This document shows, piece after piece, positions 1-64,000 of a DNA stretch of 64,000 bases. This stretch comes from a virus. The first letter of the stretch is position 1. Each line of letters starts with the position of its first letter. The translations under genes were made by a program, and so were the position numbers. The DNA is taken from the IMG/VR virus record IMGVR_UViG_3300027779_000011, positions 1-64,000 of that record; one strand, given 5' to 3'. The notes under the pieces were generated by a model. The model was not told where the DNA came from. It saw nothing but the letters and a program-made list of their open reading frames with translations, and did not search any database.

Positions 1-1
1 A

Positions 2-244
2 AATGCAGTATTAGAAGGAGCGCTAGGAAGAAGTCATAGTTCATGGGATGATGCAATGAGTATAGCAAGAGGAGATGTAGATCTTCCTGATATAAAAGGA
101 TCCACACATTATTATTCTAAAAGTATCAATCCTCCATTCTGGGCAAAAGATACAGCAAATTGTTGGGAAAGACTATATGACGATAACTACCATGTGTTTG
201 GTAAAGATACCAGTGGACGATACGGTAACTGCCACCCAGAGTAA
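2..244 (+). CDS. Cell-wall hydrolase, SleB-like, C-terminal fragment
   Basis: The open frame enters from the left edge, so the N-terminus lies outside the window. The visible 80 residues carry the end of a SleB/Hydrolase_2-type domain: a G-S-T-H-Y-Y segment, then P-P-F-W-A, a Cys, and a final H-V-F-G. In this family the domain hydrolyses peptidoglycan, and in a phage it would serve lysis or entry. The next gene starts 16 bp downstream, so the two look cotranscribed. An internal ATG at 56 exists but would cut the domain. The family call rests on the C-terminal signature only. Confidence 0.6.
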   Translation, partial: NAVLEGALGRSHSSWDDAMSIARGDVDLPDIKGSTHYYSKSINPPFWAKDTANCWERLYDDNYHVFGKDTSGRYGNCHPE

Positions 245-260
245 ATTAGGAGTAAGTTAT

Positions 261-902
261 ATGACTGATGAAGAAATAAAAATAATGCGCGATAGAATGG
301 ACGCAAACTATTTAGCGCATAGCCTCAGAAATAAAGAGGAAGAGTTTAGGCTGGCAGAGATGGGGATTGCGCCGTTTGTTCATCATATAACTGAAGCAGA
401 AAAAGTTCAGGTCTTAAGTGATTGGGCGGATAGATATGAGGAGATAGGCTTTTTCCTAGAGACTGGAACTAGAGAGGGAAATACGTTATTTGCAATGATG
501 GATAAATTTAAATATCTATATTCTGTTGAGCTAAATGAACGTTGGTATAATAAATCGATGAAAAAGTACAGAAAGAAAAAAAGCCCAAAGCATGTCAGAA
601 TAGAGCACGGAGATTGTTTATTATTTATTCCAAAGGTATTAGAGGAAACTAATGATAGGTGTTTTATTTGGCTAGATGCACATGGTAAACGTGGAACCCC
701 TATATTAGATGAGTTAAAGATTATATTTAATCATAGTATAAAAGATCATTTAATTGCTATAGACGACGCATATGAATTTAGCACGGGTCATTCAAATTAT
801 CCCAGTATATATCAGATTAGAGATTTAGCTCTAGAAAATGGATATAACTTTACAATGGAAAACGAAAGAGCCCCAGAGATTATGATTCTATATCCTCAGT
901 AA
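261..902 (+). CDS. Class I SAM methyltransferase-like protein
   Basis: This 213-residue protein begins at the ATG preceded by TAGGAG. An E-T-G-T-R-E-G-N-T stretch resembles the glycine-rich SAM-binding motif of Rossmann-fold methyltransferases. It is followed by a Y-S-V-E-L acidic strand end, E-H-G-D, and W-L-D-A-H-G, an arrangement seen in FkbM/CmcI-type enzymes. The substrate cannot be read. It is the last gene before a strong terminator and is related in layout to the protein at 26930-27703. Confidence 0.55.
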   Translation: MTDEEIKIMRDRMDANYLAHSLRNKEEEFRLAEMGIAPFVHHITEAEKVQVLSDWADRYEEIGFFLETGTREGNTLFAMMDKFKYLYSVELNERWYNKSMKKYRKKKSPKHVRIEHGDCLLFIPKVLEETNDRCFIWLDAHGKRGTPILDELKIIFNHSIKDHLIAIDDAYEFSTGHSNYPSIYQIRDLALENGYNFTMENERAPEIMILYPQ

Positions 903-943
903 ATTATATATATAAGAGACTTTTATATAGGATTATACATAAG

Positions 944-969
944 ACCCAGCAAAACGCTGGGTTTTTTCT
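944..969 (+). terminator. Rho-independent terminator
   Basis: A perfect 7-bp stem ACCCAGC/GCTGGGT with a five-base loop is followed by a run of T. It closes the operon that ends at 902. Confidence 0.9.
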
Positions 970-1047
970 TTATAAGGGTTATTTGTATATAGGGGGTAAG
1001 GATAACTGAGAAATAACGCGGAGACGGTGGGCGCAGCGCAGCGCGAG

Positions 1048-1101
1048 TGTGACGAACGTGTGACAATCATATAAGCATCAACCGTGTGACGATCCTGTGA
1101 C
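1048..1101 (+). repeat. Two pairs of TGTGAC repeats
   Basis: TGTGAC occurs at 1048, 1059, 1085 and 1096. Members of each pair are exactly 11 bp apart and the pairs are 37 bp apart, so all sit near the same helix face. They lie in the 313-bp intergenic stretch 903-1215, which also holds the terminator and the first early promoter. Role unknown: operator or iteron-like site. Confidence 0.5.
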
Positions 1102-1162
1102 ATACAAACGTGAACACTTGACACAACAAAACATGATCGCTTTCGATATACTTTTATATAAG

Positions 1163-1191
1163 TTAGATATTTTTTTCTCCTGATATATACA
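1163..1191 (+). promoter_or_regulatory. Early-class promoter (TTAGAT/TATACA)
   Basis: TTAGAT, a 17-bp T-rich spacer and TATACA precede the gene at 1216; AAAGGGAG follows as its ribosome site. No copy of the 20-bp upstream motif is present here. Confidence 0.75.
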
Positions 1192-1215
1192 GAGTTATCA
1201 AAAGGGAGAAACAAC

Positions 1216-2028
1216 ATGGGAAGCAAGAGCAAGCATCAGGTTCGTGGCGAGTCTCTACTGCGTGATCAGGGTTGCACTGATACCACTATCGGTGACCAAG
1301 TGGGTCTATTTGGTGACAAGGCTGGGGCGGCTTGCCATGTCAGCACCAAGCCAGCCCACTATCAGGCGGCTCAGAATGGCGGATCGATGGAAGGCCGTGG
1401 CCCCATCGTTGACTTTCGCTTGCCCGATGGTCGGTTTGCCGAGATCAAGTTTGGCAAGTCCAATACCTCCAGCGTTCCGTGGACTACCGGCACCGCCGAT
1501 CACCTCAACGCTGTGATCTGGGGCTGTGCCGCTGGCAATATCCTCACCGTCGTACTCACCGAGATCGGTGAGGGTCTGTGGCGGCGGGAGGTATACAACA
1601 CAAAGCCCCTTGCACTTGCGGCGATTGCTGCTTCTTCCGATGGTCAACCTCTCGTCGGTGAGTTCGATGTGGCAAGCGGCGGGAAAGGTAACGAGGGTTC
1701 GATCCCTTGGGCTGGTCAGTTCGGCAAGGGTCAAGGCCCGCTCCAGACTATCGGCTTCACTCGCCAGAAGTCAGGTCGCCGTCAGGCGGTGGATGCCAAT
1801 GGCAACCCTGTCACGGTCGAGGCCAAGGGCGCGAAGGCATACGTCAAGGGTCAGGGCTGGGTTCGCCCCACCGTTCAAAAGCCCGTGTGGGCGCGGAACG
1901 AAGATGGGTCGGTGGCCTACAAGTTTCGCCACTATGGAATGTGGCGGCACAACCTCTCCGCTCTGCGGAAAGCGGGTCTGGTCGAAACCACGGTTGTGCG
2001 CGAGGATGATCTCCTCACCGGGATCTGA
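1216..2028 (+). CDS. Hypothetical protein, GC-rich gene
   Basis: A 270-residue protein with a good ribosome site (AAGGGAG) behind an early-class promoter. Not recognised. It is rich in Gly and Ala, with a central D-F-R-L-P-D-G-R-F-A-E-I-K-F stretch that reads like beta strands, and a C-terminal K-F-R-H-Y-G-M-W-R-H-N-L-S-A-L-R-K-A-G-L segment that could be a helical, nucleic-acid-facing end. Codon third positions are mostly G or C, unlike genes beyond 19 kb. It is followed by a GC hairpin. Confidence 0.8.
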   Translation: MGSKSKHQVRGESLLRDQGCTDTTIGDQVGLFGDKAGAACHVSTKPAHYQAAQNGGSMEGRGPIVDFRLPDGRFAEIKFGKSNTSSVPWTTGTADHLNAVIWGCAAGNILTVVLTEIGEGLWRREVYNTKPLALAAIAASSDGQPLVGEFDVASGGKGNEGSIPWAGQFGKGQGPLQTIGFTRQKSGRRQAVDANGNPVTVEAKGAKAYVKGQGWVRPTVQKPVWARNEDGSVAYKFRHYGMWRHNLSALRKAGLVETTVVREDDLLTGI

Positions 2029-2036
2029 TTCTGCCA

Positions 2037-2054
2037 GCCCCCCTTTCGGGGGGC
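2037..2054 (+). terminator. GC hairpin downstream of the 1216-2028 gene
   Basis: GCCCCCC-TTTC-GGGGGGC is a perfect 7-bp stem-loop 9 bp after the stop codon. There is no T-run, so it may be a weak terminator or an RNA-stabilising hairpin. Confidence 0.5.
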
Positions 2055-2058
2055 CACC

Positions 2059-2078
2059 GGGAGAAAAGGTTTTCAAAA
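2059..2078 (+). repeat. 20-bp motif, copy 1
   Basis: GGGAGAAAAGGTTTTCAAAA; it ends 19 bp before the TTAGAT box of the next promoter. Confidence 0.75.
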
Positions 2079-2097
2079 ACCGAGCGACCTTGGAAAG

Positions 2098-2126
2098 TTA
2101 GATATTTTTTTTGATCCATATACACA
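2098..2126 (+). promoter_or_regulatory. Early-class promoter (TTAGAT/TACACA)
   Basis: TTAGAT followed by an eight-T tract; the downstream box is TACACA at 17 bp or TATACA at 15 bp. It drives the gene at 2148. Confidence 0.7.
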
Positions 2127-2147
2127 TGGATAAGAGAGGGAGGGACA

Positions 2148-2372
2148 ATGGCAAAGCGAAAGTCATCACAGCCGGTTCAAATAAAGAGGGTGATCAATCC
2201 CCTTTCCTTCACCGTCCAGGCTCCCAAGGGTCGCGATATTTTCATGCAAGCCTTGATCGCCCGCAAGGGTGCGGGTGCTGGCGCTCATCGGGCCAAGGCT
2301 TCTCGCGGGGATGGGTGTGGGAAGGGCAAGGCCGCCCGCCATCTAAAGCACAGGGGCCGCCGGGACTGGTAA
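2148..2372 (+). CDS. Small, very basic protein
   Basis: 74 residues, starting after GGGAGGGACA. The second half is a chain of Lys, Arg, Gly and His residues ending in R-G-R-R-D-W, so it very probably binds nucleic acid, but no family is recognised. It has its own early-class promoter, and another lies directly after its stop. Confidence 0.7.
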   Translation: MAKRKSSQPVQIKRVINPLSFTVQAPKGRDIFMQALIARKGAGAGAHRAKASRGDGCGKGKAARHLKHRGRRDW

Positions 2373-2379
2373 GAAGAAC

Positions 2380-2408
2380 TCAGATATTTTTTATGATCGA
2401 TATATACA
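2380..2408 (+). promoter_or_regulatory. Early-class promoter (TCAGAT/TATACA)
   Basis: TCAGAT, 17 bp, TATACA. It begins 8 bp after the preceding stop codon and drives the gene at 2431. It lacks the 20-bp motif. Confidence 0.75.
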
Positions 2409-2430
2409 CATGTATCAAAAGGGGATTCAA

Positions 2431-2847
2431 ATGACCTACACTACCGACGACATTCGCATGATTCTTGACACTAACCCTGACGCTGCCATGCGCGCGGTGT
2501 GTGCAATCTTCCGAAACCAGACGGGGTATGAGAAGTCCTGCCGTGCGACCGTGAACAAGAATGGGTACGGGTTCCGTGCGAATCACGCGAAGGCCGGATC
2601 GGATATGGCTCTCTGGATGACCCGTGGAAACCACGATGGTGTCATGCGCCGCCGAGTGGGTGGGACCGTGACTTACAACGGTCGGCAAGTTAGCCGCAAG
2701 TGGCTGGCCTATGAGATTGCAGGATGGTACAAGGAGCAGTTGGCGGTGGTTGCCAATCATGGATGCTTTGGTGACACGGGGCGAGAACGTGATCGTCGCT
2801 GGTGTGATGGCGCTTCGGATGTTCAGTGTGAAGAATACTATATCTAA
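2431..2847 (+). CDS. Hypothetical protein
   Basis: 138 residues. The start is chosen at the ATG after AAAAGGGGATTCAA; an upstream ATG at 2410 overlaps the promoter region. The middle reads R-A-N-H-A-K-A-G-S-D-M-A-L-W-M-T-R-G, then a G-G-T-V-T-Y-N-G-R turn. Family not recognised. GC-rich codon use like its neighbours. Confidence 0.7.
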   Translation: MTYTTDDIRMILDTNPDAAMRAVCAIFRNQTGYEKSCRATVNKNGYGFRANHAKAGSDMALWMTRGNHDGVMRRRVGGTVTYNGRQVSRKWLAYEIAGWYKEQLAVVANHGCFGDTGRERDRRWCDGASDVQCEEYYI

Positions 2848-2873
2848 GATATTTTTTTGAACGCAAATACATT
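2845..2873 (+). promoter_or_regulatory. Early-class promoter (TAAGAT/TACATT)
   Basis: TAAGAT overlaps the stop codon of the preceding gene; 17-bp T-rich spacer, then TACATT, a weaker downstream box. Confidence 0.6.
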
Positions 2874-2894
2874 AGACTACAATGGGGGCTAAAA

Positions 2895-3146
2895 ATGGAC
2901 GAGCGACAGGAGATTCAGAATACTCTCGACGAAGCATGGTTCGACCTGCTCTCGGAGGGGGCCGACTCCAAGGCTGTCAGGATTGACAGTGGCAGTCGAA
3001 AGTTTGGCGCGGGGCTGGCGACGATCAACACGAATGGAAGTGTGCAGGTTGGCAAGTGTACCTTTCGAGATTCGGTTCAGGCTGCGGATTTTGTGGTCAC
3101 CGGCCACGCATGTAACTTTCTCAAGAAGGAGGATGACCCAGAATGA
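2895..3146 (+). CDS. Hypothetical protein
   Basis: 83 residues, starting after TGGGGGCTAAAA. It begins with an acidic, probably helical stretch and continues with alternating hydrophobic residues; no known motif. Its stop overlaps the start of the next gene (ATGA), so the two are probably translationally coupled. Confidence 0.7.
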   Translation: MDERQEIQNTLDEAWFDLLSEGADSKAVRIDSGSRKFGAGLATINTNGSVQVGKCTFRDSVQAADFVVTGHACNFLKKEDDPE

Positions 3147-3517
3147 GCAAACGTAAAGATTGGAAAGGGACCGAGCCGGTTGTCAGATCGCCGGATGGAC
3201 ACCGCCGCAAGCGGGAGTATGATGCCATGACCCCAGAGGAAAAAAAGGTTGTCCATCGGAGGCAGTTTGTTTCTTGGTTGAAAATGTTTCAGGGTTCCGA
3301 GGCGGTCATGCACATCGACGGAAAGGCCCAGACTCACAGCCCGATGACCAAAGAGGAGGCGGATTTGCACCTCGCAGTTTTCGATGGAGAGGTAGAGGTT
3401 ACCCCAGAGATTCGTTTGCGCTTCGCACAGTATGAGGCTCTGCGATTTCCTAACTCAAAAAAATGCACAGCAAAAATGTGGAAGGCTATGGAGGCTGTGA
3501 AAGATTCCGAGAAGTAG
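3143..3517 (+). CDS. Hypothetical basic/helical protein
   Basis: 124 residues, overlapping the preceding gene by 4 bp. The first 45 residues are strongly basic and predicted helical; the C-terminal part (residues 75-124) is also helical. No recognised domain. Last gene of a two-gene unit. Confidence 0.7.
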   Translation: MSKRKDWKGTEPVVRSPDGHRRKREYDAMTPEEKKVVHRRQFVSWLKMFQGSEAVMHIDGKAQTHSPMTKEEADLHLAVFDGEVEVTPEIRLRFAQYEALRFPNSKKCTAKMWKAMEAVKDSEK

Positions 3518-3536
3518 GCACGGGGCCACTCCCTTC

Positions 3537-3556
3537 GGGAGAAAAGGTTTACAAAA
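3537..3556 (+). repeat. 20-bp motif, copy 2
   Basis: GGGAGAAAAGGTTTACAAAA. Here the first five bases form the 3' arm of a small CTCCC/GGGAG hairpin after the stop at 3517. Confidence 0.75.
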
Positions 3557-3557
3557 A

Positions 3558-3718
3558 ACAAAAAAAAGAAGGAAGGAGCGGCCCTAACCATCTCCCTTCC
3601 AGAAACTCTCGGGCCATTAGGGTGGTTCCAAGATGCCCCGCTGTTGTCCGAGTCGCCTACCGCGCACACCCTATGGGTATTGGGAGTTGCACCCACCGAT
3701 TTCCTCAACTGCCTCCTA
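3558..3718 (-). ncRNA. Candidate minus-strand small RNA
   Basis: A minus-strand early-class promoter (3725-3753) reads into about 155 bases ending in a terminator: GGAAGG/CCTTCC stem followed by eight T on the minus strand (3558-3600). AGGAGG occurs near the 5' end with a TTG 2 bp later, but that frame has no stop before the terminator, so a non-coding RNA is more likely. Together with two motif copies this fills the 365-bp gap 3518-3882. Confidence 0.4.
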
Positions 3719-3724
3719 TGATTC

Positions 3725-3753
3725 TTTATATTTTGAATAAAAAATATATCTCA
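3725..3753 (-). promoter_or_regulatory. Early-class promoter on minus strand (TGAGAT/TATAAA)
   Basis: Read on the minus strand: TGAGAT, 17 bp, TATAAA. It diverges from the plus-strand promoter at 3831 and shares the motif copy between them. Confidence 0.7.
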
Positions 3754-3790
3754 GTTTTTCGGGCAGCCCGCCCCCGAGAGATTTCAAATC

Positions 3791-3810
3791 GGGAGAAAAA
3801 GTTTTCAAAA
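3791..3810 (+). repeat. 20-bp motif, copy 3
   Basis: GGGAGAAAAAGTTTTCAAAA; 20 bp before the plus-strand TTAGAT and 37 bp from the minus-strand box. Confidence 0.8.
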
Positions 3811-3830
3811 AAGGCCCGATTGAACAAAGG

Positions 3831-3859
3831 TTAGATATTTTTTATGATCGCAATATACA
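3831..3859 (+). promoter_or_regulatory. Early-class promoter (TTAGAT/TATACA)
   Basis: TTAGAT, 17 bp, TATACA, upstream of the ArdC-like gene. Confidence 0.8.
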
Positions 3860-3882
3860 TGGGTACCAAAGGGGGGAACCAA

Positions 3883-4761
3883 ATGAGTTCTTATAGCGAC
3901 AGTATCCGCGACGAGATTACCAGTCATTTTATCGCCGCTCTTGAGAAGGGCGATATTCCCTGGCACCGTCCGTGGAACGGGGTGAACACCCTTCCTCACA
4001 ACTGGACTACTGGTAGGCAGTACCGTGGTATGTTCAACCCCATCTGTCTTATGATGGTCGAGAACGCCCGTGGATTTGGCGACTCCCGCTGGGGTGGTAA
4101 GAGTCAAGTTCTCAAGGCTGGTGGTCGCATCCTTCGCGATGAGTTTAGCAAGCCCACCAAGATCCTTGCCCCAATCCTCAAGCCCACCGGAGAGGTGGGG
4201 CCGAACGGAAAGCCAAAGCTGGAGTGCCGTGGATGGCGCGTGGTCAAGGTTTGGAACGCTGCACAGTGTGAGGGCGTCCCGGTAGTGGAGGAAGCCGAAC
4301 CTGTCGATCCATCGGTTGGATTCGAGAAGGCTTCCGCTCTCTCTGTCGCCTCTGGCGCTGACATCAAGCATGGTGGAAATGTGGCTTGCTACCGTCCGAT
4401 CGATGATAACATCAGCCTTCCAAAGCCCGGTGCCTTCAAGTCTGTCAGCCACTACTGGTCTACGCACCTTCACGAGCTTGGCCATTGGACTGGCCACCAA
4501 TCTCGATTGAGCAGGAAGGGGATTACGGCAGGTGCCATGGGTAAGACCCGCGAAACCTATGCTTTTGAGGAGTTGGTTGCGGAAATGTCCTCCGCCATGA
4601 CTTGCCACACGCTCGGCATTGACGCGCCTGAGCTTATGGAGGGCCATGAGGCTTACATCAACAACTGGATTCGCACGCTCAAGAGTGATCCGAAGGCTCT
4701 CCAGCGGGCCGGATCTCAGGCTCAGAAGGCTATGGATTATCTTCTGAAAAATGTCAAGTAA
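3883..4761 (+). CDS. ArdC-like antirestriction protein with zincin metallopeptidase domain
   Basis: 292 residues, starting at the ATG after GGGGGGAACCAA. The N-terminal part has the ArdC ssDNA-binding-domain pattern: an early helix, then I-P-W-H-R-P-W and a G-R-Q-Y-R-G-M-F-N-P segment. The C-terminal half carries a zinc-metalloprotease H-E-L-G-H at residues 197-201 and a downstream E-L-V-A-E-M. In plasmids and phages ArdC proteins protect incoming DNA from restriction. Early-class promoter and GC-rich codons suggest early, strong expression. A stable GC hairpin follows. Confidence 0.85.
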   Translation: MSSYSDSIRDEITSHFIAALEKGDIPWHRPWNGVNTLPHNWTTGRQYRGMFNPICLMMVENARGFGDSRWGGKSQVLKAGGRILRDEFSKPTKILAPILKPTGEVGPNGKPKLECRGWRVVKVWNAAQCEGVPVVEEAEPVDPSVGFEKASALSVASGADIKHGGNVACYRPIDDNISLPKPGAFKSVSHYWSTHLHELGHWTGHQSRLSRKGITAGAMGKTRETYAFEELVAEMSSAMTCHTLGIDAPELMEGHEAYINNWIRTLKSDPKALQRAGSQAQKAMDYLLKNVK

Positions 4762-4767
4762 AAACCG

Positions 4768-4783
4768 AGGGGCTTCGGCCCCT
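4768..4783 (+). terminator. Hairpin after ardC-like gene
   Basis: AGGGGC-TTCG-GCCCCT, a 6-bp stem with a UUCG tetraloop. The T-run is poor, so termination is uncertain. Confidence 0.5.
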
Positions 4784-4787
4784 GGTA

Positions 4788-4807
4788 TTTCGCAAACCTT
4801 TTCTCCC
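4788..4807 (-). repeat. 20-bp motif, copy 4 (inverted)
   Basis: The minus-strand reading gives GGGAGAAAAGGTTTGCGAAA. It is inverted relative to the plus-strand promoter that follows 43 bp later. Confidence 0.7.
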
Positions 4808-4850
4808 GATTAGAATACCGACTGGGCCATGTCCATGAGACGAAGATAAG

Positions 4851-4879
4851 TTAGATATTTTTTATAAATAAAGTATGTT
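4851..4879 (+). promoter_or_regulatory. Early-class promoter (TTAGAT/TATGTT)
   Basis: TTAGAT, 17 bp, TATGTT, ahead of the gene at 4903. Confidence 0.7.
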
Positions 4880-4902
4880 TACGCATACACAGGAGTTTTC
4901 AA

Positions 4903-5346
4903 ATGTTTGGTAAAAAGTTTTTTGAGCGTGTTGTCTGTGCCGATGGCTTCTCTGTGAGCGTGCAAGCGAGCAGTTTCAACTACTGCTCTCCGCGAACGGA
5001 TGAAGGCCCGTGGGAGAGTGTGGAGTGTGGCTTCCCCACCAAAGAAGGGGGTCCGGCTTTGGAGAAATATGCAGAAGATCCCGGTGCTGGCACTACAAGG
5101 GTCGGCCCCCATGGTGAGGATATTGAGACTGGACAGGTCCAGACGGTTTACGGCTGGGTTCCAAGTCAGGTCGTTATGCAGATCATCGAGTCGCACGGCG
5201 GGATGGTCAGTGGCGAGTTGCCAGAAATGGTGCCGGAGGAATATTCCGATCCAGAACAGGATGGGATTGACGCAACCGAGGCTGCGAAAGAAATGATGGA
5301 TGCAGCCGGAGCCTTGTTCATCATGACTGGCGGCTGGGAGGGATAA
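4903..5346 (+). CDS. Hypothetical acidic protein
   Basis: 147 residues, ribosome site AGGAG. It is Gly/Glu-rich. Residues 60-90 include H-G-E-D-I-E-T-G-Q-V-Q-T-V-Y-G-W-V-P, then a helix (Q-V-V-M-Q-I-I-E-S-H-G-G). The C-terminus is acidic and helical. No recognised family. It is followed after 3 bp by a small membrane-protein gene. Confidence 0.7.
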   Translation: MFGKKFFERVVCADGFSVSVQASSFNYCSPRTDEGPWESVECGFPTKEGGPALEKYAEDPGAGTTRVGPHGEDIETGQVQTVYGWVPSQVVMQIIESHGGMVSGELPEMVPEEYSDPEQDGIDATEAAKEMMDAAGALFIMTGGWEG

Positions 5347-5349
5347 AAA

Positions 5350-5484
5350 ATGTTTGAACTTATAGAACCCTTGCTGTGGATGGCTGCTTGCTGGGCTTGC
5401 GGCATCCTTACGGGCCTTGGACTTGGGACGGCCATTACCTTGCAGCGATTGGCTCGCAGCAAGGCCAACGAAGCCTCGATTTGA
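5350..5484 (+). CDS. Small membrane protein
   Basis: 44 residues beginning M-F-E-L-I-E-P. Residues 8-32 form one hydrophobic Ala/Gly/Leu-rich segment long enough to span the membrane, followed by a short basic tail. It starts 3 bp after the preceding gene and is probably cotranscribed; the ribosome site (GGGAGGG) lies inside the preceding gene's end. Function unknown. Confidence 0.6.
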   Translation: MFELIEPLLWMAACWACGILTGLGLGTAITLQRLARSKANEASI

Positions 5485-5506
5485 TTCGGGGCTTCGGCTC
5501 TTCCAT

Positions 5507-5526
5507 TTTTGTAAACTTTTTCTCCC
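5507..5526 (-). repeat. 20-bp motif, copy 5 (inverted)
   Basis: The minus-strand reading gives GGGAGAAAAAGTTTACAAAA, a perfect consensus copy in reverse orientation, 21 bp before the next promoter box. Confidence 0.8.
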
Positions 5527-5547
5527 CATCGAGCGTATAATATAAAG

Positions 5548-5576
5548 TTGGATACTTTTTTATTCCGAAGTATAAA
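5548..5576 (+). promoter_or_regulatory. Early-class promoter (TTGGAT/TATAAA)
   Basis: TTGGAT, 17 bp with seven T, TATAAA, just upstream of the phosphoesterase gene. Confidence 0.75.
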
Positions 5577-5595
5577 GGAATGAAGGGAGGATAAT

Positions 5596-6228
5596 ATGAA
5601 GATTCTACACTCATCGGACCTCCACAGCCACTACGAAGGGCTGTCCTCCTTCTCAGATTTTGATCTATGGATTGACACTGGAGATTTTTTCCCAAACAAA
5701 ACTCGCGGCGACCGAGAGGTGGAGGTAGGGTTTCAAAAGGAGTGGGCTGGATCGAACAATCTTGGAGAGCTTCTGGCAAAGTGGCTTGACGGTCGCCCAC
5801 TGGTTTCTATCGGTGGAAATCACGATTATACCTCGCTGGCCAATCTTGTTAGAGAATCTGGAGGGGAGGCGTTCGATCTTTCCGAAGGTCCGGTCGAGAT
5901 TGCTGGCATGACTTTTGCAGGGTTTAGAGAAATCCCTTGGATTTTTGGAGAATGGAATGGAGAAACCCACGATCTATCCAATCTGGTTCGTAATGCTATT
6001 GGGGCTGATCCTGATATACTTGTCACTCACGCTCCTCCCGCTGGGATCTTGGATACTCGACAATATCGAGGTGGTATCGAAGGCCTTACTATGGCTCTGA
6101 ACTATCAGCCCCATCGAATCAAGTACCATTTTTTCGGTCATATCCATGGAAATGGCGGGAAAGCTGTGGACGAAATGGGCATCAAGTTTGTCAATGGAGC
6201 AAACCACATTAGGCTTTGGGGCATTTAG
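5596..6228 (+). CDS. Calcineurin-like metallophosphoesterase
   Basis: 210 residues with all signature blocks of the family: D8-x-H10, G29-D30, G74-N75-H76-D77, T144-H145 and G181-H182-x-H184. These bind two metal ions and hydrolyse phosphate mono- or diesters. In phages such enzymes act on nucleotides, nucleic acid ends or signalling nucleotides; the substrate here is not evident. The start follows GGGAGGATAAT. It is a single-gene unit between its own promoter and a motif copy. Confidence 0.9.
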   Translation: MKILHSSDLHSHYEGLSSFSDFDLWIDTGDFFPNKTRGDREVEVGFQKEWAGSNNLGELLAKWLDGRPLVSIGGNHDYTSLANLVRESGGEAFDLSEGPVEIAGMTFAGFREIPWIFGEWNGETHDLSNLVRNAIGADPDILVTHAPPAGILDTRQYRGGIEGLTMALNYQPHRIKYHFFGHIHGNGGKAVDEMGIKFVNGANHIRLWGI

Positions 6229-6240
6229 CCCCGCCCTTTC

Positions 6241-6260
6241 GGGAGAAAAAGTTTGCAAAA
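6241..6260 (+). repeat. 20-bp motif, copy 6
   Basis: GGGAGAAAAAGTTTGCAAAA, a perfect copy; its GGG also closes a CCC-TTTC-GGG mini-hairpin after the preceding stop. Confidence 0.8.
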
Positions 6261-6270
6261 AAAGCAAAGC

Positions 6271-6302
6271 AGAAAAACCCCTCCCCGTTTGGGGAGAGGG
6301 GC
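6271..6302 (-). terminator. Terminator of a minus-strand unit
   Basis: Minus strand: a long C/G stem (CCCCTCTCCCC against GGGGAGGGG) with loop AAA, then TTTTT. It ends the transcript from the promoter at 6518-6546. Confidence 0.8.
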
Positions 6303-6510
6303 AGCGGGGAAACGATGAGTTCGGTTAGCGCAGCTTGTGTGCAAAACAGGATCGGAATAGATTGCTATTTGAGAAGTGAGTAGTTCGCGACCTACCAAAT
6401 CTCGTTACATCCCTCGGCCTCTTAGTTTGCCTTGCCATCTTACTTTCATCGTTTCCCCGCTGGGAGCTTTTCTTAGAAGCCTAACCAGCTGGGTTTGTTT
6501 CCTCCTTGCT
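6271..6510 (-). ncRNA. Candidate structured minus-strand RNA with 17-bp closing stem
   Basis: Transcript bounded by a minus-strand early-class promoter and a strong terminator. A perfect 17-bp inverted repeat (6302-6318 with 6446-6462, CAGCGGGGAAACGATGA) closes a 127-base loop. A 37-codon frame (6438 down to 6325, beginning M-A-R-Q-T-K-R-P-R-D) lies wholly inside the loop but has only a weak ribosome site, so it may or may not be translated. It explains most of the 454-bp gap 6229-6682. Confidence 0.5.
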
Positions 6511-6517
6511 CTAACCC

Positions 6518-6546
6518 TATATACTTTAGTTATAAAAAATATCTTA
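6518..6546 (-). promoter_or_regulatory. Early-class promoter on minus strand (TAAGAT/TATATA)
   Basis: Minus strand: TAAGAT, 17 bp, TATATA. It diverges from the promoter at 6631 with a motif copy in between; GGAGG follows about 25 bases downstream. Confidence 0.7.
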
Positions 6547-6590
6547 GTTTTCACCAGGTCGCTGACGGCGACAGCCAGGCCCATCCAATC

Positions 6591-6610
6591 GGGAGAAAAG
6601 GTTTACAAAA
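6591..6610 (+). repeat. 20-bp motif, copy 7
   Basis: GGGAGAAAAGGTTTACAAAA; 20 bp before the TTAGAT at 6631. Confidence 0.8.
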
Positions 6611-6630
6611 AGAACTGAAGGTGAGAAAAG

Positions 6631-6659
6631 TTAGATATTTTTTATAATCACAATATAAA
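6631..6659 (+). promoter_or_regulatory. Early-class promoter (TTAGAT/TATAAA)
   Basis: TTAGAT, 17 bp, TATAAA; closest to the consensus of the class. Confidence 0.85.
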
Positions 6660-6682
6660 GAGGTATCAAAAGGAGAATCAGA

Positions 6683-7150
6683 ATGAACAATCTTTCCGCA
6701 ATCAACGCCCTCGCTCTTTCCATCGCTGGCAAGCAAGGTGCAAAGTCCAGTCGCCCCGATGCTGGTGATTATCACGTTGGCTTTGAAGTCAGTTTTGATG
6801 ATGGGCAGTTTCTTCGGGTCAATGGCCCCGTTCGTCAGGGCGAGGATTACGATCAGGCCGTTTGGCAGAGCGTCCCGTGGCAGATGATTGCCGCCGTGCT
6901 ATTCAGCAAGACCAATGGGGTTACGATGGAGGCTGTAATGCGCGAGTCTTTGGAGTTGGTGGCGGGGGGCAAGCTCCCCGGCTATGTTGCGAACCCCGAC
7001 GATATTGACGAGGAAACGAAGCGTCCCAAGGTGATGCGGATCAAGGATGCTGCTTCTTTGGCAGTCAAGGCACTGACCGAGCAGACCACCAAGCCCTTCA
7101 AGGGTAAGGCTACCAACGGGCTGGTCTACTCTGGTCCTCGGGAGGGATGA
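6683..7150 (+). CDS. Hypothetical protein
   Basis: 155 residues with a good ribosome site (AAAAGGAG). It opens with a short helix (residues 3-16) and has a central strand pattern (H-V-G-F-E-V-S-F-D-D-G-Q-F-L-R-V) followed by helices; no family recognised. GC-rich third positions. After the stop, TGACAGGC/GCCTGTCA forms a hairpin around 7177-7205. Confidence 0.7.
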   Translation: MNNLSAINALALSIAGKQGAKSSRPDAGDYHVGFEVSFDDGQFLRVNGPVRQGEDYDQAVWQSVPWQMIAAVLFSKTNGVTMEAVMRESLELVAGGKLPGYVANPDDIDEETKRPKVMRIKDAASLAVKALTEQTTKPFKGKATNGLVYSGPREG

Positions 7151-7217
7151 GGGATAAATCGCACCACGTGCGACCGATGACAGGCCGGGGGAAAAATAGC
7201 CTGTCACCCTACCCTTA

Positions 7218-7237
7218 TTTCGCCAACCTTTTCTCCC
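7218..7237 (-). repeat. 20-bp motif, copy 8 (inverted, degenerate)
   Basis: The minus-strand reading gives GGGAGAAAAGGTTGGCGAAA. It lies directly before the gene at 7258 without an obvious early-class promoter between. Confidence 0.55.
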
Positions 7238-7257
7238 CACCTATTTATGGAGTATCC

Positions 7258-7479
7258 ATGTATAAAGCATCTACACTGATCGGAACCAAAGCCAAGAATC
7301 ACGCTCGCACGCCAACTCAGTTGTGGGGTATGGGCCTTAGCCCCGAGGAGGTCGAGCGTGTGTTCATAGTTGAGGTGTGGGGTTCTGGCATTATGGATCC
7401 CGGTCCTGATTTTACTGAGCATCGTGCGCTCGACAACAGTGGCTCCATTATTGCCACTCACCAAATGGATGGGTATTGA
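7258..7479 (+). CDS. Hypothetical protein
   Basis: 73 residues. The start is chosen at the ATG after TGGAGTATCC; a longer frame would run through the motif copy. It contains T-P-T-Q-L-W-G-M-G-L-S-P-E-E-V-E-R-V, possibly a helical adaptor, and ends in a polar tail. Not recognised. Confidence 0.6.
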   Translation: MYKASTLIGTKAKNHARTPTQLWGMGLSPEEVERVFIVEVWGSGIMDPGPDFTEHRALDNSGSIIATHQMDGY

Positions 7480-7500
7480 TTCTTGATTCGCCATGAAATA

Positions 7501-7529
7501 TTAGATATTTTTTTTGATTCAAATATGTA
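7501..7529 (+). promoter_or_regulatory. Early-class promoter (TTAGAT/TATGTA)
   Basis: TTAGAT, 17 bp with eight T, TATGTA; starts the unit of small membrane proteins and tRNA-Asn. Confidence 0.7.
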
Positions 7530-7547
7530 TACGTACAAGAGGGATGA

Positions 7548-7754
7548 ATGGACGGAGATAGCCAACAACAGAAGATGACCGATCTTATCATTTTCATCGG
7601 AATGGGGCTTGCGATTGGGTTCGCGTGGTTCAAGGTATATGCCGAGCCGAGAGAACAGTTTATTGTGCAGGTTATGGACTGCATGGCTGAGAATGGCGAT
7701 ATTCACTCAGAACTTATGTATGAAAACTGCGCGAAAGAAGTGCGAGGCAAATGA
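7548..7754 (+). CDS. Small membrane protein
   Basis: 68 residues after AGAGGG. A polar N-terminus (M-D-G-D-S-Q-Q-Q) precedes a hydrophobic span at about residues 11-30, and the rest carries two Cys and charged residues. Probably a single-pass membrane protein with a soluble C-terminal tail. Function unknown. Confidence 0.65.
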   Translation: MDGDSQQQKMTDLIIFIGMGLAIGFAWFKVYAEPREQFIVQVMDCMAENGDIHSELMYENCAKEVRGK

Positions 7755-7892
7755 ATGTTTGGAATAAGATTCGGATATGCGTATGATCGATCAAGAACTC
7801 AAGATATTATTGAGAGAATGAAGAAAAGAAACAAAGATCAGCGAGAGCTTGAAAAGAATGAAAAGAAAGAAAAGCAACCAGTAATGGGGTGA
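7755..7892 (+). CDS. Small lysine-rich protein
   Basis: 45 residues, starting one base after the preceding stop (ATGAATG arrangement). The second half is a Lys/Glu-rich, probably coiled helix. Its stop codon falls inside the first bases of tRNA-Asn, so transcription of the two is linked. Confidence 0.5.
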   Translation: MFGIRFGYAYDRSRTQDIIERMKKRNKDQRELEKNEKKEKQPVMG

Positions 7893-7961
7893 GGCGTCAC
7901 AGGCAGACGCACTCGGCTGTTACCCGAGATGTTGTTGGTTCGAGTCCAACCGCCCCAGCCA
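7885..7961 (+). tRNA. tRNA-Asn(GTT)
   Basis: Cloverleaf: acceptor TGGGGTG/CGCCCCA, anticodon stem CTCGG/CCGAG with loop CTGTTAC (GTT), T stem GTTGG/CCAAC, encoded CCA. The D loop is unusual (CACAGGCAG). Confidence 0.9.
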
Positions 7962-7976
7962 TATAGGAGGTTTAGC

Positions 7977-8087
7977 ATGACCTGGAACCGATTTTTGAAA
8001 ACGAAACTTGTGGAACGACAGTACACTAACAGGCAAGTGCTTGTGATTGCTTGTGTGGCACTGGCATTGGGAGCTATTTCATGTTGA
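7977..8087 (+). CDS. Small membrane or lipoprotein-like peptide
   Basis: 36 residues with a strong ribosome site (AGGAGG). A basic N-terminus precedes a hydrophobic segment V-L-V-I-A-C-V-A-L-A-L-G-A-I-S-C at the C-terminus. Overlaps the next gene (ATGTTGA). Confidence 0.5.
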   Translation: MTWNRFLKTKLVERQYTNRQVLVIACVALALGAISC

Positions 8088-8302
8088 GAGGAACTGAACT
8101 ATATAGCAATACCGTTCGCTCTGTTGGGGAACTTATTGTGAGTGGATTCTGGTATAGTGATGCGTGTGAAGCCATGTGGGTCATTCTTGGACTGACAGGG
8201 GAATCAGCGCCAGATGTCTGGTGGGACTTGTTTGAGCTTGACGTAAACGCATATACAGATGGTAGAAAAGTATCTATCCCGAAATATAAGACTATCTTTT
8301 AG
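8081..8302 (+). CDS. Hypothetical protein
   Basis: 73 residues, starting at the ATG that overlaps the end of the preceding gene. It includes Y-S-D-A-C-E-A-M-W-V-I-L-G-L and a C-terminal basic strand. No family recognised. Last plus-strand gene of this unit, followed by a motif copy. Confidence 0.6.
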   Translation: MLRGTELYSNTVRSVGELIVSGFWYSDACEAMWVILGLTGESAPDVWWDLFELDVNAYTDGRKVSIPKYKTIF

Positions 8303-8309
8303 TCTTACC

Positions 8310-8329
8310 GGGAGAAAAAGTTTACAAAA
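8310..8329 (+). repeat. 20-bp motif, copy 9
   Basis: GGGAGAAAAAGTTTACAAAA, a perfect copy, between the ends of two convergent units. Confidence 0.8.
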
Positions 8330-8342
8330 CACATATGTGCGC

Positions 8343-8522
8343 TCATAAGTAAGCACCGTTTCTGCGATGCCACACTCTTTCTCGCTCACATTCCACTCGA
8401 CACTCTTTTGCGTCTTCATAGATTTCGGCCAAGCCTTTATCGCTGGGGTATGGGTTTTGAATCCCCTCAAATCCCGCATCCCATGCTTTTTCTTCTTCTT
8501 TGGTAACAATATAGAGCCTCAT
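8343..8522 (-). CDS. Small acidic protein, minus strand
   Basis: 59 residues beginning M-R-L-Y-I-V-T-K-E-E-E-K-A-W-D-A-G-F. The ATG overlaps the stop of the minus-strand gene upstream (ATGA), so translation is coupled. Charged and helical; several Glu/Arg and two Cys. Not recognised. It is short and easily missed, but codon pattern and overlap support it. Confidence 0.65.
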   Translation of the reverse strand: MRLYIVTKEEEKAWDAGFEGIQNPYPSDKGLAEIYEDAKECRVECERERVWHRRNGAYL

Positions 8523-8731
8523 TTTAGGCGCCTACAAACCAACTCTTGATGAATAACCCCGTCAATAGCCCCCTTCATAACGGTCTGGAGATCACGAAGA
8601 TCGACGGGTCCATCCAGTTCTGCTTCTTTTATGGCAAATCGAACTACATCAGAAAATGAGTTACAAATAGCACTCGCATCATCAGTCCACTCTGAGTCGC
8701 CACTGGGCCGACGAATAAAAAGCTGAGTCAT
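8519..8731 (-). CDS. Hypothetical protein, minus strand
   Basis: 70 residues with ribosome site AAGGAGGGATGATTAT. N-terminal M-T-Q-L-F-I-R-R-P-S-G-D-S-E-W, then two helices, ending C-R-R-L-K. First gene of a two-gene minus-strand unit under the divergent promoter at 8755-8783. Confidence 0.7.
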   Translation of the reverse strand: MTQLFIRRPSGDSEWTDDASAICNSFSDVVRFAIKEAELDGPVDLRDLQTVMKGAIDGVIHQELVCRRLK

Positions 8732-8754
8732 ATAATCATCCCTCCTTACAAGTT

Positions 8755-8783
8755 CTTATATTACGATTATAAAAAATATCTCG
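8755..8783 (-). promoter_or_regulatory. Early-class promoter on minus strand (CGAGAT/TATAAG)
   Basis: Minus strand: CGAGAT, 17 bp, TATAAG; drives the two genes at 8343-8731. Confidence 0.7.
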
Positions 8784-8816
8784 CCTTTTGCTCCTGAGTC
8801 CGGGCGCCGCTGAACC

Positions 8817-8836
8817 GGGAGAAAAAGTTTGCAAAA
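8817..8836 (+). repeat. 20-bp motif, copy 10
   Basis: GGGAGAAAAAGTTTGCAAAA; sits between divergent promoters, 33 bp from the minus box and 19 bp from the plus box. Confidence 0.8.
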
Positions 8837-8855
8837 AGGTCCATCATTTCAAAAC

Positions 8856-8884
8856 TCAGATATTTTTTATAATCGCAATATAAT
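8856..8884 (+). promoter_or_regulatory. Early-class promoter (TCAGAT/TATAAT)
   Basis: TCAGAT, 17 bp, and a perfect TATAAT; starts a five-gene operon (8905-10078). Confidence 0.85.
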
Positions 8885-8904
8885 GAGGTATAAGAAAGGA
8901 GAAT

Positions 8905-9123
8905 ATGATGAAAGATTCTGGATTTGCACTTAGGTTGATTGTTTCAACTTCACTTGGGGAAGTAGTAGAGGGCATCTTGATGCTCCAGTCAAAGAGGGAT
9001 TCCGGTCGGGCTTCGATGGCTGAAACATTTCAGTTACTTCAATGGGAAGATGATTTGGATTATGTAATGAACAATCTTGAGGGAGATGCCGTCCCCGATC
9101 CTCGATTGGTAGGGAGGGCGTAA
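8905..9123 (+). CDS. Hypothetical protein
   Basis: 72 residues after AAAGGAG. Hydrophobic strand pattern at residues 6-18, then acidic helix with L-Q-W-E-D-D-L. Stop and next start overlap by one base, so coupled translation. Not recognised. Confidence 0.65.
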   Translation: MMKDSGFALRLIVSTSLGEVVEGILMLQSKRDSGRASMAETFQLLQWEDDLDYVMNNLEGDAVPDPRLVGRA

Positions 9124-9311
9124 TGATTGAAAATCTCATAACTAAGCTACTTGATGATGATCATGGAATAAACGAAGATGCTTTTCTTGAGTTGGTGAAA
9201 TATCTTGAACATATTGGAGCAGCGAATATGATCGATAAGCTCAATAAGAAAGTCGAAGCCTCTGATGGGAGGTTCTATTACCCCTTGCCAAACTTTTTTG
9301 GAGATGAATAA
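9123..9311 (+). CDS. Small helical protein
   Basis: 62 residues, amphipathic and acidic, starting at ATG overlapping the preceding stop codon. Likely all-helical for residues 1-45 with a short hydrophobic-aromatic tail. No known family. Confidence 0.65.
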   Translation: MIENLITKLLDDDHGINEDAFLELVKYLEHIGAANMIDKLNKKVEASDGRFYYPLPNFFGDE

Positions 9312-9568
9312 TGCAACGCCACCAAACCGAAAACTTTAGAGCCGATGGAGATAGCAAGCACCCCAATGGGCCGTACCTTGTGTTTGGCGACGGTTCAACC
9401 TACGCCGGAATAGAGGGGGCTGTTGTCTGCTATATTAGTGAAAATGGCGAGGAAGAACTTGATTCGATAAACGACTTCAAGGCCGTTAGTGAGGAAAGCG
9501 CGATGTACGTGTCCGTACACGAACTTCTAAACTGCTGGGCTATTGTGCATCAAGAGGGCAAAAGATGA
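9311..9568 (+). CDS. Hypothetical protein
   Basis: 85 residues, start overlapping the preceding stop by one base. Contains G-P-Y-L-V-F-G-D-G-S-T-Y-A-G-I-E-G-A-V-V-C, which reads as a small beta fold, followed by acidic residues and a helix. Function unknown. Confidence 0.65.
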   Translation: MQRHQTENFRADGDSKHPNGPYLVFGDGSTYAGIEGAVVCYISENGEEELDSINDFKAVSEESAMYVSVHELLNCWAIVHQEGKR

Positions 9569-9795
9569 ATAACCAAATATTTTCCTCACTTCCTCCGCGT
9601 GCATACAAGCGCTGCCCCAATAGTGATAAACATAAAAACTTTATCACAGGCGCTGCGGTATGCCAAGACTGGGTTGTTGACGGAACTGGAAACTTTATTG
9701 AGGTTTTTGACGAATGTACTCAAGTCCTTCATAAGCCTGATACTGAAAACGAATGGACATGCGCAGATTGTGGCGCGATATCTATATCTATATAA
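9565..9795 (+). CDS. Small protein with C-terminal zinc-ribbon-like pair
   Basis: 76 residues, overlapping the preceding gene by 4 bp. Cysteines occur at C-P near residue 17, around residue 33 and in a C-terminal W-T-C-A-D-C-G pair, so zinc binding is plausible. No family recognised. Confidence 0.65.
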   Translation: MNNQIFSSLPPRAYKRCPNSDKHKNFITGAAVCQDWVVDGTGNFIEVFDECTQVLHKPDTENEWTCADCGAISISI

Positions 9796-9817
9796 ATGAC
9801 AAATGGGAGGAGTGGTA

Positions 9818-10078
9818 ATGTTTCTATTCAAGTTGAGCCAAGATGTAAATAACGACTACGATACTTACAGCAGTTGTGTTGTTGTGGCGAAAGATCCAGA
9901 GAGTGCAAAGGCCATGGTTCCATATAATCCTGCGTTTGATGATGATGATGATGATGATTATTCATACAGGACGCAGGCGTGGGCGTACATCAAAGATGTG
10001 ACGGTTCAGTGTGTTGGACAGGCTGCCGATGGGCTAAGAGAGGGTGAGATTATTTGCGCCTCATTTCATGCCGGATAA
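9818..10078 (+). CDS. Hypothetical protein with poly-Asp run
   Basis: 86 residues, starting at the ATG after GGGAGGAGTGGTA. A GAT/GAC repeat (about 9939-9957) encodes a run of Asp in the middle, likely a slippage-prone, flexible acidic linker. Flanks are beta-like. The N-terminus F-L-F-K-L-S and V-V-V-A-K-D-P-E-S-A-K-A-M-V resemble small phage proteins that process sensory or modified residues, but no family is assigned. Confidence 0.65.
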   Translation: MFLFKLSQDVNNDYDTYSSCVVVAKDPESAKAMVPYNPAFDDDDDDDYSYRTQAWAYIKDVTVQCVGQAADGLREGEIICASFHAG

Positions 10079-10094
10079 TCTCCGGCGCCCTTTC

Positions 10095-10114
10095 GGGAGA
10101 AAAAGTTTGCAAAA
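10095..10114 (+). repeat. 20-bp motif, copy 11
   Basis: GGGAGAAAAAGTTTGCAAAA; 19 bp before the next TTAGAT. Confidence 0.8.
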
Positions 10115-10133
10115 AAAGGTGACCGAACAAAAG

Positions 10134-10162
10134 TTAGATATTTTTTATAATCACAATATATG
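10134..10162 (+). promoter_or_regulatory. Early-class promoter (TTAGAT/TATATG)
   Basis: First of two tandem promoters ahead of the gene at 10279: TTAGAT, 17 bp, TATATG. Confidence 0.8.
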
Positions 10163-10208
10163 GTGGTATCAGAGAGGCCGAGAGGCAGAAGGCAAAGGGT
10201 CGAAAAAC

Positions 10209-10237
10209 TCTGATATTTTTTACACCCTAACTATAAC
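10209..10237 (+). promoter_or_regulatory. Second tandem promoter (TCTGAT/TATAAC)
   Basis: TCTGAT, 17 bp, TATAAC, 75 bp after the first promoter. Tandem promoters suggest high expression of the downstream protein. Confidence 0.65.
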
Positions 10238-10278
10238 ACTGAAGACGGGATAAGCCGTCGAAACCAAAGGAACTAAAA

Positions 10279-10722
10279 ATGAGTAACATTTTTGAAAACG
10301 AAAAGAACGAGTCGGCAATCCAGACCATCAAAGAGACGATGAAGGTTTTTGCTGCCGATGACGGCACGCCAATGGTCAGTTTTGCCACTAATAAGGGCAA
10401 GGGTAGCGGCGCTCAGGTTATGAGTGTTGTGACATTTCGAGACTATGTTGAGGCTGTCTCGCATTATGCCGAAAATGGTATTGATGAGATTCCCACTCAG
10501 GATAACCTCTCTCCGGCAGAGACTGTTCACCAGACCATTTCTATGGATGACGATGGCATCGTATCGTTCCGAGTCCGAAGTGGAAAGGGTGCAAAGCCAG
10601 CCAAGATTCAGTCCCTCGATTTTCAAGATGTGGCGTCACTTCTTGAGTCCACAGTTAGTCCGGTTGAGGCGGCGGCGGAACGGCTGTCCCCTCAGACCAC
10701 CGATCTCGCCACAACTGAATAA
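10279..10722 (+). CDS. Conserved three-copy phage protein, copy A
   Basis: 147 residues, paralogous to the minus-strand genes 12508-12918 and 17603-18046. All three begin M-(A/S)-N-I-F and share a core with M-V-S-F-A-T-N-K-G-K-G, a Y-V-E-A-V-S-H-Y-A element, N-L-S-P-A and an acidic C-terminus. Lys/Gly-rich turns (S-G-K-G-A-K-P-A-K) suggest nucleic-acid binding, but no known domain is recognised. Three divergent copies under similar promoters imply an abundant protein. Confidence 0.8.
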   Translation: MSNIFENEKNESAIQTIKETMKVFAADDGTPMVSFATNKGKGSGAQVMSVVTFRDYVEAVSHYAENGIDEIPTQDNLSPAETVHQTISMDDDGIVSFRVRSGKGAKPAKIQSLDFQDVASLLESTVSPVEAAAERLSPQTTDLATTE

Positions 10723-10784
10723 ATAAGTCCCCTGACCTTGGGTAAGTCAAAAAACTGCCCATTTTTTACACACAGGAGATTTGT

Positions 10785-10973
10785 ATGCGCAGACCTAACT
10801 CAACAGTCCGCTCCAAGATTGATCGCAAGGCAGCCGCCGATGCTATTGCGGAGGAGCGGACCAAGCGTTCTGATGCGGAACAGCTTGCGATTCTTGATCA
10901 CAGACTTGGAGGTGGGGTCGGAGCAGGGCGCGAACGTAAGCGTCTGCTCGGTCGAATCGTTCCAAAGGGTTAG
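10785..10973 (+). CDS. Small basic protein
   Basis: 62 residues with ribosome site CAGGAG. Arg/Lys-rich N-terminus (M-R-R-P-N-S-T-V-R-S-K), helical middle and a G-R-E-R-K-R-L-L-G-R tail; could bind nucleic acid. No family recognised. Confidence 0.65.
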   Translation: MRRPNSTVRSKIDRKAAADAIAEERTKRSDAEQLAILDHRLGGGVGAGRERKRLLGRIVPKG

Positions 10974-11059
10974 AGTGTGTGTACAGGCGCAGGGAGGCAC
11001 GGCCTTATAGGTGCCTCAACAGTTATAAGAAAGGGTCCGATACACTTTAGGGGTGATTA

Positions 11060-11332
11060 GTGAATGTAGGCGACTTAGTAAGGCTAACAGGCCATCGGTG
11101 TCATGGGATTCATGGAGGGAGCAAGACGGTGGAGGGTACGATTATTGATATCTCCCCTCATACCGAAACCTATGCATCTTCTGGATGCTTAGAGTATTTA
11201 GTTCTAACCCCCACCGGCCTGAAACACCGATGCTGGAAAGGTGACTTGATTGTTGTTAGAAAAGTCTCGGAACATGGAAGCTGGCATAAACTGTGCGGCA
11301 CTCCAGTGATGCATCCGCCCCAAAAAAATTAG
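11060..11332 (+). CDS. Hypothetical protein, small beta-barrel-like
   Basis: 90 residues from a GTG start. M-N-V-G-D-L-V-R-L-T-G opening, H-G-I-H-G-G and T-V-E-G-T-I-I-D-I strands resemble KOW/SH3-like small barrels. Cys and His residues are scattered. No strong ribosome site; start is moderately certain. Confidence 0.6.
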   Translation: MNVGDLVRLTGHRCHGIHGGSKTVEGTIIDISPHTETYASSGCLEYLVLTPTGLKHRCWKGDLIVVRKVSEHGSWHKLCGTPVMHPPQKN

Positions 11333-11385
11333 TGGATTTTACTCGACATTCTTCAGCGGAGGGGGCAGGCGAAAGTCGCCCCCTC

Positions 11386-11405
11386 GGGAGAAAAAGCTTA
11401 CAAAA
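11386..11405 (+). repeat. 20-bp motif, copy 12
   Basis: GGGAGAAAAAGCTTACAAAA; one mismatch, 16 bp before the next promoter box. Confidence 0.75.
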
Positions 11406-11421
11406 CACAAGAAAGTAAAAG

Positions 11422-11450
11422 TTAGATATTTTTTATAACCAAAGTATATA
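11422..11450 (+). promoter_or_regulatory. Early-class promoter (TTAGAT/TATATA)
   Basis: TTAGAT, 17 bp, TATATA, ahead of the gene at 11471. Confidence 0.8.
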
Positions 11451-11470
11451 GAGGTGTAAGGGGGCTTAGA

Positions 11471-11878
11471 ATGAAAGATTACTACTCTACCGAAGAACTC
11501 ATGCTCCGTACGATCATAGATATTTCGCGTGACAATGCCCTTCAGGAAGTAGATATTCTCGCTCTTGAAGAACGTGTGCGCACACTGACTGAGGCAGAAA
11601 GTTCAGATCATGTTCAGAATCTTGAGCGCAAACTAAGGGCCATTCAGCAGTCTTTTGAATCCATCCTGGTCAACCCTGATCGCAAGATCCCCATGATCAA
11701 GATGTATCGGGCTATTTTCAACTCTGGGCTAAAAGACTCCAAGCACGCTATCGAGAGGTCTGAGCTATGGAATAGGTGCAAGGTCGCTAAAATCAGCGTG
11801 GTGGGTGTGCAGAATAGTTCTCCACCCGAGGGCATCGCAGAGATATTGCCGTCGTGGTTCGATGGGGAGGAGACTTGA
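11471..11878 (+). CDS. Protein with ribosomal L7/L12 C-terminal-like helix motif
   Basis: 135 residues. The N-terminal half is acidic and coiled-coil-like (residues 25-60). Around residues 73-96 the pattern K-I-P-M-I-K-M-Y-R-A-I-F-N-S-G-L-K-D-S-K matches the factor-binding face of the L7/L12 C-terminal domain (K-x-x-x-I-K-x-x-R-x-x-x-x-x-G-L-K-E-A-K). That surface binds translation factors in ribosomes. Whether this protein does so is inference; similar modules are known in phage proteins of unknown role. Followed by a 15-codon frame at 11880 that is too short to call. Confidence 0.65.
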   Translation: MKDYYSTEELMLRTIIDISRDNALQEVDILALEERVRTLTEAESSDHVQNLERKLRAIQQSFESILVNPDRKIPMIKMYRAIFNSGLKDSKHAIERSELWNRCKVAKISVVGVQNSSPPEGIAEILPSWFDGEET

Positions 11879-12033
11879 TATGAAAGTATGTCCAAAGGAT
11901 GCAAGATGCGGCACTGAGGCGTCATAATAATATCGTTCCTGCCTTTGCCTTGGCGTCGACGGACAGAAGGGCATCGAATACTGGACGACCGCTGGCAGAG
12001 CGGGGGGAAAATACTCTGCCTTTCTTCCCCCCC

Positions 12034-12053
12034 GGGAGAAAAAGTTTGCAAAA
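12034..12053 (+). repeat. 20-bp motif, copy 13
   Basis: GGGAGAAAAAGTTTGCAAAA, preceded by a GGGGGGAA/TTCCCCCC hairpin (about 12002-12033). It lies downstream of both a plus-strand gene and a minus-strand gene. Confidence 0.75.
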
Positions 12054-12106
12054 TTTGTGCACGCAAGGGCGCGACCTACCTTGGTTGGCGGGCCGCGCTC
12101 CTAATA

Positions 12107-12271
12107 CTATCTCCCGATACGGTCACGGATCTTCGCCCTAAGCCCACAAGCCTTGTCAGAATCGGTGGGCAAACGGTCCAGAAAGGCCATTAGCTCCGCG
12201 TCTCCCGCAGACTTGTTTCTTAGAGCAGACCGAACCTCAAGGAATAAGATTCTACGATCTTGACATTCCAT
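12107..12271 (-). CDS. Small protein, minus strand
   Basis: 54 residues beginning M-E-C-Q-D-R-R-I-L-F-L-E-V with a strong ribosome site (AGGAGG) 6 bases upstream, behind the promoter at 12341-12369. Charged and helical throughout (E-L-M-A-F-L-D-R-L-P, then A-K-I-R-D-R-I-G-R). Not recognised. GC-rich codons like other early genes. Confidence 0.65.
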   Translation of the reverse strand: MECQDRRILFLEVRSALRNKSAGDAELMAFLDRLPTDSDKACGLRAKIRDRIGR

Positions 12272-12340
12272 TGGCACCTCCTGCTAAAAGTGTATCGAGA
12301 GGATGATTTGTGATAAGGAACCCTCATCACCTCTCGCCCT

Positions 12341-12369
12341 TTTATATTTTGATTCAAAAAAATATCTAA
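12341..12369 (-). promoter_or_regulatory. Early-class promoter on minus strand (TTAGAT/TATAAA)
   Basis: Minus strand: TTAGAT, 17 bp with seven T, TATAAA. It drives the 54-residue protein at 12107-12271. Confidence 0.8.
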
Positions 12370-12414
12370 GTTTTGCCTTGCCTCTCCCGAGGATCTCAAA
12401 TCTTTCGATCTTTT

Positions 12415-12434
12415 GGGAGAAAAAGTTTACATAA
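12415..12434 (+). repeat. 20-bp motif, copy 14
   Basis: GGGAGAAAAAGTTTACATAA; one mismatch, 45 bp upstream of the minus-strand promoter box. Confidence 0.7.
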
Positions 12435-12507
12435 TATAATAAATATATTTCATTTGAAAATAGCAAGGGCAGTTTTCATCTCTTGCCCAGGAGCTTTCAT
12501 TATAGCT

Positions 12508-12918
12508 TTATGAAAGGGTTTCACCTGCCGCTTCAACTGAATCAACAGTGGCGGAAAGAAGGCTGGAAACCTCACCGAACTCATCGGCATTTAGCTTGGC
12601 GGGCTTGGAGCCTTTACCAGACTTGATTCTGAAGCTAATAACTTCGTCCTCAAGGGAGATGGTTTGATGAACCATTTGAGCGGGAGAAAGGTTCTCATCA
12701 GATGCAGTCTCACTGATACCGTTTTCGGCGTAATGAGATACAGCACTAACGTAATCAGCAAAATCGCTAACTGCCATTACTTGAGATCCTGTACCCTTCC
12801 CCTTATTGGTAGCAAAAGAAACCATCGGGATGCCGTCATCAGATAGAAAGACCTTCATGGTTTCCTTTACAATCTGAACAGCGGAGAGTTCAACTTCGTC
12901 ATTGAAGATGTTGGCCAT
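12508..12918 (-). CDS. Conserved three-copy phage protein, copy B
   Basis: 136 residues. The start is chosen at M-A-N-I-F-N-D, aligned with its paralogues at 10279 and 17603; the longer upstream frame is not supported. Compared with copies A and C it lost the acidic end and differs at many positions, while the K-G-K-G turn, V-S-H-Y-A-E-N-G and Q-T-I-S-L-E-D blocks remain. Single-gene minus-strand unit. Confidence 0.8.
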   Translation of the reverse strand: MANIFNDEVELSAVQIVKETMKVFLSDDGIPMVSFATNKGKGTGSQVMAVSDFADYVSAVSHYAENGISETASDENLSPAQMVHQTISLEDEVISFRIKSGKGSKPAKLNADEFGEVSSLLSATVDSVEAAGETLS

Positions 12919-12970
12919 TTTATTAGCTCCTATCAATCTTGTCTTTCGGCACCATGCCTTCTGACATACA

Positions 12971-12999
12971 CATATATATGCGTTATAAAAAATATCTAA
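12971..12999 (-). promoter_or_regulatory. Early-class promoter on minus strand (TTAGAT/TATATG)
   Basis: Minus strand: TTAGAT, 17 bp, TATATG, upstream of copy B. Confidence 0.8.
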
Positions 13000-13043
13000 G
13001 TTTTGCACTACTTGGATCTCGTGAGCATCTCCCGCCACTAATC

Positions 13044-13063
13044 GGGAGAAAAGGTTTATAAAG
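13044..13063 (+). repeat. 20-bp motif, copy 15 (degenerate 3' end)
   Basis: GGGAGAAAAGGTTTATAAAG, 44 bp upstream of the minus-strand promoter box at 12994-12999. Confidence 0.6.
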
Positions 13064-13163
13064 TTTATTATTGTGGCATTTGATACTATAATGATATTTT
13101 GTCTATGTATAGTATATAACGGTGTGAGAACGAGATACCAGCCTAATGACAGGGAGAGTACCA

Positions 13164-13427
13164 ATGATTGAAGTAGAGTATGAAGGTAACACTTATGGAT
13201 TTTGTAAAAGAACCAATGATACCTATTGGATTGGAATAAGAGGAAGTAGAAACGTCATGTTTCCCGGTCCCTATTGTGCCGTTCCATTGTCTTTTTATAA
13301 AGAACTTCATAGGAAGGCTTTGGAGGATGGACATGAGGAATCTATCTTTAGAAACCCGAAGAAGCAAAAGAAGGTTCGCTCTGCACGAGTTAGGGCTAAG
13401 AAAGAAGTTGGAATCAAAATTTTTTAA
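13164..13427 (+). CDS. Small protein of the M-I-E-V-x-Y family, copy 1
   Basis: 87 residues, starting after AGGGAGAGTACCA. It shares M-I-E-V-(E/D)-Y-x-G-x-T-Y, a V-P-(L/V)-S-(F/L)-Y-x-(E/K)-L core and a K-I-F end with the protein at 53319-53558, 40 kb away. The fold is probably a small beta sheet followed by a helix and a basic tail. Function unknown. Confidence 0.7.
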   Translation: MIEVEYEGNTYGFCKRTNDTYWIGIRGSRNVMFPGPYCAVPLSFYKELHRKALEDGHEESIFRNPKKQKKVRSARVRAKKEVGIKIF

Positions 13428-13440
13428 TCAGGAGTTTGTA

Positions 13441-13671
13441 ATGTCTATTGGCCGAAAAGAAATGAATGATGCAATCCAGAAGTTCATTAGTGAAGGTGGA
13501 GAGATCGTTCAGATGAAGTATGCTAACGAGAAGGTGCAAAACAAATCTCATCGTAAATCATATCATATTTTGAGACAGGATGATAACCCCCGATCTAAAG
13601 AATATCTTGAGCGAGAGGATAAGAAGGAATCTCAGCTTGTTTTCTCAAAAGATGATCGGATGCGTCAATAA
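13441..13671 (+). CDS. Small protein with G-G-E-I motif
   Basis: 76 residues, starting at the ATG after AGGAGTTTGTA. Residues 8-25 (A-I-Q-K-F-I-S-E-G-G-E-I-V-Q-M-K) match a segment of the gene at 18416 (F-L-S-N-G-G-E-I-D-Y-I-K), so the two are distant relatives. The rest is basic. Function unknown. Confidence 0.65.
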   Translation: MSIGRKEMNDAIQKFISEGGEIVQMKYANEKVQNKSHRKSYHILRQDDNPRSKEYLEREDKKESQLVFSKDDRMRQ

Positions 13672-13782
13672 AAAAGATAGCTTTGCCCCCCCGCAGCGGG
13701 GGGGATGGAGTATGTGTGCGTACACATATAAGTTAAATATATTTTTTCTATTTGAATTATTCAATGCTAACAGAGTAAGATT

Positions 13783-13917
13783 ATGATTGTTACATTGGTT
13801 GCGGGATTTCTTGCAGGAGTTGGAGTTTGCGATTTTTCAAGGAATAAGAAGTTTTCAGGAACGTGCATGTGTGTGCTTTCTGTCTTGCTTATTTTTTCAT
13901 CTATCGGAATTTTTTAA
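13783..13917 (+). CDS. Small membrane protein
   Basis: 44 residues with two hydrophobic segments (about 2-15 and 29-43) separated by a polar, basic stretch; probably spans the membrane twice. A T-rich TTAAAT promoter-like sequence lies at 13733. Ribosome site is weak (AGAGTAAG). Confidence 0.5.
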   Translation: MIVTLVAGFLAGVGVCDFSRNKKFSGTCMCVLSVLLIFSSIGIF

Positions 13918-13929
13918 TTAGGAAATAAA

Positions 13930-14118
13930 ATGGATACAGAAACTAAGAGTGATGTTACTATGCAAAGGTCTAATAGGCGATTTAACCCCTACAGGGTAAC
14001 CATTATGGTGACTAATAATCAAACTGGCGCTGTGTTCACGCACAGAGGCTTGACCAGACATGAGGCTGAGTGGATCGACCTCGATCCAAACCTAACTGTA
14101 GAGTATTTGAAACACTAA
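13930..14118 (+). CDS. Hypothetical protein
   Basis: 62 residues, preceded by TAGGAAATAAA. Middle strands P-Y-R-V-T-I-M-V-T-N and G-A-V-F-T-H, then E-A-E-W-I-D helix. No family recognised. Ends 18 bp before tRNA-Lys and is probably cotranscribed with it. Confidence 0.6.
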   Translation: MDTETKSDVTMQRSNRRFNPYRVTIMVTNNQTGAVFTHRGLTRHEAEWIDLDPNLTVEYLKH

Positions 14119-14136
14119 GAACCTTTAGGAAAATGA

Positions 14137-14212
14137 GGGTCCATAGCTCAACTGGTAGAGCATCGGACTTTTAATCCGCAGGTTCTGGGTTCGAGTCCCA
14201 GTGGACCCACCA
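14137..14212 (+). tRNA. tRNA-Lys(TTT)
   Basis: Acceptor GGGTCCA/TGGACCC, anticodon loop CTTTTAA (TTT), T loop TTCGAGT, CCA encoded. Confidence 0.95.
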
Positions 14213-14227
14213 TTTTCTCAACTTTGA

Positions 14228-14305
14228 AGGCCCATAGCTCAATCAGGTTAGAGCATCGCTCTCATAAAGCGCAGGTTCTCGGTTCAAGTCCGAGTGGGCC
14301 TACCA
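14228..14305 (+). tRNA. tRNA with CAT anticodon, probably Ile2 (lysidine-modified)
   Basis: Acceptor AGGCCCA/TGGGCCT, anticodon loop CTCATAA (CAT), T loop TTCAAGT, CCA encoded. Its acceptor has C4-G69 and C5-G68, the pairs I recall as favouring TilS recognition in E. coli, and TilS is encoded at 52279. It could also be elongator tRNA-Met; the sequence alone does not decide. Confidence 0.85.
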
Positions 14306-14323
14306 TTTATTTAGGATTTAATT

Positions 14324-14524
14324 ATGGATAGTTCAGTGAAGAATTACTGGCCGAGTACACAGCTATGTATGGAGTGTGAGCATAGCATATCTGTAATGGG
14401 TGATGACGAGCCTACATACGTGTGTTCAGTTGGCGTAAAACTTGGACCTTGCGAATCCAAGTGCGAGGAGCAATCTGAAATTGTCGAGGAATCCCCATTG
14501 GGAGATGACCCTATTCACTGGTAA
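14324..14524 (+). CDS. Cysteine-rich small protein
   Basis: 66 residues. Cysteines pair as C-M-E-C, C-S and C-E-S-K-C, a likely zinc-binding arrangement. C-terminus is acidic. No family assigned. Starts 18 bp after the tRNA. Confidence 0.65.
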   Translation: MDSSVKNYWPSTQLCMECEHSISVMGDDEPTYVCSVGVKLGPCESKCEEQSEIVEESPLGDDPIHW

Positions 14525-14538
14525 ACGCCCTCCCTTTC

Positions 14539-14558
14539 GGGAGAAAAAGTTTACAAAA
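14539..14558 (+). repeat. 20-bp motif, copy 16
   Basis: GGGAGAAAAAGTTTACAAAA; here GGGAG closes a CTCCC-TTTC-GGGAG hairpin, so it doubles as a possible terminator stem. 25 bp before the next promoter box. Confidence 0.8.
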
Positions 14559-14583
14559 TATTTTGCAATCCATAGTTAAATTA

Positions 14584-14612
14584 TTAGATATTTTTTTTAA
14601 TCAGAATATATC
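14584..14612 (+). promoter_or_regulatory. Early-class promoter (TTAGAT/TATATC)
   Basis: TTAGAT, 17 bp with eight T, TATATC; starts the run of genes from 14636 to about 16636. Confidence 0.75.
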
Positions 14613-14635
14613 TTCGTATCAGGAGGTAGTCTGCT

Positions 14636-14920
14636 ATGAATAGAGTTAGGGCAATTAGAGAAGATGCTATTGTTGGTATCGGAAGCTGTTCATCTATTGA
14701 TGAGTGCTTAACAAATATTGAAGTTCGTGATCTTCTTGATGAAGATAACATCACAACTTCCTATGAAGCTGTGAAATGGGCAAGGGATAGAGAGCTTTTT
14801 TATCTTGAAAATGCTATGAACTATCGCCGGGGTGGTGATGATGATCCCCAGCTTAGCGATTACCATTCTTTTGAGAAGCTAATAAAAGAAAACCCAATCT
14901 CTTTAATTACAAAGCTCTAA
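14636..14920 (+). CDS. Hypothetical acidic protein
   Basis: 94 residues with strong ribosome site (AGGAGG). Mostly helical and acidic, including D-E-C-L-T-N-I-E-V-R-D-L-L-D-E-D. No recognised motif. Confidence 0.65.
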   Translation: MNRVRAIREDAIVGIGSCSSIDECLTNIEVRDLLDEDNITTSYEAVKWARDRELFYLENAMNYRRGGDDDPQLSDYHSFEKLIKENPISLITKL

Positions 14921-14934
14921 AGGAATTAAGAACT

Positions 14935-15102
14935 ATGGTCTGGACCGCTATCCTTTCTAATGGAATAAACACTACTTCAGAATATATCATGACGGATACC
15001 CCCTGTCATGAAAAGGCGGTAGCAGCCTTTTATAACGTCAGGGTTGAAAACGGTATGTTTCTTGTTGCGATAATTAAAGGACGACATGAAGTTTATGTTT
15101 AA
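14935..15102 (+). CDS. Small hypothetical protein
   Basis: 55 residues beginning M-V-W-T-A-I-L-S-N-G, with alternating hydrophobic residues toward V-R-V-E-N-G-M-F-L-V-A-I-I-K-G; a small beta fold. AGGAATTAAGAACT precedes the start. Overlaps the next gene by 17 bp. Confidence 0.55.
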   Translation: MVWTAILSNGINTTSEYIMTDTPCHEKAVAAFYNVRVENGMFLVAIIKGRHEVYV

Positions 15103-15250
15103 TCTTTTAAAGAATGAGTTTAAGTTTGTAAAGAATAGGATGTATATGCTTGGTCTAAACAAGTGGCATCTTCTCTCAATCTTATCTCTTGAAATCATTG
15201 GATGGACTCTTATTTTTATTCTTGGCTATAAAGCCTACAACTGTTGTTAG
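15086..15250 (+). CDS. Small membrane protein
   Basis: 54 residues with ribosome site AAAGGACGAC. Basic N-terminal helix (K-N-E-F-K-F-V-K-N-R), then one hydrophobic span (about residues 29-48) ending in Y-N-C-C. Single-pass membrane protein of unknown role. Confidence 0.6.
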   Translation: MKFMFNLLKNEFKFVKNRMYMLGLNKWHLLSILSLEIIGWTLIFILGYKAYNCC

Positions 15251-15258
15251 GAAATATC

Positions 15259-15549
15259 ATGACAAATAAAAATGTAATTAACGCTTGGGTAGATGGCCGT
15301 ATAGCCAGTAGTTGCAACGGCAACATGTCTACAAACGGTGTAGATCTCTATTCATATAATCTAAAGATTGCTTCAAGGCAGGACCATCAGTTCAGGATTT
15401 GGGACTATACAGCAAGCGGTCATTATTACTCTCAGACTACCTCATGTCATGTGAGTTTGGCGCTAAGAATGTTGGACGGAAGTTTCTTTCTTATGCAGCC
15501 AAACACTGACGGTTCTCCTGATGACTATTATAAAAATCTATCTGCTTGA
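15259..15549 (+). CDS. Hypothetical protein
   Basis: 96 residues, start at the ATG after AGGAAATATC. Rich in Ser, Asn, Tyr and His; strands such as D-G-S-F-F-L-M-Q-P. Not recognised. Confidence 0.65.
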   Translation: MTNKNVINAWVDGRIASSCNGNMSTNGVDLYSYNLKIASRQDHQFRIWDYTASGHYYSQTTSCHVSLALRMLDGSFFLMQPNTDGSPDDYYKNLSA

Positions 15550-15577
15550 TATTCAATCTAAAAAAAGAGAGTAAAAG

Positions 15578-15913
15578 ATGCTCACTCGTAGACAATTCTT
15601 TGCACGTATGCGCAAATTAGGTTTCTCCAAATCACGTATGCAGATGACTCGCATTGGCTTAACATACGTGAGGGATGACGAAAATGGGCGTGTTACCGTG
15701 ACGGTTCCCAAGTATCATGAGTCAACCTTTACCATCTTGGGAGATACGCCAAATAGCGGCATCTTTGTTAAGGACATCGGAAAGGAAACTAACTGGGGAA
15801 TTCCCGTTAATCCTAATTCAATTGGCCTGAATAATATGCTGGAGGTATGCCTTGGGCTTTGCTCTGGTGATGTTCACATGACGGCTCCTGATTATGAACG
15901 ATATGAGGGGTAA
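15578..15913 (+). CDS. Hypothetical protein
   Basis: 111 residues. Basic N-terminal helix (R-R-Q-F-F-A-R-M-R-K-L-G-F-S-K-S-R-M), then a beta-rich stretch and an acidic C-terminal part. No family recognised. Confidence 0.65.
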   Translation: MLTRRQFFARMRKLGFSKSRMQMTRIGLTYVRDDENGRVTVTVPKYHESTFTILGDTPNSGIFVKDIGKETNWGIPVNPNSIGLNNMLEVCLGLCSGDVHMTAPDYERYEG

Positions 15914-15917
15914 TGAC

Positions 15918-16190
15918 ATGTACCGAATCGGAAGCATCATCGAGTATCAAACATTCACAGGCGCTGCTCGCATTGTTCTTGTGGAGGAAAAGGATGATGA
16001 CATAAAGAATGGCCGGGCAGGTTTTGGCGGAATACTTGAGCCAAGCCATATGAAAAATGCCGAACTCCGCGCCGAACGACCGGGCATTTCTAAGCTGGAA
16101 AACCGCCCCCGAAAGTTCGAGAACGGAGTGGCGGAAGGGGCGGGAGTCTGGGGCTACGATAGTCAGATTACTAAAGTATTAAAGTACTAA
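15918..16190 (+). CDS. Hypothetical protein
   Basis: 90 residues, start at the ATG after GAGGGGTAATGAC. Begins with a likely barrel strand set (M-Y-R-I-G-S-I-I-E-Y; A-A-R-I-V-L-V-E-E-K) and ends G-V-W-G-Y-D-S-Q-I-T-K-V. The fold suggests a small regulatory or adaptor protein. Function unknown. Confidence 0.65.
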   Translation: MYRIGSIIEYQTFTGAARIVLVEEKDDDIKNGRAGFGGILEPSHMKNAELRAERPGISKLENRPRKFENGVAEGAGVWGYDSQITKVLKY

Positions 16191-16200
16191 AGAGGATTCT

Positions 16201-16455
16201 GTGAAAATAGCAATAACTGAATTTGCCGCTGGCCACCACTTTGGAAATCCAGATGGAAAGGGGATAGAATTGGAGTATGTACACTTGACACACGAACAAC
16301 TACACATTATACTAAGGGCGCTCGATATCTTTTCGACAGATATGCACAGTGCAGCCACCGTTACTGGCAGCGAAGAAGCTCTCAGGGAGGCTGAAATCGC
16401 AGACGCGCTCATGGATGAACTCGACTCATACCTTGAGGGGCCAGAAGATGAGTAA
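16201..16455 (+). CDS. Hypothetical helical protein, tandem relative 1
   Basis: 84 residues from GTG, preceded by AGAGGATTCT. A core L-T-H-E-Q-L-H-I-I-L-R-A-L-D resembles L-T-Q-D-Q-A-N-L-I-L-L-G-L-D of the next gene, suggesting an old tandem duplication. Acidic C-terminal helix. Overlaps the next gene by 8 bp. Confidence 0.65.
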   Translation: MKIAITEFAAGHHFGNPDGKGIELEYVHLTHEQLHIILRALDIFSTDMHSAATVTGSEEALREAEIADALMDELDSYLEGPEDE

Positions 16456-16636
16456 TAAACTAAAGCTAAGGCTGACCCAGGATCAGGCAAATTTAATATT
16501 GCTTGGTCTTGATGAAATTATTTCAAAAGAAGAACACGGGTCAGAAAGAATTGAGGTTGCAGATAGCATACGGAACGCCCTTTGCAGAGAACAAGATGTG
16601 ATAATAAAAAAGATTCTTGATAAAATGAATTATTAA
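16448..16636 (+). CDS. Hypothetical helical protein, tandem relative 2
   Basis: 62 residues, start at ATG inside the end of the preceding gene. Two helices with Lys/Glu surface. Shares its core with the upstream neighbour. Followed by a terminator-like palindrome. Confidence 0.65.
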   Translation: MSNKLKLRLTQDQANLILLGLDEIISKEEHGSERIEVADSIRNALCREQDVIIKKILDKMNY

Positions 16637-16662
16637 CGGTAAAATACCCCACTCGACTAACA

Positions 16663-16692
16663 GCCCGTGTACATATGTACATGGGTTATTTA
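16663..16692 (+). terminator. Palindromic terminator-like hairpin
   Basis: CCC-G-TGTACATATGTACA-T-GGG followed by TTATTTATTT. The inner TGTACATATGTACA is a perfect palindrome and could also be a protein-binding operator. Confidence 0.65.
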
Positions 16693-16721
16693 TTTATAAT
16701 TTAATTAAAAAGGATTAAAAA

Positions 16722-16811
16722 ATGTTTGAAGCTATTATTTTTATTACCACTATTGGTTCACTCTGGACAGCCTGCTTTGTTGGCATGGTTGTCGCACTTT
16801 ATAATGACTAG
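16722..16811 (+). CDS. Very small membrane peptide
   Basis: 29 residues, almost wholly hydrophobic (I-I-F-I-T-T-I-G-S-L-W-T-A-C-F-V-G-M-V-V-A-L), ribosome site AAAGGATTAAAAA. Tightly linked to the next gene. Confidence 0.5.
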   Translation: MFEAIIFITTIGSLWTACFVGMVVALYND

Positions 16812-16820
16812 GTATTTATA

Positions 16821-17015
16821 ATGTACAAAAAGCGTAAAATGACCAAAGAGCCTATGGTAATTCACCTTGAGAACGCTCCAGATGATATAACTGGTGAAAT
16901 TGTAAAAACTCTGAAGGAACTAAAGGATGACTATGATCTTGAAACTGAAGAAGTTGAAAAGACTATGAATAAAAATTACTTTAAAAAGCTTATTGGTAGA
17001 TGCTTTAGGGAGTAA
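16821..17015 (+). CDS. Hypothetical charged protein
   Basis: 64 residues, Lys/Glu-rich, largely helical, with a basic start (M-Y-K-K-R-K-M-T-K) and basic end (F-K-K-L-I-G-R-C-F-R-E). Not recognised. Confidence 0.6.
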   Translation: MYKKRKMTKEPMVIHLENAPDDITGEIVKTLKELKDDYDLETEEVEKTMNKNYFKKLIGRCFRE

Positions 17016-17024
17016 TCAGGGATT

Positions 17025-17207
17025 ATGAAGAGAAAAAGTTTACAAAATTTAATGTGGCCTATAATTTGGATTACACTATTTATTTTAATAGGTTGTCCGA
17101 AACAGAACAAGCCAGAAGAACCTGTGCCAAGAACTTATGAGGGTTTGGATAATCTTAATGAGGAAGTCTTTCCAGAAGACAGTGGGTTTTTGGAAGATGG
17201 CTTATAA
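17025..17207 (+). CDS. Small lipoprotein; gene start made from the 20-bp motif
   Basis: 60 residues. M-K-R-K-S-L-Q-N, then a hydrophobic stretch ending in L-I-G-C, a lipobox with the lipidated Cys near residue 24, followed by a polar, acidic, proline-containing tail. The codons for residues 2-8 coincide with a copy of the dispersed 20-bp motif. Weak ribosome site (CAGGGATT). If the motif is only regulatory, the start could instead be the ATG at 17052. Confidence 0.6.
   Translation: MKRKSLQNLMWPIIWITLFILIGCPKQNKPEEPVPRTYEGLDNLNEEVFPEDSGFLEDGL
17028..17047 (+). repeat. 20-bp motif, copy 17 (within coding sequence)
   Basis: AAGAGAAAAAGTTTACAAAA; it differs only in the first two bases and is read as codons of the lipoprotein gene. 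Confidence 0.65.
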
Positions 17208-17315
17208 TAACTAAAGCTCTTCAGAGTTCCGGTCCCTTGGTTTGTCCTCTCGTGGGAACTCTGGATCTAAAGAATTCCGAGTCCTTAGTCTTGATCTCCT
17301 GGGGACTGGGAACTC

Positions 17316-17462
17316 CTAAGACAATATACTTAGTGATATTATATATATCATAAGCCCTAACCCACCCAGGAGAAATGACATTGCAACCGCTGCGTATACT
17401 ATGTCTTTAATAGCAATTCCTTTCCACCATAACCAATGTTTTATTTTCTTTATTATCTTCAT
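17316..17462 (-). CDS. Small membrane protein, minus strand
   Basis: 48 residues beginning M-K-I-I-K-K-I-K-H-W-L-W-W-K and continuing with a long hydrophobic stretch (I-V-Y-A-A-V-A-M-S-F-L-L-G-G-L-G-L). Downstream, two hairpins (CAGAGTTCC/GGAACTCTG near 17224-17273, AGTCC/GGACT near 17290) may end the transcript. Ribosome site weak. It explains part of the otherwise gene-free 17208-17602. Confidence 0.45.
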   Translation of the reverse strand: MKIIKKIKHWLWWKGIAIKDIVYAAVAMSFLLGGLGLMIYIISLSILS

Positions 17463-17525
17463 GGCTTAATGATACCAATGTTGTCTCTTAAAACCAAGAG
17501 ATGAGCTCCTTCATCTAATCCAATT

Positions 17526-17545
17526 GGGAGAAAAAGTTTACATAA
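17526..17545 (+). repeat. 20-bp motif, copy 18
   Basis: GGGAGAAAAAGTTTACATAA, just beyond the terminator of the minus-strand gene 17603-18046. Confidence 0.7.
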
Positions 17546-17552
17546 TTTTAAT

Positions 17553-17587
17553 GAAAAAAGACTCCAAGGGGATTTCCCAAGGAGCCT
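17553..17587 (-). terminator. Terminator of the 17603-18046 gene
   Basis: Minus strand: GGCTCCTTGGG-AAA-TCCCCTTGGAGTC stem-loop followed by TTTTTT. A strong Rho-independent terminator. Confidence 0.9.
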
Positions 17588-17602
17588 TTCTTTAGTGGTT
17601 AA

Positions 17603-18046
17603 TTACTCGTCACTATCACCTTCATTAGATGTTCCAGTGAGTCGTTCACCCGCTGCTTCAACAGCATCTACAGTGGAGCCGAGAAGCTCTGCAACTTCGG
17701 CCAAGTCACCGTGACCTACCTTGGCTGGCTTCGCTCCCTTACCAGAGCGAACTCGGAAAGAAACAATGCCGTCATCATCCATAGAGATAGTCTGATGAAC
17801 AGTCTCGGCGGGAGAAAGATTATCCTGAGTAGGAATATCATCAATACCGTTCTTAGCGTAATGCGAGACAGCTTCGACATAATCACCGAACTGAACAACG
17901 CTCATAACTTGCGCTCCAGAACCCTTACCGCGATTAGTAGCGAAAGAAACCATGGCGGTTCCATCGTCAGCAGCAAAGACCTTCATGGTTTCCTTAATGG
18001 TTTGAATAGCAGACTCGTTCTTTTCGTTTTCAAAAATGTTAGCCAT
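17603..18046 (-). CDS. Conserved three-copy phage protein, copy C
   Basis: 147 residues, closest to copy A at 10279: same length and nearly the same first 50 residues (M-A-N-I-F-E-N-E-K-N-E-S-A), identical T-Q-D-N-L-S-P-A block, divergent last 30. Ribosome site AAGGAAGATAAAAA. Single-gene minus-strand unit with its own promoter and terminator. Confidence 0.85.
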   Translation of the reverse strand: MANIFENEKNESAIQTIKETMKVFAADDGTAMVSFATNRGKGSGAQVMSVVQFGDYVEAVSHYAKNGIDDIPTQDNLSPAETVHQTISMDDDGIVSFRVRSGKGAKPAKVGHGDLAEVAELLGSTVDAVEAAGERLTGTSNEGDSDE

Positions 18047-18098
18047 TTTTTATCTTCCTTTTTTGTGGTTAGTGTGGAGGCTCGCCGCCTCACACCTT

Positions 18099-18127
18099 AA
18101 TATATTTCGGTTATAAAAAATATCTGA
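18099..18127 (-). promoter_or_regulatory. Early-class promoter on minus strand (TCAGAT/TATATT)
   Basis: Minus strand: TCAGAT, 17 bp, TATATT, ahead of copy C. Confidence 0.8.
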
Positions 18128-18159
18128 GTTTTGCGTATAATAATGGCAGGGCGAACATC

Positions 18160-18179
18160 GGGAGAAAAAGTTTATACAA
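18160..18179 (+). repeat. 20-bp motif, copy 19
   Basis: GGGAGAAAAAGTTTATACAA, 33 bp upstream of the minus-strand promoter; the last clear copy of the early region. The following 200 bp to 18368 are AT-rich and show no gene. Confidence 0.65.
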
Positions 18180-18368
18180 ACGTCTTTCGCTCATTATTAT
18201 CTTATTAAATATATCATTAGATGAACCTTTATGTTTTATTTAATGTTTGTCTAAAACTAATTTAGAGTTTATTTAATAGTATCAAAAAGATAACATCTAT
18301 AATAGATAAACTATCTATAGTAACGTAAAGAAATCAATACATCGAACATTGTTAGGTCAATGTGAATT

Positions 18369-18397
18369 GTAATATTATTTTTTTCATCCAGTATAAC
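18369..18397 (+). promoter_or_regulatory. Promoter-like site (GTAATA/TATAAC)
   Basis: GTAATA, 17 bp with seven T, TATAAC, directly before GGAGG and the gene at 18416. A weaker relative of the early class. Confidence 0.5.
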
Positions 18398-18415
18398 ATC
18401 GGAGGTAATCAAAGC

Positions 18416-18640
18416 ATGTTAGCAGTAAAGGCGGAACAGAAGTCAAAAGAAAAGGTTGAGAAAGAGATTCAGGAAGGAATTGAAACCTTCTTAAGTAATG
18501 GTGGGGAGATTGACTATATTAAATCCAGTAAGTCTCAGGCTAAGAGGGCCAAGAGGACCAAGGTAGTTGAGACTAAGAAGAAAGAAACAAACACTGCAAA
18601 GAGTTTATTAGACCAGATTATGAATGATAAAAGTTTATAA
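18416..18640 (+). CDS. Small basic protein with G-G-E-I motif
   Basis: 74 residues, start after CGGAGGTAATCAAAGC. Shares F-x-S-x-G-G-E-I-x-x-(I/M)-K with the protein at 13441. Lys-rich from residue 38 on (K-R-A-K-R-T-K-V-V-E-T-K-K-K). Could bind nucleic acid; role unknown. Overlaps the next gene by 17 bp. Confidence 0.7.
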   Translation: MLAVKAEQKSKEKVEKEIQEGIETFLSNGGEIDYIKSSKSQAKRAKRTKVVETKKKETNTAKSLLDQIMNDKSL

Positions 18641-18839
18641 CAATTTAATTCCAGAGGAATTACAGAACATAAAAAAGGTTACCCCGATTAAAAAGGTTGA
18701 GGGTGATCGTTCTTATTTGGATGATGTATTCACACATGAGTATTCGTCTGAAGAGGACGACAAAGAAATTCTTACCTATGACAGTAGAGGTAAGTTAGTT
18801 CATATTAAAATAAAAAATAAAATCAAGGAGAAAAGTTAA
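18624..18839 (+). CDS. Hypothetical protein
   Basis: 71 residues, starting inside the preceding gene. Mixed charge, with a Lys-rich tail (H-I-K-I-K-N-K-I-K-E-K). Followed without gap by the next gene. Confidence 0.6.
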   Translation: MIKVYNNLIPEELQNIKKVTPIKKVEGDRSYLDDVFTHEYSSEEDDKEILTYDSRGKLVHIKIKNKIKEKS

Positions 18840-19094
18840 ATGAGCACACTACATTGTTTTATGAAAGGTACGCTTTCCAATCCCGTTGGCCCCGAGACTG
18901 AGGTGTGGATTAATGTTCTAAAGGTAAATTCTATTATGGCAGACTCAGACGGAGGCTCCCATGTTCTATTGGGAGATGGCACCACTAGCTTGCGTGTACA
19001 CGAGTCACCTACGGAACTAATGAATACAGCCGCCTACCTTACTCCAGCTACTGAAACCAATGCTCCAATCTACTTTGGAGGGGAAGAAAATTAG
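18840..19094 (+). CDS. Hypothetical protein
   Basis: 84 residues, ribosome site AAGGAG. Reads as a small all-beta protein: W-I-N-V-L-K-V-N-S-I-M-A, then H-V-L-L-G-D-G-T-T-S-L-R-V-H-E-S-P-T-E-L. That pattern resembles small phage/host proteins with a V-x-E-x-x-x-E-L end, but no function is known. Ends the early region. Confidence 0.65.
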   Translation: MSTLHCFMKGTLSNPVGPETEVWINVLKVNSIMADSDGGSHVLLGDGTTSLRVHESPTELMNTAAYLTPATETNAPIYFGGEEN

Positions 19095-19116
19095 TTTTAT
19101 ATATTAAAAAAGACTT

Positions 19117-19200
19117 TTTTCTATAATACGACCCTTTGTTTTTTTCAGATAGGCCAAAAGGCTTTTTTCTGAGAGGCAAAGGGTCTTTTTTTTGAAAAAG
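19117..19200 (+). terminator. Nested terminators
   Basis: An inner GCC-AAAA-GGC hairpin followed by six T lies inside an outer ACCCTTTG/CAAAGGGT stem followed by eight T. Together they separate the early region from the next operon. They are part of the 397-bp gap 19095-19491, which otherwise holds promoter-like sequences only. Confidence 0.75.
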
Positions 19201-19377
19201 GGTTAATGTTTTTTCTGTGAAAAACGCTATATAGGATTTTCTGTACAAAGTCAAAGGCTTTTTTTGAAACGAAATAAGCGGCACAGCGTTGTTTCTAGCA
19301 CCAGTCATTTTTATACATATGTGTATAAGGATGGGAACGCGTGTGTGCGTACAAAACGTGGACCAAAAAAAATTCTG

Positions 19378-19469
19378 GTACTAATTTTTCTAAAGAAACG
19401 TATAAGCGTATGTGTGTAAATGAAAACTTAAAAAATTTACTACTAATTTTTTCTAAGTTTATGTATAAC
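19378..19469 (+). promoter_or_regulatory. Two tandem promoter-like repeats (TACTAA-T-rich-TATAA)
   Basis: TACTAATTTTTCTAAA before TATAAG (19401) and TACTAATTTTTTCTAA before TATAAC (19464), each about 16-17 bp apart. They differ from the early class and precede the GTG gene at 19492, so they may be a second promoter class. Confidence 0.45.
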
Positions 19470-19491
19470 TATCAATACCAAGGAGGTAGCG

Positions 19492-19764
19492 GTGATCAAC
19501 GATCTAATTAGGCTTGCAACACACTTGGATGCCAAAGGGTATTCAAAAGAGTCAGACTATCTTGACAAGATGATTAACAAGATGGCCATGGAAGAAGGTG
19601 ATGAAGAGGACTCAGAAGGGGCTCCAGAGCCAAAGTCTTCTAAGTGGCACAGAATGAAGATGATAAGAGTTGTTGAAGAGATGGACAAGAATGACTTTAA
19701 CTCGCTAAGCTTTGAGCTAAATGGGTACTCCGTAAGAGTTACCAAGAAGCGGGATGATGATTAA
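19492..19764 (+). CDS. Protein with shared N-terminal helical module (1)
   Basis: 90 residues from GTG after AAGGAGGTAGCG. Residues 1-28 follow the pattern M-I-x-D-L-I-x-L-A-x-H-L-D-x-x-G-x-x-x-E-(A/S)-x-x-L-D-x-(L/M)-I, also found in the next proteins and at 30777. A short acidic linker and a small strand-helix tail follow. Stop overlaps the next gene. Confidence 0.75.
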   Translation: MINDLIRLATHLDAKGYSKESDYLDKMINKMAMEEGDEEDSEGAPEPKSSKWHRMKMIRVVEEMDKNDFNSLSFELNGYSVRVTKKRDDD

Positions 19765-20575
19765 GGATCTGATAAAGTTGGCGAACCACCTTGACAAGCT
19801 GGGCCTTACTATGGAAGCCAATAGCGTTGACTACCTCATCAAGAGTGCTCAGGCTACGGGAAGAGTGTCTGCTCTAAAGCATCTTCTTCAAGATACACTA
19901 AGAGAGCACGGCTACAAGGTTGGAAAGCCCGAAGACCCCGAAAACATAGACGATTCAGGAAGTCCGAGGTATATAAATGTTCCTTTGGATGTAACAAGTA
20001 ATAGTTGGGGCAATACAGACCAGGCTTGGTTTGCTTTTGCAAACAATGTTCTTCGCATACCAGCTATCGCAACAGATTGGCAGACCGTAGCACCGACAAT
20101 AGGGCAGGGGTATAAAGGAACTTTGGCCGGAATGATGAACCTTCTAGAAGACTTTGCAGGTGGTGGTAGAGCGAGGGTTGGTGCCGATATGGGTCATCAA
20201 GGAACCGAAGAGTTAGCGGAGCAAACAGATGCTCTGCAAAGAGGAATTGAGGATAAAGTACCTATTTTAATGGCTCCAGATGCCGCACAGCGAGGCTTTG
20301 AGTTTGAAGAAAGAAGGGATGATCTTGAGAGAGAGGCTTATAGGGCTAACCCTCCGGCTCAACCTAAACCAGATGTTCCGGCATCGGGCCAGGTAGCAAG
20401 GCCGGAGCAGACTGGAGAGACAACGTGGGAATATGCCGGATGGACTCAGGTTAGAAATCCGAATGGAACCATAAAACATTATATAGATGATGGGGGCCGT
20501 ACATTACATAGCCCAATGGCCAATACCAGAATAAGTGGGTACTCCCTAAATGACGCTCCCTGGGTTCAACAATAA
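19757..20575 (+). CDS. Protein with shared N-terminal helical module (2)
   Basis: 272 residues. N-terminal module M-I-K-D-L-I-K-L-A-N-H-L-D-K-L-G then a predicted globular part (residues 35-150), an acidic and proline-rich linker (about 150-215), and an end with W-E-Y-A-G-W-T-Q-V and a Gly/Asp/Ser-rich tail. The tail resembles a small beta motif of virion proteins. Function unknown. Start at 19757 keeps the module aligned; ATG at 19754 is also possible. Confidence 0.7.
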   Translation: MIKDLIKLANHLDKLGLTMEANSVDYLIKSAQATGRVSALKHLLQDTLREHGYKVGKPEDPENIDDSGSPRYINVPLDVTSNSWGNTDQAWFAFANNVLRIPAIATDWQTVAPTIGQGYKGTLAGMMNLLEDFAGGGRARVGADMGHQGTEELAEQTDALQRGIEDKVPILMAPDAAQRGFEFEERRDDLEREAYRANPPAQPKPDVPASGQVARPEQTGETTWEYAGWTQVRNPNGTIKHYIDDGGRTLHSPMANTRISGYSLNDAPWVQQ

Positions 20576-20605
20576 TAGCAATAATAGAGTAGTATAAGGG
20601 TGATG

Positions 20606-21181
20606 ATGAGTAGGGTGTTTAAAGAGTTAGATAAGTTATACGACTACTTAAGTTCGGCGGGATTAAAAAAAGAATCAAGCGAATTAAAAGCTGTAATAGC
20701 ACAGTCTCAAAGCCTAACATACGAACCGTTGCCGGAAGAACCAGCGGATACTTCATCCGTTACATGCTCTAAAGAAGCAAACGGAAGAAAAGTGGAAGTC
20801 ATAGACCGCACAGTATGGACCGATGATTTGGCCAATAGCGTTACTAGCAACTTTGTGGGAGCAGAGTGGGGGAAAAAACATTTTGCTTCTGGCATATGTC
20901 TCAGGCTGATGCCAATACTAACGATGGGAGAGTATGGGGATGCTATGACCATGGAATTAAATGAAGCGTGGAGAAGTCTGCAAGAACCAATTATAATGGC
21001 CTTTCACAAAGGGAACGATGGTCTTATGCCAGATACTTTAAATGAGGGACAGAGAAGCGAAATAGTGGGGAGAGCCGCAAACCTTTTTGCAGGTGGATTA
21101 GACATTGTTAATAATAGGCTTAGTTTAAATTTTGAAATAAAGTTTACAAAGATTTATAAAGAACCAGAAATGCAGGTATAG
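20606..21181 (+). CDS. Protein with shared N-terminal helical module (3)
   Basis: 191 residues. The module is F-K-E-L-D-K-L-Y-D-Y-L-S-S-A-G-L-K-K-E-S. Then a Pro/Glu-rich linker (about 35-52) and a globular domain with alternating strands and helices; no catalytic motif seen. Part of the same operon as its neighbours. Confidence 0.7.
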   Translation: MSRVFKELDKLYDYLSSAGLKKESSELKAVIAQSQSLTYEPLPEEPADTSSVTCSKEANGRKVEVIDRTVWTDDLANSVTSNFVGAEWGKKHFASGICLRLMPILTMGEYGDAMTMELNEAWRSLQEPIIMAFHKGNDGLMPDTLNEGQRSEIVGRAANLFAGGLDIVNNRLSLNFEIKFTKIYKEPEMQV

Positions 21182-21185
21182 TCTT

Positions 21186-22193
21186 ATGGGTACTAAGAAA
21201 AAATTAAATAATTTATATAGCTACCTAGTTAGTGCCTCACTGTTTAGAGAAGCGGATAACATTCTTAAGATCAGTAACGCCGCTTACGAGCCTTCCCCAG
21301 AGGTCGTAGAGAGAGAGCGACAAAGGGAAGAGGAACTGAAAGAAAAAAGGCAGGACGAGTCGGCTTCTATAATAGATGCTATAATGGAACACTCGCCCTC
21401 AATGTTCACATCAAAACCGGAGTATCTCACTTCTGGAACCGAAGCTCACATCTTTAGGTCGGGAGAAAAAATTCTAAAAATAACTAAATCCCACGCAGAA
21501 GCGGGTATTGCTTCTGCGGCCAAAAGCACCCCGTATAGAGGAATATATAATGTTTATGAGGTCTACAAGGTGGGGACTGAGTGGGCTATTGTGGTTGAGT
21601 TCCTAGGACCGCAAGATAGCGAGATGTACTCGGCGGGTTCTATAGTATGGGAAGCGGTGGACCCAAAGAGGGGAGCCACAACAAAATCAAGAGATTTTAT
21701 TTTTAATAGTGATCTAAAGTTTATAGATGCAATAGAGAGAGTTACATCTCTAGTGGAAGAGGCGGGAACACTAAGCTATACAAATAACTGGACCTCAACC
21801 CCAACAGTTATCTCCAACCTAGGAGAAGAGGAGTCCTATGCCCTTAGGATGGTAATGGGGGCAAACGAACATATATCTCCGGCCAAAGGGAAGCTAAGGG
21901 GAACGGAGGAAAAGACCAAGAAGGGCTACTCAGGTGGAAAGCAGGTCGATGTTTCTTATTTAGAAATGGGGTTCCTTGATTACCTTGACGCAATAAAGAT
22001 TACCACTCAGACTGGTCACCTACAGGATCTAAAAGAACATTTAAAATATATCTATGATACCTTTGGAGTGCAGCTAACAGATATATCAGGTGGCAACTAC
22101 GGCTCAAGGGACGGAAAGATAGTCCTACTTGATCTAGGTTATTCATCAGGCGTTACTGCTCAAGATTATATTGATTTATCTGATAAAATTTAA
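21186..22193 (+). CDS. Protein-kinase-like protein with shared N-terminal module (4)
   Basis: 335 residues. Residues 4-30 form the helical module (K-K-L-N-N-L-Y-S-Y-L-V-S-A-S-L-F-R-E-A-D). The rest resembles a minimal kinase: S-G-T-E-A-H-I-F-R loop, I-L-K-I-T-K lysine strand, a catalytic-loop-like T-D-I-S-G-G-N (D299, N304) and a metal-binding D-L-G at 316-318. The chain ends only 17 residues later, so the usual C-lobe end is missing. Substrate unknown; a second such protein lies at 45380. Confidence 0.65.
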   Translation: MGTKKKLNNLYSYLVSASLFREADNILKISNAAYEPSPEVVERERQREEELKEKRQDESASIIDAIMEHSPSMFTSKPEYLTSGTEAHIFRSGEKILKITKSHAEAGIASAAKSTPYRGIYNVYEVYKVGTEWAIVVEFLGPQDSEMYSAGSIVWEAVDPKRGATTKSRDFIFNSDLKFIDAIERVTSLVEEAGTLSYTNNWTSTPTVISNLGEEESYALRMVMGANEHISPAKGKLRGTEEKTKKGYSGGKQVDVSYLEMGFLDYLDAIKITTQTGHLQDLKEHLKYIYDTFGVQLTDISGGNYGSRDGKIVLLDLGYSSGVTAQDYIDLSDKI

Positions 22194-22296
22194 TTAAAAA
22201 TAAAGTCGCGGCAGCAATAAATAATTTAATTATATATTTTTATACTAAATTATATGCCACTGATAATGCCTTATGTGTATTATCAGGGATTTTATT

Positions 22297-22494
22297 ATGC
22301 AGAACGAATGGAAGATCATTGGCTCAAAGGGCGATGAGTATACAATTAAAAAGACAGGCGATCATTTCACCTGTGAATGTCTTGGGTATCATCATCAAGA
22401 GCGGTGTTATCATATTAAAATGGTAAAGACTCATTTGGATACTGGAGCGCCGCTTACATCCAGAAAAGAAACCAAACTGTTTCAAGGAGAATAG
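22297..22494 (+). CDS. SWIM-type zinc-finger protein
   Basis: 65 residues, start at M-Q-N-E-W. C26-x-C28 ... C37-x-H39 fits the SWIM zinc finger (C-x-C-x(n)-C-x-H), which binds DNA or protein in many families. A CTGATAAT/ATTATCAG hairpin (22260-22286) lies just upstream. Two bases separate it from the next gene. Confidence 0.75.
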   Translation: MQNEWKIIGSKGDEYTIKKTGDHFTCECLGYHHQERCYHIKMVKTHLDTGAPLTSRKETKLFQGE

Positions 22495-22495
22495 T

Positions 22496-23119
22496 ATGCC
22501 TAATTGGTGTTCAAATACTTTAAATGTTACCGGCCCAAGAGAAGCCGTAGAAGCCTTCATAAGTGCAGCCAGAGGACCGGGAGCAACATACAATGAATTT
22601 CACGGAGAAGAATGGGAAGCATTTGAAGACACAAGGAAAAAAGTCTTGGCCTCAAACATTCCAGAGCCGGGTCCGGTTCAAGACCTATCATTCCACGCTC
22701 TGTATCCCGTTCCAGAGGACGTTAGGCGCTTTGGGTATGATGATGGTCAGGCAACAAGACTAAGAGCGTCTATGGATGACTCTGTGGTTGGTATCTATGG
22801 TAACGGTGCTAACTGTGGTGGCTATGGATGGGAAACTAATCACTGGGGAGTCAAGTGGGGGGCAAGCGACGTTAATCTGACTACACAGAGCGCCCAATCC
22901 GGCCATAACATCGGTGGCGCAACTATGGCAACATATGAGTTCGAAACACCTTGGGGTCCACCAGACGGTCTTCTTTATAAGGTTTCAAAAGATTTTCCGG
23001 GGATTACCTTTAGCCTTCAGTTCTTAGAGCCAGGAATGGGGTTCGAAGGTAGAATGGAGTGGAAAGATGGGGAGCAGACTGTCGATGAATCTTGGGATTA
23101 TCAAGAAGAAAATTGCTAA
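22496..23119 (+). CDS. Api92-like protein (DUF1281, ferredoxin-like fold)
   Basis: 207 residues starting M-P-N-W-C-S-N-T-L-N-V-T-G, the hallmark of the Api92-like family found in phages and plasmids. The central W-G-x-K-W-G-A block and the F-x-T-P-W-x-P-P region are also typical. Molecular role is not established. Ribosome site AAGGAGAATAGT. Confidence 0.8.
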   Translation: MPNWCSNTLNVTGPREAVEAFISAARGPGATYNEFHGEEWEAFEDTRKKVLASNIPEPGPVQDLSFHALYPVPEDVRRFGYDDGQATRLRASMDDSVVGIYGNGANCGGYGWETNHWGVKWGASDVNLTTQSAQSGHNIGGATMATYEFETPWGPPDGLLYKVSKDFPGITFSLQFLEPGMGFEGRMEWKDGEQTVDESWDYQEENC

Positions 23120-23174
23120 GATGAACAGGGTTAATCACAATAGTTAGTTACTCAACAATGATAATCATAATTAA

Positions 23175-23203
23175 ATTGATACTTTTTATAACTGCGGTAT
23201 GGT
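23175..23203 (+). promoter_or_regulatory. Early-class-like promoter (ATTGAT/TATGGT)
   Basis: ATTGAT, 17 bp (ACTTTTTATAACTGCGG), TATGGT; a relative of the early class in the later region. It supports the start at 23265 for the next gene. Confidence 0.55.
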
Positions 23204-23264
23204 AATCTATGCAATTGCTAAATTGCTATTTTTTTACGCTTCTAAAAAGAATAGGGGATGGACG

Positions 23265-23444
23265 ATGACAAGCAAGACAGGTTTTTATTCAATCGCAGCA
23301 GCATTAGCCATTTTTACTCTAATCGGCTCCTTCCTCGTCTCTGATTCATCAGAGACTCCGAAGGCGTTGATAGAGTTCGGACAGCCAACCATTAATAACC
23401 CCTCAGATGTTTCGGAATACCTGCTTCAAGCAAAGGAGGACTAG
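23265..23444 (+). CDS. Small membrane-anchored protein
   Basis: 59 residues. The ATG after AGGGGATGGACG is chosen because the promoter-like site overlaps the longer frame. Hydrophobic segment at residues 7-25 (signal anchor), then a polar domain. Overlaps the GTG/ATG region of the next gene. Confidence 0.6.
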   Translation: MTSKTGFYSIAAALAIFTLIGSFLVSDSSETPKALIEFGQPTINNPSDVSEYLLQAKED

Positions 23445-23446
23445 TG

Positions 23447-23863
23447 ATGCAAAGACTAGTTCACGAGGATAAAAGGCCAGACAACTGTGCTACAAGAGGG
23501 CTTCATCCAAACCTGCTTCCAAACGGATGGAGAGAGGTTTCCCATGAGGAGTTTTCTCAAAGTGCCTTTTTTACTTATTCTCCAACACACATAGAATATC
23601 GTCAGATGTATAACGATGACACCTTTTCCTCCAAAATGATTTCAGCGAGACTGTTTCACTTTAGCGATGGAACTGGATTTGCTATGAGCAATGATTACTG
23701 GGATAAAAAGGTTAGCTACTTTCGCTTTGGATGCGAACATAATTATCGCGAACTTTCGCCGGAACAATCCGGCGAAAGAGGTGTGAAGCACTTTGGAAGC
23801 TGCTTTCATGTTTATGAGTGTAATGAGTGTAACCACATAATGTCGCAAGATTCTAGCGACTAG
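23447..23863 (+). CDS. Hypothetical protein with C-terminal Cys/His set
   Basis: 138 residues after AAGGAGGACTAGTG. The C-terminus has C-E-H-N-Y-R-E-L, H-F-G-S-C-F-H-V-Y-E-C-N-E-C-N-H, a plausible zinc site. A GTG one codon earlier is an alternative start. Role unknown. Confidence 0.7.
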   Translation: MQRLVHEDKRPDNCATRGLHPNLLPNGWREVSHEEFSQSAFFTYSPTHIEYRQMYNDDTFSSKMISARLFHFSDGTGFAMSNDYWDKKVSYFRFGCEHNYRELSPEQSGERGVKHFGSCFHVYECNECNHIMSQDSSD

Positions 23864-23873
23864 GGAGTAAGTT

Positions 23874-24350
23874 ATGGGCGCAGATATGTTGCTTTATTGT
23901 TGTGAAGATCCAACGGACTATGCAAAGGCATGGCCCGTTATACAGTACAGAATTGATAATATGAACAACGATCATCTGGATGGTATCGCTGAAGAGAGCC
24001 TCTGGTATGAGGCTCAAGAGGCTTGGGAAGAGATTAGTGATATGGATATTAAAGAAGATGATCTTTATCATCTAAATGACCTCTATCCTATAAAGATGAG
24101 GGAGATGGTAAGAGAGAAACTAAAAGAGGCTGTGAGCCAACTTATTGGATCTCCAGAAAGTGATTTTGGGAATTGGCGACGTGACGTTGCAACTATGACT
24201 TTGAATGGCGCATCCTATATGTTTACAGGAGGAATGTCTTGGGGCGATTCCCCCTCAGAAGCCTGCGAATACATGAGTCTAATTGAGACCGCAGGAATCT
24301 TTGATGGCATGGGAAGTGCTGATTTTGATTATGAAAGTTTCAAGGTGTAA
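23874..24350 (+). CDS. Hypothetical protein
   Basis: 158 residues after AGGGAGTAAGTT. Acidic and helical (residues 20-95), then M-F-T-G-G-M-S-W-G-D-S-P-S-E-A, a loop often seen in phage proteins of unknown function. No family name assigned. Confidence 0.7.
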   Translation: MGADMLLYCCEDPTDYAKAWPVIQYRIDNMNNDHLDGIAEESLWYEAQEAWEEISDMDIKEDDLYHLNDLYPIKMREMVREKLKEAVSQLIGSPESDFGNWRRDVATMTLNGASYMFTGGMSWGDSPSEACEYMSLIETAGIFDGMGSADFDYESFKV

Positions 24351-24356
24351 TACAAT

Positions 24357-24596
24357 ATGAATTTATTTATTTTGATATTTTTATCACTTGTGGTCGGATT
24401 CAATACCGGGCTGGCATTTCACCTATCAAATAAAATCGAAGAACAAAGGAAGATTATAGATAGTATAATACAAAGCCTTTTGGACCAAAAAACAACCTTT
24501 GATCTTAGTAGTAAATTAACACTGGAATATCTATCTAGGCTGGAGAGAGACATCTCCTTCCTATCCAGTATTCCGCCTAGCACAACAATCAATTAG
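24357..24596 (+). CDS. Membrane-anchored coiled-coil protein
   Basis: 79 residues. A hydrophobic N-terminal segment (residues 2-21) is followed by a long amphipathic helix. Could be a spanin-like or inner-membrane accessory, but no lysis context is visible. Confidence 0.6.
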   Translation: MNLFILIFLSLVVGFNTGLAFHLSNKIEEQRKIIDSIIQSLLDQKTTFDLSSKLTLEYLSRLERDISFLSSIPPSTTIN

Positions 24597-24605
24597 GATA
24601 TTAAA

Positions 24606-24815
24606 ATGAACCGATTTGACACAGTAAAGTTGACAGATGGAACGATTGCAACAATCATTGGAATAGAGAGGTTGCTTGGTGAAGCAACCGGACATGCCCT
24701 AGTTTCGATCATTGACACAGAGGGGCCGATTATAGTGAGCCTGAATGATACAACACTAATTAAGAAGTATGCTACACCAGCACTATATCCCCATATTGAC
24801 GATCAGGCGGTGTGA
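24606..24815 (+). CDS. Hypothetical small beta protein
   Basis: 69 residues. F-D-T-V-K-L-T-D-G-T-I-A-T-I-I-G-I and H-A-L-V-S-I-I-D suggest a small barrel (KOW/SH3-like). Ribosome site AGGATATTAAA. Confidence 0.6.
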   Translation: MNRFDTVKLTDGTIATIIGIERLLGEATGHALVSIIDTEGPIIVSLNDTTLIKKYATPALYPHIDDQAV

Positions 24816-24877
24816 CTATCTACTACTATTTGATGTAGATTTGCGAGACATAATCTTTTAGATTTATTGGAGGGTTT

Positions 24878-25261
24878 GTGCCTAAATCTTGGAAATATGG
24901 ATTAATAAAAATAGAGCACCCATCTATTGATGAGGAAGAATACTGTGAACTTGTAGAGCTATACGCTTGCTTGAGTCAAGATGAATACAACTCCGGTTAT
25001 GCCGCAGAGGGAGATATAATATTTAATTCGTTTTGCAAAGCGAGAATTAATTCAATAGAAGAACTTTCTGCTGCGTATAATGATGCAATGAAAGACGGAG
25101 TTAATAATTGGTTTGCAGAAAATGGAACCTTTTCAATAGACGATGATGAGTTTTGGGATTGGCAGAGCAATAAGAAACATTTAGACCGTGCTTTGAATAG
25201 TGAGAACATAGATGCTTACGAAGAGGAAGTGGAACTTTATACAGTTTATGGCGGAGAATAA
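24878..25261 (+). CDS. W-K-Y-G-L-I-K family protein, copy 1
   Basis: 127 residues from GTG after GGAGGGTTT. N-terminal (S)-W-K-Y-G-L-I-K-(I/V), C-(K/I)-A-R-(I/L)-x-S-I-E-E-(L/I) and N-x-W-F-x-(E/D)-N-G are shared with the gene at 60958. Highly acidic. Function unknown. Overlaps the following gene by 14 bp. Confidence 0.7.
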   Translation: MPKSWKYGLIKIEHPSIDEEEYCELVELYACLSQDEYNSGYAAEGDIIFNSFCKARINSIEELSAAYNDAMKDGVNNWFAENGTFSIDDDEFWDWQSNKKHLDRALNSENIDAYEEEVELYTVYGGE

Positions 25262-25472
25262 CAAAACCACATACGAGTTCTCCATAACAATAATTGGTAA
25301 TGGAGAAAGCGTTGATGAGGCGTTTCAAAGCGCCTTAGATAATCTATCTAATGACCCATATAGCGTAATAACGAATGAAGTTATATATGTTATAGTAGGA
25401 GGAAACATTGCAGAAGAAGAAACAGAAGAGTCAACAGAAGAGTCCGGCGAACAAGAGGAATTCGAAAACTAA
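25248..25472 (+). CDS. Hypothetical protein
   Basis: 74 residues, start at M-A-E-N-N-K-T-T inside the preceding gene. A strand (Y-E-F-S-I-T-I-I-G) and helix (V-D-E-A-F-Q-S-A-L-D-N-L) precede a strongly acidic Glu-rich tail. The pattern resembles small phage proteins with a ferredoxin-like half-fold. Confidence 0.6.
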   Translation: MAENNKTTYEFSITIIGNGESVDEAFQSALDNLSNDPYSVITNEVIYVIVGGNIAEEETEESTEESGEQEEFEN

Positions 25473-25776
25473 AAGTAAAAAGCGTAAGATCGGCTATAAT
25501 CCCGAAGACATTATGCTTTGTAAAAGTTTTGCAGGACCAGACATTTCAATGCGCGTACTATCTAAAGTTGATAGGCCATCCACTCTAAAGCAAGATATGG
25601 ATGACGGGATTCGCTTACAAGGATTTTGGGGCTGCTTAACGAGCAAGAAGGACCAGATGGCACTTATAGATAGCGGTGTTCCTTATGACAGAAAAGAGAA
25701 ACTAGGAGATTGCGAATCTTTCGTATTTGACTGGCAAATTATAAAGGTCTTAAAAAGAAATAAGAAGGGTGGCTGA
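25408..25776 (+). CDS. Hypothetical basic protein, TTG start
   Basis: 122 residues; AGGAGG sits 5 bases before a TTG, the only sensible start, and the gene overlaps the preceding one by 65 bp in another frame. First 27 residues are mostly Lys/Gln/Ser (disordered, nucleic-acid-binding type), then a globular part with W-G-C-L-T-S-K-K-D-Q-M-A-L. Function unknown. Confidence 0.6.
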   Translation: MQKKKQKSQQKSPANKRNSKTKSKKRKIGYNPEDIMLCKSFAGPDISMRVLSKVDRPSTLKQDMDDGIRLQGFWGCLTSKKDQMALIDSGVPYDRKEKLGDCESFVFDWQIIKVLKRNKKGG

Positions 25777-25782
25777 CAAAAA

Positions 25783-25989
25783 ATGTATGTTTTAGAAAGA
25801 ACCGGTGTTAGCTGGGACGTTAGATTTTATTCTGGCGGTATCATGTCAAATCATCTGCAAACATTCGGCTCAATTGAATCTGCTAAAAAATTCGATAATC
25901 GTTCCGATGCAGAGGCAGAAAAAGATCGTTTAGATCTGGAGATTGGAATTTACACAATGGTGACAGGCGTTGATGACTTCAAACTATAA
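25783..25989 (+). CDS. Hypothetical small protein
   Basis: 68 residues, Y-V-L-E-R strand start, helix S-I-E-S-A-K-K-F and D-A-E-A-E-K-D-R-L. Overlaps the UvsE gene start by 17 bp. Confidence 0.6.
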   Translation: MYVLERTGVSWDVRFYSGGIMSNHLQTFGSIESAKKFDNRSDAEAEKDRLDLEIGIYTMVTGVDDFKL

Positions 25990-26923
25990 AATAAAACTTG
26001 GTTACGCATGTATCAATACGCAGCTTTCTGACGGACCCAAGCACTCTAGAGTTACTACAAACAGGAGTATGATTAGGAGAACCTTTGACCAAAAAGGGAT
26101 ACCTTATGTTTCTGAGATTGTTTTAAAAAATGTAACAGACTTAAATAAAATTTTAAAGTGGAATCTAGATAACAAGATATACTTCTATAGAATGTCATCA
26201 TCCTCATTCCCTTGGGCTTCGGAATATGCACTAGAGAGTCTACCCGAATATGAAGAGATTTGTTTTCAGTTAAAAAAAGCTGGAGACTTTGCCAAACAGA
26301 ATGATATTCGAATCACATACCATCCGGGTCCATTTAACAAGTTGTGCTCTCCAAAAGAAAATGTTGTTCTAAATACAATTAAAGATCTTAATCATCATGC
26401 CGAAGTTATGGATCTCATGGGGCTTTCACAAACTCCCTATAACAAGATCAATATCCATGTTGGTGCGGCATATGATGACAAAGTAGAAGCGGCAAAGACC
26501 TTCTGTAAAAACTTTAGTCGCCTATCTGAATCATGTCAGTCCAGACTGACAGTTGAAAACGATGACAAAGCGTCCTTATTTACCGTAAAAGATCTTTATC
26601 AAAACGTATATTCGAAAATACTTATTCCAATTGTATTTGACTATCATCACTACAGTCTTCATCCGGGAGATATGAACGAGAAGGACTCTCTTGAGTTATC
26701 ACTATCCACATGGGGTGGAATAAAGCCTGTAGTGCATTACTCTCAGTCCAGATCTGTAGAGCATGACAACCCTAAGATAAAGCCGCAGGCACACTCTGAT
26801 AGCTACTGGAAGGCTCCCAATACATATGACTACAGCTTTGACATGATGCTTGAATGTAAGCACAAAGAGCTTGGGCTATACAAAATTAGAGAGCTCATGA
26901 GAGATACTAATATTGTAAAATAA
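25973..26923 (+). CDS. uvsE: UV damage endonuclease UvsE/UvdE
   Basis: 316 residues. Family signatures of the TIM-barrel UV endonucleases are present: K-L-G-Y-A-C-I-N at the N-terminus, R-I-T-Y-H-P-G-P-F, I-N-I-H-V-G, L-T-V-E-N-D-D and V-F-D-Y-H-H-Y, supplying the metal-binding His, Asp and Glu. It nicks DNA 5' to pyrimidine dimers and other lesions. The length matches bacterial homologues. It overlaps the preceding gene, and the next gene follows after 6 bp. Confidence 0.92.
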   Translation: MTSNYKIKLGYACINTQLSDGPKHSRVTTNRSMIRRTFDQKGIPYVSEIVLKNVTDLNKILKWNLDNKIYFYRMSSSSFPWASEYALESLPEYEEICFQLKKAGDFAKQNDIRITYHPGPFNKLCSPKENVVLNTIKDLNHHAEVMDLMGLSQTPYNKINIHVGAAYDDKVEAAKTFCKNFSRLSESCQSRLTVENDDKASLFTVKDLYQNVYSKILIPIVFDYHHYSLHPGDMNEKDSLELSLSTWGGIKPVVHYSQSRSVEHDNPKIKPQAHSDSYWKAPNTYDYSFDMMLECKHKELGLYKIRELMRDTNIVK

Positions 26924-26929
26924 TATACA

Positions 26930-27703
26930 ATGAGAAATGTCTTTAAAAAATCATTTTATAAAATAGCAAAGCCTTCTGTTAACGAATTTATATACAAAAA
27001 TAAAAACACCTTATTTCCTAGAAACTCTATATTTTTCTCCGAAGGGTTTGCCTTTTGCGTTTTTTCAAAAATGTATAGCTGTGACGTTATCATAGAATCT
27101 GGAGTTCGATATGGCGGATCAACAAGGATGATTCTTAATTATTTTGACAACGATGTAACTATCCACTCTAATGATCTCTTGATTCAGCACAAAGAAGATG
27201 TAGAAAATACTATTGAGAATATCTCTTTAGAGTATCCAAGTAGAAGCTGGTCATTTCATCCCGGAAAAGGTGAAGAGGTTGTTTATGACTTGGCCAAAAG
27301 CTATCAGGGGACTGGAAAAAGAATAGCCATAATGATAGATGGGCCAAAGTATAAAAGCGCAGTAGACCTATCAAGAGTCTGTCTTCAGCTCGATGAAGTT
27401 AAGTTTGTATCTATACATGATATGGGACAAATACCTTACAAAAGGCTAAGGGGTCGAGAAGAAAGAAACTCTATTGAAGATATAAGGGGTATGGATAATC
27501 ACATATTTAATACAGACGCACTTTGGTATCGCAAAAAGTTTGCAGACCGAATAGATGATGAGATTTGCGGTGCAAATCCAAGCAAAGACTGGGGCATATG
27601 GAGAAAAAAATACCTTCATGGGTGTGGGCTATCTTTCTTGATTAATCCAAAAAATGAAAAAATATTTGCCAGCAACTCGGAAAATATTTTTTATAGTAAA
27701 TAA
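26930..27703 (+). CDS. Class I methyltransferase-like protein
   Basis: 257 residues. V-I-I-E-S-G-V-R-Y-G-G-S-T is a SAM-site-like loop, then I-H-S-N-D-L and I-A-I-M-I-D-G-P-K. The layout is like CmcI/FkbM-type methyltransferases and the protein at 261-902. The C-terminal half (residues 150-257) carries W-R-K-K-Y-L-H-G-C-G. Substrate unknown; its neighbour is an oxygenase, so they may act on one target. Confidence 0.55.
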   Translation: MRNVFKKSFYKIAKPSVNEFIYKNKNTLFPRNSIFFSEGFAFCVFSKMYSCDVIIESGVRYGGSTRMILNYFDNDVTIHSNDLLIQHKEDVENTIENISLEYPSRSWSFHPGKGEEVVYDLAKSYQGTGKRIAIMIDGPKYKSAVDLSRVCLQLDEVKFVSIHDMGQIPYKRLRGREERNSIEDIRGMDNHIFNTDALWYRKKFADRIDDEICGANPSKDWGIWRKKYLHGCGLSFLINPKNEKIFASNSENIFYSK

Positions 27704-27706
27704 AAA

Positions 27707-28582
27707 ATGTCAATCTGTGTTTTAAATAAATTTAAGAAAGAAAACCTTTATCTTGATCCATATCCTCATATAGTGATAAGGGAGTGCTTAGATTGGGATA
27801 TCTACAGGGAGTTGGAACGCTCAATAGACGTAGATAGGATAAAGAATATATGTGGTGCTGACGGTGCTGGAGCATATAGATATAAACTTGGAAAATTCGA
27901 AGGTGACATAGTTAGTGGCAACAACTTGCTAACAGAATTTATGCAGTATCATACATCACCTGAGTTTGTTGATAAAGTTTTAAACATATTTGATAAACAA
28001 ATGAATGATTTATATTCTGATTTTTATAAATCATATAAAAAAGAACACGTTTTGTTGCGTGGGACAAGAAGCCCGCCCCACATTAGAAAGAAGGATACCA
28101 TACATTCAGACTGTCAAGTTGTTATTCATGATTCACTTCCGAGTGAAAGCACAACTAGGGCAACTCATATCGACTGCTTTCAAGAAATATATGCAGGACT
28201 CCTATATATAAAGCCGGATAGCGATAAATCTACGGGTGGTGACCTTGAGCTTTATAGTGCTTCTAAAAAGGCAATAAAGCGGTCAGAGCCATACAAAGTC
28301 CTTCATTACAGAGCAAGTGTTGAGTATGTATCAGACTCGCTATCTGAACACAACAAAAAGCTATACGCCGGATGGGGAGGCAAAGCTGACAGGGGCGTTG
28401 AAGAGATTAATCTAAAGAAAGAAAAGGTTGTGGAGTATTATAAAAATAACTTTGTTATGTTTTTAAATACAAAAAAATCTATCCACGGAGTTTCCCCTAG
28501 GGTTGGAGCAGAGGTGGAGCGAGTACATATCAATATAATATCAGACCGGCTAGGCAGAAAGTCAAATATGTTTAACCTGTAG
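27707..28582 (+). CDS. 2-oxoglutarate/Fe(II) oxygenase
   Basis: 291 residues. H154-x-D156 (T-H-I-D-C-F), a G-G-D-L-E-L-Y strand, N-N-F-V-M-F-L and distal H260 (S-I-H-G-V-S-P-R) form the iron- and 2OG-binding set of the prolyl-hydroxylase-like double-stranded beta helix. It would hydroxylate a protein, sugar or nucleotide; the target is unknown. Starts 3 bp after the methyltransferase-like gene. Confidence 0.75.
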   Translation: MSICVLNKFKKENLYLDPYPHIVIRECLDWDIYRELERSIDVDRIKNICGADGAGAYRYKLGKFEGDIVSGNNLLTEFMQYHTSPEFVDKVLNIFDKQMNDLYSDFYKSYKKEHVLLRGTRSPPHIRKKDTIHSDCQVVIHDSLPSESTTRATHIDCFQEIYAGLLYIKPDSDKSTGGDLELYSASKKAIKRSEPYKVLHYRASVEYVSDSLSEHNKKLYAGWGGKADRGVEEINLKKEKVVEYYKNNFVMFLNTKKSIHGVSPRVGAEVERVHINIISDRLGRKSNMFNL

Positions 28583-28585
28583 ACC

Positions 28586-28807
28586 ATGCGTAATAAAAAA
28601 ACACAGAAAGAAATCGTTTCAAAGACTTTAATATGGAGATTTGTGGTGGCTATACCACTTGCTACGGCTATAGCGATGTTTTATGTAAAAGATATAGCCA
28701 CATCAATAGAAATATCTATAGCATCGAATATAGCGTCAACTATATTTTATTATATATATGAAACCATATGGGATAAGGTTTGGTCTTTTTTAAGTAATAA
28801 GATATAA
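28586..28807 (+). CDS. DUF2061-like membrane protein
   Basis: 73 residues. S-K-T-L-I-W-R-F at the N-terminus, a hydrophobic span, I-E-I-S-I-A-S-N-I-A-S-T and Y-Y-I-Y-E-T-I-W-D-K match the DUF2061 pattern (T-x-x-W-R ... E ... Y-Y-x-x-E-x-x-W). Two membrane spans. Role not established. Confidence 0.7.
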   Translation: MRNKKTQKEIVSKTLIWRFVVAIPLATAIAMFYVKDIATSIEISIASNIASTIFYYIYETIWDKVWSFLSNKI

Positions 28808-28826
28808 TCATCAGTATAAATATTAC

Positions 28827-29111
28827 ATGGATATCTATAGGGCTTATGCAGAAGATCACACTAAAAGGTTTTTGTTTTATTTTTCCTATGAGCCAACGCC
28901 AAAAGAAATTATCCATATTCTGACTAGCGAACTAGGACGAGAACCATACATATATGATATATTTCCAGAGCCAAATATATCGAAAGAGAAGCTGAAGGAT
29001 ATTCTTTCCGTAAAGACTATTTGTGGCAAAGAAATTTTTATACCTTCAGGATTAGAAGTTACATTTATTGACCTATGCAGAATTTTATTTGGGAGTTCAG
29101 AAGATGAGTGA
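28827..29111 (+). CDS. Hypothetical protein
   Basis: 94 residues. A helix rich in Lys/Phe, then P-T-P-K-E-I-I-H-I-L-T-S-E-L-G-R and an acidic end. Overlaps the next gene by 8 bp. No family recognised. Confidence 0.6.
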   Translation: MDIYRAYAEDHTKRFLFYFSYEPTPKEIIHILTSELGREPYIYDIFPEPNISKEKLKDILSVKTICGKEIFIPSGLEVTFIDLCRILFGSSEDE

Positions 29112-29355
29112 TACGCATGATTTGTCCAGTAGAAAGTGGGGCTGTAATTATACTATAATTCAGATTTACAAGAGGGGCATGAACCTTGATCTTTGTGGAT
29201 GGCACAAGGGCGTTAAGAATGGAGATTATATAATTCTTAAAAATGGCACAGACACAACCCGATATAAAGTAGACTCGGTAAAGTATGAATCAGAACCTCG
29301 TGATATGTGGAACGCATCTGTATCATTCTCACCAAGAAGCGCATCAGAGGGTTGA
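29104..29355 (+). CDS. Hypothetical protein
   Basis: 83 residues, start at ATG in the end of the preceding gene. N-G-D-Y-I-I-L-K-N-G-x-x-T-x-R-Y-K-V-x-S-V-K-Y is a beta hairpin typical of small barrel proteins; P-R-D-M-W follows. Function unknown. Confidence 0.65.
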   Translation: MSDTHDLSSRKWGCNYTIIQIYKRGMNLDLCGWHKGVKNGDYIILKNGTDTTRYKVDSVKYESEPRDMWNASVSFSPRSASEG

Positions 29356-29361
29356 TTTACT

Positions 29362-29619
29362 ATGCGACAAGGTAATTTAAACTCTAGAGAGCGGCTTTCG
29401 TTTTTTGACGCTGTTATCTCTTGGGCAAGCGAGATAAACAAGGAGCTTGACCCATCTGCGTCGTCAAGAGAGGTTATCGAGGCTTATAACTATTTAAGTG
29501 CAACTAATAACAGTTTTTTCAAAACAAAAGATGGCTCCTGGAATAGGTCTATAAAAGATGACGAAACGATGCTTTTAATGGGAAAGATTGTTTGGTTGAG
29601 AACTAGAGTAATAATGTAA
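29362..29619 (+). CDS. Hypothetical helical protein
   Basis: 85 residues; helices at 9-24 and 33-48, Trp/Lys-rich middle and hydrophobic end. Not recognised. Confidence 0.6.
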   Translation: MRQGNLNSRERLSFFDAVISWASEINKELDPSASSREVIEAYNYLSATNNSFFKTKDGSWNRSIKDDETMLLMGKIVWLRTRVIM

Positions 29620-29627
29620 GGAGGACT

Positions 29628-29795
29628 ATGAAAACGTTTCTTAAATATTTATTTGTATCAATATCACTTTATCTAATGTTAAAGTTTGCGGTAGATAACC
29701 CGAAGAAGGTTTCGGATATAAAAGATTTTGTAGATCTAAACACAGATAAGGCGATTGATGCTACACAAAAGCTGTTTGAGCAAACAGCGAAATGA
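29628..29795 (+). CDS. Small membrane-anchored protein
   Basis: 55 residues with ribosome site AAGGAGG. Hydrophobic N-terminal segment (F-L-K-Y-L-F-V-S-I-S-L-Y-L-M-L-K-F), then an acidic helix ending Q-T-A-K. Probably inner-membrane anchored. Confidence 0.6.
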   Translation: MKTFLKYLFVSISLYLMLKFAVDNPKKVSDIKDFVDLNTDKAIDATQKLFEQTAK

Positions 29796-29808
29796 GGAGA
29801 TTACTACA

Positions 29809-30024
29809 ATGTCAGATGAAATTATAAACTTCCTTGAGGAGAAAATTAAAAACCCAAGGGGTGACCTTGAAAAAAATTTGGATCAGGCTACTTTGAATCT
29901 TTATATAAACGGAAACATTGATGCAAAAATAGAAAACGGAGAACTTTTAGTCTCCATAACAGAGAAGGGACAGTCTTCTTTCTTGGCAAATTTCAGTCAT
30001 GGTATGAAACCCGCTGAAGCATAA
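29809..30024 (+). CDS. Hypothetical small protein
   Basis: 71 residues, start at M-S-D-E-I-I-N-F after AGGAGATTACTACA. N-terminal helix and strands; ends S-H-G-M-K-P-A-E-A. Function unknown. Confidence 0.65.
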   Translation: MSDEIINFLEEKIKNPRGDLEKNLDQATLNLYINGNIDAKIENGELLVSITEKGQSSFLANFSHGMKPAEA

Positions 30025-30074
30025 GCTCTTTATTAAATTTAAATAAAACATTTCATTTCAGTATAATGTCTTAA

Positions 30075-30422
30075 ATGACTTTATCTAAATGGAAAAGAAG
30101 AAGAACCTCTAGGGAAATTGAGAGGACAAGGTTCGACAACAGGGTTAGAACAGTCATATCCTCAGATGACAAATCATTGCTTGGAAGGGAGGTGCTTGTA
30201 GAAAGAGATTTTTATTTAAATAAAAATCAAGTTTCAAAATGGCGATACTTCATTCCACTTCCCAAGAAGCATCCTGTTAAAAAAAAGACTCCATACGTGT
30301 CTTACACGATGCGTTGCGGAATTGAAAGCAAAGAACTAGCCATGATGCTTGCCGATATAGAGGCGGCTGACATGGGTTATCTTGTTACTAACGCCTTTGA
30401 GCTTCTCAATGATATTGAGTAA
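30075..30422 (+). CDS. Tandem paralogue 1 (L-S-K-W family)
   Basis: 115 residues. M-T-L-S-K-W, a basic stretch, and a C-terminal E-L-A-M-M-L-A-D-I-E-A-A-D-M-G-Y-L. The next gene repeats this plan. Weak ribosome site. Ends inside the start of the next gene. Confidence 0.65.
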   Translation: MTLSKWKRRRTSREIERTRFDNRVRTVISSDDKSLLGREVLVERDFYLNKNQVSKWRYFIPLPKKHPVKKKTPYVSYTMRCGIESKELAMMLADIEAADMGYLVTNAFELLNDIE

Positions 30423-30732
30423 GTGGGAAGAGGTTAAAATAAAGAACAATCAGGATAGTTATTCTATATTCAGAAGGTTTATATTTATCTCAAAATTTAA
30501 TTATAAATCTTCTGCCATTATAATTTACAAGGACTACATAAATTGGAACTATAAAATAAGATTTATCTCTAACTACAAAGAAGAGGATTTTGTCGTAAGA
30601 GATTTATCCGAATGTGATTCATGGTCCATTGGCTTAGCAGAAACAAGAGAGGTTGCAATGCTATATGCAGATCTAATGGCCATAGAGATGGGTTACGATA
30701 TAGAAAGCCCGCTAGTGGGACATGGAGCTTAG
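30409..30732 (+). CDS. Tandem paralogue 2 (L-S-K-W family)
   Basis: 107 residues, start at M-I-L-S-K-W-E-E. C-terminal E-V-A-M-L-Y-A-D-L-M-A-I-E-M-G-Y-D parallels the preceding protein, but overall identity is low, so the duplication is old. No known function. Confidence 0.65.
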   Translation: MILSKWEEVKIKNNQDSYSIFRRFIFISKFNYKSSAIIIYKDYINWNYKIRFISNYKEEDFVVRDLSECDSWSIGLAETREVAMLYADLMAIEMGYDIESPLVGHGA

Positions 30733-30776
30733 TTTATATACTAATAAGTTATAATGAACTGAACTGTGGAGAACGG

Positions 30777-31022
30777 ATGATCAAAAAACTAATAGAGCTT
30801 GCTAACCTGTTAGATGGCGAAGGCTTTGTAAAGGAAGCTAATCATCTTGACGGCCTCATCAAAAGGCTTAGCGACCCCGATGATACAGGCATAGGGCTTG
30901 AAGAATCATATGCCAGCATAGTGTCTTCGTATGTCGAAAGTCATCCAAACGAACATGAGTTTGACTTAGGAAGCGCGGGATTGCCGAGCAAATATGAGGC
31001 GCTAGAGGAATCTAGCGAATAG
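30777..31022 (+). CDS. Protein with shared N-terminal helical module (5)
   Basis: 81 residues with ribosome site GGAGAACGG. The module M-I-K-K-L-I-E-L-A-N-L-L-D-G-E-G-F-V-K-E is followed by only a short acidic tail ending in L-E-E-S-S-E. It is the simplest member and shows that the module can exist almost alone. Confidence 0.75.
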   Translation: MIKKLIELANLLDGEGFVKEANHLDGLIKRLSDPDDTGIGLEESYASIVSSYVESHPNEHEFDLGSAGLPSKYEALEESSE

Positions 31023-31035
31023 TGTTATCACTCTA

Positions 31036-31347
31036 ATGGAAGTAGTACTGATATCATTAGTTATTTTTTTTATATTTGCATCATTTATAATGGGTAAATA
31101 CTTTGGGGTTATGAAAGAGAGAAATGGTTATGGGGCCGACTACCTTAGGGTTCAGGCATCTGAAGTTTGTAGGGGTGCAATATATGATGGAATTGGGGAT
31201 GACCATGAGGCATTTACACAGTCTGACGAAAATGTTGTGACCATATATTTTTCAAAGGATGACTTTATAGATGATCTGATGTTGAACAGAGTTGTCTTTT
31301 CTATAGAAGAAAATAAATATATTAAAGTAAAAAAAGATGAGCAATGA
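31036..31347 (+). CDS. Membrane-anchored hypothetical protein
   Basis: 103 residues. N-terminal hydrophobic span (residues 3-20, V-V-L-I-S-L-V-I-F-F-I-F), then a soluble alpha/beta domain. Its TGA overlaps the next ATG. Confidence 0.6.
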   Translation: MEVVLISLVIFFIFASFIMGKYFGVMKERNGYGADYLRVQASEVCRGAIYDGIGDDHEAFTQSDENVVTIYFSKDDFIDDLMLNRVVFSIEENKYIKVKKDEQ

Positions 31348-31415
31348 TGAGTAATATTACTATTAATATATCATATTATGATTGGAAAGATTATAAAAAT
31401 GATGGAGAAAATTAA
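31347..31415 (+). CDS. Very small peptide
   Basis: 22 residues, linked to both neighbours by one-base overlaps (ATGA and TAATG arrangements). It may serve translational coupling of the next gene rather than a function of its own. Confidence 0.35.
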   Translation: MSNITINISYYDWKDYKNDGEN

Positions 31416-31993
31416 TGGCTAGAACAATTTCTATATTTAAAACACTGAATAGTGCATCGACCGCACTTACATATGGCACAAATAGTGGTGGTGCTAGAAT
31501 ATTTGAAGGCTACTTTATAGAGCACCAATTGGATGCAAGAAACAATCCAATGTCAAGGTATCAAGCATGTGGGAAGATAGTTGGCCTTGCAGTAAAGGGT
31601 TCTTCAACGGTTGTTGCCGATACAATTCAAGTTTCAGTTAGGCAGGGGTCTGCTGCCGGTGCTGTAAATACTTTATGGGCGATGAGCGCAGGAGCGGCGT
31701 GTGGGCTTCATGGCGGAACTAGTGCTGGTGGGTGTGGAATAGTCATAAGAAGGGGTAAGCATGTAGATGGAACGGCAATAATGGGCCTTCCGACAGAGGG
31801 TGTTTCATTTGATGTAAATACCGACAATCAAGCCAGTAATCACAAAGATCTCTACGTATTTGTCAAGGCTAACAACGCAAGAGTTGGGAACTGCACAGTA
31901 AGGCTCGATATTGAACTAGACGATGGGCGCGGCACACTCAAGCCTCATAAGAGGGCTAGGTTCTTAGGAACATCTGCTGGCGCTCTGTATTGA
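31415..31993 (+). CDS. Candidate virion surface protein
   Basis: 192 residues, GC-richer and more Ala/Gly/Thr-rich than neighbours, no charged linker and few Lys: the composition of an all-beta structural protein. S-R-Y-Q-A-C-G-K-I-V-G-L-A-V-K-G and T-V-R-L-D-I-E-L-D-D resemble strand pairs. It could be a head decoration or fibre component. No homologue recognised. Confidence 0.55.
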   Translation: MARTISIFKTLNSASTALTYGTNSGGARIFEGYFIEHQLDARNNPMSRYQACGKIVGLAVKGSSTVVADTIQVSVRQGSAAGAVNTLWAMSAGAACGLHGGTSAGGCGIVIRRGKHVDGTAIMGLPTEGVSFDVNTDNQASNHKDLYVFVKANNARVGNCTVRLDIELDDGRGTLKPHKRARFLGTSAGALY

Positions 31994-32025
31994 AATAACG
32001 CATATAATAAACAGGTTTAGGCCAA

Positions 32026-32235
32026 ATGAATATGACTAACCTAGTTTTCATAAGCGATAGAAGCTATTATGGATTCGACTGGGAAGTATATCGGTGCAAA
32101 AAAACAAATGGATTCGTGGGCATATGCCACGGATTTTCTTCATTAAAGGAAGCTAAGAACATGGCCTTATTAAAAGAGGGGATGGTTAATGCATCAAGAG
32201 AAGAGAGAAGAAGAAAGAAGAAATCCAAACGATAA
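32026..32235 (+). CDS. Hypothetical basic protein
   Basis: 69 residues. Strand-helix start, then a Lys/Arg-rich tail (R-E-E-R-R-R-K-K-K-S-K-R). Probably binds nucleic acid; not recognised. Confidence 0.6.
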   Translation: MNMTNLVFISDRSYYGFDWEVYRCKKTNGFVGICHGFSSLKEAKNMALLKEGMVNASREERRRKKKSKR

Positions 32236-32244
32236 GCTATAAAT

Positions 32245-32273
32245 ATTTATATATTTTATAACCGATATATACT
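32245..32273 (+). promoter_or_regulatory. Promoter-like site (ATTTAT/TATACT)
   Basis: ATTTAT, 17 bp with a T-run, TATACT, followed by the VOC gene after 18 bp. Related to the early class but weaker. Confidence 0.45.
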
Positions 32274-32291
32274 ATATCAAATAGGATTGAA

Positions 32292-32603
32292 ATGAAACTA
32301 GACCATATAGCAATAAATGTCTATAGCATCTTTAATGGCGTATCTTATTATAAAGATACATATAACGCAGAAGTTATCTATGAAGACTCAAGCTGGGCTA
32401 TGTTAAAAATAGGAGATACCAAAATAGCATTAGTCTTGGAAGGGCAACACAAGCCTCACATTGCGCTTGAGTGTTTTTCTTTTGATGACTTTCCTGACGG
32501 ATGCGAGATAAATATGCACAGGGACGGATCTTTTTATACATACATTAGCGACCCATATGGGAACATAATAGAGAAAATTTATTATCCAAAAGAATCTGGT
32601 TGA
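32292..32603 (+). CDS. VOC (glyoxalase-like) superfamily protein
   Basis: 103 residues, one full VOC domain: L-D-H-I-A-I-N-V opening, W-A-M-L-K-I-G-D-T-K-I-A-L-V strands, H-I-A-L-E in the middle and Y-I-S-D-P-Y-G-N-I-I-E-K at the end. Metal ligands would be the first His and late Glu. The family includes glyoxalases, dioxygenases and antibiotic-resistance proteins; which applies is unknown. Confidence 0.8.
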   Translation: MKLDHIAINVYSIFNGVSYYKDTYNAEVIYEDSSWAMLKIGDTKIALVLEGQHKPHIALECFSFDDFPDGCEINMHRDGSFYTYISDPYGNIIEKIYYPKESG

Positions 32604-32608
32604 GAACT

Positions 32609-32821
32609 ATGAAAGATAACACTATTAGCACCGCCAGTACTCCCAGCGTAAAAAATGGTGGGGAGGGACTCCACAGTCAAGAAGATAAGGTGGATCGGAC
32701 ATATGATGAATATGATGATGAATATGATAATGAATATGAAACAGAAAGGATTATAAAGAACTCCAGATATAATAAAAACCTTAGCAAAACTCCAAAAAGA
32801 AAGTACAAAGTTGATTGGTAA
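32609..32821 (+). CDS. Disordered acidic protein
   Basis: 70 residues, start at M-K-D-N-T-I-S after GGTTGAGAACT. A run of Asp/Glu/Tyr (D-E-Y-D-D-E-Y-D-N-E-Y-E) then a basic end. Looks unstructured. Role unknown. Confidence 0.55.
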   Translation: MKDNTISTASTPSVKNGGEGLHSQEDKVDRTYDEYDDEYDNEYETERIIKNSRYNKNLSKTPKRKYKVDW

Positions 32822-32842
32822 ATCGGCAAGGATGGTATCAAA

Positions 32843-33112
32843 ATGAAGACCGAAGGCGTATTTAAAATCAGAGGCTCCGTATATCTTATGACCTGGGAGC
32901 ATAAACATGGAACAGAGCACTCTGTTCATGCAACATTCGAAGGCGCTCAAAAAAACTGCTATGAGATCATAGAAGAGTGGAAGGAAGAAGTTATTGATGG
33001 CTCTGACACGGAGTTGTTGGGCAAAGACTCAGACTATCTTTTTGAAAATTGGACTGATATAACTCACGGGCAAGAATACTTTGGAGTCCATGAGATAGAA
33101 TTGCGAGACTGA
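32843..33112 (+). CDS. Hypothetical protein
   Basis: 89 residues; F-K-I-R-G-S-V-Y-L-M-T-W-E-H-K-H-G then helices and an acidic end. Ribosome site AAGGATGG. Not recognised. Confidence 0.65.
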   Translation: MKTEGVFKIRGSVYLMTWEHKHGTEHSVHATFEGAQKNCYEIIEEWKEEVIDGSDTELLGKDSDYLFENWTDITHGQEYFGVHEIELRD

Positions 33113-33118
33113 TAAAAA

Positions 33119-33307
33119 ATGAAATGGATTAAAAGACTATTGGGTTTGAACACACCATTGGAAAAGAAGAAAAAAGAGCTTTCATCTTTACAACATGAGG
33201 CGTTCTACGCTACAAGAAATGGTGACTTGAGAAAAGCTAGTGAGCTTTCCAAAAAGGCCGAACTACTTGAAGATGAGATTGTGGAGATTATTAATGAAGG
33301 TCGTTGA
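33119..33307 (+). CDS. Coiled-coil small protein
   Basis: 62 residues; residues 14-60 form a Lys/Glu-rich heptad-like helix. Overlaps the next gene by 11 bp. No family. Confidence 0.6.
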   Translation: MKWIKRLLGLNTPLEKKKKELSSLQHEAFYATRNGDLRKASELSKKAELLEDEIVEIINEGR

Positions 33308-33530
33308 TTATAAAAGCATGTTAGATTTAGGCTATGAGGGCAGACACATTCAGCTATGGCCAGGAAACTCTGTAGACAAATGGGCTAAGATTGAGCATGT
33401 AACAGAGCAGGGTATGATGATTGAGTTTACTGAGATAAAAGCGAACGGATATAACCAGCATTATAATGTTGGCGATATTATGTTTTTGCCATGGAACTCG
33501 CTTAAGTTTATTTTTACGGAGGAACGATGA
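33297..33530 (+). CDS. Hypothetical protein
   Basis: 77 residues, start M-K-V-V-D-Y-K in the end of the preceding gene. Strand-rich (H-I-Q-L-W-P-G, M-M-I-E-F-T-E-I, Y-N-V-G-D-I-M-F-L-P-W), a small SH3-like barrel perhaps. Overlaps the ligase start by 4 bp. Confidence 0.65.
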   Translation, partial: KVVDYKSMLDLGYEGRHIQLWPGNSVDKWAKIEHVTEQGMMIEFTEIKANGYNQHYNVGDIMFLPWNSLKFIFTEER

Positions 33531-34654
33531 ACCTGCCTACATTATATGGGAAGTCAACCAATGGGAAGATTAAAGAATGGAGCATATCGGTTCTCCAGAT
33601 GGGCGATGGGGTCTGTTACATCGAAACTGAGCATGGCTATGAAGCGGGCAAGAAGCAGCTTGATCAGCGCCATGTTGGAGAGGGTAAGAATATCGGTAGA
33701 GCAAACGAAACTACTCCCTACCAACAGGCATGTTCTGAGGCTCAATCTGCACATAGCCGCAAGAAAGATTCAGGATATGTAGAGGATAAGTCAAACATTC
33801 CTTCCGAATCAGATGGAATGTTCCTCCCAATGCTTGCTCATAGACATGACAAGCATGGTGCAAAGATTAGTTATCCGTGCTGGGTTCAACCAAAATTAGA
33901 TGGCGTTCGTATGCTGGCCAGGAAAGATAATGGCGCGGTAACTATGTGGTCAAGAAAGGGAAAGGTTATTGACATTCCAGATAAGATTAATCAGCAGCTT
34001 TGCGAAATGCTTTCTGATGGGCAATCTGTAGATGGAGAGTTGTACGTTCATGGCTGGACTTTCCAACGAATCATATCTGCTGTAAAAAAGAAGCGGCCAG
34101 ATACAGATTTGCTTGAGTATCACATATATGATTCCCCTCACTCTACTCTTATGTTTGAAGATAGAATCCCTTTCAACGGGATAGGTTCTGTATCTTTCCC
34201 AAAGCACTGTCAGTCGTGGACTCTTATTGGAGAGAACGTCAAATTTGTTAAAACACTTTTGGCGGATAACGAAACCGACTTTAATCTTTTCGAACAGATG
34301 TTTGTTTCAGATAGCTATGAGGGCATGATGGTCCGTAATCAAAAAAGTCTGTATAAATATAAGAATCGCTCATACGACTTGCAAAAAGTAAAAAGGTTTG
34401 TCGATGATGAATACAAAATCATCGGGGGAAAGGACGGGTCTGGTCGAGAAGTTGGCCTTGTTATCTATAAGTGTATTACTGCTGATGGGCTTAAGTTTGA
34501 TGTGCGCCCAAGGGGAAGTCATGAGGAACGAGCGAAACAGTTTAAAGACCTAGATAATAAAATAGGAAAAATGCTTACGGTACGGTATCAGGAGCTTACG
34601 GATGATGGACTTCCAAGATTCCCGGTTGGTATTGCGGTTAGGGATTATGAATAA
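33527..34654 (+). CDS. ATP-dependent DNA ligase with N-terminal WGR-like domain
   Basis: 375 residues with ribosome site GGAGGAACG. Residues 1-75 resemble a WGR-type domain (K-S-T-N-G-K-I-K-E-W, then G-K-N-I-G-R-A-N-E-T-T). Catalytic motif I is K123-L-D-G-V-R; motif III includes S-V-D-G-E-L-Y, motif IV is Y-E-G-M-M-V-R, motif V is L-Q-K-V-K-R. An OB-fold follows. It seals nicks during replication and repair. Co-located with thymidine kinase and UvsE in the DNA-metabolism stretch. Confidence 0.92.
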   Translation: MNLPTLYGKSTNGKIKEWSISVLQMGDGVCYIETEHGYEAGKKQLDQRHVGEGKNIGRANETTPYQQACSEAQSAHSRKKDSGYVEDKSNIPSESDGMFLPMLAHRHDKHGAKISYPCWVQPKLDGVRMLARKDNGAVTMWSRKGKVIDIPDKINQQLCEMLSDGQSVDGELYVHGWTFQRIISAVKKKRPDTDLLEYHIYDSPHSTLMFEDRIPFNGIGSVSFPKHCQSWTLIGENVKFVKTLLADNETDFNLFEQMFVSDSYEGMMVRNQKSLYKYKNRSYDLQKVKRFVDDEYKIIGGKDGSGREVGLVIYKCITADGLKFDVRPRGSHEERAKQFKDLDNKIGKMLTVRYQELTDDGLPRFPVGIAVRDYE

Positions 34655-35021
34655 AATGAAAGTAAAAGTATATTTTAACCTGCATAAAAAGCTATTTTCC
34701 GTAGTAGCTCTAGAGGGTGATAGGAAAGGGCGCGTCATAAGGCATGTTAATAAAATAGACTTATCGAACTGTGCCTTTAGAGTTCAAAGGGCTGGTAGGG
34801 AGCGCGTGCTTAGAGAGAGTAGAAAAAACGTTCATGCTTATATATCTGGATATACTGATTCATTCAAAGACTCGGTTAATTTGGAAGAAAGAATTACATA
34901 CAATCCCTACAAATACTCTACATTTGTTGCGAAGCCAAGTGAAGCTCCGGTTGGAAACAGGAAACGCTGTAGACTTATAGCTAAAGATGGCAGAGCAGAG
35001 ATTTTGAGTACTCTTACATGA
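34647..35021 (+). CDS. Hypothetical basic protein
   Basis: 124 residues. Begins V-K-V-Y-F-N-L-H-K-K-L-F-S-V; also contains N-V-H-A-Y-I-S-G-Y and a Lys/Arg-rich C-terminal half. The layout resembles small phage proteins with F-N-x-H-K-K starts of unknown function. Overlaps the ligase by 8 bp; ATG at 34656 is an alternative start. Confidence 0.65.
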   Translation: MNKMKVKVYFNLHKKLFSVVALEGDRKGRVIRHVNKIDLSNCAFRVQRAGRERVLRESRKNVHAYISGYTDSFKDSVNLEERITYNPYKYSTFVAKPSEAPVGNRKRCRLIAKDGRAEILSTLT

Positions 35022-35182
35022 TTAAAAATGTTTATGAATTTATATTAGACAAACTTCCTGGGTCCGAACTAAGGAGATGTAAGAGCATTAGCCCCAAAGA
35101 TACTAGGTGTGTTAAACACTTGAATCATTGGTTTAGGCATGAAGATGCTTGGCTTTGCAAGTGGAAGCAAAACAGGAGATAG
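35018..35182 (+). CDS. Small basic protein
   Basis: 54 residues, start overlapping the preceding stop (ACATGA). Basic helix-like, with W-F-R-H-E-D-A-W-L-C-K-W and three Cys. No family. The 100 bp after it hold no convincing gene. Confidence 0.5.
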   Translation: MIKNVYEFILDKLPGSELRRCKSISPKDTRCVKHLNHWFRHEDAWLCKWKQNRR

Positions 35183-35288
35183 GAGCGGGATTTTTTGGCC
35201 CGAACTGTAATGAGTGTGGCCACCCATAATAAGAATACAAGAAGAGTGAAACAGTTTAGAACCCTAAAAACCAAATGGAGTAAACAAC

Positions 35289-35438
35289 ATGGAATTTCTT
35301 TTTTATATGATAGCGTGCATTGGGCTAATTCTCATTAGCGTTCCGCTTATATCTATTTCGAACAGCCTTCAAAGGCTTGCTAGCACGGTTGAAGAAGATG
35401 GCTCAAAGCCCGTATTGGCAAGAGTTAGGACAAAGTAA
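35289..35438 (+). CDS. Small membrane protein
   Basis: 49 residues; hydrophobic residues 3-25 (I-A-C-I-G-L-I-L-I-S-V-P-L-I), then a polar tail ending R-V-R-T-K. Ribosome site TGGAGTAAACAAC. Single-pass. Confidence 0.6.
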   Translation: MEFLFYMIACIGLILISVPLISISNSLQRLASTVEEDGSKPVLARVRTK

Positions 35439-35456
35439 GCATCCTTTGGAGATTAA

Positions 35457-35699
35457 GTGAGGCTGTGTTTCGATGAAGAGTTGCTGGAGCTTTTAAGCGC
35501 AGAAGAGGTTGTCTACATATCTCTGCTTATAGAGGATCATGATTATTGTTTTTTAAACGGATTTATTGATTCTAGTGCATACTCAAAACTATATCAGTAT
35601 TATTGTGATGAAATGCCATATGGCGTAGCCAAGTTCAGAACTGGCGATGCTGATATTTGGATACTAAATAAACTCAGAGAAAGGTGCTTGCAGAGATGA
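35457..35699 (+). CDS. Hypothetical acidic protein
   Basis: 80 residues from GTG after GGAGATTAA. Two acidic helices, Tyr-rich middle. Stop overlaps the next start (ATGA), so coupled. Confidence 0.65.
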   Translation: MRLCFDEELLELLSAEEVVYISLLIEDHDYCFLNGFIDSSAYSKLYQYYCDEMPYGVAKFRTGDADIWILNKLRERCLQR

Positions 35700-35950
35700 A
35701 AGAAGAAGAAGAACATATATCACAAGAAGAGGCGGTAAGTCTGCTTAAAAAGAAAGCCGTAGACATTTGGGATGGCGCATTTCACGCACGACACAAGGGC
35801 GGTCACTTGGAGCTTGTAGTTGAGTTAGAAGATACGGGCGAAAATACTGGCCTTTGGAAACATTTCGATGGTCTAAGGTTTATGGGTCATGAGATTCACA
35901 TATTAAAAGTTCCAATCGGATACACAGAACTTTTAAAGAAGGAGAAGTAA
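35696..35950 (+). CDS. Hypothetical protein
   Basis: 84 residues, ATG chosen for the 4-bp overlap. Acidic N-terminal helix, then H-L-E-L-V-V-E-L-E-D-T-G strands and G-L-R-F-M-G-H-E-I-H-I. Not recognised. Confidence 0.65.
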   Translation: MKEEEEHISQEEAVSLLKKKAVDIWDGAFHARHKGGHLELVVELEDTGENTGLWKHFDGLRFMGHEIHILKVPIGYTELLKKEK

Positions 35951-35952
35951 AG

Positions 35953-36447
35953 GTGGGCGGCTACTCTTTAAAACTAATAACTCATGATATAGAATCTTGG
36001 TTCAATAAAGATCCAGTTAGGCCTGAACTTCCTCCTAGCTTTAGAACAAAGCCGGGAAGAGAAGTATACGGTTTGCTAGACGAAGATGGCAAGTTTAAAT
36101 CATTTTTATGTTTAGCGTATACAACACAGGTTCCGAGGGACATAGGCGAGTTGGCCAATCTTACGTCACATGACGGAAGGATAATTATTCCATATACTGT
36201 TTGGTCATATAAAAGAGGCGCTGGAAAAACGATTATAAACTTGTTAATCTCTATGACAAGAGATAACAACATGGCAGATAGAGTGGTTACACTTTCTCCT
36301 CAAACTGAAATGGCAAAAAAGTTCCATTTGAAAAATGGCGCAATTGAATTGCAACGAAATGACGACACGGTAAACTTTGAATACTCCCTAGCTTTGGGAC
36401 CCGTTTCGAGAGGAATCAAAAGAGTTTTCTCCAGTGGGGGTGGGTGA
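35953..36447 (+). CDS. GNAT-like acetyltransferase-fold protein
   Basis: 164 residues from GTG after AAAGG. Y-T-V-W-S-Y-K-R-G-A-G-K precedes a helix, at the place of the acyl-CoA loop (R-x-x-G-x-G/A) of GNAT proteins, then R-V-V-T-L-S-P-Q-T-E-M-A-K-K-F-H, which matches a GNAT strand-helix with displaced donor end. Similar phage proteins are annotated as acetyltransferases; activity is not shown. Overlaps thymidine kinase by 4 bp. Confidence 0.6.
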   Translation: MGGYSLKLITHDIESWFNKDPVRPELPPSFRTKPGREVYGLLDEDGKFKSFLCLAYTTQVPRDIGELANLTSHDGRIIIPYTVWSYKRGAGKTIINLLISMTRDNNMADRVVTLSPQTEMAKKFHLKNGAIELQRNDDTVNFEYSLALGPVSRGIKRVFSSGGG

Positions 36448-37025
36448 TTAGTAATCCAGAGTTTATTATCTTTACAGGCCCAATGTTTGGGGGAAAGACC
36501 ACAAGGCTTTTGGGCGAGGTGGAGAGGTATAGGTATCAGAAGAAATCTATACTAGCGTATAAGCCCAACATAGACAATAGATATGACGATGAAAGCATAG
36601 TAACTCATAATGGCTTTAAACTTAAGGCTAAAAAAATATCTGCTGCAAAAGAAATATTATCAGATATTAAAAGCTGGGAGGCGCTAAATCAAGACCGTCC
36701 CATAATAGTTGTCGATGAAACATTTATGATTCAGGGTAGCGGCTCTATATTGCCATATCTTTACAGGGCTGGCTATACCATCCTTACTTCTACATTACAA
36801 CTTTCTGCATCTTGTAACGCATTTGAGGAAGTAAAAGAAATGTTGCCTTGGGCAACAAGGATAGAAAAGTGTCCTGCGGTATGCACAGAATGTGGAAGGG
36901 ATGCCTTTTATACATACAGAAAAGTAGAGGATCTCAATGAGATAGTCATAGGTGGTTCTGAGTTATATGAGCCAAGGTGTTGGCAACATCATCCTAACTT
37001 TAGTAATATAGAAATAAAGATATAA
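36444..37025 (+). CDS. tdk: Thymidine kinase, type II
   Basis: 193 residues from GTG. P-loop T-G-P-M-F-G-G-K-T-T at 11-20, acidic V-V-D-E-T-F, a zinc site with C-P-A-V-C-T-E-C-G, and the G-G-S-E-L-Y-E-P-R-C lasso that binds thymidine. It phosphorylates thymidine to dTMP and supplies DNA precursors. Length and motif order match the bacterial/phage family. Directly before tRNA-Gly. Confidence 0.93.
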   Translation: MISNPEFIIFTGPMFGGKTTRLLGEVERYRYQKKSILAYKPNIDNRYDDESIVTHNGFKLKAKKISAAKEILSDIKSWEALNQDRPIIVVDETFMIQGSGSILPYLYRAGYTILTSTLQLSASCNAFEEVKEMLPWATRIEKCPAVCTECGRDAFYTYRKVEDLNEIVIGGSELYEPRCWQHHPNFSNIEIKI

Positions 37026-37028
37026 TAT

Positions 37029-37104
<76 letters not shown>

Positions 37105-37143
37105 TTTTCAACTACTATTTTATTTACTGTGAGGGACTCAGGT

Positions 37144-37968
37144 ATGAGTGATTTGGAAAGTCTTCAGTTGTGTAACTGTAAACCACGCGAACGAGCCAGT
37201 GGTAAATGTATATGCGAGCATTTAATTTCTACACAGAGTGTCGGCCTTACTGTAGAAGCTGTAAATGAAAAGAAGTATATTGAGCAATATGCTCAAAAAA
37301 AGTTAAGCTATACAAAGGAAATAGAAGGCATTATATCTTACAATACGCCAAATTTTGCGTCTATCGAAGCAACATATCAAGACACACTTGATGAGTATAA
37401 CTCATCATGGAAAAACATATTCTTTGACGGAATGAAGATTTGCAACATTGGGTGCGGTCATGGCTTTCTAGAGTTAATACTATATTATGAATTTCCAAAT
37501 TCAAAAATATGGAGCATTGATCGGAACGGCGAAAGTTGTGCGGCGAAGAAAAATGGAAAGTTCCACCATGATGTTGACGGCTTTTTGGTTCGCACTGATG
37601 TTAAAAATACTGAAGAGTTTGTGAAAATGAACTGCTATGATATGAGCAGGTTTAACTTTTTTGATTATGAAGATATAGATCAAATAAATACTAAGTTTGA
37701 TATTATAGTAAGCCAAGCATCATGGTGCTTTCATTATCCATATAGCGTATATGGCAAATGGGCAAAAGATCACTCTCATGACGAAACTAAGATTATATCT
37801 AATATAAGAAGCTCAGAAATTGAAAAAGTTAAATCTGATAATAAAAACTTCATTGTGCCACCATTTGGAAGCAGGAGTAAAAAAAGCGTACTGGCAGTAT
37901 TTGGCGATTATAATGATTCCACTTTTAACAAACATGTGCGTCGTATGGTGAAAAATTATGGAAAATAA
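37144..37968 (+). CDS. Class I SAM-dependent methyltransferase
   Basis: 274 residues, start at M-S-D-L-E-S after GGGACTCAGGT; a longer frame would run through the tRNA. The N-terminal 30 residues hold C-N-C-K and K-C-I-C, a possible small zinc site. K-I-C-N-I-G-C-G-H-G-F-L-E at about 122-134 is the SAM motif; W-S-I-D-R-N follows. Target unknown. The protein after it resembles a 2OG oxygenase. Confidence 0.8.
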   Translation: MSDLESLQLCNCKPRERASGKCICEHLISTQSVGLTVEAVNEKKYIEQYAQKKLSYTKEIEGIISYNTPNFASIEATYQDTLDEYNSSWKNIFFDGMKICNIGCGHGFLELILYYEFPNSKIWSIDRNGESCAAKKNGKFHHDVDGFLVRTDVKNTEEFVKMNCYDMSRFNFFDYEDIDQINTKFDIIVSQASWCFHYPYSVYGKWAKDHSHDETKIISNIRSSEIEKVKSDNKNFIVPPFGSRSKKSVLAVFGDYNDSTFNKHVRRMVKNYGK

Positions 37969-46538: not shown

Positions 46539-47276
46539 TTATAAATTTCTTACTATTGTATCTATCTGCCTAAAGGGGCTTATTAATTCTCGCGGAAAGG
46601 GTGGCGATGATCGATGATGTGCAACTAAGTCCCCCCATAATTCATTAAAATGCCTTCTGATGCCTTCATAATTCTTTTTTGAAATCAGCCTAAGCATCTT
46701 GCCTACGGCGGGAGGCAGATCACCTTCTTCGTATGCAGAGATTAACTTGCCCGCTACCGAGTCAGGACGGCCAAGGAAGTCTGTGCCACCCGCGCCAGCC
46801 ATTAACCTGAAAATAGGATCTTCTTCTCCGCGCTGAACCATGTAGTAAATGGTCGCATCGACATACTCTTCAAAGTTTTTCTGCGACATTGGTTCAATTT
46901 CAGAATATTTATCTGTGGCAGCCTCTTCCTCAAAGCTTACCGGCTCTTGTAATGATAGGGCAGGCGTTTCTTCTTGCGATTGTTCGACACCCATTTGTTC
47001 TAAGTTTTCCTCTTCCTCATTTGTAATCCTGCGTTCCGGCGGCCTCTCCGGTTGTATAGATGGAGAGAGGTATGAGTCTAGGGGCGACCATAGCCTTCTC
47101 TCTGTACCCTCCTCTAAATTGTCCTCTGGGCGTGTTGACGGGGGAAGTATTAACCCACTATTAGGCCCACCTACGATTACTCCCGGTCCAACTGCCGCTA
47201 TCTTTTGAAGCTCTTTATAGTTTCTATATGAAGCTATTTTGAACATGTATCTCTTGCTTAGGGCTATTCTTTTCAT
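46539..47276 (-). CDS. Hypothetical protein, minus strand
   Basis: 245 residues. Basic N-terminus, long Pro/Glu-rich disordered region (about 45-125), then a helical domain (126-245) with V-Q-R-G-E-E-D-P-I-F-R-L-M-A and H-F-N-E-L-W. The layout, a short helical start, linker and C-terminal domain, resembles the module proteins at 19-22 kb. Converges on the kinase-like gene with 1 bp between. Confidence 0.65.
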   Translation of the reverse strand: MKRIALSKRYMFKIASYRNYKELQKIAAVGPGVIVGGPNSGLILPPSTRPEDNLEEGTERRLWSPLDSYLSPSIQPERPPERRITNEEEENLEQMGVEQSQEETPALSLQEPVSFEEEAATDKYSEIEPMSQKNFEEYVDATIYYMVQRGEEDPIFRLMAGAGGTDFLGRPDSVAGKLISAYEEGDLPPAVGKMLRLISKKNYEGIRRHFNELWGDLVAHHRSSPPFPRELISPFRQIDTIVRNL

Positions 47277-47331
47277 TTTTCTATTCCTACATTTATTAAA
47301 TGAATATTAGTAAATTTATGACTTTTTGATC

Positions 47332-47351
47332 GGGAGAAAAAGCTCTTCAAC
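47332..47351 (+). repeat. 20-bp motif, outlying partial copy
   Basis: GGGAGAAAAAGCTCTTCAAC; only the first 12 bases match well. It overlaps the end of the minus-strand J-domain gene, 30 kb from the main cluster. Confidence 0.4.
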
Positions 47352-48009
47352 TTTTACCCCTATGCTTCATAATATTATGCATATTATTCTTATTTACATC
47401 TAAGAACTCCTTTATGTGTATTTCCTTTTCTGAGTCATCAGAGTTGAACCATATCCATGGATATTTTGTCTTATAATCATCTATTTCTTTTTGGATGCTC
47501 GAAAGATTTATTTTAATTTTTGATATGCTTATATCACTCAACTCAGGAATATCAATTTTAAGTTCACTTGCTATTTTTATTATTTCTAAATAATCTGAAC
47601 TCGTTACAGCGTTTTGGGTTTTACTATATAATACCTTGTATGCTTCCTTAGTATCACCATCCTCTTTCATTATTTTATCTGGATGAATCTTTAAAACTAT
47701 TTTTTTATATATTTTCTTCATATCTTCGGATAAGCTGTTTTTACTTTTAGATATCTCTACGCTCTCACTCCGTTCTTCATCACCTTTATCACGCCCCACT
47801 GTGTCATTCTGTCTTGAATCTTCAGAGAAATCTTCTCTACACATACTAGGTTCGTCTTCTATAATATTATTTTCTTCAACGTATTTAAACACCTCTTCTA
47901 AAAAAGTATTTTCATATTTTTCGTATAATGTTATAGAGTCTTCTAACTCCATTCGAAGTATCTCGTACTCCAGCATTATCTTTTTAGTCTTTCTTAGTGA
48001 GTATTCCAT
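47347..48009 (-). CDS. J-domain-like protein
   Basis: 220 residues. M-K-K-I-Y-K-K-I-V-L-K-I-H-P-D-K (H109-P110-D111) is the helix II/HPD signature of DnaJ proteins, flanked by helices; the N-terminal 95 residues are acidic and coiled. There are no G/F or zinc regions, so this is a type III J protein. It could stimulate the DnaK encoded at the right edge of the window. Confidence 0.7.
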   Translation of the reverse strand: MEYSLRKTKKIMLEYEILRMELEDSITLYEKYENTFLEEVFKYVEENNIIEDEPSMCREDFSEDSRQNDTVGRDKGDEERSESVEISKSKNSLSEDMKKIYKKIVLKIHPDKIMKEDGDTKEAYKVLYSKTQNAVTSSDYLEIIKIASELKIDIPELSDISISKIKINLSSIQKEIDDYKTKYPWIWFNSDDSEKEIHIKEFLDVNKNNMHNIMKHRGKS

Positions 48010-48075
48010 TTTTTACTTCCAGAATTATTAATGATTATATGTAATATAGTAATATTATAAACAAAGGAATCTAAA

Positions 48076-48264
48076 ATGAAAGAAAAGAATAAAAAAAATA
48101 TATTATCAAGATCAGCTTCATGGCTGGCTATATTCGTTGACGAATCATTACCAAGGTTTTTCTCAAGACTATTTTGTGTAATGGGACATATCTTTTCGGC
48201 ATTACTAATAATGATTTTAATATTTTTATTTTGCTTTATGGCTATAGATTATATTCTAGGGTAG
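48076..48264 (+). CDS. Small membrane protein
   Basis: 62 residues: Lys/Asn-rich start, then a long hydrophobic C-terminal half (F-S-A-L-L-I-M-I-L-I-F-L-F-C-F-M-A). Ribosome site AAAGGAATC. Confidence 0.6.
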   Translation: MKEKNKKNILSRSASWLAIFVDESLPRFFSRLFCVMGHIFSALLIMILIFLFCFMAIDYILG

Positions 48265-48463
48265 AGTCACTACACTTATTGCCCAGATTCTGATAATTTG
48301 GAGAAAAGGAAATATCTTCTTCTATATAAATATATTCCAATCTATCTGGCGATATTGGGATTATAACTTCTCCAATGTCAAAGCCTTCGTTGTTATAAAT
48401 ATAAAACACTAAAAACAATATTATTGATAAAGATATATGAAAAATTTTATTATTGAATCTCAT
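48242..48463 (-). CDS. Signal-anchored small protein, minus strand
   Basis: 73 residues. Hydrophobic N-terminus (residues 8-22), then a polar, acidic domain. It overlaps the end of the plus-strand gene by 23 bp. Weak ribosome site. Confidence 0.5.
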   Translation of the reverse strand: MRFNNKIFHISLSIILFLVFYIYNNEGFDIGEVIIPISPDRLEYIYIEEDISFSPNYQNLGNKCSDSTLEYNL

Positions 48464-48568
48464 AATGTTATTAACACCTACACATCATTACTTACTATTA
48501 TTGAGCAATATTCATAGAATGAATAATTCTATATTAAACTATACAGATAATGATAGGAGTAATGTTTC

Positions 48569-48835
48569 TTGGCTAACTTAACGATCACAACTCTACTGCT
48601 TTTCTTGAACTTGCTTTTTGTGGCAATACTAATCGCAAGAGGATTTCTTAAAAAAGAAATATTGCCAGAAAAGATAGATATGTTAAATGAAAGAATCCTG
48701 ATACTATCTTCAAAAATAGACCATCTTGATAAAAGAATCGACTCTCAGGATAAAAAAATAGAAAGTGTGGAGGGCATCATGGCGATTATGGCTAATTCCC
48801 AATACCTTCTATACCCTGATGATTATTCTAATTAG
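48569..48835 (+). CDS. Membrane-anchored coiled-coil protein, TTG start
   Basis: 88 residues. AGGAG is 9-10 bases before a TTG; no ATG works. Hydrophobic residues 7-22, then a Lys/Glu/Ile heptad helix (I-D-H-L-D-K-R-I-D-S-Q-D-K-K-I). Possible spanin- or scaffold-like. Confidence 0.55.
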   Translation: MANLTITTLLLFLNLLFVAILIARGFLKKEILPEKIDMLNERILILSSKIDHLDKRIDSQDKKIESVEGIMAIMANSQYLLYPDDYSN

Positions 48836-48851
48836 CTATTCTTGAAAAAAG

Positions 48852-48880
48852 GTTAATATATTTTTTCAATACCATATACC
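48852..48880 (+). promoter_or_regulatory. Promoter-like site (GTTAAT/TATACC)
   Basis: GTTAAT, 17 bp with six T, TATACC, then GTGTCAAAG and an AGGAGG ribosome site; ahead of the deaminase gene. Confidence 0.5.
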
Positions 48881-48915
48881 AGTGTCAAAGCAACCCAGGA
48901 GGGGCGTAATGCCAA

Positions 48916-49275
48916 GTGTACTACAAGGCTCGTAAAATTGCATTAAATAACAACCATGATTACCACCTAGCCGCATTTGCAAAAAAAGGTGGCGGGTTTG
49001 TGTTTGGGACAAATAGTGATAAGTGTTCTGCAAAATTCAGAAGAACTCATCCAGATGGAAGTGTCGGGTATCATATGCACGCAGAAATGGCTTTGATTAA
49101 TAAGTTTAGCACCGGCTCGCTTTATGAAATACATGTGGCAAGGTTCAAAAAAAATGGAGATATGACTATGGCAAGACCATGCCTGTATTGTCAAAGGTTT
49201 CTTAAGAAGCATGGGGTAAAGAGGGTTCACTATACAGATTGGAACGGAGAATGGACCTGTATGAGAATTAAATGA
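48916..49275 (+). CDS. Cytidine/deoxycytidylate deaminase family protein
   Basis: 119 residues from GTG. H55-A-E57 and P-C89-L-Y-C92 are the zinc-binding and catalytic residues of the family; G-G-F-V-F-G-T-N precedes them. It deaminates a cytosine nucleotide or nucleoside and would feed dUMP for thymidylate synthesis. The ribosome site AGGAGG is about 13 bases from the GTG, so the start is slightly uncertain. Confidence 0.8.
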   Translation: MYYKARKIALNNNHDYHLAAFAKKGGGFVFGTNSDKCSAKFRRTHPDGSVGYHMHAEMALINKFSTGSLYEIHVARFKKNGDMTMARPCLYCQRFLKKHGVKRVHYTDWNGEWTCMRIK

Positions 49276-49610
49276 AAAATTTTTTCCTAATCACAAGGAT
49301 TTATTTATCAAACTCTTTTGATATATTGTTTAATACATTTTTTATCTTAGTAGCGAAACTCCTTGGCAATCTTGACTCATATAAAGACTTTTACTGTTCA
49401 GCTATAATAAATGGGTTTGATCATGATCTCATTCCGGAATTATTAGAAGACCAGAAGATAAACTTAGAAGAGTGCGAAGATATTATTTATATTGCCATTT
49501 TATATAACACTATTCCGTTAGTAATTTTTCCGTCAATTAGGAATGAGGTTTTCGACAAGTGTTCTGAATCAATGATAAGAAAGTTTAGATGGAAATATCT
49601 TTCCAGATAA
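49272..49610 (+). CDS. Membrane-associated hypothetical protein
   Basis: 112 residues, overlapping the deaminase (ATGA). Hydrophobic segments at about 4-32, a soluble acidic middle and a second hydrophobic region ([16 protein letters not shown]). Function unknown. Confidence 0.55.
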
Positions 49611-49611
49611 A

Positions 49612-49687
49612 AACAATGTAGCTCAGTTGGCAGAGCGGCTGATTTGTAATCAGCAGGTCGTAGGTTCGACTCCTATCAATGGCTCCA
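49612..49687 (+). tRNA. tRNA-Thr(TGT), acceptor stem degenerate
   Basis: D, anticodon (loop TTTGTAA, TGT) and T arms are normal and the end is CAATGGC-T-CCA, but the 5' strand is AACAATG instead of GCCATTG. Only about four of seven acceptor pairs form, so it may be inactive or need repair. Confidence 0.7.
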
Positions 49688-49725
49688 CAATGGAATAGAT
49701 TTGCAGAAGCAGTAATCAATATTTT

Positions 49726-49802
49726 GCACCCGTAGCTCAGCTGGATAGAGCATCGGCCTTCTAAGCCGAGGGTCATAGGTTCGAATCCTATCGGGTGTGC
49801 CA
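49726..49802 (+). tRNA. tRNA-Arg(TCT)
   Basis: Acceptor GCACCCG/CGGGTGT, anticodon loop CTTCTAA (TCT), T loop TTCGAAT, ends GCCA. Confidence 0.95.
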
Positions 49803-49820
49803 TTTAAAAAAGGAATAGTT

Positions 49821-50018
49821 ATGACAAATGAAATTGCATTAAATAAATGGTTAGAGTATAACAATGTTCAGCCAGAAGATTTAGATGAAGTTGTGCATGA
49901 TGCAGCAGCTTCAATGGCTTCAAACGCAAGTAATGAAGGATTGTCCGGACAGATTGATTTCTTGAAAATTATTGCCGGATGGAGTGATCAGGATATCAAA
50001 GAAGCAATTGATCCTTGA
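49821..50018 (+). CDS. Hypothetical helical protein
   Basis: 65 residues, start at the ATG after AAAAAAGGAATAGTT. Acidic helices with A-A-A-S-M-A-S-N-A-S-N-E-G. Not recognised. Confidence 0.65.
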   Translation: MTNEIALNKWLEYNNVQPEDLDEVVHDAAASMASNASNEGLSGQIDFLKIIAGWSDQDIKEAIDP

Positions 50019-50046
50019 CTTATAAAATTTAATCGGATACATACAA

Positions 50047-50262
50047 ATGAGGCTATTGATCCTTCTACTACCACTATCTATAGGATGCTCTTCGGCAATC
50101 GCTTATGATGTTCCAGAGCAAAAAGGATGCGTAATCGACAGGTGTAATGACAAAATATGTTCTGTCGAAACACCAGAGGGATGGGTGGAAATCAGCAGAA
50201 AGCGTGACTACTATGAGGGTAAGAGAATTGCTTGCCCAACATGGCTGGTGGAACCTACATAA
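50047..50262 (+). CDS. Small lipoprotein
   Basis: 71 residues. Signal peptide M-R-L-L-I-L-L-L-P-L-S-I-G-C, lipobox Cys at 14. The mature part has four Cys arranged C-V-I-D-R-C-N-D-K-I-C and a late I-A-C. The 200 bp after it hold no convincing gene. Confidence 0.7.
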   Translation: MRLLILLLPLSIGCSSAIAYDVPEQKGCVIDRCNDKICSVETPEGWVEISRKRDYYEGKRIACPTWLVEPT

Positions 50263-50462
50263 AAATTTATTGGGGGGCCGGAGAGTAATTAACTCTGGTA
50301 AAAATGTGATGGAAACAAAGAGTGTCATGTTTCTTTTAATTGCTGAAAAGTCAAACCGTACAGGCTGAGGGTGCTTCTTATAATAACAGCAAAGCCAATA
50401 AGCATCTGTAACAACCTCACTACCCCTCATATTTTTGATATACTTATATTGAAATATATAGT

Positions 50463-51296
50463 ATGTTTTATCTCATAAGCAACTCTAGTTTAATAACAGA
50501 AGAGATTATAAATAAAGTTAATTTTAAAAAAAATGATAAAATATTTTTATTTAATAGAAAACATGATAATCTTTTTAAGATACTATTAAAAAACTTTGAA
50601 AATAAATATAGTTTTAAACCAGACATTTATATGTGCCAAAGAGAAACTCTAATGAAGGATGAAACCGATTACTTCTATCGTGGTTCGTCCAGTCCCTTTA
50701 TAGGTAATGAGAATATAAACACATTCTACCTTATAGCGGGCGGAGCTTCAAAGAAAGTTGGATATGACTTCGATTATGATAAAAAAATCATAAGAAGACA
50801 GACTAAAATAGATTATAATAAATACAAAAGGCATCTGTTAAGTTTCGACTCTACAAGAAAAATACAATTCGTCAATTATAAAACAATGCTCCCCCCATAT
50901 GGAATGGGGCATAGTATATTTGATATAAAGTATTATGAGCCATATACTGGATTTATAATGCTTCTTTATATAGATAATAAATTTCCAAATGAAGACAAGA
51001 CTCTCATTGGGTTCACATGTTACTCAAGTCATACTAAAAAAAGACCAAAGGATATTCCTACCCACAGGCCAAAGCTTGAATGGGAGTTGTTTTTAAGCTA
51101 TTGCAAAAGCAGAAGTGTGAGCCTTCTTTACTCGAAAGAAGAAGATGGGGTTCTTATAGATTATGATGTTATCGCAGACTTTGATCCTCTGTTTGTAATT
51201 GACGGAACAATTAATGTGGAAGATAGGTACTTGATATCACCAGATAATATAAAAAAATCTGATGATTATTATGAAAGAACTAGCAATCTATTTTGA
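50463..51296 (+). CDS. Hypothetical protein, possible glycosyltransferase-like
   Basis: 277 residues, very AT-rich. N-terminal L-I-S-N-S-S-L and I-F-L-F-N-R look like a Rossmann strand set similar to sialyltransferase-type proteins; P-Y-G-M-G-H-S and G-F-I-M-L-L-Y-I follow. No catalytic motif is certain. Function unknown. Confidence 0.6.
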   Translation: MFYLISNSSLITEEIINKVNFKKNDKIFLFNRKHDNLFKILLKNFENKYSFKPDIYMCQRETLMKDETDYFYRGSSSPFIGNENINTFYLIAGGASKKVGYDFDYDKKIIRRQTKIDYNKYKRHLLSFDSTRKIQFVNYKTMLPPYGMGHSIFDIKYYEPYTGFIMLLYIDNKFPNEDKTLIGFTCYSSHTKKRPKDIPTHRPKLEWELFLSYCKSRSVSLLYSKEEDGVLIDYDVIADFDPLFVIDGTINVEDRYLISPDNIKKSDDYYERTSNLF

Positions 51297-51324
51297 AATA
51301 AGATAATACTATATTTGAATTACA

Positions 51325-51609
51325 ATGACTTACGAAAATTTTGAAATTTACAAAACATTTTCTGCATCCACAGCACACATTGAAGAGTCTGATTTTGATG
51401 TTTTATACAGCAATAGATTTTGCTCATATCCTTCGGACTATGGTATTAAATTCTACTTGCATGATGAAATACTAAAAGATGTTGAAGATATAAATTGTAG
51501 CGAAGGGCTTTCTTTGCTGATTATATTTGCCATATCAAAAGGGTGTCATTATATTGATTTAGATTCTGACGGCCCCATCTATGATGGTTTTCCATCATAT
51601 GATTGGTAA
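51325..51609 (+). CDS. DUF5983-like protein
   Basis: 94 residues. S-T-A-H-I-E-E-S-D near residue 14, a tryptic-like Y-G-I-K-F-Y-L, S-L-L-I-I-F-A-I-S-K-G-C-H-Y-I-D-L-D-S-D-G-P and a Y-D-W end match the DUF5983 pattern (S-T-A-H-I ... G-C-x-W-I-x-x-D-x-D-G ... P-x-Y-x-W). Role unknown. Confidence 0.65.
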   Translation: MTYENFEIYKTFSASTAHIEESDFDVLYSNRFCSYPSDYGIKFYLHDEILKDVEDINCSEGLSLLIIFAISKGCHYIDLDSDGPIYDGFPSYDW

Positions 51610-51637
51610 CTATGTACATAAAGAAATAGAGAGGAGT

Positions 51638-51859
51638 ATGGCTTTGAAAGGTGATAATCAAAACAAGTTCTGGAGGATTACACTAAAGAACAAAGGTACG
51701 TTTTTTAAAAAGTCAAACTCTTTTTTAATTGAGGCTGATGGGTATTCTGAATCTGATATACGAAAAATACTAAATGAAACTCATCCAGAGTGGGAAATAG
51801 GGGAAGTGAGTTCTAAACCTAACGACACCCCGAATGAGTCTGTGTCTTCAGCCATATAA
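51638..51859 (+). CDS. Hypothetical protein
   Basis: 73 residues beginning M-A-L-K-G-D-N-Q; F-W-R-I-T-L-K-N-K-G-T-F-F-K-K-S-N-S-F-L-I-E-A-D-G-Y is a strand pair of ferredoxin-like type. The AGGAG is very close to this ATG, so a start at 51599 is possible. Confidence 0.55.
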   Translation: MALKGDNQNKFWRITLKNKGTFFKKSNSFLIEADGYSESDIRKILNETHPEWEIGEVSSKPNDTPNESVSSAI

Positions 51860-51954
51860 AGACTTTATAAAGTGTATATAGTGTCTAGGAATAAAAATAA
51901 TTTAAGTATAAATATACTGTATATAAAATAGTTTATAACATACTTATCCATATA

Positions 51955-51983
51955 AATAATATTTTTTATAATTGGAATATATA
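51955..51983 (+). promoter_or_regulatory. Early-class-like promoter (AATAAT/TATATA)
   Basis: AATAAT, then the class spacer ATTTTTTATAATTGGAA (17 bp) and TATATA; 25 bp before the tRNA at 52008. It probably drives tRNA, TilS and the following genes. Confidence 0.6.
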
Positions 51984-52007
51984 GCTCTGAAAATATATCA
52001 AACATAT

Positions 52008-52085
52008 AGGGCTATAGCTCAATTTGGTTAGAGCGGCTGTCTCATAAACAGCAGGTTCCCGGTTCAAGTCCGGGTAGCCCTACCA
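52008..52085 (+). tRNA. tRNA with CAT anticodon (Met, or Ile2)
   Basis: Acceptor AGGGCTA/TAGCCCT, anticodon loop CTCATAA (CAT), T loop TTCAAGT, CCA encoded. TilS is encoded 194 bp downstream. Its acceptor has G4-C69, unlike the CAT tRNA at 14228, so this copy is more likely elongator Met, but not certainly. Confidence 0.85.
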
Positions 52086-52104
52086 TTAACAAGAGGCGAG
52101 AACA

Positions 52105-52275
52105 GTGAGTCAAGAAGAAAGCACAATGGTCCAATACTTAAAGGGACTGGAGAGAAGGATTAAGTTCCTTGAGGATACGATAGTAACCCTCTTAGTTGCA
52201 CTAAAAGAAGGTGGGGTAATAGTTGATTCTGATGAAGAACTAGACAATAAACAATATCAATTTGATTTCGAATAA
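52105..52275 (+). CDS. Small coiled protein
   Basis: 56 residues from GTG after AGAGGCGAGAACA. A helix M-V-Q-Y-L-K-G-L-E-R-R-I-K-F-L-E and an acidic tail. It sits between tRNA-CAT and TilS, 3 bp before the latter. Not recognised. Confidence 0.6.
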   Translation: MSQEESTMVQYLKGLERRIKFLEDTIVTLLVALKEGGVIVDSDEELDNKQYQFDFE

Positions 52276-52278
52276 AGC

Positions 52279-52911
52279 ATGTTTAAGCTAACACATAAAA
52301 TTCCAGATTCGATCTTAATCGCCGTATCTGGTGGCGCAGATTCTATGGCAGCACTAGACTTTCTAAAACAGGGAAGGTCCGTAGGGGTTCTTCATTTTAA
52401 CCACGGAACAATCCATGCGGCTGAAGCACAAAAGTGTGTTGAGGATTACTGCACAGAAAATAATTTAGAACTCAAGGTTGGATATATAAATAAAGATGTC
52501 CCAAAGGGAGTCTCAAGAGAAGACTTCTGGAGAAGAGAAAGGTACAATTTTCTTGACTTCTCATCAAAAGCATTTTGGGGCGGTCTATATACAGAACATG
52601 CCTCTCCGGTTGTAACATGCCACCATCTAGATGATGCCGTAGAGACTTGGCTATTTACGTCTATGCACGGAGAGGGAAGGCTCATTCCATCTAAAAGGGA
52701 TAATTATATCAGGCCGTTTCTAGTAACCAGAAAGGCTGTTTTTGAAGACTGGTGTGATAGAAAAGATGTGCCATATGTAGTCGATCCAAGTAATCTGGAT
52801 ACTTCATTTATGAGAAACTATATTCGGCACGAACTGATGCCACACGCCCTAAGAGTTAACCCTGGAATTCACAAGGTTATTAGAAAAAAAATTATCAACT
52901 CACTTGGTTGA
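52279..52911 (+). CDS. tilS: tRNA(Ile)-lysidine synthetase
   Basis: 210 residues. PP-loop S17-G-G-A-D-S22, H-F-N-H-G, S-R-E-D-F-W-R-R-E-R-Y, C-H-H-L-D-D-A-V-E-T and P-S-N-x-D-x-x-F-x-R-N-Y-I-R-H are the TilS family blocks. The C-terminal regulatory domains of cellular TilS are absent. It converts C34 of tRNA-Ile(CAT) to lysidine so that ATA is read as isoleucine. The genome is rich in ATA codons and encodes two CAT tRNAs. Confidence 0.9.
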   Translation: MFKLTHKIPDSILIAVSGGADSMAALDFLKQGRSVGVLHFNHGTIHAAEAQKCVEDYCTENNLELKVGYINKDVPKGVSREDFWRRERYNFLDFSSKAFWGGLYTEHASPVVTCHHLDDAVETWLFTSMHGEGRLIPSKRDNYIRPFLVTRKAVFEDWCDRKDVPYVVDPSNLDTSFMRNYIRHELMPHALRVNPGIHKVIRKKIINSLG

Positions 52912-52918
52912 TGATTAT

Positions 52919-53004
52919 GGCTGAGTGGTGGAACGGTATACACAGGAGACTTAAAATCTCCCGCCCCATTGGGCTTGCGGGTTCGAATCCCGCCTCAGCT
53001 ACCA
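52919..53004 (+). tRNA. tRNA-Leu(TAA)
   Basis: Class II tRNA with long variable arm; acceptor GGCTGAG/CTCAGCT, anticodon loop CTTAAAA (TAA), T loop TTCGAAT, ends ACCA. Confidence 0.95.
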
Positions 53005-53023
53005 CTTCTTATTGGAGGATAAT

Positions 53024-53332
53024 ATGGAGAAAATTAGTAAATTGAACGAAAGAGAATATAATAAAAACCCATTTGACGCATATAGGTGTTTCCACATTGG
53101 AGACTTTAGAGTTTCAGATGATATTATGGTTATGAAAAACGGAAAGAGAGTCTCCGGAACTGTTACCGCAGTAGACTTAAAAAACGTAGTAATTTCATAC
53201 GAAACAAAAGATGGTTCTGCGCATAATGCCGGAATCAACGATATAGTGTTTCTTGGCGATTCTCGACCGATGGGAACACAGAATGTTGGGCAGGGTAACA
53301 AGGGGAGAGGTGGTGCATATGATAGAGGTTGA
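53024..53332 (+). CDS. Hypothetical protein
   Basis: 102 residues after TTGGAGGATAAT. F-H-I-G-D-F-R-V-S-D-D-I-M-V and V-S-G-T-V-T-A-V-D-L-K-N-V-V-I-S-Y form a small barrel; Gly-rich tail. Overlaps the next gene by 14 bp. Confidence 0.65.
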   Translation: MEKISKLNEREYNKNPFDAYRCFHIGDFRVSDDIMVMKNGKRVSGTVTAVDLKNVVISYETKDGSAHNAGINDIVFLGDSRPMGTQNVGQGNKGRGGAYDRG

Positions 53333-53558
53333 TTATAATGGGTACACATATAAATATGATAAAAACCTGGGAAATCGTCCCTGGGTTAATTCACAAACAA
53401 ATGTCGCCGTACCAGTTAGCTTATACTCTAAGCTGAGACAGGTGGCAATTTCTGGTGGTGTTGATGCGACAGCATTTACCACTTCTGTAGCTAGTAACGA
53501 TATGAAGAATAGTACAAAAAAGGCCACAAAGAAGAGTGGTTTTATTAAAATCTTTTAA
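53319..53558 (+). CDS. M-I-E-V-x-Y family protein, copy 2
   Basis: 79 residues, start after GGGGAGAGGTGGTGC. Paralogue of 13164-13427: same opening, a V-P-V-S-L-Y-x-K-L core, and the same F-I-K-I-F end. AT-rich codons, unlike the early copy, so the two have different histories or expression. Confidence 0.7.
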   Translation: MIEVDYNGYTYKYDKNLGNRPWVNSQTNVAVPVSLYSKLRQVAISGGVDATAFTTSVASNDMKNSTKKATKKSGFIKIF

Positions 53559-53570
53559 AGGAGGATTAAA

Positions 53571-53765
53571 ATGAAGGTAGAGAGTCATAACACAAATAAC
53601 GTACAGATGAAGATTAGCAACGGTGACCCCGGAAAGCGTGCTGGAGGAAACAACTTGAAGCTCACAGTATCTTCAGAGTCATGGCGTGTTCCAGACCAGA
53701 CGGTTAAGATGACAATACGCGAAGCACAAGCCCTACGCAGCTTTCTAAATAAGCATTTGCGATAA
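53571..53765 (+). CDS. Hypothetical small protein
   Basis: 64 residues after AAAGGAGGATTAAA. Strand L-K-L-T-V-S-S-E-S-W-R-V then helix M-T-I-R-E-A-Q-A-L-R-S-F-L-N. The last pattern is common in small phage regulators but no family is assigned. Confidence 0.7.
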   Translation: MKVESHNTNNVQMKISNGDPGKRAGGNNLKLTVSSESWRVPDQTVKMTIREAQALRSFLNKHLR

Positions 53766-53773
53766 AGGCGACT

Positions 53774-53815
53774 AATGGCATGGTGGAGCAAAACTCTGCT
53801 ATGCCATTTTTTTTT
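53774..53815 (+). terminator. Rho-independent terminator
   Basis: AATGGCAT ... ATGCCATT stem with inner GAG/CTC pairs, followed by eight T. Confidence 0.9.
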
Positions 53816-53825
53816 CATATAATAG

Positions 53826-53855
53826 TTGAAAAATTTTAACCCCTCGGTATATTAT
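53826..53855 (+). promoter_or_regulatory. Sigma70-like promoter
   Basis: TTGAAA, 18 bp, TATTAT, between the terminator and the gene at 53891. Confidence 0.55.
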
Positions 53856-53890
53856 TCTAACAAGGGTGATAAGTATTTAGTGGAGGTACT

Positions 53891-54340
53891 ATGGATTTGA
53901 ATTCCTTTTTAAAAACGAATAAGGCTAATATTCTTTATTCTTATTCTGAAAATATACTAGCTAATGGCTCAAAGGAGTTCGGATGGGAGGTCGGGGATAA
54001 CATCCCTGATGAGGATATCTTCGTTTTATCTACCCCTTCTAGGTCTAAGAAGTTTAGTGAGTCAGATTTGGAACGATCAAAACAGCATGGGAGCAATCTG
54101 ACCACCCTTTCTGATTACAGAAAGTTCTTTAGCTCGTTTACCGGCCACTCTCCGGAGGATTTTATTGGCAAGTATTCTTCTGACGAGGCTCTCTTAGTAT
54201 CTGACTGGGACGGTATCAGTAAAAATATAGTTAGAGATGATGAGGCTAAGTTTTATTTGAACCTGGCCAAGCTGATTACTGAGGAGAAAAAGTTCTCTAT
54301 GTATGGAAGAATCTTTAAAATTTACAGCACAGGTACTTGA
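53891..54340 (+). CDS. Hypothetical protein
   Basis: 149 residues after GGAGGTACT. S-F-L-K-T-N-K-A-N-I-L start, acidic middle, F-Y-L-N-L-A-K-L-I-T-E-E-K-K end. Not recognised. The 190 bp that follow hold no clear gene. Confidence 0.65.
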   Translation: MDLNSFLKTNKANILYSYSENILANGSKEFGWEVGDNIPDEDIFVLSTPSRSKKFSESDLERSKQHGSNLTTLSDYRKFFSSFTGHSPEDFIGKYSSDEALLVSDWDGISKNIVRDDEAKFYLNLAKLITEEKKFSMYGRIFKIYSTGT

Positions 54341-54530
54341 AAAAAACAGGTTTTATGTTAGGAAAAGATAAGAAGAATGCCACACATGAGATATGTTAGA
54401 ATAGCGTATCATACTATGATGATGCTACTATTATCTTGCTCTATATAAGTCTACTATACTTTGGGCGCAATAGCTCAAAACTATTAATCTAACTCTATGA
54501 ATATGAATACCTTTTGGAGGATTTAACAGT

Positions 54531-55991
54531 ATGTCAAAGGATAAATATTCTGAAGATCATTTTATAGAGGTAGCTGGTTCTGCTGGCAACAGTACTCTAT
54601 ACGTTTCAAACAATATTAATGTGCTCCACGAAGTGTCCTCTCGAAGTCTCGAAACAACCTTAATAACTACTAATGATCTGATCGTCGAGGATGACGCATC
54701 GTTTGGTACGGATACAGATAGTGGGAAGTTTACTGTTAGTAATTCTGATATTGACCTCTCTGGATGCGAGTTCGTGGGCTCTATTGATTTTGATTCGAAC
54801 CTTAAAAGCTTCGACTTTATGTCTAGGGGCTTTACCAGCACAGAGTCGATTGATATAAAAATGGTAGGCTCAACAGGAACTTATCTGGCTCTATTCTCAG
54901 AAGGTGATGCTCACATATTTGCAGAAAGCTCAATGAAGATCTCGGCTGGGATGGAATCTGGGACTCTAAATTTGGTTTCTCAAGCTACTAGGGACTGGAC
55001 TATTTCCGATACCACCGAATATGCAGACGATGGGATGGGTGATAAAGATCTATTTCTACAGGCTGGTGAGAATGTAGTTATTCATTCCGAAGATAACATT
55101 GTTTTAAAATCTAAAGGAACCTCTACATCATCTCATGACATTAGAATAGTAAACTCAGCTGGTGGAACGTCTATACCATATGGGGCATCTTTGGGTGGCG
55201 GGTACTATGGAGCAATATCACCTATTCCAACGGAGTACAAGTATTCTAAATATAGAGATTGGACAAATGACACAGACGCCACCGGGTCAAGCAAGGTTAG
55301 AAATGACCATGCTAATAAGTATAAGACGTGGCCTTCATACTCTGGGAGATATCCAGATGGCTGGGTTACTCCAAAGCTAGAGGTCGGGTACACATGCTGG
55401 TCTGGTTTCGCCAAAGCAAGGGACTCCGGTGGATTGTGGACTGACAAGTGGAGTGATACCAAAAGTTGGATGATTGGTATTCCGCTACCTACTCTTTGGG
55501 ATGATGACGTTATTATAATGGGGATTAACTACACAGTTAAGAGGCTGAAGAATGTCTATAACAAATCAGATAACAGAAACTTAACCGGACTCGACTATGA
55601 TGGTTCAACTGGCACGCTTGAGTTCATAGGTGGCTTTATGCTTCCTGATTATAGGTATGTCAATTCTTTTGGTGATAGTGTTGAGGCGGGTGGCATACCC
55701 GACGAATCTGGTCGTCTTTCTCATGGTATGGGTGCTTATATCTCTAGGGAAGATCGGCCATCGGGCAGTCATAGTCGAGGAAACCATCTTATTATTCGAA
55801 TGGCAGCAGGTGGTGGGGATCATGAGTTTAATAGAGACTACGGAATAGACCCAGAAGGCGGCGGCACCACAACGTTAACTATCCCCATACTTGATGATGA
55901 CGGAAGCGACTCAGGAGCGACACATAGCATGGGAAATGTCATGGGGGTACAAGTAAAGGTTTTGATATTTTACACTAGAAAGGATTTGTAG
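54531..55991 (+). CDS. Large beta-rich structural protein, probable tail fibre or head fibre
   Basis: 486 residues after TTGGAGGATTTAACAGT. The first 200 residues are Ser/Thr/Asp-rich repeats of short strands (D-L-I-V-E-D-D-A-S-F-G-T, L-F-L-Q-A-G-E-N-V-V-I-H) as in phage fibres. A middle Tyr/Trp/Pro-rich segment leads to a C-terminal domain rich in Gly and Asp (about 350-486). No chaperone or peptidase motif seen. It is the clearest virion-type gene of the window. Confidence 0.65.
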   Translation: MSKDKYSEDHFIEVAGSAGNSTLYVSNNINVLHEVSSRSLETTLITTNDLIVEDDASFGTDTDSGKFTVSNSDIDLSGCEFVGSIDFDSNLKSFDFMSRGFTSTESIDIKMVGSTGTYLALFSEGDAHIFAESSMKISAGMESGTLNLVSQATRDWTISDTTEYADDGMGDKDLFLQAGENVVIHSEDNIVLKSKGTSTSSHDIRIVNSAGGTSIPYGASLGGGYYGAISPIPTEYKYSKYRDWTNDTDATGSSKVRNDHANKYKTWPSYSGRYPDGWVTPKLEVGYTCWSGFAKARDSGGLWTDKWSDTKSWMIGIPLPTLWDDDVIIMGINYTVKRLKNVYNKSDNRNLTGLDYDGSTGTLEFIGGFMLPDYRYVNSFGDSVEAGGIPDESGRLSHGMGAYISREDRPSGSHSRGNHLIIRMAAGGGDHEFNRDYGIDPEGGGTTTLTIPILDDDGSDSGATHSMGNVMGVQVKVLIFYTRKDL

Positions 55992-55992
55992 C

Positions 55993-56100
55993 ATGGTAAG
56001 GAGTTATGAGACGGCTATATCAAGAAAGACAATTGTTATAGAACTGCTAATAATTTATGAAAAATCTAATAATTATCGTACCTATCTAATAGAGAAGTAG
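55993..56100 (+). CDS. Very small hypothetical peptide
   Basis: 35 residues starting 1 bp after the fibre-like gene; hydrophobic middle (T-I-V-I-E-L-L-I-I-Y). No good ribosome site, so it may not be translated. Confidence 0.3.
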   Translation: MVRSYETAISRKTIVIELLIIYEKSNNYRTYLIEK

Positions 56101-56116
56101 TTATTGGATTTATATA

Positions 56117-57076
56117 ATGGATTATCATTTAAATAAGCTGAATTCGCTTTACTTGCACCTTATTAGTAACGGATATATATATGGTGCTAATAGAGTATTG
56201 AGCTTTGCTATGGATTACATATCCACAAAGCCTATGGTTAAAACCTCAGTAAGAAAGAATAAGCTTCTTCACCTGCTTGGTCCGTCAGGAGGTAGGTCTG
56301 TTGGGATAGTATCTCCGTATAAATCACTTAATTCTAGAAAAGAAAATAAAAATAAATACCAAGAGCTGGTCAGGGATATTCAAACCATGGGTCTTGATAC
56401 TCTTGGTAACTTTTGGCATGGTTCATGGGAAGAGGATGTTGTTATAGATGATGATGGCGAATCTACAGACAGAAGGAGTCGGGTACAACCAATAGTTGAC
56501 AGAATCTTTCGAGGAACATCTGATAGAGCTTTGGCGGAATTAAGCGATTTTTCAGATGTAAGCGAGTCTGAAGAGGATGAGTTAAAGTCTCTTTCTGATG
56601 ACTATGAGGAGAGTGATGGTGAACTAATTAGTTTAAAAATTAGGCAGTCGAAGATACCAGCATGGTATGAGAAAAAATATGAGGGTCCGATATTCGAAAA
56701 CAAAGAGGGTAATAAATATATAAAGATACCAGCTTCTGAGCGTAGTGTTATAATAAAAGATATTTCTTTTGAACAAATCAAAAGCCTTTCTCAAAAGTAC
56801 GAACAGGATGCTTTTATATATAGAAGCTTAGACGGCGTAACCGGAATGTACTGGACTGGAGGGGAAAATGCAGGGCATGTTGAGTTAGCAACCCTTCCAG
56901 AAGAGGACTCTTCGGAGCTAAACACTGGGCTTAGTATAGACACTGGAAGATTATACACCAAGCAAAGGAGTAGGGGGAATCTCCCTTCTTTTGAATATAA
57001 CTTCTGGCAAAGAGATATGATTCCTTATGATGGTGAAATCACAAAGGATAATATAGATGCTTCACTGCTAAGATGA
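56117..57076 (+). CDS. DUF3293-like protein with shared N-terminal module (6)
   Basis: 319 residues. Residues 4-32 (L-N-K-L-N-S-L-Y-L-H-L-I-S-N-G-Y) are a divergent copy of the helical module. Then S-V-G-I-V-S-P-Y-K-S-L-N-S, G-N-F-W-H-G-S-W-E-E-D and S-F-E-Q-I-K-S-L-S-Q-K-Y-E-Q-D-A-F-I-Y match DUF3293 (small-protein family of unknown role), interrupted by a 100-residue acidic insert. Confidence 0.6.
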   Translation: MDYHLNKLNSLYLHLISNGYIYGANRVLSFAMDYISTKPMVKTSVRKNKLLHLLGPSGGRSVGIVSPYKSLNSRKENKNKYQELVRDIQTMGLDTLGNFWHGSWEEDVVIDDDGESTDRRSRVQPIVDRIFRGTSDRALAELSDFSDVSESEEDELKSLSDDYEESDGELISLKIRQSKIPAWYEKKYEGPIFENKEGNKYIKIPASERSVIIKDISFEQIKSLSQKYEQDAFIYRSLDGVTGMYWTGGENAGHVELATLPEEDSSELNTGLSIDTGRLYTKQRSRGNLPSFEYNFWQRDMIPYDGEITKDNIDASLLR

Positions 57077-57107
57077 GTTTTATAGCACGATACATTCAGG
57101 AGCCCAG

Positions 57108-57512
57108 GTGAGCATTAAAAATCCTAGTGCTGCGCTGCTGGATACGATTGAGCCATCAATCATTAGGGCGAAGAAAATTGCCTTACTTAGGTGCAAAGAA
57201 GAAAACAATATGGCGTTTTTATATAGGCATGAAAGTAAGTTCAGAATAGTATGGATGAAGCCTCCATCCGTTGAAGTGCCAGACAACATATCTAGAAAGT
57301 TTGTGAGAATTAACTTTTCAGGTTCAATGGATGTTTCGGAAATACTATTCAATATAGGAAGATATGATAGATCATATGACACAGATTTGTTTAGTTCAGA
57401 CGAACCAAGCACCATTTTGTATATGTATGGAAGTCACTGGAATCATATCTGTGAAGAAGTATTGGCCGGCTCTATAGCATTAGTCAGCGTAAAGGATATA
57501 TTTAAAAATTAG
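57108..57512 (+). CDS. Hypothetical protein
   Basis: 134 residues from GTG after CAGGAGCCCAG. Helical start, then R-I-V-W-M-K-P-P-S-V-E-V-P and V-R-I-N-F-S-G-S strands; acidic end. Not recognised. Ends 9 bp before metK. Confidence 0.65.
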   Translation: MSIKNPSAALLDTIEPSIIRAKKIALLRCKEENNMAFLYRHESKFRIVWMKPPSVEVPDNISRKFVRINFSGSMDVSEILFNIGRYDRSYDTDLFSSDEPSTILYMYGSHWNHICEEVLAGSIALVSVKDIFKN

Positions 57513-57521
57513 GAGTATATA

Positions 57522-58721
57522 ATGTCGAATGAAAGTTATTTGTGGACCAGCGAATGTGTTGGTGCAGGGCATCCAGATAAGGTTGCAGACCAGATATCAG
57601 ATGCTGTTTTGGATTCATATTTATCGGAAGATAAAAATTCAAAAGTTGCTTGCGAGACAATGATTGCACCAGGGCTTATAGTTGTAGCTGGAGAGGTAAA
57701 TTCCAAGCTGAGACACCTTGATGTTAATGGTTTAGCAAAACAGGTTGTTTCTGATATTGGATATAATTCTAGAAATGGTTTTGATATAGACTCATGCAAG
57801 GTTATAAACGCAATTGGCTCTCAGTCAAATCAGATAAATAACGCAGTTGAAACAGAGGGTGTTGACTCCGGAGCGGGTGATCAGGGGATGATGTTTGGTT
57901 ACGCTACAAATGAAACGGATTCTTTCATGCCAACATCAATTGAGATTTCTAGGAAGATAACGAACTTCTTTGATCTGGCCAGAACTCAGGAGGGTGTAAC
58001 TATGCTTGAGCCTGACTTCAAAACACAGGTTACCCTAAGGTGTTCTGATGATGGCTCTCCAATCGCTGTCGATGCAGTTGTTATATCTTCGCAGCACAAG
58101 GCAGGGTACCAGCTGATAGAGGTAAGGGAAATGCTTAGGTCTTTAGTTAGAAATTGCGTTTCCGGTATGCCTAAAAAGCTATCAAGTCTTTTTACGAATG
58201 ATACAAGGTACTTGCTAAACCCATCTGGATTATGGACCCTTGGTGGTCCAGCCGCAGATACGGGTCTTACTGGAAGAAAGATTGTTGTTGATAACTATGG
58301 CTCTGATTGCCAAATCGGAGGTGGTGCGTTCTCAGGAAAAGATCCATCTAAGGTAGATAGGTCTGCTGCTTACGCGGCTAGATATGTAGCCAAGAACATT
58401 GTTGCTTCTGGAATATCAGATAAAGTAAAGATTCAGCTTTCATATGCCATTGGAGTTTCAGAAGCTGTTTCTTTCAGGGTAGACACGATGGGGACTTCGA
58501 ATGTTAAATACGCTGATCACGAAATAGAAAGTATGGTATCCGAGGTATTTAAAACAACTCCTTCTAATATAATTGAAAAGCTACAGCTCAGAAACCCCAT
58601 ATATAGGAGCACGGCATCCAATGGTCATTTTGGAATTTCTCCTTATAGACATGATAATATTTCGTATTATACATGGGAGGAGCTTTCTGAGGTTGATGGC
58701 TTGAAGTTAATGTTCTTTTAA
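57522..58721 (+). CDS. metK: S-adenosylmethionine synthetase
   Basis: 399 residues, full length. E-C-V-G-A-G-H-P-D-K-V-A-D-Q-I-S-D, G-A-G-D-Q-G-M-M-F-G-Y-A, and G-G-G-A-F-S-G-K-D-P-S-K-V-D-R-S are the MAT signatures (ATP, metal and Met sites). The usual tetrapeptide G-H-P-D-K is intact. It makes SAM from Met and ATP, which would feed the SAM methyltransferases in this window. AGGAG ribosome site. Confidence 0.95.
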   Translation: MSNESYLWTSECVGAGHPDKVADQISDAVLDSYLSEDKNSKVACETMIAPGLIVVAGEVNSKLRHLDVNGLAKQVVSDIGYNSRNGFDIDSCKVINAIGSQSNQINNAVETEGVDSGAGDQGMMFGYATNETDSFMPTSIEISRKITNFFDLARTQEGVTMLEPDFKTQVTLRCSDDGSPIAVDAVVISSQHKAGYQLIEVREMLRSLVRNCVSGMPKKLSSLFTNDTRYLLNPSGLWTLGGPAADTGLTGRKIVVDNYGSDCQIGGGAFSGKDPSKVDRSAAYAARYVAKNIVASGISDKVKIQLSYAIGVSEAVSFRVDTMGTSNVKYADHEIESMVSEVFKTTPSNIIEKLQLRNPIYRSTASNGHFGISPYRHDNISYYTWEELSEVDGLKLMFF

Positions 58722-58727
58722 AATAAT

Positions 58728-59122
58728 GGGGGCGTACTGGTTTCGACAGGGTAATAAGGTCGGATAGTGCAGGCGGTCTACGGTAACAGATGACCTAAAA
58801 ATTGTTACAAAAAACTATAATTGCCAATAACAATTATTATTACAGCAACGTCGCTTTAGCGGCTTAGTTGTCTGGGCCTCTAACGGCCTCGTCACCCAAT
58901 GTTAGATAACAGGTAGAGATCCTGCGAAATAAAAAAATCAAGATGGATACCTCATTTGTATCGGTGAAAGTCCGACTGTAGGGATGAGTGGACTTCTGAG
59001 GCTACATAGGAAGAGGGTTTTTGTGGCTACCTTGCTGATTTGGGAATACATCAGATAAGCTTGTGAATGACTTGAAGGAAGAGTTACTCTGGACGCGGAT
59101 TCGATTTCCGCCGCCTCCACCA
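58728..59122 (+). ncRNA. ssrA: tmRNA (ssrA)
   Basis: About 395 bases. Acceptor GGGGGCG at the 5' end pairs with CGCCTCC before ACCA. The 5' TGGTTTCGACAGGG and the 3' T arm GCGGA-TTCGATT-TCCGC are typical. The tag frame at 58823-58867 encodes ANNNYYYSNVALAA and stop, with the usual A-L-A-A end. It rescues stalled ribosomes and tags products for proteolysis. It lies 6 bp after metK. Confidence 0.95.
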
Positions 59123-59189
59123 TCTATTCTCCGCGCCTCCACTGTTTTTGTTACTAATTTAGTACAATAGACAGTGGAGGTTCAGAGTG
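59098..59189 (+). repeat. tmRNA 3' end plus promoter region, copy 1 of a duplicated segment
   Basis: The segment contains the tmRNA T arm and CGCCTCCACCA, then CGCCTCCACTGT ... ACAGTGGAGG, a perfect 10-bp inverted repeat (59136-59145 with 59171-59180) around a TACAAT box. The same layout recurs at 61871-61939. Confidence 0.7.
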
Positions 59190-59747
59190 AGAAAGAATAA
59201 AGCAAAGAAGATAATATTAACGTGCAATATTTGTGACACATCATTTGAGAAGCTATCGGGGGAGTACAAGAGGCAGACTAATAAAAATCCCGATAGATTA
59301 TGGTACTGCTCCTTATCGTGCGCCGGAATAAAAAATAAAAATAGCTTAGGTAAACACCTTGGAGTAGGAAACCCTAAGAGCTTAGTTTCGAATAATCGAA
59401 GAACTAAGCTTACAGAATTCAAGTGGTTTATGAAGGTTATAAGGCAAAGGTCTAAAGCTTTCAATATAGATGAGGCATATCTTAAGACTTTATGGGAAGG
59501 TCAGGGCGGCAAGTGTCCGCTTACCGGATGGGATCTGACCCTTCCTAAACACAGCTGCGATTGGTATAGTGATGATAATAAACATGTTCGCGCTTCCCTT
59601 GATCGGATTGATAGCTCTAAAGGCTATATTAAAGATAACGTAAGATTTATAGCGGTTATAGCAAATTATTGCAAAAATTCTTTTTCAGATGATGAAGTTA
59701 AGTTATTCTGTAAAGCTGTTGTTGAAAATAATAATTTAGCAAAATAA
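59187..59747 (+). CDS. HNH-type endonuclease-like protein
   Basis: 186 residues from GTG. Cys pairs I-L-T-C-N-I-C and Y-C-S-L-S-C bind zinc in the N-terminal part. The C-terminal half has G-G-K-C-P-L-T-G-W, R-A-S-L-D-R-I-D-S-S-K-G-Y and I-K-D-N-V-R-F, the layout of HNH-like free-standing homing nucleases. Placed right after tmRNA and the first duplicated segment, so it may be the mobile part. Confidence 0.7.
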   Translation: MRKNKAKKIILTCNICDTSFEKLSGEYKRQTNKNPDRLWYCSLSCAGIKNKNSLGKHLGVGNPKSLVSNNRRTKLTEFKWFMKVIRQRSKAFNIDEAYLKTLWEGQGGKCPLTGWDLTLPKHSCDWYSDDNKHVRASLDRIDSSKGYIKDNVRFIAVIANYCKNSFSDDEVKLFCKAVVENNNLAK

Positions 59748-59775
59748 CTTTTAGAACATGAATAAGGAGCAAGTA

Positions 59776-60393
59776 ATGAAAGAAGAACTAGATAAAAAAC
59801 TAGTTAAGACATTTCCCCTCCTCTATGGTGATAGATATGCTTCGATGCAATCAACCTGTATGTGCTGGGGATTCCCCGGTGATGGTTGGTTTGATATCAT
59901 TTGGGATTTGTCCTCAAAACTTGAACCTCTTATTCAGAAGTTCATTGACGATAATCCTAATGCGCCTTGTTACGGATGTGGTTGCGCCAAGGAGCGTCAC
60001 TATGGATGGAAGAGTCAGAGCCCCGGCAAGTGCCTAGCAATCCACGTTGACCCAGATTCAGAAGAAGAACCACCTGGAAATTACAGAGCATGTTTCTGTG
60101 ATGGGTACAGCTCATCCAACCCTAAGGCTTCACAGGTGAAAGAGAAGTACGGGGGACTTAGGTTTTATATGACTTGTGACACTGACGAAATCTTTAGTCT
60201 GATTGAAGAGGCCGAGGCATTATCATACAAGACTTGTGAGGCATGTGGAGAACCGGGAGAAAAGAGGGGCGGCGGCTGGATTCATACCCTTTGCGATGAC
60301 TGCCATGAGAACTGGGATAAGATTCGATCAAAGAGATGGGAGAGAGAAGAGGAATGGAGTTACCAGATAAAGAAGAGCAAATGGCAAACTTAA
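59776..60393 (+). CDS. Cys-rich zinc-binding protein, copy 1
   Basis: 205 residues, start at M-K-E-E-L-D after AAGGAGCAAGTA. C-Y-G-C-G-C-A-K-E-R-H, G-K-C-L, C-F-C and T-C-E-A-C-G ... C-D-D-C-H are several zinc sites. V-K-E-K-Y-G-G-L-R-F-Y is a widely seen phage motif. Paralogue at 62315 with about three quarters identity. Ends with E-N-W-D-K-I-R-S-K-R-W. Confidence 0.75.
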   Translation: MKEELDKKLVKTFPLLYGDRYASMQSTCMCWGFPGDGWFDIIWDLSSKLEPLIQKFIDDNPNAPCYGCGCAKERHYGWKSQSPGKCLAIHVDPDSEEEPPGNYRACFCDGYSSSNPKASQVKEKYGGLRFYMTCDTDEIFSLIEEAEALSYKTCEACGEPGEKRGGGWIHTLCDDCHENWDKIRSKRWEREEEWSYQIKKSKWQT

Positions 60394-60418
60394 ATCGGAA
60401 CTTGCGAGAGACAAGCAA

Positions 60419-60955
60419 ATGACTTATTTGACAAAACTCTGGTATTGGTTGCGAGGACAGTATTATATCCTCGCGAGCCCAGAGCACAGAATTAAAACCT
60501 ACTATACTTGCGGAACAAACTTCCAACATGACCAACAACTAAAAGCTTATAGCTCAGTTGAACTCTTAAAGAAAGACAGAGACTGCTACGGTGAATGTGG
60601 AATTGTTAAACTAAAGCTGGTTAACCTCAAGTGGGTTGAGGAACAATATATTCCGTGGAGTTGCGATGCCTGTGGTGCTCCTTGCAAAAAGAGTTTAGGT
60701 CCAGAAGGATATTGCGATACTTGTCGCCCTATTATGCTCAACGGCGGCAACACACCAGAAAGAGTTCAAGAGCAGACTAAGTGGCTGGAAAAGGTTATTA
60801 CATGGAGAGAAGAGGACGTCCTCGACGACGAAGATGAGCAATTGTACGACAGGCTCATCAAAGAGATCACCGCCGAGTGTCATAGCGAGACTCTCGACTG
60901 GGATGAGGATAGAATGAGAGCGAGACTCCGAAAAGTATTAGAAACTAGAGGTTAA
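60419..60955 (+). CDS. Hypothetical zinc-ribbon protein
   Basis: 178 residues. W-S-C-D-A-C-G-A-P-C-K ... G-Y-C-D-T-C-R is a zinc ribbon around residues 81-104; the C-terminal part is acidic and helical. N-terminal strands around Y-Y-I-L-A-S-P-E-H-R. Function unknown. Confidence 0.65.
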   Translation: MTYLTKLWYWLRGQYYILASPEHRIKTYYTCGTNFQHDQQLKAYSSVELLKKDRDCYGECGIVKLKLVNLKWVEEQYIPWSCDACGAPCKKSLGPEGYCDTCRPIMLNGGNTPERVQEQTKWLEKVITWREEDVLDDEDEQLYDRLIKEITAECHSETLDWDEDRMRARLRKVLETRG

Positions 60956-60957
60956 TA

Positions 60958-61353
60958 ATGTCAAGTGGCTGGAAGTACGGTTTAATCAAAGTCGCAATTG
61001 AAGATGAAGGTGCCGACTATGAAACGCAGATTAATCTACTTGTCGAACTGTATCCCTTGGGCGACAACGGAGAGTATGACTCGTTTTGTATAGCAAGACT
61101 TCAATCAATCGAAGAAATTCAGAATGCCCAGAAAGACATCGAGCACGACGGTATTAACGAATGGTTTTACGATAACGGAGTGTTTGAGTGGAAGGTTTGT
61201 AATAACTGTACCCAAGGCGATTGGGATTGGATTCGATCAAAAAGAATGGAAGAAAAAGAAAAACACTCACCAGATTGCAAATGGCATAAAGATTGGCACG
61301 CTTGCAATTGTGGAGTGTTTGATAACGCTGGCGAAGGAAAAAATGAAACCTGA
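60958..61353 (+). CDS. W-K-Y-G-L-I-K family protein, copy 2, chimeric end
   Basis: 131 residues. The first 90 residues are homologous to the protein at 24878. The end carries C-N-N-C and D-W-I-R-S-K-R-M-E-E, then C-K-W-H-K-D-W-H-A-C-N-C, resembling the end of the zinc-binding proteins at 59776 and 62315. The gene therefore looks like a fusion at the repeated GATTCGATCAAA sequence. Confidence 0.65.
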   Translation: MSSGWKYGLIKVAIEDEGADYETQINLLVELYPLGDNGEYDSFCIARLQSIEEIQNAQKDIEHDGINEWFYDNGVFEWKVCNNCTQGDWDWIRSKRMEEKEKHSPDCKWHKDWHACNCGVFDNAGEGKNET

Positions 61354-61645
61354 AATTGAAGACACAGACATTATCATCAGACGAGCAGCAAACGGCTGGA
61401 TCGTTTTCTCTGGCTCAGAGCATGAGGAAAGTTGCTTCATAACAACAGTGTATGAGGAAGGAGATACAGAGTGGGCTGAGGCTGATACGCTGATACATCT
61501 TTTCCATGATCATTTCCCTGGATACACTCAGTCAAAAAAGCTGGGTGGTATAAAACTAGAAGTGCGAGAGCAGGGATATGCGTTTGAACGAGAGCAGGGA
61601 TATGCGTTTGAAGAGGATAAGGAACAAAATAATGACCAAGGATGA
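61343..61645 (+). CDS. Hypothetical protein with tandem repeat end
   Basis: 100 residues, start at M-K-P-E-I-E-D-T in the end of the preceding gene. Strands D-I-I-I-R-R-A-A-N-G-W-I-V-F-S-G are typical of a small barrel. The tail repeats E-Q-G-Y-A-F-E twice, from a 24-bp tandem DNA repeat at about 61564-61611. A truncated copy of the gene start lies at 62887. Confidence 0.65.
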   Translation: MKPEIEDTDIIIRRAANGWIVFSGSEHEESCFITTVYEEGDTEWAEADTLIHLFHDHFPGYTQSKKLGGIKLEVREQGYAFEREQGYAFEEDKEQNNDQG

Positions 61646-61865
61646 CATCAGTAAACAAAATAATGACTGCTATGTCACAAAAGTCCAAGAGCTGCCTAAC
61701 GGCGAACTGTTTGTTGAACTGCCTCAAAAACTAATAGACCAACTTGGTTGGGAGGTTGGCGATGAAGTTAAGTGGGAAGAGTCAGAGATCTGTGAAGATT
61801 GGGGTGAGCACAAGGGATTTACACTGAGTAATAAATCCAAGCTGGTTCGGGATGATTTAGAATAA
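61632..61865 (+). CDS. AbrB/SpoVT-like small protein
   Basis: 77 residues. L-P-N-G-E-L-F-V-E-L-P-Q-K-L-I-D-Q-L-G-W-E-V-G-D matches the swapped-hairpin AbrB DNA-binding motif (acts as transcription regulator or antitoxin). N-terminal 15 residues are polar. No toxin gene is next to it. Confidence 0.7.
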   Translation: MTKDDISKQNNDCYVTKVQELPNGELFVELPQKLIDQLGWEVGDEVKWEESEICEDWGEHKGFTLSNKSKLVRDDLE

Positions 61866-61870
61866 TTTTA

Positions 61871-61939
61871 ATTCGATTCCCATCGCCTCCACTGTTTTTA
61901 TTATCTACTTAGTATAATAGACAGTTGAGGTTCAGAGTT
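61871..61939 (+). repeat. Copy 2 of the tmRNA-tail/promoter segment
   Basis: TTCGATTCCC and CGCCTCCACTGT resemble the tmRNA T arm and acceptor end, followed by a T-rich stretch, TATAAT and ACAGTTGAGG; spacing equals copy 1 at 59136-59189. No tmRNA body precedes it. Confidence 0.7.
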
Positions 61940-61984
61940 GAAAATAACAAAGAAAAGAATATAATGCTAACACAGGGAGCTATA

Positions 61985-62203
61985 ATGTTTGATCCTGGCA
62001 GCTTAGTCGGCAAAGAGGTCCGATCTTTAAGCGACGAAGAATACGGACACCGCGTTTTAACTTATAATTCAGATACCCAGAGGTATATTGTTGAGACTAT
62101 TTACTGGAATAACAGAGAGATAGTGAATCCAGATTATCTTGGAAGCACAATTAGTAAGGATGGCCTATACCGCAAATATGATGTAAGATTTGCGGGGGAA
62201 TAA
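61985..62203 (+). CDS. Hypothetical protein
   Basis: 72 residues, start at M-F-D-P-G-S-L after AGGGAGCTATA. Basic-acidic, strand-rich (Y-G-H-R-V-L-T-Y; R-Y-I-V-E-T-I-Y-W-N). Small barrel-like; unrecognised. Confidence 0.65.
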   Translation: MFDPGSLVGKEVRSLSDEEYGHRVLTYNSDTQRYIVETIYWNNREIVNPDYLGSTISKDGLYRKYDVRFAGE

Positions 62204-62314
62204 GGTTATCGTCAACAGGTATTTGTTGTAATTATATGTAGAACTGCCCATGATTACTTCTGCAAACATACAGATGGATACTTAATTCTTCCGTCTTAAT
62301 TTCTGGAGCTTAAA

Positions 62315-62890
62315 ATGAAGGAAGAGCTAGATAAAAAACTTGTTAAGGCGTTCCCACTTCTCTATGGAGATAGGCATGGTCCAATACGGTCAACAGCTAT
62401 GTGCTGGGGCTTCGCATGTTCAGACGGGTGGTTTGATATAGTTTGGGATTTGTCCTCAAAACTTGAACCGCTTATTCAGAAGTTTATTGACGACAACCCC
62501 AACATGTCCTGTTGGGATTGTGGCTGTGACAAGAACCGGCACTACGGATGGAAACATATTCCCGGTAAGTGTCTGGTAATACACGTCGATATAGATTCAG
62601 AAGAAGAGCCACCAAACAACTACCTCGCCTGTCATTGCGAAAAGTATATGGCATCTCACCCAAGAGCCGCTCAGGTAAAAGAGAAGTTTGGAGGGCTTAG
62701 GTTCTACATGACATGCGCCAACGACGAAATCTTCAATCTGATCGAAAAGGCAGAAACGCTATCCTACAAAACTTGCGAGGAATGTGGAAAGCCGGGAGAA
62801 GAGAGGAACGTCGGCTGGATTCATACCCTTTGCGATTATTGTCATGAGAAATGGGATAAGATTCGATCAAGAAGATGGGAAGAAGAATGA
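62315..62890 (+). CDS. Cys-rich zinc-binding protein, copy 2
   Basis: 191 residues, paralogue of 59776-60393 with the same zinc sites (C-W-D-C-G-C-D-K-N-R-H, C-H-C, T-C-E-E-C-G, C-D-Y-C-H) and the same V-K-E-K-F-G-G-L-R-F-Y motif. It ends right after W-D-K-I-R-S-R-R-W-E-E-E. Start after TGGAGCTTAAA. Confidence 0.75.
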   Translation: MKEELDKKLVKAFPLLYGDRHGPIRSTAMCWGFACSDGWFDIVWDLSSKLEPLIQKFIDDNPNMSCWDCGCDKNRHYGWKHIPGKCLVIHVDIDSEEEPPNNYLACHCEKYMASHPRAAQVKEKFGGLRFYMTCANDEIFNLIEKAETLSYKTCEECGKPGEERNVGWIHTLCDYCHEKWDKIRSRRWEEE

Positions 62891-62916
62891 AACCTGAAAT
62901 TGAAGACACGATATGA
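62887..62916 (+). pseudogene. Truncated copy of the 61343 gene start
   Basis: ATGAAACCTGAAATTGAAGA and three more bases are identical to the start of the gene at 61343, but the frame stops after nine codons. A relic of the duplication. Confidence 0.65.
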
Positions 62917-63011
62917 CAAATAAACATTCTACATTAACTAAATAATATTAATCCTAAGCAAAATGAAAAATATGGTGCGTTATTATAAAATTAATTTGGT
63001 ATCATAACTAT

Positions 63012-64000: not shown

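Follow-up and report, generated by a model that had tools for sequence, protein, structure and literature searches.

The phage represented by this DNA most likely carries a linked AUA-decoding cassette (probability about 0.75), in which a tRNA-Ile2 gene with the anticodon CAT (tRNA 52008) is followed on the same strand by a gene for a lysidine synthetase (TilS) consisting of the catalytic domain only. This reading is based on the two genes, the motifs and fold of the protein, the Ile2-like sequence of the tRNA, and a linkage conserved in related viruses. The DNA analyzed (hereinafter referred to as the window) comprises the first 64,000 bases of the 158,716-base IMG/VR record IMGVR_UViG_3300027779_000011. 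In the proposed mechanism, a single transcript would yield tRNA 52008 and the TilS message. TilS would then use ATP to activate C34 and attach lysine there, tRNA 52008 presumably being the molecule chosen for modification, and the modified tRNA, charged by the host IleRS, would read AUA, which is used very often for Ile across most of the window. An earlier reading of this DNA from its letters (the sequence-only reading) had proposed that the phage supplies both the enzyme and the substrate for reading ATA, which is supported here as the most likely explanation. Since the host possesses a TilS itself, the cassette does not account for the need for a phage enzyme, which counts against this reading. 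The features of the locus, together with those around a second CAT tRNA (tRNA 14228), are listed in Table 1.

Table 1. Features of the tRNA-TilS locus and of the second CAT tRNA in the window.
Feature	Position	Strand	Basis	Remarks
tRNA CAT, Ile2-like (tRNA 52008)	52008..52085	+	ARAGORN; Rfam RF00005, 71.3 bits; reference comparison; linkage	Acceptor AGGGCTA (A1-U72, G3-C70, G4-C69, C5-G68); A15-U48, C32
Possible 56-aa ORF	52105..52275	+		GTG start; between tRNA and tilS
tilS, catalytic (N-terminal) domain only	52279..52911	+	TIGR02432; ATP_bind_3; model and fold match	210 aa
tRNA-Leu(TAA)	52919..53004	+	ARAGORN	Starts 7 nt past tilS stop
tRNA-Lys(TTT)	14137..14212			16 nt before tRNA 14228
Second tRNA CAT, Ile2-like (tRNA 14228)	14228..14305	+	ARAGORN; Rfam; reference comparison	Acceptor AGGCCCA (C4-G69, C5-G68); A15-U48, C32

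The presence of TilS next to a CAT tRNA, as described in the sequence-only reading, was borne out. The ORF scored 108.6 bits against TIGR02432 (lysidine_TilS_N; cut-off, 93.6) and matched Pfam ATP_bind_3, while a PHROGs search of the same ORF returned no TilS family and gave weak QueC-like or unknown matches. The TilS motifs PP-loop SGGxDS, HHxDD, RPF, and RNxxR were all present and aligned with the solved TilS sequences. Among 27 viral TilS sequences, S17, G18, G19, D21, S22, H115, D118, D119, R145, P146, R179, N180, and R183 were invariant, and H116 was nearly so. An AlphaFold model based on the alignment of these 27 sequences had a mean pLDDT of 94.6, and the top five entries in a fold search of solved structures were all TilS. 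The model aligned with Aquifex aeolicus TilS 2e89 over 203 residues (VIA Z, 23.8; rmsd, 2.0), the whole model lying on residues 6-232, and with 3a2k, a TilS solved with tRNA, over residues 1-230 of its 462-residue chain (Z, 21.4). In a fold search of viral proteins, two viral proteins ranked top. Because the full span of the model aligned to the N-terminal part of solved TilS, the window TilS corresponds to the N-terminal catalytic domain alone. Its activity as a lysidine synthetase at C34 is predicted from the sequence and the model.

Bacterial TilS has been divided into type I, with the C-terminal domains CTD1 and CTD2, and type II, which is devoid of CTD2; the domains touch both the anticodon stem and the acceptor stem and help to tell tRNA-Ile2 from tRNA-Met, according to the available text of PMC12514573. 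The window TilS resembles both types (1ni5, 3a2k, 2e21/2e89/1wy5) in the sequence and fold of the catalytic domain, but differs in ending where this domain ends; having neither CTD1 nor CTD2, it belongs to neither type. The absence of C-terminal domains, already suspected in the earlier reading, was thus confirmed by the length, by the model alignment, and by a profile search of the whole 158,716-base record with PF09179 and PF11734, which gave no match, the sensitivity of this search being limited (the two profiles exceeded the cut-off in 4 and 6 of 14 control genomes, respectively). A split TilS with its C-terminal domain on a separate gene was rejected on the same result, with the same limited sensitivity. 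At the C-terminus of the protein (residues about 193-209), a conserved V-N-P-G leads into a basic helix, a candidate tRNA contact; with this segment the viral TilS ends about where the bacterial enzymes continue into their C-terminal domains.

The window TilS was about half as long as eight of the nine bacterial TilS ORFs that were measured (411-500 aa), which could indicate an inactive or repurposed remnant. This is very improbable in view of the motif residues kept invariant in the 27 diverged sequences, the complete domain fold predicted by the model, and the phylogeny, in which 64 viral sequences of 74 TilS formed one group separate from the 10 bacterial sequences (support, 100). The ninth bacterial ORF, from Rickettsiella massiliensis (L094, 5001-5603), had 253 aa and may be a truncated, split, or short form.

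The two CAT tRNAs named in the sequence-only reading were both detected by ARAGORN and Rfam, with scores exceeding the Rfam tRNA gathering score. That reading regarded tRNA 14228 as the Ile2 substrate and tRNA 52008 as not, on the grounds of acceptor pairs: C4-G69 together with C5-G68 is the determinant recognized by E. coli TilS. These pairs are not conserved across all bacteria, according to the available text of PMC12069591. Both pairs were confirmed in tRNA 14228; for tRNA 52008, the reported absence of C4-G69 held (G4-C69 is found instead), but C5-G68 is present, contrary to the claim.

To classify the two tRNAs, 29 Ile2 and 29 elongator Met references were taken from bacterial genomes. 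Their labels were assigned in this analysis, anchored on E. coli ileX and metT/metU (RefSeq annotation) and then extended by elimination genome by genome, drawing on position 32, the 31-39 pair, and the acceptor. Excluded from the references were the fMet group (37 distinct sequences), elongators with unsettled labels (L146/L165/L206, L205, L256, L257, L259, L260, L266, L280, and L281), L262/L278 (near-copies of L158), and the MAG-binned phage contigs L215, L223, and L242. Labeling from positions 4-5 alone was dropped, as it was right for only 53 of 64 left-out references, because some Ile2 tRNAs are devoid of C4-C5. A position-weight score assigned 58 of 58 left-out references correctly, a figure that is partly circular because the labels share the scored features, and gave +33.6 for tRNA 14228 and +12.6 for tRNA 52008. 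The body-only score, which omits positions 3-5 and 68-70 and is less circular, was right for 54 of 58 and gave +6.6 and +3.1, respectively; both values were above those of all Met references, none of which exceeded 0.0. Based on the two scores, both tRNAs are Ile2-like, tRNA 52008 less strongly. The classification proposed in the earlier reading thus did not return Met for the pair, which was the outcome named there as refuting.

Individual positions were consistent with these scores. G3-C70, found in both window tRNAs, occurred in 25/29 Ile2 and 0/29 Met references, whereas C3-G70, present in all 29 Met references, was found in neither, which speaks against the elongator Met type for both. 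Both also contained C5-G68 (Ile2 27/29, Met 5/29), A15-U48 (5/29 and 0/29), and C32 (29/29 and 12/29), while their A1-U72 pair was found in none of the 58 references. Accordingly, tRNA 14228 has every Ile2 feature considered, including C4-G69 (Ile2 24/29, Met 0/29), and tRNA 52008 has the CAT anticodon, C32, G3-C70, and C5-G68 and is devoid of C4-G69, for which reason it is called Ile2-like and not E. coli-type Ile2. The division made in the sequence-only reading, with tRNA 52008 as an elongator Met tRNA and only tRNA 14228 (or the host Ile2) as substrate, could draw on the lower scores of tRNA 52008 and on its G4-C69 pair, which was more common in Met (13/29) than in Ile2 (1/29) references. 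However, G3-C70 and A15-U48 were absent from the Met references, C3-G70 was universal in them, and tRNA 52008 is the one linked to TilS, a position kept in relatives; the division is therefore improbable and that part of the claim is probably wrong. Linkage across relatives points to tRNA 52008 as a TilS substrate, and since the window TilS has no C-terminal domains, the C4-G69/C5-G68 criterion need not apply to it. As tRNA 14228 is Ile2-like and has the acceptor pairs read by E. coli TilS, it could be served by either the host or the phage enzyme.

The neighborhood of tRNA and TilS exceeded chance. Of the 17 tRNAs that preceded a viral TilS by ≤300 nt on its strand, 12 had the anticodon CAT, compared with 27 of the 221 tRNAs lying within 10 kb (binomial P = 4e-8). 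In the clade of the window TilS, a CAT tRNA was found just upstream in 9 of 10 members, and the tenth (L100) had one about 1 kb upstream. At linked loci other than the window, 7-25 nt separated the CCA end from the TilS start, except for the first tandem tRNA of L072 (96 nt). Across all 61 TilS clusters, a CAT tRNA lay ≤300 nt upstream in 11 and ≤300 nt downstream in 3 more; the other 47 had no same-strand CAT tRNA within 300 nt, which counts against the cassette reading. Of TilS loci found later via the tRNA, 5/10 had a CAT tRNA within 100 nt of TilS. A CAT-tRNA pattern was matched in 30 of 47 records (47 of 63 loci), a count that mixes tRNAs with chance matches. Because related viruses often keep the tRNA and TilS together, the pair probably acts as a self-contained decoding kit.

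The possible 56-aa ORF between the two genes had no confident family match and lacked a counterpart at the other 10 loci with a linked upstream tRNA. Its stop and the tilS start are 3 nt apart, an arrangement that would allow translational coupling. Promoter-like sites were no more frequent than expected by chance. In L072 (and L061), tandem CAT tRNAs ended 96 and 15 nt before TilS, and the one nearer TilS had an odd body and the acceptor GGAAGGA.

The inverted acceptor pair G4-C69 was associated with TilS. Among distinct CAT tRNAs with A15-U48, it was found in 16/36 from TilS-bearing records and 1/33 from TilS-less records (Fisher's exact test, 5e-5), the two sets having been drawn by different patterns; counted by distinct acceptor stem, the figures were 9/25 and 1/29 (p = 0.003). 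The 1-72 pair was also weaker with TilS (A-U or G-U in 21/36 vs. 5/33). In a reverse test, a single pattern for the G4-C69 acceptor type yielded 28 viral contigs, all of which were used; 18 held TilS (17 over the cut-off, and one, G138, full-length but below it at 80.8 bits), compared with 4 of 41 unselected contigs. When 12 contigs already known as TilS-bearing were removed, the ratio was 6/16 vs. 4/41 (p = 0.02). Four of the 28 contigs (L446, L447, L450, and L467) had no matching tRNA by ARAGORN. The unselected sample consisted of 41 of 80 loci, on larger contigs, from a scan that gave at least 119 stretches, and L315 and L376, with sub-cut-off TilS matches, were scored as TilS-less in it.

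These associations bear on a stronger form of the cassette reading, overlapping with it in probability, in which a TilS without C-terminal domains suits a G4-C69 tRNA and the pair is partly independent of the host TilS. We regard this form as tentative. Both the comparison of records and the reverse test favor it, but C4-G69 was kept in 15/36 CAT tRNAs of TilS-bearing records, TilS-less records with G4 occurred (one of 223 kb, L470), and one of the 29 bacterial Ile2 references also had G4-C69. Moreover, the counts take no account of relatedness, which inflates them, so that the association is a lead and not proof. By extension, large phages might possess a further TilS architecture, in which an acceptor-blind catalytic domain and a dedicated tRNA-Ile2 with an inverted determinant form a portable, partly host-independent AUA-decoding pair, although we hold this to be rather less than an even chance.

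ARAGORN identified nine tRNAs and one tmRNA in the window. The tRNA set (Asn GTT twice, Lys TTT, Gly TCC, Arg CCT, Arg TCT, Leu TAA, and two CAT) takes in readers of AT-rich codons. An eleventh RNA, absent from the ARAGORN list, was called as a tRNA by Rfam at 49614-49681 (53.3 bits). In the ORF calls, ATA accounted for 42% of Ile codons across the window and for 46-51% at 16-48 kb, in agreement with the frequent use assumed previously, but for only 20% in the first 16 kb. This part (1-16000) also had a G+C content (0.41-0.50) above that of the rest, and a match to an anti-restriction protein was located inside it (3844-4761).

High ATA use in the window, together with the occurrence of similar CAT tRNAs in many phages without a TilS match, would fit a plain dosage effect, in which the phage TilS only supplements the host enzyme in serving many AUA codons and the altered acceptor reflects drift under relaxed selection. 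However, median ATA use was 17.7 per 1000 in TilS-bearing records and 14.8 in TilS-less records with such a tRNA, with no significant difference (p = 0.20). ATA demand alone thus fails to explain TilS carriage and was rejected as its cause; the same result counts against the cassette reading. The long retention of TilS beside the tRNA also suggests more than loose dosage, and we consider the dosage explanation possible without favoring it. Another alternative is that TilS, devoid of the acceptor-reading CTD1 and CTD2, also lysidinylates host CAU tRNAs and disturbs host Met decoding at takeover, since the phage tRNAs have the same anticodon loop, CTCATAA, as many Met and Ile2 tRNAs of bacteria. 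Such promiscuity is unlikely, as it would harm phage translation too and the presence of a linked phage tRNA suggests that the enzyme has a dedicated substrate.

As for known systems, the cassette reading has a precedent in a T4-like vibriophage, in which one of the two tRNA(CAU) carried lysidine, according to the available text of a review (PMC13191261). As in that phage, two CAU tRNAs are present here, and a phage CAU tRNA is predicted to be an AUA reader. The same review credited phage tRNA modification to host enzymes. The viral TilS family suggests that there are phages that supply the modifying enzyme together with the tRNA. Pseudomonas phages MIJ3 and PA5oct (NC_071039) share with the window a catalytic-domain-only TilS (203 aa in PA5oct), 47% identical to that of the window, and several CAT tRNAs. 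Unlike in the window, PA5oct tilS has no adjoining CAT tRNA, the nearest being about 7 kb upstream; this separation also counts against the cassette reading. In the available text of the MIJ3 paper (2019; PMC6892783), TilS was described as new to phages and of unknown function, and no tie to tRNA-Ile2 was drawn. Within the texts available to an open-licence literature search, this was the one paper recognized on a phage-encoded TilS, and no tRNA-TilS cassette was described. A similar CAT tRNA, annotated as tRNA-Ile, was found in Stenotrophomonas phage RAS14 and Acinetobacter phage Konradin, which, unlike the window, are outside the cultured-phage records matching the window TilS. Giant-virus TilS, such as that of Dasosvirus, is also virus-borne and shares the fold, but has 696 aa and belongs to a virus of eukaryotes. 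The viral TilS family without C-terminal domains, which is widespread and often located beside its likely substrate, makes it directly testable what the catalytic domain alone discriminates, and tRNA 52008 with TilS is a candidate for a compact tRNA-enzyme pair in studies of decoding.

A short phage TilS had been considered uncommon. This was true of cultured phages, where the window TilS had matches in 32 of 50,697 records, but not of viral metagenomes, in which a profile-guided scan of IMG/VR found at least 516 TilS-like viral stretches. The 13 cultured-phage matches above 41% identity were 11 PA5oct-like Pseudomonas records and two huge phages, while the 19 weaker matches (27-36% identity) may be host DNA. 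From the scan, 80 of the at least 516 confirmed stretches were kept, and the working set comprised 90 TilS loci (the window, 85 viral contigs, and 4 MAG contigs), which fell into 61 protein clusters with representatives of 196-240 aa (median, 203). Four contigs binned in bacterial MAGs (L090, L091, L092, and L100; Flavobacteriales, Opitutia, and Gammaproteobacteria) looked like phage contigs and contained a short TilS and CAT tRNAs.

In addition, a phage-borne tmRNA was identified in the window at 58728-59122 (122 bits), with the tag ANNNYYYSNVALAA. It starts 6 nt past an ORF (57522-58721) that matched phrog_1569 and resembles the S-adenosylmethionine synthetase of streptococcal phages. A tmRNA was also present at locus L010.
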